Source of the DNA: Anaerobacillus sp.
GTDB lineage: Bacteria > Bacillota > Bacilli > Bacillales > Anaerobacillaceae
Assembly (NCBI GenBank): GCA_007118195.1
Contig: SKSA01000130.1
Span: 1 to 17,053, forward strand
Length of the DNA: 17,053 nt
Direction of reading: 5' to 3'
The first letter of the stretch is position 1; each line of letters begins with the position of its first letter. The notes under the pieces were generated by a model that ran no database searches, was not told the origin of the DNA, and saw only the letters and a list, made by a program, of their open reading frames with translations. Of this stretch, positions 1 to 17,053 are shown one piece after another. Position numbers and translations under genes: made by a program.

Positions 1-7
1 AATAAAA

Positions 8-48
8 AAAACGGGAAAAATGCGCCTCAGAGACGTTTCTCCCGTTTT
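8..48 (-). terminator. Rho-independent terminator of the Dcu carrier gene
   Basis: A hairpin with outer arms AAAACGGGA and TCCCGTTTT continues inward, after one mismatch, with AAA/TTT and a short extension. Read on the minus strand it is followed by a run of eight T (the A-run at positions 4-11). It lies 30 bases beyond the stop codon of the carrier. The A/T symmetry of the arms means it could also stop transcription entering from the other side. Confidence 0.8.
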
Positions 49-77
49 CTTCATTCGAAACAAAGTTTACTGAAAAC

Positions 78-1391
78 TTAATAAAATATTAGAACTAGAA
101 TAAATCCAATCGTCACCGAACACACACTAGTAATAAGTCCAGGGGTCATGAAGCTGTGGTTAAAGACATATTTACCAATTTTCGTAGACCCTGTTTGGTC
201 CATATTGATGGCTGCAAGTAATGGTCCATAGTTTGGCATAAAGAAGTAACCATTTACAGCTGGGAACATAGCGATTAAAAATAATGGTGAAATTCCTAAG
301 CTTACCCCTAATGGCATTAAGGCACGAACGGTAGCGGCTTGAGAATTTAACAACACTGATAAGATAAATAGAGCGAATGCAAATATCCAAGGAGCAGCCA
401 TTACTGCATATTGAATCTGGTCTTGAATCACTTCAATATTTGCCCGGAAGAATGTATCTCCCATCCAAGCGACTCCGAAAATAGCGACAACAGCGACGAC
501 ACCAGCTCTAAACACGTTTCCTGTTACAATTTTCTCCACATTTGCTTTACATACTAAGATCATAATCGCTGCCACAGTTAACATGATAATTTGAATCGCG
601 TAAGGCATTGATAATTGAGTGATTTCTCCATTGTTTTCGAATGTAGGTCGTAATTCTGGAAAACTCCCTAAAATAACAACGAGGATAGCCCCTAATAAAA
701 ATAAGTAAACAGCGATTTTTGACTGTTTCGTTACAGTACCTTTTTCTCTTTCTTGTTTCATAGGCATGAGGCCATTTGTCAGGCGACGCTGATACTCAGG
801 ATCATCCTCAAGCTCAAAACCTCTCTTACGAATGATGAAAGAAGTAATCATAATTCCTAGAAACGTTGCTGGAATTGTAATCGAAAGGATTTGTAATAAT
901 GTAATCTCAAATGGTGCTAGTATCGCGAGTAGCGCTACCGTTGCCGCTGAAATAGGACTCGCGGTAATCGCCTGTTGCGATGCAATCACAGCAATTGAAA
1001 GAGGCCGCTCAGGTCGGACCTTCGATTCTTGAGCAACTTCAGATATAACCGGTAAAAGGCTGTACGCCACATGGCCGGTCCCGGCAAAAAAAGTAAATAA
1101 GTAAGTGGTTATTGGCGCCATAAAGGTAATTCGGTTCGGATTTTTTCGAAGCATTTTCTCTGCTAACGAAACAAGGAAGTTTAATCCCCCTGATGCTTGT
1201 AATGCTCCTGCAGCCGTAATAACTGCTAAAATCATTAACATTACATCGATCGGTGGAGCGGTAGGCTGTAATTGAAAACCAAAAGTTAAAATAGCTAAAC
1301 CAACACCACCCATGACACCTAAACCAACACCACCAATTCTAGCGCCTATTAAAATACATGCTAAAACAATAATGAATTGTACCCAAATCAT
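78..1391 (-). CDS. Anaerobic C4-dicarboxylate transporter, DcuA/DcuB family
   Basis: This 437-residue protein is almost entirely hydrophobic, with many membrane spans, and has the usual length of the DcuA/DcuB family. Recognisable family stretches are the start (MIWVQFIIVLACILIGARIGG), the segment FFAGTGHVAYSLLPVISEVA near residue 100 and the segment IAVIASQQAITASPISAATV near residue 135. Members exchange fumarate, malate or aspartate for succinate across the cytoplasmic membrane during fumarate respiration. The start is supported by GGAGGAG six bases upstream (minus-strand 1404-1398). It is transcribed alone, divergently from the sensor operon, and an FNR-like operator lies 83-100 bases upstream of the ATG, which fits anaerobic induction. 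Which paralogue (DcuA or DcuB) cannot be decided here, so no symbol is given. Family assignment is firm; the substrate is inferred from the family. Confidence 0.93.
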   Translation of the reverse strand: MIWVQFIIVLACILIGARIGGVGLGVMGGVGLAILTFGFQLQPTAPPIDVMLMILAVITAAGALQASGGLNFLVSLAEKMLRKNPNRITFMAPITTYLFTFFAGTGHVAYSLLPVISEVAQESKVRPERPLSIAVIASQQAITASPISAATVALLAILAPFEITLLQILSITIPATFLGIMITSFIIRKRGFELEDDPEYQRRLTNGLMPMKQEREKGTVTKQSKIAVYLFLLGAILVVILGSFPELRPTFENNGEITQLSMPYAIQIIMLTVAAIMILVCKANVEKIVTGNVFRAGVVAVVAIFGVAWMGDTFFRANIEVIQDQIQYAVMAAPWIFAFALFILSVLLNSQAATVRALMPLGVSLGISPLFLIAMFPAVNGYFFMPNYGPLLAAINMDQTGSTKIGKYVFNHSFMTPGLITSVCSVTIGFILVLIFY

Positions 1392-1473
1392 GAATTTCTC
1401 CTCCGTTAATTAATTAAAGTGATAAAGAGTATATCACCTTATTATACAGATTTTATTTTATTAGTAAACTGAT

Positions 1474-1491
1474 TTGTGAACATAATCACAA
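1474..1491 (-). promoter_or_regulatory. FNR/CRP-type operator upstream of the Dcu carrier
   Basis: The 18-base element TTGTGAACATAATCACAA is an inverted repeat that matches the Bacillus FNR consensus TGTGA-N6-TCACA exactly. On the minus strand, TAAAAT (1455-1450) and TATAAT (1446-1441) are both possible -10 boxes. They would put the operator centre about 39.5 or 48.5 bases before the start of transcription. The first is close to the -41.5 spacing usual for FNR activation. No strong -35 hexamer is visible, as expected for an activator-dependent promoter. FNR is the natural reader given the gene, but a CRP-family paralogue could bind the same sequence. Confidence 0.72.
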
Positions 1492-1545
1492 TATTGTTAA
1501 ATTGATGCCGTTTTCATTAATTTGGAGGAGAAACGATAAAAATCG

Positions 1546-1595
1546 ACAAAATTCGGGTGGTCACAGTGACATAACTCGGGGAGTGACAGGCACCT
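1546..1595 (+). repeat. Dispersed short repeat, copy 1
   Basis: Two blocks, ACAAAATTCGG (1546-1556) and GAGTGACAGGCACCT (1581-1595), recur in the same order at 11850-11876. Here 24 bases separate them, including the palindrome GTCACAGTGAC (1560-1570); in the second copy only one base does. The 15-base block is followed by a good -10 box, so the repeat provides the apparent -35 element of the sensor operon. Confidence 0.7.
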
Positions 1596-1611
1596 ATCAC
1601 ATCTTTATAAT
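1583..1611 (+). promoter_or_regulatory. Sigma-A-like promoter of the binding protein-kinase-regulator operon
   Basis: GTGACA at 1583-1588 (one mismatch to TTGACA) and a perfect TATAAT at 1606-1611 are separated by exactly 17 bases. Transcription would start near 1618, about 29 bases before the first ATG. The -35 hexamer lies inside the dispersed repeat GAGTGACAGGCACCT. Confidence 0.6.
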
Positions 1612-1646
1612 TAAAGTGAATGTAGGGGAAAAGGGGGATTTTTTGT

Positions 1647-2576
1647 ATGAGAAAATATATCATTTTTTCAATCGCTATGTTTGTCATCTTTATAAGCAGT
1701 GCTTGCACCGTGAATAAAGAAGAATCAATCATACAAATTAGTCAAGAAGTATCAGAAACAAGTCCAATCGATCAGAAAATAGAAGAAGAGGAGATATTAA
1801 AATTTGCGATTCTTTCGAATGTCTCGATTAAAGAAACATATCGGACACATTATGGTTTTGTTCGTTTAGTTGAAAAAACTTTAGGAAAGCCCGTCGAAAT
1901 CATACAGAAAAAAACGTATGACGAGGTTTTGAAAGCTTTTGAAACTGGAGAAGTGGATTTAGGCTTTGTTTGTGGTTATTTATCAGTCTTAGGTGATGAA
2001 AAAGGAATTATGGATAAACTCGTTATGCCAATTGTAGGTGGGGAGAGGAAATATACTTCTTATATTATTACGAAAGATACTGAGGAAATCAATACACTAT
2101 TTGATTTACAAGGCAAGAGCTTTGCTTTTTCCGATCCCTCATCTTTTTCAGGGTATTTAGTCCCGAAGCATTTGATTAAAACTGCAGGATTTGATTTTGA
2201 CCAATTCTTTTCAAGCAGCTTCTTCACATATAGTCACGATCATTCTGTCGCCGCTGTTGCCAATGATCTTGTAGATGCAACCGCAGTTTACAGTACAAGC
2301 TATGAAAAATTAAAAAGTGAGAACAGTCCGTTAGTTAAAGAAACGAAAGTGATTGCTGAAGGACCTTATGTAGGGAATCACCCTATTGTTGTGAACCCAG
2401 AGATGGATGAATTCTTTAGAGAGGAACTGAAAGAAATCTTTTTAAATATGCATAACGATGAAGAAGGTAAAGCGGTGTTAAATCGACTAAATTATGATTA
2501 TTTTGTAGAAGTTGATGAAGATTTATATTATCCGATTCTATCGATGATCAATGATTTGGGGAATAGCGATGACTAA
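1647..2576 (+). CDS. PhnD-like periplasmic-binding lipoprotein, probable sensor partner
   Basis: The 309-residue protein starts with a lipoprotein signal (MRKYIIFSIAMFVIFISSAC; lipid-bearing Cys20) and then a short acidic linker. The mature part is a type 2 periplasmic-binding fold of the PhnD class (phosphate/phosphite/phosphonate-type). It has the characteristic FSDPSSFSGYLVPKHLI near residues 161-177 and SHDHSVAAVANDLVDATAV near 196-214. AAGGGGG at 1631-1637 supports the start. The stop overlaps the start of the histidine kinase downstream (ATGACTAA), and no ABC permease or ATPase is nearby, so a role as ligand receptor for the kinase is more likely than transport. AioX and ArrX, PhnD-like proteins of arsenic-sensing AioXSR/ArrXSR systems, are known precedents. 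The ligand cannot be predicted; an oxyanion is a reasonable guess. Confidence 0.85.
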   Translation: MRKYIIFSIAMFVIFISSACTVNKEESIIQISQEVSETSPIDQKIEEEEILKFAILSNVSIKETYRTHYGFVRLVEKTLGKPVEIIQKKTYDEVLKAFETGEVDLGFVCGYLSVLGDEKGIMDKLVMPIVGGERKYTSYIITKDTEEINTLFDLQGKSFAFSDPSSFSGYLVPKHLIKTAGFDFDQFFSSSFFTYSHDHSVAAVANDLVDATAVYSTSYEKLKSENSPLVKETKVIAEGPYVGNHPIVVNPEMDEFFREELKEIFLNMHNDEEGKAVLNRLNYDYFVEVDEDLYYPILSMINDLGNSDD

Positions 2577-4437
2577 ACTACTACTAAAAAACCTAAGAAA
2601 TACAAGTGTAAAAATGAAAGTTCTTGGTATTACACTAGGGCTTGTCTTATTAATGGGGATTACGAGCATATTTGTTGTAAGAGAGTCATTAGTAATAAAA
2701 TTATCAGAAGATCTTGATCGGCGTGCGATTTCGATTGCTAGCGATTTATCGTCACGAACGACAGATTTTACGATTTTACACGACCTTTATAGTTTGCATA
2801 AATTACTACAACAAACCAAAAGTAATAATCCAGATATTGAATATATATTTATTCTCGATCATCAAGGAGAAGAAGTTCTCATTCATACATTAGGAAGTAA
2901 ATATGATGTAACTCGCCAATTGATCGAATTTAATCATATTAACGAATTAGAAGAAAATGAGTATCAAATGGTGTCCTATCTATCGGAAAACGGGGTGATT
3001 CATGACGTTGTGGCTCCAATTTTAGATGGCGACGTCGGTTACGTGAGAGTCGGGCTAAATGAAAACCAGATTAAAGCGACCATCAATGACCTTAGTTTTA
3101 TCATTATAATATCAACAACAGTTATATCTATTATCGGATTTATTATATCGTTTATTTTAACGAAAATTATTTATAAAGATTTATTAAAATTGATCAAAGT
3201 GAGTAAGGAAGTAGGAAAAGGGAATTTAAATACTAAGGTAGAAATTGAATCAAAAGATGAAATTGGTTTATTAGGTGAAGAGTTTAATACAATGATTGAT
3301 CGCTTGAGGACAAAGAACGATGAAAATATGGCTTATTTACAAGAACTTCAAATGAGAAATAATGAGTTATCACTATTGCACCAGCTATCTGTAACTTTTT
3401 TAGATGGTGACAGCTTTCATAAACATCTTAATCATACGGCAAAAAAATTGAAGGAAGATTTAAACCTCCAATGCTGTTATATCGAAATTAGTTTAAATGA
3501 CGAAAAAATTCAAACTTTTCACGGGAACGGTAGTGGAAATTGCGATAATTGTGTGGTTAACGGCGGGGCTAAATGCTTCGGTCCCGAAAATTATCATATT
3601 TTTCCTTTAGAGACGAGTAAACAAAATACAGGGAAAGTTTCAATTTGTTTCAAAGAAGATCCAGATGAAGTTACGCTTAAATTTATTAATTCATTTATTC
3701 GTCAACTATCTGTTATTGTAGAGAACGCGTTATTATGGCAAGAGATCAAATATAAAGAGGAATTACGCTTAAAACTACTAGAACGTGTCATTTCAGCGCA
3801 AGAAGAAGAACGAAAACGTATTGCTCGTGAGCTTCACGATGAAACGAGTCAGTCACTCGCTACGATTGTTCTTGGGGTTACGATGTTAGAAGAAACTGAA
3901 CAAGATCAACAACTCCGAAATAAGTTAACAGATTTAAGGAAAATAACTGAAAAAACCATTGATGAAGTTCACTATCTATCATGGTCATTGAGACCAAGTG
4001 CTTTAGATGATTACGGCTTGTTACCAGCTATAAAAAAGTATGCTGAGGAATTTAAGAAAAAATATGATATAGAAGTGGATATTCAAGTAATCGGCTTTGA
4101 AGAAATTCGCCTTCCATCGGTTGTTGAAATCTCGATTTATCGGGTAATTCAAGAGGCATTAACGAATGCGGCGCGACACGCAGATGCTGAAAATATAAGT
4201 ATTATTATAAAGCATGTAAAAAATGTGGTTAGTTTTATTATCGAGGATGATGGAAACGGTTTTAATGCTAAAGAAACGGTTAACAGAAAACTAACAAAAA
4301 ATCACCTTGGATTAAAAGGAATGCAAGAACGAATAGAATCAATTGGTGGTCGTTTCTTCATTGAATCTAACCCAGGCATGGGGACTTCGATTTACGTAAA
4401 TGATATAAAAATTGGTGGTGTTGATTATGAAAGTTAA
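2569..4437 (+). CDS. NarX-like sensor histidine kinase with a cysteine cluster
   Basis: This membrane kinase has 622 residues. Order: membrane span near 17-37, extracytoplasmic sensor domain about 38-173 (EYIFILDHQGEE resembles a Cache-type core), second span about 176-197, HAMP about 198-250, GAF-like central domain about 265-395, then HisKA_3 with phosphoacceptor His423 in RELHDETSQSLA, and the ATPase domain (N box near 528-536, DDGNGF 560-565). The central domain carries Cys302, Cys303, Cys325, Cys328, Cys336 and Cys360. NarX-type kinases have a cysteine cluster here, and NreB uses cysteines for an Fe-S oxygen sensor. The ATG at 2569 is chosen over the in-frame ATG at 2551 because GGGGA lies eight bases upstream and it overlaps the preceding stop. 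Signals probably come both from the binding protein outside and from redox state inside. Confidence 0.9.
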   Translation: MTKLLLKNLRNTSVKMKVLGITLGLVLLMGITSIFVVRESLVIKLSEDLDRRAISIASDLSSRTTDFTILHDLYSLHKLLQQTKSNNPDIEYIFILDHQGEEVLIHTLGSKYDVTRQLIEFNHINELEENEYQMVSYLSENGVIHDVVAPILDGDVGYVRVGLNENQIKATINDLSFIIIISTTVISIIGFIISFILTKIIYKDLLKLIKVSKEVGKGNLNTKVEIESKDEIGLLGEEFNTMIDRLRTKNDENMAYLQELQMRNNELSLLHQLSVTFLDGDSFHKHLNHTAKKLKEDLNLQCCYIEISLNDEKIQTFHGNGSGNCDNCVVNGGAKCFGPENYHIFPLETSKQNTGKVSICFKEDPDEVTLKFINSFIRQLSVIVENALLWQEIKYKEELRLKLLERVISAQEEERKRIARELHDETSQSLATIVLGVTMLEETEQDQQLRNKLTDLRKITEKTIDEVHYLSWSLRPSALDDYGLLPAIKKYAEEFKKKYDIEVDIQVIGFEEIRLPSVVEISIYRVIQEALTNAARHADAENISIIIKHVKNVVSFIIEDDGNGFNAKETVNRKLTKNHLGLKGMQERIESIGGRFFIESNPGMGTSIYVNDIKIGGVDYES

Positions 4438-5089
4438 AATCTTATTAGTTGATGATCATGACGCATTATTATCAGGAATAAAGCTCTGGTTGTCTCAAGT
4501 AGATGAATGGGAAGTAGTTGCTGAAGCTTCAAGTGGTGAGGAAGCGATTGAGTTAACAAGGTCACTTAAACCAGACTTAGTTTTAATGGATATTTCGATG
4601 CCGGGAATTGGTGGCATTGGCGCCTTAGAAAAAATAAAAGAAGATAACCCGAACGTAAAAGTATTAATGCTTACGATGCATTCTGAAGAAGAGTATTTAA
4701 AAAGAGCTTTAAGAAAAGGTGCATCAGGATTTGTGCTTAAGAAGGCAGCGCATACTGAACTCATTTCAGCTATTAATACGGTTCTTTCTGGGGAAACGTA
4801 CATTTATCCATCTTTAACGAATCTTTTAATTAAAGGGTTTGTAGGGAAAGATGAGGAGGATAAAGAGGGACAAAGCTCAAAACGAAGCTTACTTAGTGAG
4901 CGAGAAGAAGAAGTCTTAAAATATATCGCATTAGGTTTTACGTATGGAGAAATTGCTAAGCAGTTGTTTGTAAGTATAAAAACAGTAGAAGCGTATAAAA
5001 GTAGAATATCTGAGAAGTTAAAGTTGAAGCGGAGGTCAGAGTTAGTAAGGTTCGCAATTGATGAAGGGTTAATTTCAATCAATGAATAA
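4427..5089 (+). CDS. NarL/FixJ-family response regulator
   Basis: The 220-residue protein has a receiver domain (Asp9 and Asp10, phosphoacceptor Asp55 in LVLMDISMPG, Thr83, Lys105) and a LuxR-type helix-turn-helix at about 153-215 (LSEREEEVLKYIALGFTYGE, then IAKQLFVSIKTVEAY). ATG 4427 overlaps the kinase stop by 11 bases and follows GGTGGTG, so the two are translationally coupled; a TTG 15 bases upstream is a less likely start. It is the cognate partner of the NarX-like kinase. It may act on the cytochrome, apbE or Dcu genes around it, but no site for it could be demonstrated. Confidence 0.93.
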   Translation: MKVKILLVDDHDALLSGIKLWLSQVDEWEVVAEASSGEEAIELTRSLKPDLVLMDISMPGIGGIGALEKIKEDNPNVKVLMLTMHSEEEYLKRALRKGASGFVLKKAAHTELISAINTVLSGETYIYPSLTNLLIKGFVGKDEEDKEGQSSKRSLLSEREEEVLKYIALGFTYGEIAKQLFVSIKTVEAYKSRISEKLKLKRRSELVRFAIDEGLISINE

Positions 5090-5115
5090 TTGACAACCTA
5101 ATTGAGTATATGTCA

Positions 5116-5157
5116 GGAAAACCCCTTATTTTTATATAGGGGTTTTCCCTATTATTT
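5116..5157 (+). terminator. Rho-independent terminator of the first sensor operon
   Basis: GGAAAACCCC (5116-5125) pairs perfectly with GGGGTTTTCC (5139-5148), extended inward by one T-A pair. An AT-rich tail (TATTATTTTAT) follows. It lies 27 bases after the response regulator stop and separates the sensor operon from the FNR-type operator of the cytochrome gene. Confidence 0.85.
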
Positions 5158-5228
5158 TATAGGATCTTCTCTACCGGGTATATGATTTTTACTACTAAAA
5201 CCTTTCCTTCCAATATGAAATAATAAAG

Positions 5229-5246
5229 GTGTGATAAAAATCACAC
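5229..5246 (+). promoter_or_regulatory. FNR/CRP-type operator upstream of the hexaheme cytochrome
   Basis: GTGTGATAAAAATCACAC is a perfect 18-base inverted repeat matching TGTGA-N6-TCACA. An activator at -41.5 would place transcription start near 5279 and the -10 region near 5267-5272, where the sequence is AT-rich (AATTAAAAC) but has no consensus hexamer. The untranslated leader would be about 30 bases to the leader ORF. With the operator at 1474-1491 this makes two exact matches in the window, both in front of anaerobic-respiration-type genes. Confidence 0.75.
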
Positions 5247-5310
5247 GATTTTTCATAGTGTCGAATTAAAACTCATTTTTAGCAGTGTTTAGAAGTTTAG
5301 GGGGAGCATT

Positions 5311-5364
5311 ATGTTAACACAAAAAAAGAATGAGTCAAAAAAGGAAGGTGACAGGAATGTTTAA
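5311..5364 (+). CDS. Putative 17-codon leader ORF overlapping the cytochrome start
   Basis: ATG 5311 follows the strong ribosome site AGGGGGAG (5299-5306). It opens a 17-codon frame, MLTQKKNESKKEGDRNV, that stops at 5362-5364. The end overlaps the first codons of the cytochrome (ATG 5357) in another frame. The geometry is that of a translationally coupled leader peptide. Alternatively, the true cytochrome N-terminus is here and a one-base error or indel in the A-run at 5321-5327 separates the frames: removing one A joins this start to the cytochrome frame. There is no evidence that the peptide itself has a function. Confidence 0.35.
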   Translation: MLTQKKNESKKEGDRNV

Positions 5365-6295
5365 AAACATTAATAAGAAGTTATCATTAATTATTTTAGC
5401 AAGTGTATTCATAGGGATCGTCATCGCCGTTGTTGCCAATCAAGGAGCTAGTGCGACATCTGATGATAGTTTTTGTTTAAGTTGTCATGATGTACCTGAG
5501 TTTAAGGAAAATTTTGAAGCTACTCCACATGCACAAGTGGGTTGTATAAATTGTCATGGAGATGGCTTCATCAAAGATAAAGTTAAAGGTGCTTCTAAAG
5601 CATTTAGTACGATTACTGGACAGTTAGATCCGAATGATTACTCGGCAATAAAAGCAGAGGTGCCAAATGACCGGTGTTTATCTTGTCACAACATTGATAA
5701 CATCAGCCGAGACCAAGGTGTTGTAACAATGCACGAAGGTTTTGTTACAGGCGAAAGTGACACTGCTTGTACATCATGTCATAATGTACAGTTTTTCCAT
5801 GGAGATCTTGTTGGTTCTACAAAATCATCAGATGAGGCAACTGATGAAGGTGATGCAGTAGCTGAAGTTGTAGAAGTAACTGCAGACGTTTTATATAGCG
5901 ATAGCTGTGCCAATTGTCATGGAGATGACTTACAAGGAGCAGTTTACGCTGAACCGATTTCAGGCATGCCGTATGCAAACCTATTAGATAAGCTTGAAGA
6001 CGGTCATGGTGGAATTGATGAAGCTGAACATGCAGAACTGTTATCAGAGTGGATATCAAATTACGCAGGAGATGCAACTGAAGAAGATGGAGGAGCAGTA
6101 TCAGTCGACCCAGAAGGTTTATATAGCGATAGCTGTGCAAATTGTCATGGTGACGACTTACAAGGAGCAGTTTACGCTGAACCGATTTCAGGAATGCCGT
6201 ATGCAGACTTATTAGATAAGCTTGAAGACGGTCATGGTGGAATTGATGATACCGAAAGTGCAGAAAGTTTGTCACAATGGATTTCAGAACAATAA
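5357..6295 (+). CDS. Membrane-anchored hexaheme c-type cytochrome: NapC/NrfH-like domain plus two tandem monoheme domains
   Basis: The protein has 312 residues from ATG 5357, which is preceded by AAGGAAGGTGAC; an in-frame ATG at 5330 adds nine residues. A membrane anchor (about 9-30) is followed by four CXXCH motifs (Cys40, 63, 107, 138) in a NapC/NirT/NrfH-like arrangement, then an acidic linker (about 155-178). Two class I-like cytochrome modules follow, each with CANCHGDDLQG (Cys184 and Cys260) and a likely Met ligand in SGMPY (Met204, Met280). The modules repeat at exactly 76 residues and are nearly identical over about 45 residues. NapC-type proteins oxidise menaquinol and pass electrons outward; the extra hemes would extend the wire beyond the membrane. 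It has its own FNR-type operator and terminator. Electron partners, such as the FMN lipoprotein, are inferred from proximity. Confidence 0.9.
   Translation: MFKNINKKLSLIILASVFIGIVIAVVANQGASATSDDSFCLSCHDVPEFKENFEATPHAQVGCINCHGDGFIKDKVKGASKAFSTITGQLDPNDYSAIKAEVPNDRCLSCHNIDNISRDQGVVTMHEGFVTGESDTACTSCHNVQFFHGDLVGSTKSSDEATDEGDAVAEVVEVTADVLYSDSCANCHGDDLQGAVYAEPISGMPYANLLDKLEDGHGGIDEAEHAELLSEWISNYAGDATEEDGGAVSVDPEGLYSDSCANCHGDDLQGAVYAEPISGMPYADLLDKLEDGHGGIDDTESAESLSQWISEQ
5891..6286 (+). repeat. In-frame tandem duplication of a monoheme cytochrome module
   Basis: Copy 1 is 5891-6058 and copy 2 is 6119-6286, with a 228-base period. Long stretches are identical at DNA level, including TTATATAGCGATAGCTGTGC at the start of each copy, apart from a few third-position changes. 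Divergence concentrates in the last 15 codons, and the intervening linker is acidic. This indicates a recent duplication or continuing gene conversion. Confidence 0.9.
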
Positions 6296-6313
6296 AAGAT
6301 GAGTTAATAAAAG

Positions 6314-6345
6314 AATCTCTTACCTACTAAAGGTAGGAGATTTTT
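6314..6345 (+). terminator. Rho-independent terminator of the cytochrome gene
   Basis: AATCTC-T-TACCT pairs with AGGTA-G-GAGATT around a five-base loop, giving a 12-pair stem with one T-G pair, followed by TTTTT. It begins 19 bases after the cytochrome stop. The cytochrome is therefore probably a single-gene transcript, separate from apbE. Confidence 0.88.
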
Positions 6346-6380
6346 GGCGTACAAGCTGGTTTTAGGCTTATTTTAATTAA

Positions 6381-6409
6381 TTGACACTAAAATGTCTGCA
6401 CCCTATAAA
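6381..6409 (+). promoter_or_regulatory. Sigma-A-like promoter of the flavin transferase gene
   Basis: Perfect TTGACA (6381-6386) and TATAAA (6404-6409) are separated by 17 bases. Transcription would start near 6416, leaving a leader of about 73 bases with no evident hairpin. Such a near-consensus promoter suggests activator-independent expression of apbE, unlike the cytochrome. Confidence 0.75.
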
Positions 6410-6488
6410 GGAAATTTGAAATTTGAATGTTATCATTGACTATCAGAAAGTATTCAAGCCATCAGCTATGTTTGAAAGAAGGAGATAA

Positions 6489-7550
6489 ATGATGAGAAAA
6501 GTGATGGGGTTTATTTTAGTTATGTTGTTAATAACTGCATGTAGTAGCGAGACCGAAGAACAAGATTATCAAAGGTACTCAACTAATTTTTTAGATTCTT
6601 TTGATACGGTAACTCAGGTTATAGGATATGCAAGTTCCGAAGAGGAGTTTTATGAGTATGCTCACGAAATCGAGAAACGTTTCTGGGAATTTCATAAGTT
6701 GTATGACAAGTATAATGAGTATGACGGCATTAATAATATTACGACGATCAATAACAACGCGGGCATTCAGCCGGTTGAGGTGGATCAGGAAATTATCGAT
6801 ATTATTCTCTTTTCGAAAGAGTGGTATGAACGGACTCATGGAAAAATGAATATAACACTAGGAAGTTTAATCGAAATTTGGGATAAAACAATGACGCTGG
6901 CATCAGATGAACCTGAACAAGCTACTTTGCCATCAATGGAGAAATTAAAAACGGCATCATTATATACAAACATTGATGATGTTATTGTTGATGAAGAAGT
7001 AATGACTGTATTTTTGGCAGAGGAGAATATGAGCTTAGACTTAGGGGCCATTGCAAAAGGGTATGCTGCTGAAATCGTAGGAAAGGAAATGATTGAAAAA
7101 GGTTTTACTTCAGGTGCTATTATTTCAGGTGGAAATTGGAAGGTGCTAGGGCCATCACAAGACACTGAGAGAAACCATTGGACAGTAGGGATTCAAAATC
7201 CTGAGAAACCATATGTTCTCAATGAGGAAGCTATATTAGAACGAGTGAAATTAGAGGAAAAATCACTAGACACAAGTGGCGATTATCAGAGGTTTGTGAT
7301 GATTGAAGACATACGCGTCCACCATATTATTCATCCTGACACTTTAATGCCAGGAAATTATCATCGCGGTGTTACGGTATTAGCGAAAGACGCTGCAGTT
7401 ACCGAATATTTAGCTACAGAACTGTTTTTATTATCTTATGAAGAGGGACGAGCTCTTATAGATAGTCTTGATGAAATCGAGGCACTTTGGGTAAGGGAGG
7501 ACAACACCGTAAAAGCGACTGATGGAATGAAAGATAGATTGCAAAGATAA
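6489..7550 (+). CDS. apbE: ApbE-type FAD:protein FMN transferase, lipoprotein
   Basis: The enzyme transfers FMN from FAD to a Ser/Thr of exported proteins by a phosphoester bond. The 353-residue protein begins with a lipoprotein signal (lipobox ITAC, Cys18), so it acts outside the cytoplasmic membrane. Family motifs are LDLGAIAKGYA (183-193), SGGN (213-216), TSGDYQRF (262-269), HHIIHP (278-283) and TEYLATELF (305-313). In characterised ApbE/Ftp proteins the last region reads like ADALST and its Asp is a Mg ligand; here that position appears to be Glu306, with Thr310 kept. GAAGGAG lies 5-6 bases before ATG 6489 (6479-6485). The likely substrate is the triple-FMN lipoprotein encoded 2.4 kb downstream. 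No terminator was seen after the gene. Confidence 0.93.
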   Translation: MMRKVMGFILVMLLITACSSETEEQDYQRYSTNFLDSFDTVTQVIGYASSEEEFYEYAHEIEKRFWEFHKLYDKYNEYDGINNITTINNNAGIQPVEVDQEIIDIILFSKEWYERTHGKMNITLGSLIEIWDKTMTLASDEPEQATLPSMEKLKTASLYTNIDDVIVDEEVMTVFLAEENMSLDLGAIAKGYAAEIVGKEMIEKGFTSGAIISGGNWKVLGPSQDTERNHWTVGIQNPEKPYVLNEEAILERVKLEEKSLDTSGDYQRFVMIEDIRVHHIIHPDTLMPGNYHRGVTVLAKDAAVTEYLATELFLLSYEEGRALIDSLDEIEALWVREDNTVKATDGMKDRLQR

Positions 7551-7567
7551 TAAAAAAATTATATTAG

Positions 7568-7738
7568 AACGCACATTCGTTTGAACGGTTAGACGAAGTA
7601 GAAGAGTATGTAAAGAAAGTTGATTCAAAAGATCTATTTACCTACAAATGTAGCATATCGAAAACGGAAGTGTGGCTCATGGTGAGTTTTGGCGTGTTAG
7701 TTGGAAGTATAATATTCATTGATATGCAAATTATCTAG
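7568..7738 (+). other. Open frame without start codon, possible gene remnant, in the apbE-kinase gap
   Basis: Between apbE and the next kinase one frame stays open for 56 codons after a TAG at 7565. It encodes a soluble, charged half (FERLDEVEEYVKKVDSKDLF) followed by a hydrophobic tail (VWLMVSFGVLVGSIIFIDMQ) that looks like a membrane span. No ATG, GTG or TTG with a ribosome site begins it. It could be the remains of a small membrane protein, or chance. The rest of the gap has a TATAAT at 7708-7713, a possible -10 for the downstream kinase, without a convincing -35. Confidence 0.25.
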
Positions 7739-7749
7739 AGGAGATCTAA

Positions 7750-9141
7750 ATGGATAACTATTACTTTTTTATTTACTTATTGTATGGTTTAGTTTTTATC
7801 GCTATGGGAATTTATGCTAGCGGAAAAAAAGAGGAAAGTGTCATTCACATCCCATTAGTAAAATCTTTGAAATACCTAGGTGCTTTTGGAGTTACGCACG
7901 GTTTATCAGAATGGGTCACAATGGTTGTGATTACTGATTTATATGCTGGACAGTATGTATACTTGTTTTACTTTAAGCAGCTTCTTAAAGCCATATCTTT
8001 TACCTTTCTGTTATATTTTGGTGTAAGCTTGCTATTTCAGAGGGAAAAGTATTGGCAATTTGTTAGAATGCTCCCGATTTTAATCCTTGTTATTGGCGGT
8101 ACTGGAATGATGGTGCTTATTGTTCAATATGGTTGGAATTACCATATGGAACACCCGCAATACAACAGTGTTTTATTGCGATATTTTATGGGGTTACCAG
8201 GTGGGGTTATCGCGGCATGTGCATTGTATCGTCAGGCAATGCTGATGGATAAGAAAAGACTATACGATATACAAGTGAAATATAAACGGTTGGCAGTGAT
8301 ATTTTTATTTTATGGATTAGTTGATGGCTTTATCGTTAGGGAAATGGATTTTTTTCCAGCAAACGTCATTAATAATACGTTGTTTATGGAATGGTTTGGT
8401 TTTCCCGTTCAAATATTGAAGATCTTCATCGGAATAGGAATAGTTTATGTGCTCGTTCAGGTGATCAATACATTTGAATGGGAGCAAAAAGAAAGAATGA
8501 AAAAGCTTGAACAACAAAAAATTGCTTACGAAGAGCGGAAAAAGCTGGGGCTTGAAGTTCATGACAGTATTATTCAAAGTATGTATGCATCGACTTTAAA
8601 ACTGAGATTTTTGTTAAGAAAAAACGACAATCATTCGCAGCAGGTAACGAAGACGTTGCAAGAAGTGATTACAGATTTAGGAGATGCAATTAGTAAAACA
8701 AGAGAATTTATATCTGAATCTACGATGGAGCAAGTAGAATTATCAGAGTTGCAAAATAGAATCAGGTCAATGGTAGAGAACTTTAATAGTAACTCTGGAG
8801 TAAGTATTCTGGTTTCATTAGACGATCTTGATTTTATTGCTAATGGGGAGCTGACTACAAAAGAGACAACTCAAATCTATTATATCGTGCAAGAAGCTGT
8901 TAACAATTCAATTAAACACTCCAAGGGTACGTTTACAAAAGTAACGTTAGAGTCAAAGTCAAATGCTCTTCATATCAAGGTAATTGATGACGGAGTTGGA
9001 TTTTCTTTAGATGAGGTGAATCCACAAATTAATTTTGGAATTAAATCAATGAGCGAGCGGGCGGAGCAGATTGGTGGCACATTGAATATTCGAAATATAA
9101 AACTAGGAACTGAAGTTGAGCTTGTAATATTTTGGAGGTGA
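7750..9141 (+). CDS. HPK7-type sensor histidine kinase with a multi-spanning membrane sensor
   Basis: The first 240 or so residues of this 463-residue protein form about seven membrane spans, starting at residue 4 and ending near 240. LGAFGVTHGLSEWVTM (43-58) in the second is conserved-looking. A short coiled coil (about 242-265) leads to HisKA_3 with His271 in LGLEVHDSIIQSMYAS, and the ATPase domain follows (N box near 375-390, DDGVGF near 415). The sensor has almost no extracytoplasmic domain, so it probably senses something in the membrane or at its surface, such as quinone state or a lipophilic ligand; this is inference. AGAGGAGAT precedes ATG 7750. The stop codon lies within the ribosome site of the regulator that follows. 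Confidence 0.88.
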   Translation: MDNYYFFIYLLYGLVFIAMGIYASGKKEESVIHIPLVKSLKYLGAFGVTHGLSEWVTMVVITDLYAGQYVYLFYFKQLLKAISFTFLLYFGVSLLFQREKYWQFVRMLPILILVIGGTGMMVLIVQYGWNYHMEHPQYNSVLLRYFMGLPGGVIAACALYRQAMLMDKKRLYDIQVKYKRLAVIFLFYGLVDGFIVREMDFFPANVINNTLFMEWFGFPVQILKIFIGIGIVYVLVQVINTFEWEQKERMKKLEQQKIAYEERKKLGLEVHDSIIQSMYASTLKLRFLLRKNDNHSQQVTKTLQEVITDLGDAISKTREFISESTMEQVELSELQNRIRSMVENFNSNSGVSILVSLDDLDFIANGELTTKETTQIYYIVQEAVNNSIKHSKGTFTKVTLESKSNALHIKVIDDGVGFSLDEVNPQINFGIKSMSERAEQIGGTLNIRNIKLGTEVELVIFWR

Positions 9142-9146
9142 TCAGC

Positions 9147-9770
9147 TTGAGTAATAGTGTAAAGGTATTTATTGTCGATGACCACGTTGTTGTTCGAAAA
9201 GGTTTAGAAATGTTTTTGGAAGCTGATGAAAAAATTAAAGTTTGTGGAGAAGCGGGTAATTTGAACGAAGCGATAGAGTTGATTGGTCATAAAAGACCTG
9301 ATGTAGTTTTGCTTGACTTTAAATTACCTGATGGAGACGGGGTTACAGGGTGTCTAAAAATTAAAAACATGTATCCACATATCAAAGTAATTATCCTCAC
9401 CGCTTTTGCCAATGAAAATAATCTCCTCGAAGCGAAAAGAGCGGGTGCAGAGGCATATTTGCTAAAAGATGTAGAATGTGATCAATTGACCTCAACAATT
9501 TTTTCAGTATATAACGATAACGGTATTTTAGGATCACGATTTATGGTGAATGCAAAAAAACAGAGAAATGAATTTAACTTAAGTAATAAGGAAATGACGA
9601 TTTTAGATATGGTTTCGTTGGGGAAAGTCAATAAGGAAATTGCAGAAAGCATAAACGTTTCCGAAAAAACGGTGAGAAACTATATTTGTAAAATATTTAA
9701 AAAAATAAATGTCACAAACAGAACAGAAGCTGCTAGTTTCTGGCTTAGGCAAAAGGACGGACAGTTTTAA
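9147..9770 (+). CDS. NarL/FixJ-family response regulator, partner of the multi-spanning kinase
   Basis: The protein is 207 residues from a TTG start at 9147, chosen because GGAGGTGATC (9134-9143) sits just upstream at ideal spacing; the in-frame TTG at 9132 falls inside or before that site. Receiver residues Asp11, Asp12, Asp57 (VVLLDFKLP), Thr85 and Lys107 are present. A LuxR-type helix-turn-helix covers about 145-205 (LSNKEMTILDMVSLGKVNKE, then SEKTVRNYICKIFKKI). It lies six bases after the kinase stop. The two palindromes just downstream, in front of the FMN lipoprotein gene, are candidate binding sites, which would make that gene its target. Confidence 0.92.
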   Translation: MSNSVKVFIVDDHVVVRKGLEMFLEADEKIKVCGEAGNLNEAIELIGHKRPDVVLLDFKLPDGDGVTGCLKIKNMYPHIKVIILTAFANENNLLEAKRAGAEAYLLKDVECDQLTSTIFSVYNDNGILGSRFMVNAKKQRNEFNLSNKEMTILDMVSLGKVNKEIAESINVSEKTVRNYICKIFKKINVTNRTEAASFWLRQKDGQF

Positions 9771-9778
9771 TGAATATT

Positions 9779-9834
9779 GGACAAATGTCCTATAATGAAA
9801 ATTCACATTTAAGACAAATTAAGGGACATTTGTC
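9779..9834 (+). promoter_or_regulatory. Paired GACA-NN-TGTC palindromes, candidate operators of the FMN lipoprotein gene
   Basis: GGACAAATGTCC (9779-9790) is a perfect 12-base palindrome. GACATTTGTC (9825-9834) is a perfect ten-base palindrome of the same pattern. Their centres are 45 bases apart, a little over four helical turns. Relative to the promoter at 9846-9874 they lie at about -96.5 and -51.5, positions suited to activation. A perfect TATAAT (9791-9796) abuts the first palindrome; if that is the real -10, the sites would flank the start and repress instead. NarL-family dimers bind such inverted repeats, and the adjacent regulator is the obvious candidate. Confidence 0.5.
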
Positions 9835-9845
9835 ACCACCATAGT

Positions 9846-9874
9846 TTTACACAATCCATGCTATTCTTTAAATG
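9846..9874 (+). promoter_or_regulatory. Sigma-A-like promoter of the triple-FMN lipoprotein gene
   Basis: TTTACA (9846-9851) and TAAATG (9869-9874) are separated by 17 bases. Transcription would start near 9881, about 34 bases before the ATG. The match is moderate, which is consistent with help from an activator at the upstream palindromes. Confidence 0.5.
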
Positions 9875-9914
9875 TACTTAAATACTTAAAGAAATAAATG
9901 GAGGGGGAAGTTAA

Positions 9915-11204
9915 ATGAAGAAGCTTTCTTTATTATTTTTAATGTTGGCAATGGCAATGGCGTTAACATTGACAGGATGTAGCGATAGTGAGGACACAAC
10001 TGCTGATGAACCATCAGGAGAGGAACCAGTTGGTGAAGAGCCTGCAGGAGAAGAACCAGCTGATGAAGAGCCAGCAGGTGAAGAACCAGCTGATGCAACT
10101 GGCTATGACGATGGAAGATACAGAGGGATCTATGCAGATCGTGACCTTGAGCAAGTAGGTATTCAGTTTGAAATTGAGGACAATGTATTTACTGACGTAA
10201 GTTTCAGACAGTTAGCGCACGGAGGTAATGATTATCGTGCGATGGAAGAAGGCGAGCCAATGTACGCGTTAAAGCAGCTGTATGTCGAGGCTGCAGAGTA
10301 CCTAGTAGGCAAGCCATTAGAAGCAGTTAATGATTTATATTCACCTGGAGACATTATCGATGACATTGATGGATTTAGTAGTGCAACGATTAGAGCGAAC
10401 AAGATCGTTTCAGCCATTAATGATGGTTTGAATAGAGGCTTATACGTACCAGCGGGTGAATTTAGTAGAGAAATTGGTTCTTATGACGATGGAAGATACA
10501 GAGGAATTTACTCAGACCGTAGTCTTGAGCAAGTAGGTATTCAGTTTGAAATTGAGGACAACGTATTTACTGACGTAGGCTTCAGACAGTTAGCTCACGG
10601 TGGTAATGACTATCGTGGCATGGAAGAAGGCGAGCCGATGTATGCGTTAAAGCAGCTTTATGAAGAAGCAGCTGATTATTTAGTAGGAAAACCATTAGAA
10701 GCAGTCTTTGATCTACATTCACCAGGCGACATTATTGAAGATATTGATGGCTTTAGTAGCGCAACAATTAGATCAAATAAAATCTTTTCAGCGGTTATGG
10801 ATGGTTTGAATAGAGGATTATACGTACCAGCGGGTGAATTTAGTACAGAAGTCGGTTCATATGATGATGGAAGATACAGAGGAACATATGGTGACCGTGA
10901 CCTTGAGCAGGTTGGTGTTCAGTTTGAGATTGAAGATAACGTATTTACAAGCATTTCTTTCAGACAGTTAGCTCATGGTGGCAATGACTATCGTGGCATG
11001 GAAGAAGGCGAGCCAATGTATGCGTTAAAGCAATTATATGAAGAAGCGGCTGAATACTTAGTAGGTAAGCCATTAGAAGCAGTCTATGATTTGCATACAC
11101 CAGGCGAGATTATCGATGATATCGATGGATTTAGTAGTGCAACGATTAGATCTAATAAGATCTTCTCGGCAATCATGGATGGTTTAAACAGAGGGCTTTA
11201 TTAA
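9915..11204 (+). CDS. Lipoprotein with three FMN-binding domains, predicted to carry three covalent FMN groups
   Basis: This 429-residue protein has a lipoprotein signal (LTGC, Cys22), an acidic pentapeptide linker (31-60) and three FMN_bind-type domains (about 64-182, 190-308, 316-429). Each domain starts with YDDGRYRG and ends with DGFSSATIR(A/S)NKI. The Thr of SSAT is the expected ApbE flavinylation site: Thr158, Thr284 and Thr410, spaced exactly 126 residues apart. No heme motif or catalytic reductase domain is present, so it is an electron carrier rather than an enzyme. Listeria PplA, a two-domain flavinylated lipoprotein of extracellular electron transfer, is the closest known analogue. 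GGAGGGGGAAG precedes ATG 9915. A strong terminator follows. It is apparently controlled by the preceding two-component pair and flavinylated by the ApbE encoded upstream. Confidence 0.93.
   Translation: MKKLSLLFLMLAMAMALTLTGCSDSEDTTADEPSGEEPVGEEPAGEEPADEEPAGEEPADATGYDDGRYRGIYADRDLEQVGIQFEIEDNVFTDVSFRQLAHGGNDYRAMEEGEPMYALKQLYVEAAEYLVGKPLEAVNDLYSPGDIIDDIDGFSSATIRANKIVSAINDGLNRGLYVPAGEFSREIGSYDDGRYRGIYSDRSLEQVGIQFEIEDNVFTDVGFRQLAHGGNDYRGMEEGEPMYALKQLYEEAADYLVGKPLEAVFDLHSPGDIIEDIDGFSSATIRSNKIFSAVMDGLNRGLYVPAGEFSTEVGSYDDGRYRGTYGDRDLEQVGVQFEIEDNVFTSISFRQLAHGGNDYRGMEEGEPMYALKQLYEEAAEYLVGKPLEAVYDLHTPGEIIDDIDGFSSATIRSNKIFSAIMDGLNRGLY
10005..10094 (+). repeat. Six acidic pentapeptide repeats (linker of the FMN lipoprotein)
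   Basis: Codons 31-60 encode DEPSG, EEPVG, EEPAG, EEPAD, EEPAG and EEPAD, six 15-base units. Proline-rich acidic repeats directly after a lipid anchor are usually extended stalks, here placing the flavin domains away from the membrane. Repeat number may vary between strains. Confidence 0.9.
10104..11201 (+). repeat. Three tandem 378-base repeats encoding FMN domains
   Basis: Unit 1 is 10104-10481, unit 2 is 10482-10859, and unit 3 is 10860-11201, lacking the last 12 codons. Period is exactly 126 codons with no indels. Protein sequences are close to identical over long blocks such as LAHGGNDYR and EEGEPMYALKQLY, and long DNA stretches are shared. Recent amplification or gene conversion is likely. 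Confidence 0.93.
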
Positions 11205-11249
11205 TAGTAAGCTAAGGTTTAGTATGATCAAAATTTAATTGATATTTAG

Positions 11250-11288
11250 TAACGCGATTTTCTTAAATAGGAAATCGCGTTATTTTTT
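11250..11288 (+). terminator. Rho-independent terminator of the FMN lipoprotein gene
   Basis: TAACGCGATTT (11250-11260) pairs with AAATCGCGTTA (11272-11282), eleven pairs with an 11-base loop, followed by TTTTTT. It begins 46 bases after the stop codon. Confidence 0.88.
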
Positions 11289-11517
11289 GAAGGGCACGAT
11301 CGAGCTGGTTCGTGGGAATCTCTCTAATGGAAGACGTTCAATTGAAGGGGCCAACGTGACTTCGTACGGATTTCCCAAAGTAAAACGTCACATATTATGT
11401 CACTGCTATTAAATCAAGTAGGAACGAAATGTTTTCTAACAATAAACAAGTTTTGGTAAAATAAAAGAATAATTAATAAAGGTACGTAATGAGTCATATT
11501 CAATATGAGGCAGAAGG

Positions 11518-11634
11518 ATGAACAAATTAAAAGAGAAAAGCAAGTTGTACAATAATATAGATAGTATAACGGCTATTAAGAGGTTAACGGTGATCGTTAC
11601 CTACCTCTTTAATCACATATCAATAGTTTATTAA
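11518..11634 (+). CDS. Possible small protein of 38 residues
   Basis: ATG 11518 is preceded by GAGG seven bases upstream and opens a 38-codon frame starting MNKLKEKSKLYNNI and ending in a hydrophobic stretch (LTVIVTYLFNHISIVY). The positively charged start followed by a hydrophobic end would suit a small membrane peptide. No promoter was clear, and codons 20-31 coincide with an RNA hairpin, which argues that the DNA may instead be a structural or regulatory element. No family is recognised. Confidence 0.25.
   Translation: MNKLKEKSKLYNNIDSITAIKRLTVIVTYLFNHISIVY
11576..11609 (+). other. Stem-loop without a U-tract
   Basis: TAACG (11585-11589) pairs with CGTTA (11595-11599) across the loop GTGAT. 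After a three-base bulge AGAGGT (11579-11584) pairs with ACCTCT (11603-11608), with A-T pairs beyond. It lacks a T-run, so termination is unlikely. It could be an operator or an RNA structural element. Confidence 0.5.
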
Positions 11635-11659
11635 CATGTAGTTACCATGCACACGGTGT

Positions 11660-11688
11660 TTATCCACAATTTTATCCACATATCAACA
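11660..11688 (+). promoter_or_regulatory. Two consensus DnaA boxes and a degenerate third
   Basis: TTATCCACA occurs exactly at 11660-11668 and 11672-11680, twelve bases apart in the same orientation. ATATCAACA (11680-11688) matches seven of nine positions. TTATCCACA is the canonical DnaA recognition sequence. Replication-associated genes are absent nearby, so this is not an obvious chromosomal origin. A DnaA-titrating or DnaA-regulated cluster, as known from several B. subtilis intergenic regions, is the better interpretation. Confidence 0.5.
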
Positions 11689-11849
11689 GATTAGTTGGAA
11701 AATTCAGATATTATTAATATCGTTTAGAAAATGTCATTGATCAAGATATCTACTAGCTAACATTGAATGTAGTTATTTTGAATATATGTTTTATTTTAAT
11801 AGTTTAATGAATTTCATAAACACGAGGTTTCTGATTTCGACAAAAACTA

Positions 11850-11893
11850 ACAAAATTCGGAGAGTGACAGGCACCTCTCTAATAGTATACAAT
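11850..11893 (+). promoter_or_regulatory. Dispersed short repeat, copy 2, forming the promoter of the YesM-like operon
   Basis: ACAAAATTCGG (11850-11860) and GAGTGACAGGCACCT (11862-11876) repeat the blocks found at 1546-1595, here one base apart. GTGACA (11864-11869) again fits a -35 hexamer, with TATACA (11886-11891) at 16 bases or TACAAT (11888-11893) at 18 bases as -10. Transcription would begin about 25 bases before the YesM-like start codon. Confidence 0.5.
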
Positions 11894-11924
11894 TCATTTT
11901 ATAAACAAACTTTTTGGAGGCGCC

Positions 11925-13721
11925 ATGTTTTTTTCGTTGCGAAATCGGCTATTTATTATTTTTACACTATTGTTAACGGTTCCATTTCTTGTTTTATCAC
12001 TGATCATTCCTAGTTGGTTTACATCGGTTATCGAAGAGCAAACGAAGGATTATACTCTTGATATGATGGATCAATATTCTCTTTATATAGATTCAGTTAC
12101 GGTTCAAGCAGAGGATTTAGGCAAGCAAGTCCTCGTAAATCAAACGACACAACAGTGGTTAAATTTGGAGAAGGATGATACGAGGACTACTCATGCAGAG
12201 CGTCATTTTATTAGAAACGAATTGAGATCGCGATTATCTTCCATGGTTTTAAATAATTCCAATACAATGTCAGTCTCTGTTTTTTTAAATGATGGTACTG
12301 GAATTTGGGTTAATCACCCCTTTTTAAATGAAGTAGGCTGGTTTAAAGAATTCTCGGAAAATAACCAACGGTGGTTAAAAGCGCATCCCGATGCTTATCA
12401 GCAACACTATGTGGTAGGCTATGTAAATAGTTATGTCATTCCCTTGTATAATATTTATACGTTAGAGCAATCAGGAGTGATTAAAGTCAATTTTCCTTCA
12501 ACATTGTTGGAAACGGCCTTAAGAACGATCAAACTTGGGGAAAATGGCCGTGTCTATTTATTAAATAGTCAAAGAGAAAATGTATTGGCGGGAAATGTCC
12601 AAACGCCACAAAACGTTTTAGATTATAGCTTAGAAAAAATCATCAACGGTAAAGATGATAAAGGCATCATTGAAACTTTCTATAATGGTGAAGAATATCT
12701 CGTGTTTTTTCAAAAATTAACCGTCGGTGACTGGGTCTTATTTAGTGAAATTACGAAATCTGAATTATTTTTTCAAATCGACCAACTTCAAAAGAAGCTG
12801 TTATATACAAGTGCTATCATTTTTATTTTAACAATCATCGCTTCGTATTTATTTTCTACCACCATCGTTCGCCCTTTAGGAAAGTTAGCTAATGCTATGG
12901 GCTTTCTCGAACGAGGAGATTTTACAGGGGCAAAACGGGTGATGCCTTCCATTAAATCAGATAAAGGTGAAGTTGGTTACTTGATCAAAGTTTTCAATCA
13001 AACGGTTGACCGGTTGAACAACTTAATCAAAATAGAGTATGAATCAAATATTCGCCGTAAAGATGCAGAATATAAAGCTTTATTACTCCAAATCAACCCT
13101 CATTTTATGAATAATACCCTCGAAATTATTGGAGGGTTAGCTGCACAAGGGAAAAATAAGGATGTCATGAATGTAAGTGTATATTTAGGACGGATGATGA
13201 GATATTCCTTAAATACGCATAGTGATGTCGTAACATTAGGCGAAGAGATCAATTATATCCGTAATTTTACGGATATTTTAAAGGTAAGATATGAAGAGGA
13301 TATTTCTATTGAGATCATCGAGGATCCGCAAACGAAATCGCTATCGATCATTAAATTTATCATCCAGCCACTTGTTGAAAATGCGGTAAAATATAGCTTT
13401 ATTGATAATGGATTTGCTGAGATAAAAATCAATACCGAGAAGTATCATGATCAAATATTAATAAAAGTCGAAGATAATGGAATAGGGATGTCTGAAGAGG
13501 TCATTTCAGATCTAGTGAATGCGGATATAAATAATGAGTCAAATGATGTTTTAGCTAGTAAAGGGACGAGCATTGGCTTGAAGAATGTTCTAGGTAGATT
13601 GAAGTTATATTACGGTAAAGACTTTTCGTTTCATATTGATTCTGAAAAAAATAAAGGCACAAAAATTACATTGTGTATAAAAATTAGGGGGGATATACAT
13701 GATGAACGTATTAATCATTGA
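11925..13721 (+). CDS. YesM-family sensor histidine kinase
   Basis: The 598-residue kinase has a first membrane span (about 8-30), a large extracytoplasmic dCache-like sensor (about 31-290; FNEEYLVFFQKL-like region at 252-264 and VGDWVLFSEI at 267-276), a second span (about 293-312), HAMP (about 312-367) and a His_kinase domain with His393 in LLLQINPHFMNNTLE. The ATPase domain carries QPLVENAVKYS (481-491) and EDNGIGMS. YesM-type sensors typically respond to carbohydrates or oligosaccharides, often with a binding protein. TTTTTGGAGGCGCC before ATG 11925 supports the start. Its end overlaps the regulator gene by 23 bases. Confidence 0.93.
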   Translation: MFFSLRNRLFIIFTLLLTVPFLVLSLIIPSWFTSVIEEQTKDYTLDMMDQYSLYIDSVTVQAEDLGKQVLVNQTTQQWLNLEKDDTRTTHAERHFIRNELRSRLSSMVLNNSNTMSVSVFLNDGTGIWVNHPFLNEVGWFKEFSENNQRWLKAHPDAYQQHYVVGYVNSYVIPLYNIYTLEQSGVIKVNFPSTLLETALRTIKLGENGRVYLLNSQRENVLAGNVQTPQNVLDYSLEKIINGKDDKGIIETFYNGEEYLVFFQKLTVGDWVLFSEITKSELFFQIDQLQKKLLYTSAIIFILTIIASYLFSTTIVRPLGKLANAMGFLERGDFTGAKRVMPSIKSDKGEVGYLIKVFNQTVDRLNNLIKIEYESNIRRKDAEYKALLLQINPHFMNNTLEIIGGLAAQGKNKDVMNVSVYLGRMMRYSLNTHSDVVTLGEEINYIRNFTDILKVRYEEDISIEIIEDPQTKSLSIIKFIIQPLVENAVKYSFIDNGFAEIKINTEKYHDQILIKVEDNGIGMSEEVISDLVNADINNESNDVLASKGTSIGLKNVLGRLKLYYGKDFSFHIDSEKNKGTKITLCIKIRGDIHDERINH

Positions 13722-15297
13722 TGATGAAATTCAAATTCGTAAAGGGTTACGAATGAAAATTGATTGGGAAGAGGAAGGGTTCGAAATTGTCGCTGAAGCT
13801 TCAAATGGACAAGAAGCCCTTGAAAAATTAAAACATCAAAAGGTCGACATCGCCATTACAGATGTACGAATGCCAATCATGGATGGAATCGAATTTGTTA
13901 AACAATGTCATCTTGAATATCCCGATGTAAAAACTCTCGTCTTGTCAGGTTATTCTGATTTTGACTATGCGAAATCATCGATGCAAGCAGGAGTGAAGGA
14001 TTACTTATTAAAGCCTGTTGCCCCTGATGAATTAGTTGAGGCACTGCAACGAATTCGTAAAGAAATTGTAGAAGAACAGGAAAAACAGATTGAAGCGGAT
14101 CGTATGGTTCAGCTTGTTCATAACCAGTTAGAAGAAATGCGCGAACAGTATCTGCTTTATTTAGTAAAAGAGGAGTTTTCAGAGCTAAATATCGCTTTGG
14201 AAAGATTGCAACAGTTAAAGTTAGAAGAATTAGCAAATGAGAAAGTACGGGTACAGTTTGTAACGGTAGAAATTCGTGACTTAGAAAATAACGAAGAGGA
14301 GCTAAAAGAACTTTGGCTGCCTTTTAAAATGCTTTGCAAAGAAGTCGCCGAAGAAAATGAAGCAACCTATTCTTTTTATGATGCAAGCTATGGTAATATG
14401 ATCCACTTTATTCAACGAGTCAATGCAGAACCGTTAACTCAAACATCGCGCTTTATTAAAAATTTACAAGCGAAAGTGAAGCAATTTTTGAATTTGGAAT
14501 CGGTTGTCGGGATTGGGAAAGTTGTCACTGGACATACCGAGTTTAAAAACGGTTATATTTCCGCCTTACTTTCTTGGAGTCAAAGTCAGGTAGGGGCACA
14601 TTCACAGGTAATAGAGGGAGCAGCGACGAATGAAGTGTTTGATTTTTCGGTTGATTTCGAAAAGCGATTAACCAACGCCATTGAAAATGTTAACCATAAA
14701 GCACTAAAAAAATACATGAATGAGATTTTAGGTAAAACAAATAATCAATCAATGTTGTCGTTTTCTTTCGTTGCCAATCGACTGTTATTTTTGTTAGGTT
14801 CACTAGCTAAAAAGTATGATATTGAGACGACGGAAATCAATAATATGATCTGGAATTGCCAGCAGAGTATATGGGAACTTAATTCTCAAAGTAAAGTGAT
14901 TGAACAGCTCATTCATTTGGCACATTTAATTATTGAGAAGGTAAATGACGTGCGGTCTTCTTCGAGTGGGGCCCAGTTAGTAGAGAATGTGCGCCGTTTT
15001 TTGGACAGGCATTATGCTAGTGAAATTTCGCTTTCGACTTTATCAGAACAATTCCATATTAACAGTGCTTATTTATCTGAAATTTTTAAAACGCATGTCG
15101 GTCAAAATTTCAGCGATTATTTAAACCATTTGCGAATGGAAAATGGAAAGCAATTTTTGAAAGATCCTCAATTGAAAATTATCGATGTCGCTCATCTCGT
15201 CGGGTTCTCGAACTCAGGATATTTTAGTACCGTATTTAAAAAACAATTTGGTCAAACACCGGCTGAATATCGTAAATCGCTGCAATTGAGTGAATAA
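13699..15297 (+). CDS. YesN-family response regulator with AraC-type DNA-binding domain
   Basis: The 532-residue protein has an N-terminal receiver (Asp8, Asp9, phosphoacceptor Asp55 in IAITDVRMP, Lys107 in YLLKP), a coiled-coil start of the linker (about 117-150), a poorly conserved middle region (about 150-420) and a C-terminal AraC-type double helix-turn-helix (about 427-528, including LSEQFHINSAYLSEIFKTHV and DVAHLVGFSNSGYFSTVFKK). AGGGGGGAT before ATG 13699 supports the start; the next codon is also ATG. It is coupled to the YesM-like kinase. The probable target is the solute-binding protein gene 124 bases downstream and any transport genes beyond the window. Confidence 0.94.
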   Translation: MMNVLIIDDEIQIRKGLRMKIDWEEEGFEIVAEASNGQEALEKLKHQKVDIAITDVRMPIMDGIEFVKQCHLEYPDVKTLVLSGYSDFDYAKSSMQAGVKDYLLKPVAPDELVEALQRIRKEIVEEQEKQIEADRMVQLVHNQLEEMREQYLLYLVKEEFSELNIALERLQQLKLEELANEKVRVQFVTVEIRDLENNEEELKELWLPFKMLCKEVAEENEATYSFYDASYGNMIHFIQRVNAEPLTQTSRFIKNLQAKVKQFLNLESVVGIGKVVTGHTEFKNGYISALLSWSQSQVGAHSQVIEGAATNEVFDFSVDFEKRLTNAIENVNHKALKKYMNEILGKTNNQSMLSFSFVANRLLFLLGSLAKKYDIETTEINNMIWNCQQSIWELNSQSKVIEQLIHLAHLIIEKVNDVRSSSSGAQLVENVRRFLDRHYASEISLSTLSEQFHINSAYLSEIFKTHVGQNFSDYLNHLRMENGKQFLKDPQLKIIDVAHLVGFSNSGYFSTVFKKQFGQTPAEYRKSLQLSE

Positions 15298-15345
15298 AAT
15301 ACAGATAATGTGGGGCAAAGGTTTTGTGAGTAGCTGGAGTGTTTT

Positions 15346-15378
15346 TATAATTACTACCACTTATCCTAGTGGTAGCAA
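15346..15378 (+). promoter_or_regulatory. Possible -10 box and hairpin in front of the solute-binding protein gene
   Basis: TATAAT (15346-15351) could be a -10 box, but no good -35 is present 17 bases upstream (TTTGTG). Immediately downstream CTACCACT (15354-15361) pairs with AGTGGTAG (15368-15375) around a six-base loop. There is no T-run, so the hairpin is more likely at the 5' end of a message or an operator than a terminator. A YesN-activated promoter would lack a -35, as seen. Confidence 0.35.
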
Positions 15379-15421
15379 TTGTATATCCTCTTAACAACAC
15401 TGCAATGAGAGAGGTGATTGT

Positions 15422-16750
15422 ATGAATAAAAGGATCGTTTTCGTAATTCTTTCATTAATTGTGATTCTTTTTGCTGGATTAATACTATCTACTTTTAACA
15501 TTTTCTCTAGCAACGAGGAAGATAAAGGTGAAGAGTTGGATGATGAGGAAAAAATCGAGCTCGTATTTTGGCGTAACGGTGGAAATCTAGCGTTTAATGA
15601 AGCATATGAGGAATTGGTTACTGCTTTTGAAGCAGCCCATCCGAATATTGTGATTAATATGCAGTCTGATCATTGGGCCCAAGAATATGAATTGCGGCTA
15701 CGTACAGAATTGGCTGCAGGTAACCATCCCGATATTATGACCATTGACAGTCCCAACTTAGCTCTTTATGCAAACGCTGGAGCGTTATTATCATTAGATC
15801 ACTACATGAAAGAAGCAGGTGACATTGAGGATATACTTGAACCTACTTTAGCTGGATTAACGTTTAAAGATGAAATTTTCCTCGCTCCTATCGTAGAATC
15901 GAGTATTGCCTTATATTATAATAAACATTTATTCGAAGAGGTTGGTATACCATTTCCATCACGAAACCCAGACGAGCCTTTGACGTGGGATGAGGTACTA
16001 GAGATAGCCCAAAAAATAAGCAATCACAAAACGGGAGTACATGGGATCGATCCGGCACAAGGATTTGGTGAAGGAGAAGGCCCTGCTTATTTTAAAATGC
16101 CCATCCTTTGGCAGTTTGGTGCAGATGTACTGAGTCCTGATGCTACAACAGCGGATGGCTATTTAAATTCTGAAGCAGCGTTAGAAGCATTGCAATTTTA
16201 TCAAGATCTTTATCACAAACATCAAGTAGCTGCTTTTGAGTTGCCACCAGGTGCGATAGAAACGGATCAACTTGCAATGACTGTATTGGGCTCTTGGCAC
16301 TTAGTAGAATTAGAAAGGTTTTCTGATTTTAAACTAGGCGAAGATTTTGGAGTTGCACCATTGCCTAAAGGCAAATACCAAGTGGCACCAAATGGAGGCT
16401 GGGCACTTGGTATTTCCTCTCAGTCTCAGTATCCTGACGAAGCTTGGGAATTCATTAAATTTGTAACAAGTTATGAGGGCTCTAAAAAGTTTGCAGAAAT
16501 TACTGGTGAAATCCCTGCAAGATACTCAGTAGCCAATGATTTACCTGAACTAAATGAGTACCCTAAAAATATTTTTATACAACAAGGCCAAAGATACTCA
16601 AAGAATAGACCAGTAACTCCAGCCTATTCAGTAGTAAGTGATACAATTAAGACATTATTTGAGGAAGTTGGACTTGCCGGAAGAGATGTAAAAGAAGCAG
16701 CGGATGAAGCGGTGGAAAAAATAAATAGTGCTTTAAGTAAACAGAAATAG
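15422..16750 (+). CDS. Family 1 extracellular solute-binding protein (sugar type), non-lipidated
   Basis: The 442-residue protein resembles UgpB/MalE-type binding proteins: IELVFWRNGGNLAFNEAYEE near 45-65, then LVTAFEAAHPNIVINM, HWAQEYELRLRTELAAGNHPDIM (about 82-104), YYNKHLFEEVGIPFP and PNGGWALGIS. It binds a sugar or glycerol-phosphate-like ligand outside the membrane. The N-terminus is a hydrophobic stretch (about 5-27) with no cysteine, so the usual Gram-positive lipid anchor is missing; an uncleaved signal anchor or secretion would be needed. A very acidic linker (about 30-45) follows. AGAGGTGA precedes ATG 15422. No permease or ATPase gene follows in the window; hairpins begin immediately after the stop. 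It could feed a transporter encoded elsewhere or present ligand to the YesM-like sensor. Confidence 0.88.
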   Translation: MNKRIVFVILSLIVILFAGLILSTFNIFSSNEEDKGEELDDEEKIELVFWRNGGNLAFNEAYEELVTAFEAAHPNIVINMQSDHWAQEYELRLRTELAAGNHPDIMTIDSPNLALYANAGALLSLDHYMKEAGDIEDILEPTLAGLTFKDEIFLAPIVESSIALYYNKHLFEEVGIPFPSRNPDEPLTWDEVLEIAQKISNHKTGVHGIDPAQGFGEGEGPAYFKMPILWQFGADVLSPDATTADGYLNSEAALEALQFYQDLYHKHQVAAFELPPGAIETDQLAMTVLGSWHLVELERFSDFKLGEDFGVAPLPKGKYQVAPNGGWALGISSQSQYPDEAWEFIKFVTSYEGSKKFAEITGEIPARYSVANDLPELNEYPKNIFIQQGQRYSKNRPVTPAYSVVSDTIKTLFEEVGLAGRDVKEAADEAVEKINSALSKQK

Positions 16751-16757
16751 CGAACTC

Positions 16758-16873
16758 GTTTCAGCAAGCTGAAACATCGAGAAATCAGATGGAGTCTCGA
16801 CTCCACCTGATTAAAAGTTCCCACCTACACTACGCGTTGAGGTGGGGGTCTATAACCCTTAAAACATTTAAGG
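16758..16873 (+). repeat. Array of four consecutive hairpins after the binding-protein gene
   Basis: Hairpins: GTTTCAG/CTGAAAC (16758-16775); AATCAG-TGGAGTC with GACTCCA-CTGATT and one mismatch (16783-16812); CCCACCT/AGGTGGG (16820-16846); CCTTAAA/TTTAAGG (16857-16873). None has a T-run. Successive hairpins ending in a CCCACC/GGTGGG stem resemble the 3' region of IS200/IS605-family elements, which encode omega/HEARO-type RNA, but no tnpA or tnpB is present in the window, so this is tentative. A processed or structured 3' end of the binding-protein message is the alternative. Confidence 0.5.
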
Positions 16874-16886
16874 ATTAAGGTCTTTC

Positions 16887-16931
16887 AAAGGGCTGTCCCA
16901 TAAGTGTCTGACACTTATGGGACAGCCCTTT
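16887..16931 (+). repeat. 45-base near-perfect palindrome, terminator-like or insertion-sequence-end derived
   Basis: Arms of 22 bases (16887-16908 and 16910-16931) are perfect inverted copies around one central base. They begin AAAGGGCTGTCCCATAAG. A short ATTTTGT tail follows. The sequence GGGCTGTCCCATAAG resembles terminal inverted repeats of IS1182-like and related elements, so two such ends may have fused. It could also terminate transcription from both sides. The family comparison is from memory. Confidence 0.6.
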
Positions 16932-16952
16932 ATTTTGTATGTAAATACATTT

Positions 16953-17029
16953 ATGCTGGCCGAGTTTTTCGAGCGAGCCTCTAAAATTCGTTAGAAGTTT
17001 ACAGCGAAGCGAGAGAACTGGGCCAGCAT
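16953..17029. repeat. 77-base element bounded by nine-base inverted repeats
   Basis: ATGCTGGCC (16953-16961) and GGCCAGCAT (17021-17029) bound an interior with repeated GAGCGAG and GAAGCGAG tracts. TGTAAAT-like sequence flanks both ends. It has the size and shape of a small palindromic repeat or MITE-like unit and encodes nothing evident. The last 24 bases of the window carry no feature. Confidence 0.45.
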
Positions 17030-17053
17030 TTACATTCTAGATGGTGACGTCGC

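Follow-up and report, generated by a model that had tools for sequence, protein, structure and literature searches.

In Shewanella, CymA passes electrons to the flavinylated urocanate reductase UrdA, a pairing of a NapC-type donor with a covalent-FMN acceptor that is a reductase of the Gram-negative periplasm. Listeria-type EET (Ndh2, EetA, EetB, FmnA, FmnB and PplA) combines an ApbE lipoprotein with a multi-flavin lipoprotein and, by the operational definition in the available text of PMC8238504, has an NADH dehydrogenase gene inside the flavinylation cluster. Surveys of ApbE-linked electron transfer distinguish, in the portions available, ten kinds that are mostly named by their membrane donor, plus DUF4405; the words NapC and NrfH are absent from their main texts.

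Here we analysed the first 17,053 nucleotides of contig SKSA01000130.1 from Anaerobacillus sp. (GCA_007118195.1, positions 1 to 17,053 of the forward strand; the window), from a genome that is 62% complete. As the original prediction had described, 6 kb of DNA hold the genes for a membrane hexaheme cytochrome, an ApbE lipoprotein and a second lipoprotein that carries three FMN-binding domains, with a two-component pair (HK2-RR2) in between (Table 1). The block resembles CymA-UrdA in the proposed kinds of donor and acceptor, but its acceptor would be a Gram-positive lipoprotein that consists solely of FMN domains. It shares the ApbE lipoprotein and the multi-flavin lipoprotein with Listeria-type EET, whereas it has a NapC/NirT-type cytochrome in place of an NADH dehydrogenase gene and only a relic of an fmnA-like gene. 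No NADH dehydrogenase gene was found among the genes of the window, which places the locus outside Listeria-type EET as PMC8238504, in its available text, defines it. The block looks like a junction of heme and flavin parts that usually belong to separate systems, and we give an even chance to its being a heme-then-flavin respiratory electron outlet on the outer side of the cell membrane in an anaerobic member of the Bacillota.

Table 1. Features of the window (positions in nucleotides; a point marks sites without strand).
Feature	Position	Strand	Remarks
PhnD-like solute-binding lipoprotein	1647..2576	+	PF12974 198 bits; lipobox SSAC
HK1, histidine kinase with sCache and HAMP domains	2551..4437	+	
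RR1, NarL-type response regulator	4412..5089	+	PF00072 and PF00196
TGTGATAAAAATCACA, Fnr- or Rex-type palindrome before cytochrome gene	5230..5245	.	exact match
Hexaheme membrane cytochrome, NapC/NirT-type tetraheme plus two tandem cytochrome c domains	5330..6295	+	alternative start 5357
ApbE, lipoprotein FAD:protein FMN transferase	6489..7550	+	
fmnA-like relic (ECF-T subunit of FAD exporter)	7577..7735	+	last 53 codons; no intact gene
HK2, histidine kinase, membrane sensor domain of ~six helices	7750..9141	+	
RR2, NarL-type response regulator	9132..9770	+	
GGACAAATGTCC, proposed RR2 operator 1	9779..9790	.	
GGACATTTGTCA, proposed RR2 operator 2	9824..9835	.	
Lipoprotein with three FMN-binding domains	9915..11204	+	
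Flavinylation-like motif 1	10368..10388	+	DGFSSAT
Flavinylation-like motif 2	10746..10766	+	DGFSSAT
Flavinylation-like motif 3	11124..11144	+	DGFSSAT

The cytochrome and the flavin proteins

The N-terminus of the cytochrome forms a single membrane helix (residues 18-36), and CXXCH motifs of the tetraheme domain are found at residues 49, 72, 116 and 147. The protein matched PF03264 at 46.1 bits (cut-off 24.1), and the profile of its subfamily retrieved the NrfH structure 2j7a (E 5.1e-7). The NapC-like, quinol-side role proposed at the outset agrees with the presence of residues described for NapC/NirT quinol dehydrogenases. Histidines H67, H135 and H157, three for four hemes, were invariant in 14/14 subfamily rows, as in the NapC/NirT criterion of three distal histidines with one heme left high-spin (PMC13390432, available portion), and K84, present in 17/17 aligned rows, would correspond, by alignment only, to the lysine that the same portion places at the quinol site. 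With CymA, NrfH and ImoA the protein has in common the membrane anchor, the four hemes and the three distal histidines, and putatively also the conserved lysine. Unlike NapC/NirT quinol dehydrogenases, the cytochrome belongs to a subfamily that is small, a protein search at E 1e-10 giving 15 clusters, and whose members carry 0, 2 or 3 tethered cytochrome c domains and lack CXXCHXM at heme 1, where V, A or T replaces the M in 14/14 subfamily rows; CymA likewise has no CXXCHXM there (PMC13390432, available portion). Assignment to NrfH proper was ruled out by this missing motif and by a score of 44.8 bits against the 134.2 required by NCBIfam, and assignment to NapC proper (TIGR02161) by 22.9 bits against an NCBIfam cut-off of 310.6. 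The predicted structure was poor (pLDDT 53.9), and no fold match was obtained with that model. Sister tetraheme cytochromes adjoin five- or six-heme lipoproteins, so that the FMN lipoprotein occupies the position usual for a multiheme lipoprotein.

The FMN lipoprotein resembles the multi-flavinylated SaFMN3 and CbFMN4 (PMC8238504, PMC10339131, available portions) in its FMN-binding domains, of which it has three, and in their fold, but differs in having serine for the motif glycine and in that its family is often encoded next to a kinase-regulator pair and preceded by a palindrome. Its relatives include proteins of Desulfuribacillus alkaliarsenatis and Natronincola, at 58% and 55%, respectively. 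The three flavinylation motifs that had been predicted hold as domains but not in every motif residue: all three domains read SSAT rather than SGAT in both the window and A. arseniciselenatis, retaining the D, A and T of the [S/T]GA[S/T]-like motif and losing the G, whereas the IKA-2 protein reads SGAT. At each of the three sites, 65 of 67 aligned proteins have the glycine; among 119 other family members listed, A or S takes its place in 37 of 338 motifs. In another protein, exchange of Gly to Ala brought flavinylation down to about half (PMC12052999, available portion). The serine in all three domains counts against a flavin-carrying outlet.

The window ApbE is intact (dN/dS 0.113) and is the sole ApbE found in the 62% complete genome; its closest solved relative is 7esa, which we take to be Listeria FmnB. 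The fmnA-like relic, with a stop a few codons upstream, is 66% identical to the FmnA-like protein of Bacillaceae IKA-2 (E 2.6e-23). As in Listeria-type EET, the IKA-2 cluster holds EetB (PF07456), EetA-like (NusG_II, presumably EetA) and FmnA-like genes together, and A. arseniciselenatis has a second locus with a second apbE beside eetA-, eetB- and fmnA-like genes. The EetB-FmnA exporter is accordingly in-cluster in IKA-2, at a second locus in A. arseniciselenatis, and present only as a relic in the window (genome 62% complete). ApbE and these parts of the export set, namely the EetB, EetA-like and FmnA-like genes of IKA-2, the EetA-like gene of A. arseniciselenatis and the window relic, support an ApbE-type flavin system that has some components of the Listeria kind.

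Conservation, co-occurrence and regulatory sites

The gene order cyt-apbE-HK2-RR2-FMN is common to the window and A. arseniciselenatis, in which an eight-gene block is intact and is under purifying selection relative to the window (pairwise dN/dS 0.03-0.17 across the eight genes). In IKA-2, the FMN gene is followed on the same strand, after 50 bases, by a tetraheme cytochrome gene. That the pairing survives reordering (cyt-apbE-HK2-RR2-FMN versus FMN-cyt) counts for one outlet, although the close kinship of the window with A. arseniciselenatis leaves only two independent arrangements. A common origin of the FMN-linked cytochromes was neither supported nor rejected (p-AU 0.326).

Of seven Anaerobacillus genomes, the three that have apbE are also those with the FMN lipoprotein and with close homologues of HK2, and in all three carriers a subfamily cytochrome lies beside or near the FMN lipoprotein and apbE. 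Outside the genus, a NapC-type cytochrome gene was found in none of the stretches retrieved around eight multi-domain FMN loci, and the core common to distant Bacillota is kinase, regulator and FMN lipoprotein without the cytochrome; the expected co-occurrence of the three genes therefore held within the genus but not beyond it. The RNF/NQR family PF03116 was present in 10/10 genomes from other genera with FMN-family hits in the search (PF03264 was present in 2 of these 10), versus 0/7 Anaerobacillus genomes, whose three FMN carriers include two incomplete ones (62% and about 80%). The NapC-type cytochrome is thus best taken as a substitute electron donor in Anaerobacillus. No reductase gene was found among the block genes of the window, A. 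arseniciselenatis or IKA-2, as had been predicted for a terminal reductase.

An identical TGTGATAAAAATCACA precedes the A. arseniciselenatis cytochrome gene, and this site presumably fits the Fnr consensus; the Rex site was taken as given in the available portion of PMC2883068. The palindrome GACAWWTGTC precedes the FMN gene at 6/6 kinase-regulator-FMN loci versus 0/5 multi-domain FMN loci without the pair.

Proposed electron path and competing explanations

In the proposed path, menaquinol would be oxidised at the first heme of the cytochrome, and electrons would pass through the tetraheme domain to the tethered cytochrome c domains and then to the lipoprotein; judging from homology, the neighbouring ApbE probably attaches the three FMN groups of this protein. 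The chain would end at an acceptor, either dissolved or solid, or at a reductase whose gene lies elsewhere. The FMN lipoprotein and HK2-RR2 recur as a unit across Bacillota; its donor in RNF-bearing relatives may be RNF or a comparable complex. Anaerobacillus yielded no RNF/NQR gene, and there the NapC-type cytochrome would have assumed the donor role. RR2 would bind the GACAWWTGTC palindromes and switch the FMN gene, and the cytochrome gene, with its own site, would answer to an Fnr- or Rex-type protein. More tentatively, and at clearly below an even chance, we propose a Gram-positive menaquinol-to-flavin outlet in which, without RNF, NQR or an in-cluster NADH dehydrogenase, a multi-FMN lipoprotein receives its electrons instead from a NapC-type multiheme cytochrome whose tail of tethered cytochrome c domains is growing, and in which one membrane sensor kinase family and a GACAWWTGTC regulon run flavin and heme outlets as interchangeable wire ends. 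The potential of menaquinone lies above -184 mV. This is the value given for the multi-FMN protein SaFMN3 (PMC10339131, available portion), so at neutral pH the transfer from cytochrome to FMN may run uphill. Overall, the original prediction of a flavin-heme module was supported in part: the flavin system, the NapC/NirT-like residues and the lack of a block reductase agree with it, and co-occurrence was split.

A rather doubtful alternative is that two adjacent modules share the locus through anaerobic control, the cytochrome serving a reductase or other acceptor and the FMN lipoprotein being reduced by an NADH dehydrogenase encoded elsewhere. Separate sites before the cytochrome and FMN genes fit this reading, as do terminator-like sites between genes (9 in the scan versus 4.6 in shuffles), by which the block may not be a single transcript, and the PhnD-HK1-RR1 homologues that, in the genomes G003 and IKA-2, go with a module containing hemes only (HK1 57% and 56%, upstream of a hexaheme lipoprotein and a tetraheme cytochrome). 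However, the 50-base gap between the FMN and cytochrome genes of IKA-2 holds neither an Fnr-/Rex-type site nor a GACAWWTGTC-type palindrome, and the block genes include no reductase.

It is less probable still, and in our view unlikely, that the FMN lipoprotein has lost its flavinylation in this species and works with HK2 instead, either as a scaffold or as a partner that senses redox state. The SSAT motifs, the decayed fmnA-like gene and the standing of HK2-RR2 as the commonest neighbour of the FMN lipoprotein would suit such a role; the intact ApbE alongside, the A or S found at the glycine position in other family members and the second apbE locus of A. arseniciselenatis argue against it. 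An inward chain, in which electrons of an outside donor enter via the FMN and heme proteins, has a precedent in the NapC/NirT relative ImoA, which acts in an electron-uptake pathway (PMC13390432, available portion), but we regard it as very improbable, because a site of Fnr or Rex type hints at control by anaerobiosis and no block gene indicates an outside donor.

If, as we prefer, the cytochrome feeds the flavin lipoprotein, Gram-positives would have a route for reducing multi-flavin proteins that is linked to quinol and not to NADH, and its energy yield would differ. The HK2-RR2-palindrome unit offers a phylum-wide, testable handle on the signals behind multi-flavin proteins of unknown role. 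Upstream, the PhnD-like gene overlaps HK1 by 26 bases and its product is likely the ligand sensor of the first two-component system; the A. arseniciselenatis counterparts of the PhnD-like protein and HK1 are 92% and 96% identical, respectively.

Conservation of the block and identity of its cytochrome

Contig C359, which holds the window, belongs to an Anaerobacillus genome of 62% completeness; among named organisms, its nearest relative is the strain A. arseniciselenatis DSM 15340. There, all eight genes of the block were found in unchanged order (87–97% identity; dN/dS 0.03–0.17), and the flanking genes differed on both sides; the window's Dcu transporter and sugar-uptake genes are outside the block. 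The clustering of cytochrome, ApbE and FMN lipoprotein with a two-component pair, on which the original prediction was built, is thus present in the window and kept in this relative.

The N-terminal half of the cytochrome comprises one membrane helix followed by a NapC/NirT-type tetraheme domain, and the C-terminal half two cytochrome c domains alike at 50/58 residues (152/174 bases). In the tetraheme subfamily, three distal histidines are invariant for the four hemes (14/14 rows), as is a lysine (17/17), and CXXCHXM is absent at heme 1 in the aligned rows. Among NapC/NirT proteins, ImoA is described as having a high-spin heme I, the remaining three being predicted bis-histidine, and a lysine predicted to act at menaquinone, and CymA as lacking the heme 1 methionine (PMC13390432). 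By these features the aligned sequences identify the protein as NapC/NirT-type. The predicted NapC-like cytochrome with extra hemes therefore stands in its type and its two tail domains, but the protein failed the NCBIfam models for NapC proper and NrfH proper.

A profile search with the subfamily (5617 candidates, 5.8 billion proteins) returned 15 clusters at E 1e-10; organism names, available for five, were all Anaerobacillus or IKA-2, a Bacillaceae genome within the genus set. The full-length query matched three clusters: the first is nearly the same as the window's protein, the second is that of A. arseniciselenatis, and the third carries a tail of three domains, giving seven hemes. A tail is missing from the IKA-2 cytochrome, in which heme motif four reads CX4CH. 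Other features observed in these genomes are listed below; the cysteine cluster of HK1 is perhaps a redox or metal site, and distant relatives of the PhnD-HK1-RR1 sensor set also turned up next to a flavin protein.

Features located in the window and in compared genomes
Genome	Stretch	Positions	Feature
Anaerobacillus sp.	window		Eight-gene block, + strand: PhnD-like lipoprotein, HK1, RR1, hexaheme cytochrome, ApbE, HK2, RR2, triple-FMN lipoprotein
Anaerobacillus sp.	window	1475-1490	Further exact TGTGAN6TCACA site, 83 bases ahead of dcu gene start (opposite strand)
Anaerobacillus sp.	window	3541-3576	Cysteine cluster NCDNC...C in the part of HK1 that links its HAMP and kinase domains (residues 331-342)
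Anaerobacillus sp.	C328 (L135)	1868-5869	HK2-like kinase and regulator facing hexaheme lipoprotein gene; GGACAATTGTCA 93 bases upstream of that gene
Anaerobacillus sp.	C309 (L061)	3426-5798	Paired 8-10-heme and 12-heme cytochromes, distantly like tetraheme domain; also in IKA-2 (L099) and G004 (L060), three genus genomes in all
G003 (genus); IKA-2	L033; L037		PhnD-HK1-RR1 homologues 5' of six-heme lipoprotein and tetraheme cytochrome genes; in IKA-2, two genes transposon-like by look separate PhnD from HK1
G742 (outside genus)	L145	9858-14789	Distant PhnD, HK1, RR1 relatives (30%, 38%, 45%) adjoining divergent single-domain FMN protein
G487 (outside genus)	L095	8495-10969	FMN lipoprotein relative, 824 residues, six motifs, beside HK2-RR2
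G761 (outside genus)	C4 (L136)	180001-199900	Three consecutive HK2-like kinase-regulator pairs adjoining 6-, 12-, 7- and 12-heme cytochrome genes; no GACAWWTGTC
A. arseniciselenatis	contig 10 (L059)	6803-8056	Lipoprotein with three flavinylation motifs at its end, spaced by 15 residues and encoded by tandem repeats of 45 bases

A recurring HK2-RR2-FMN unit and its palindrome

The three domains of the FMN lipoprotein are ~88% identical to each other in protein sequence, and all three carry serine in place of the motif glycine in both the window and A. arseniciselenatis; the IKA-2 motif is SGAT. At least 209 related proteins were found at E 1e-5 (best 7993 candidates scored), the 120 listed including Desulfuribacillus, Natronincola, Proteinivorax, Alkaliphilus and Tindallia; the other 119 listed proteins have 338 motifs, and in 37 of these the glycine position is taken by A or S.

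A phylum-wide search of 398 genomes gave FMN matches in 11: the genome of the window, plus ten from other genera. All matches in these ten were inspected, yielding eight multi-domain loci (six genomes) and seven single-domain-only stretches. HK2 and RR2 homologues flanked the FMN gene in 3/8 multi-domain loci (outside genomes G491, G761 and G487) and in 0/7 single-domain stretches. Within the genus, the HK2 membrane part matched strongly (378–533 bits) in the three genomes carrying the FMN lipoprotein, with no strong match in the four without it. The recurring core is HK2-RR2-FMN.

This unit is marked by the palindrome GACAWWTGTC, which was present ≤320 bases 5' of the FMN gene in 6/6 HK2-RR2 loci (window, A. 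arseniciselenatis, IKA-2, G491, G761 and G487), with two copies at ≤1 mismatch in five, against 0.0005–0.002 expected per locus by Markov resampling. It was absent before the FMN gene in all five multi-domain loci without HK2-RR2 and from the seven single-domain stretches. Because the pattern was derived from the window itself and A. arseniciselenatis is close kin, the real test is the 4/4 remaining loci. The complete IKA-2 genome contains GGACAWWTGTCM three times, two of them in the FMN cluster (before FMN and before apbE), and the window's genome four times, two in the block. Genome-wide, GACAWWTGTC occurred 6–9 times in G491 and G761 and 1–9 times (strands counted separately) in four genus genomes without the unit; as the latter also have sites, and reversed-pattern controls gave 2–5, lone sites elsewhere mean little. 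The cytochrome gene is preceded by a different site, TGTGATAAAAATCACA, found in A. arseniciselenatis too.

One further GGACAWWTGTCM copy in the window's genome lies 93 bases before the hexaheme-lipoprotein gene beside a weaker HK2 paralogue (116 bits), and the HK2 sensor family thus seems also to serve a heme outlet.

Proposed electron donor to the FMN lipoprotein

Cytochrome, ApbE and FMN genes occur together in A. arseniciselenatis and IKA-2, as predicted for relatives. Outside the genus, none of the fifteen FMN stretches contained a NapC-type gene; in one (G761), a five-heme lipoprotein gene lies 4.7 kb away on the opposite strand. The FMN-carrying genomes outside the genus encode PF03116 (NqrB, RnfD, RnfE) and ApbE in 10/10 cases and PF03264 in 2/10; PF03116 was found in 0/7 genus genomes, four of these ≥99% complete. 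Sister tetraheme cytochromes of the genus adjoin five-heme or six-heme lipoproteins. The simplest reading is a donor swap in Anaerobacillus from RNF to a NapC-type cytochrome: the FMN lipoprotein, able elsewhere to draw on RNF, would have been placed at the usual multiheme-lipoprotein position, with the cytochrome as its putative electron donor. The data show gene content, linkage, sites and conservation, whereas each electron-transfer step is inferred. A single origin of the FMN-linked cytochromes was neither supported nor rejected by the tree (p-AU 0.326).

The idea of flavin-heme interchange is already known, as it is described, with multi-flavinylated proteins, in PMC8238504, which lists ten flavinylated systems. 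Neither NapC nor NrfH is mentioned in the main text of PMC8238504 or of PMC11334425. Our literature search found no report of the NapC-type partner, the shared sensor or the palindrome.

Decay of FAD-export genes

EetB-FmnA exports FAD (PMC9973259). Consecutive genes in IKA-2 encode ApbE, a NusG_II protein, EetB (PF07456), an FmnA-like protein (without a Pfam match, and named from gene position and appearance), HK2, RR2, FMN and cytochrome. We take NusG_II proteins to be EetA. In A. arseniciselenatis, an EetA-like gene still separates ApbE from HK2, and a set of ApbE, EetA-like, EetB and FmnA-like genes is present at a second locus; in the window, the last 53 codons of an fmnA-like gene remain immediately 5' of HK2. 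The FAD-export genes have therefore decayed in the window, and a second locus may supply the function in their place; no EetB second locus was found in the window's genome (62% complete). Downstream of the second-locus genes of A. arseniciselenatis lies the lipoprotein gene with tandem repeats (L059), whose product has no Pfam match and, from its motifs, looks like an ApbE substrate carrying a row of flavin tags rather than FMN domains.
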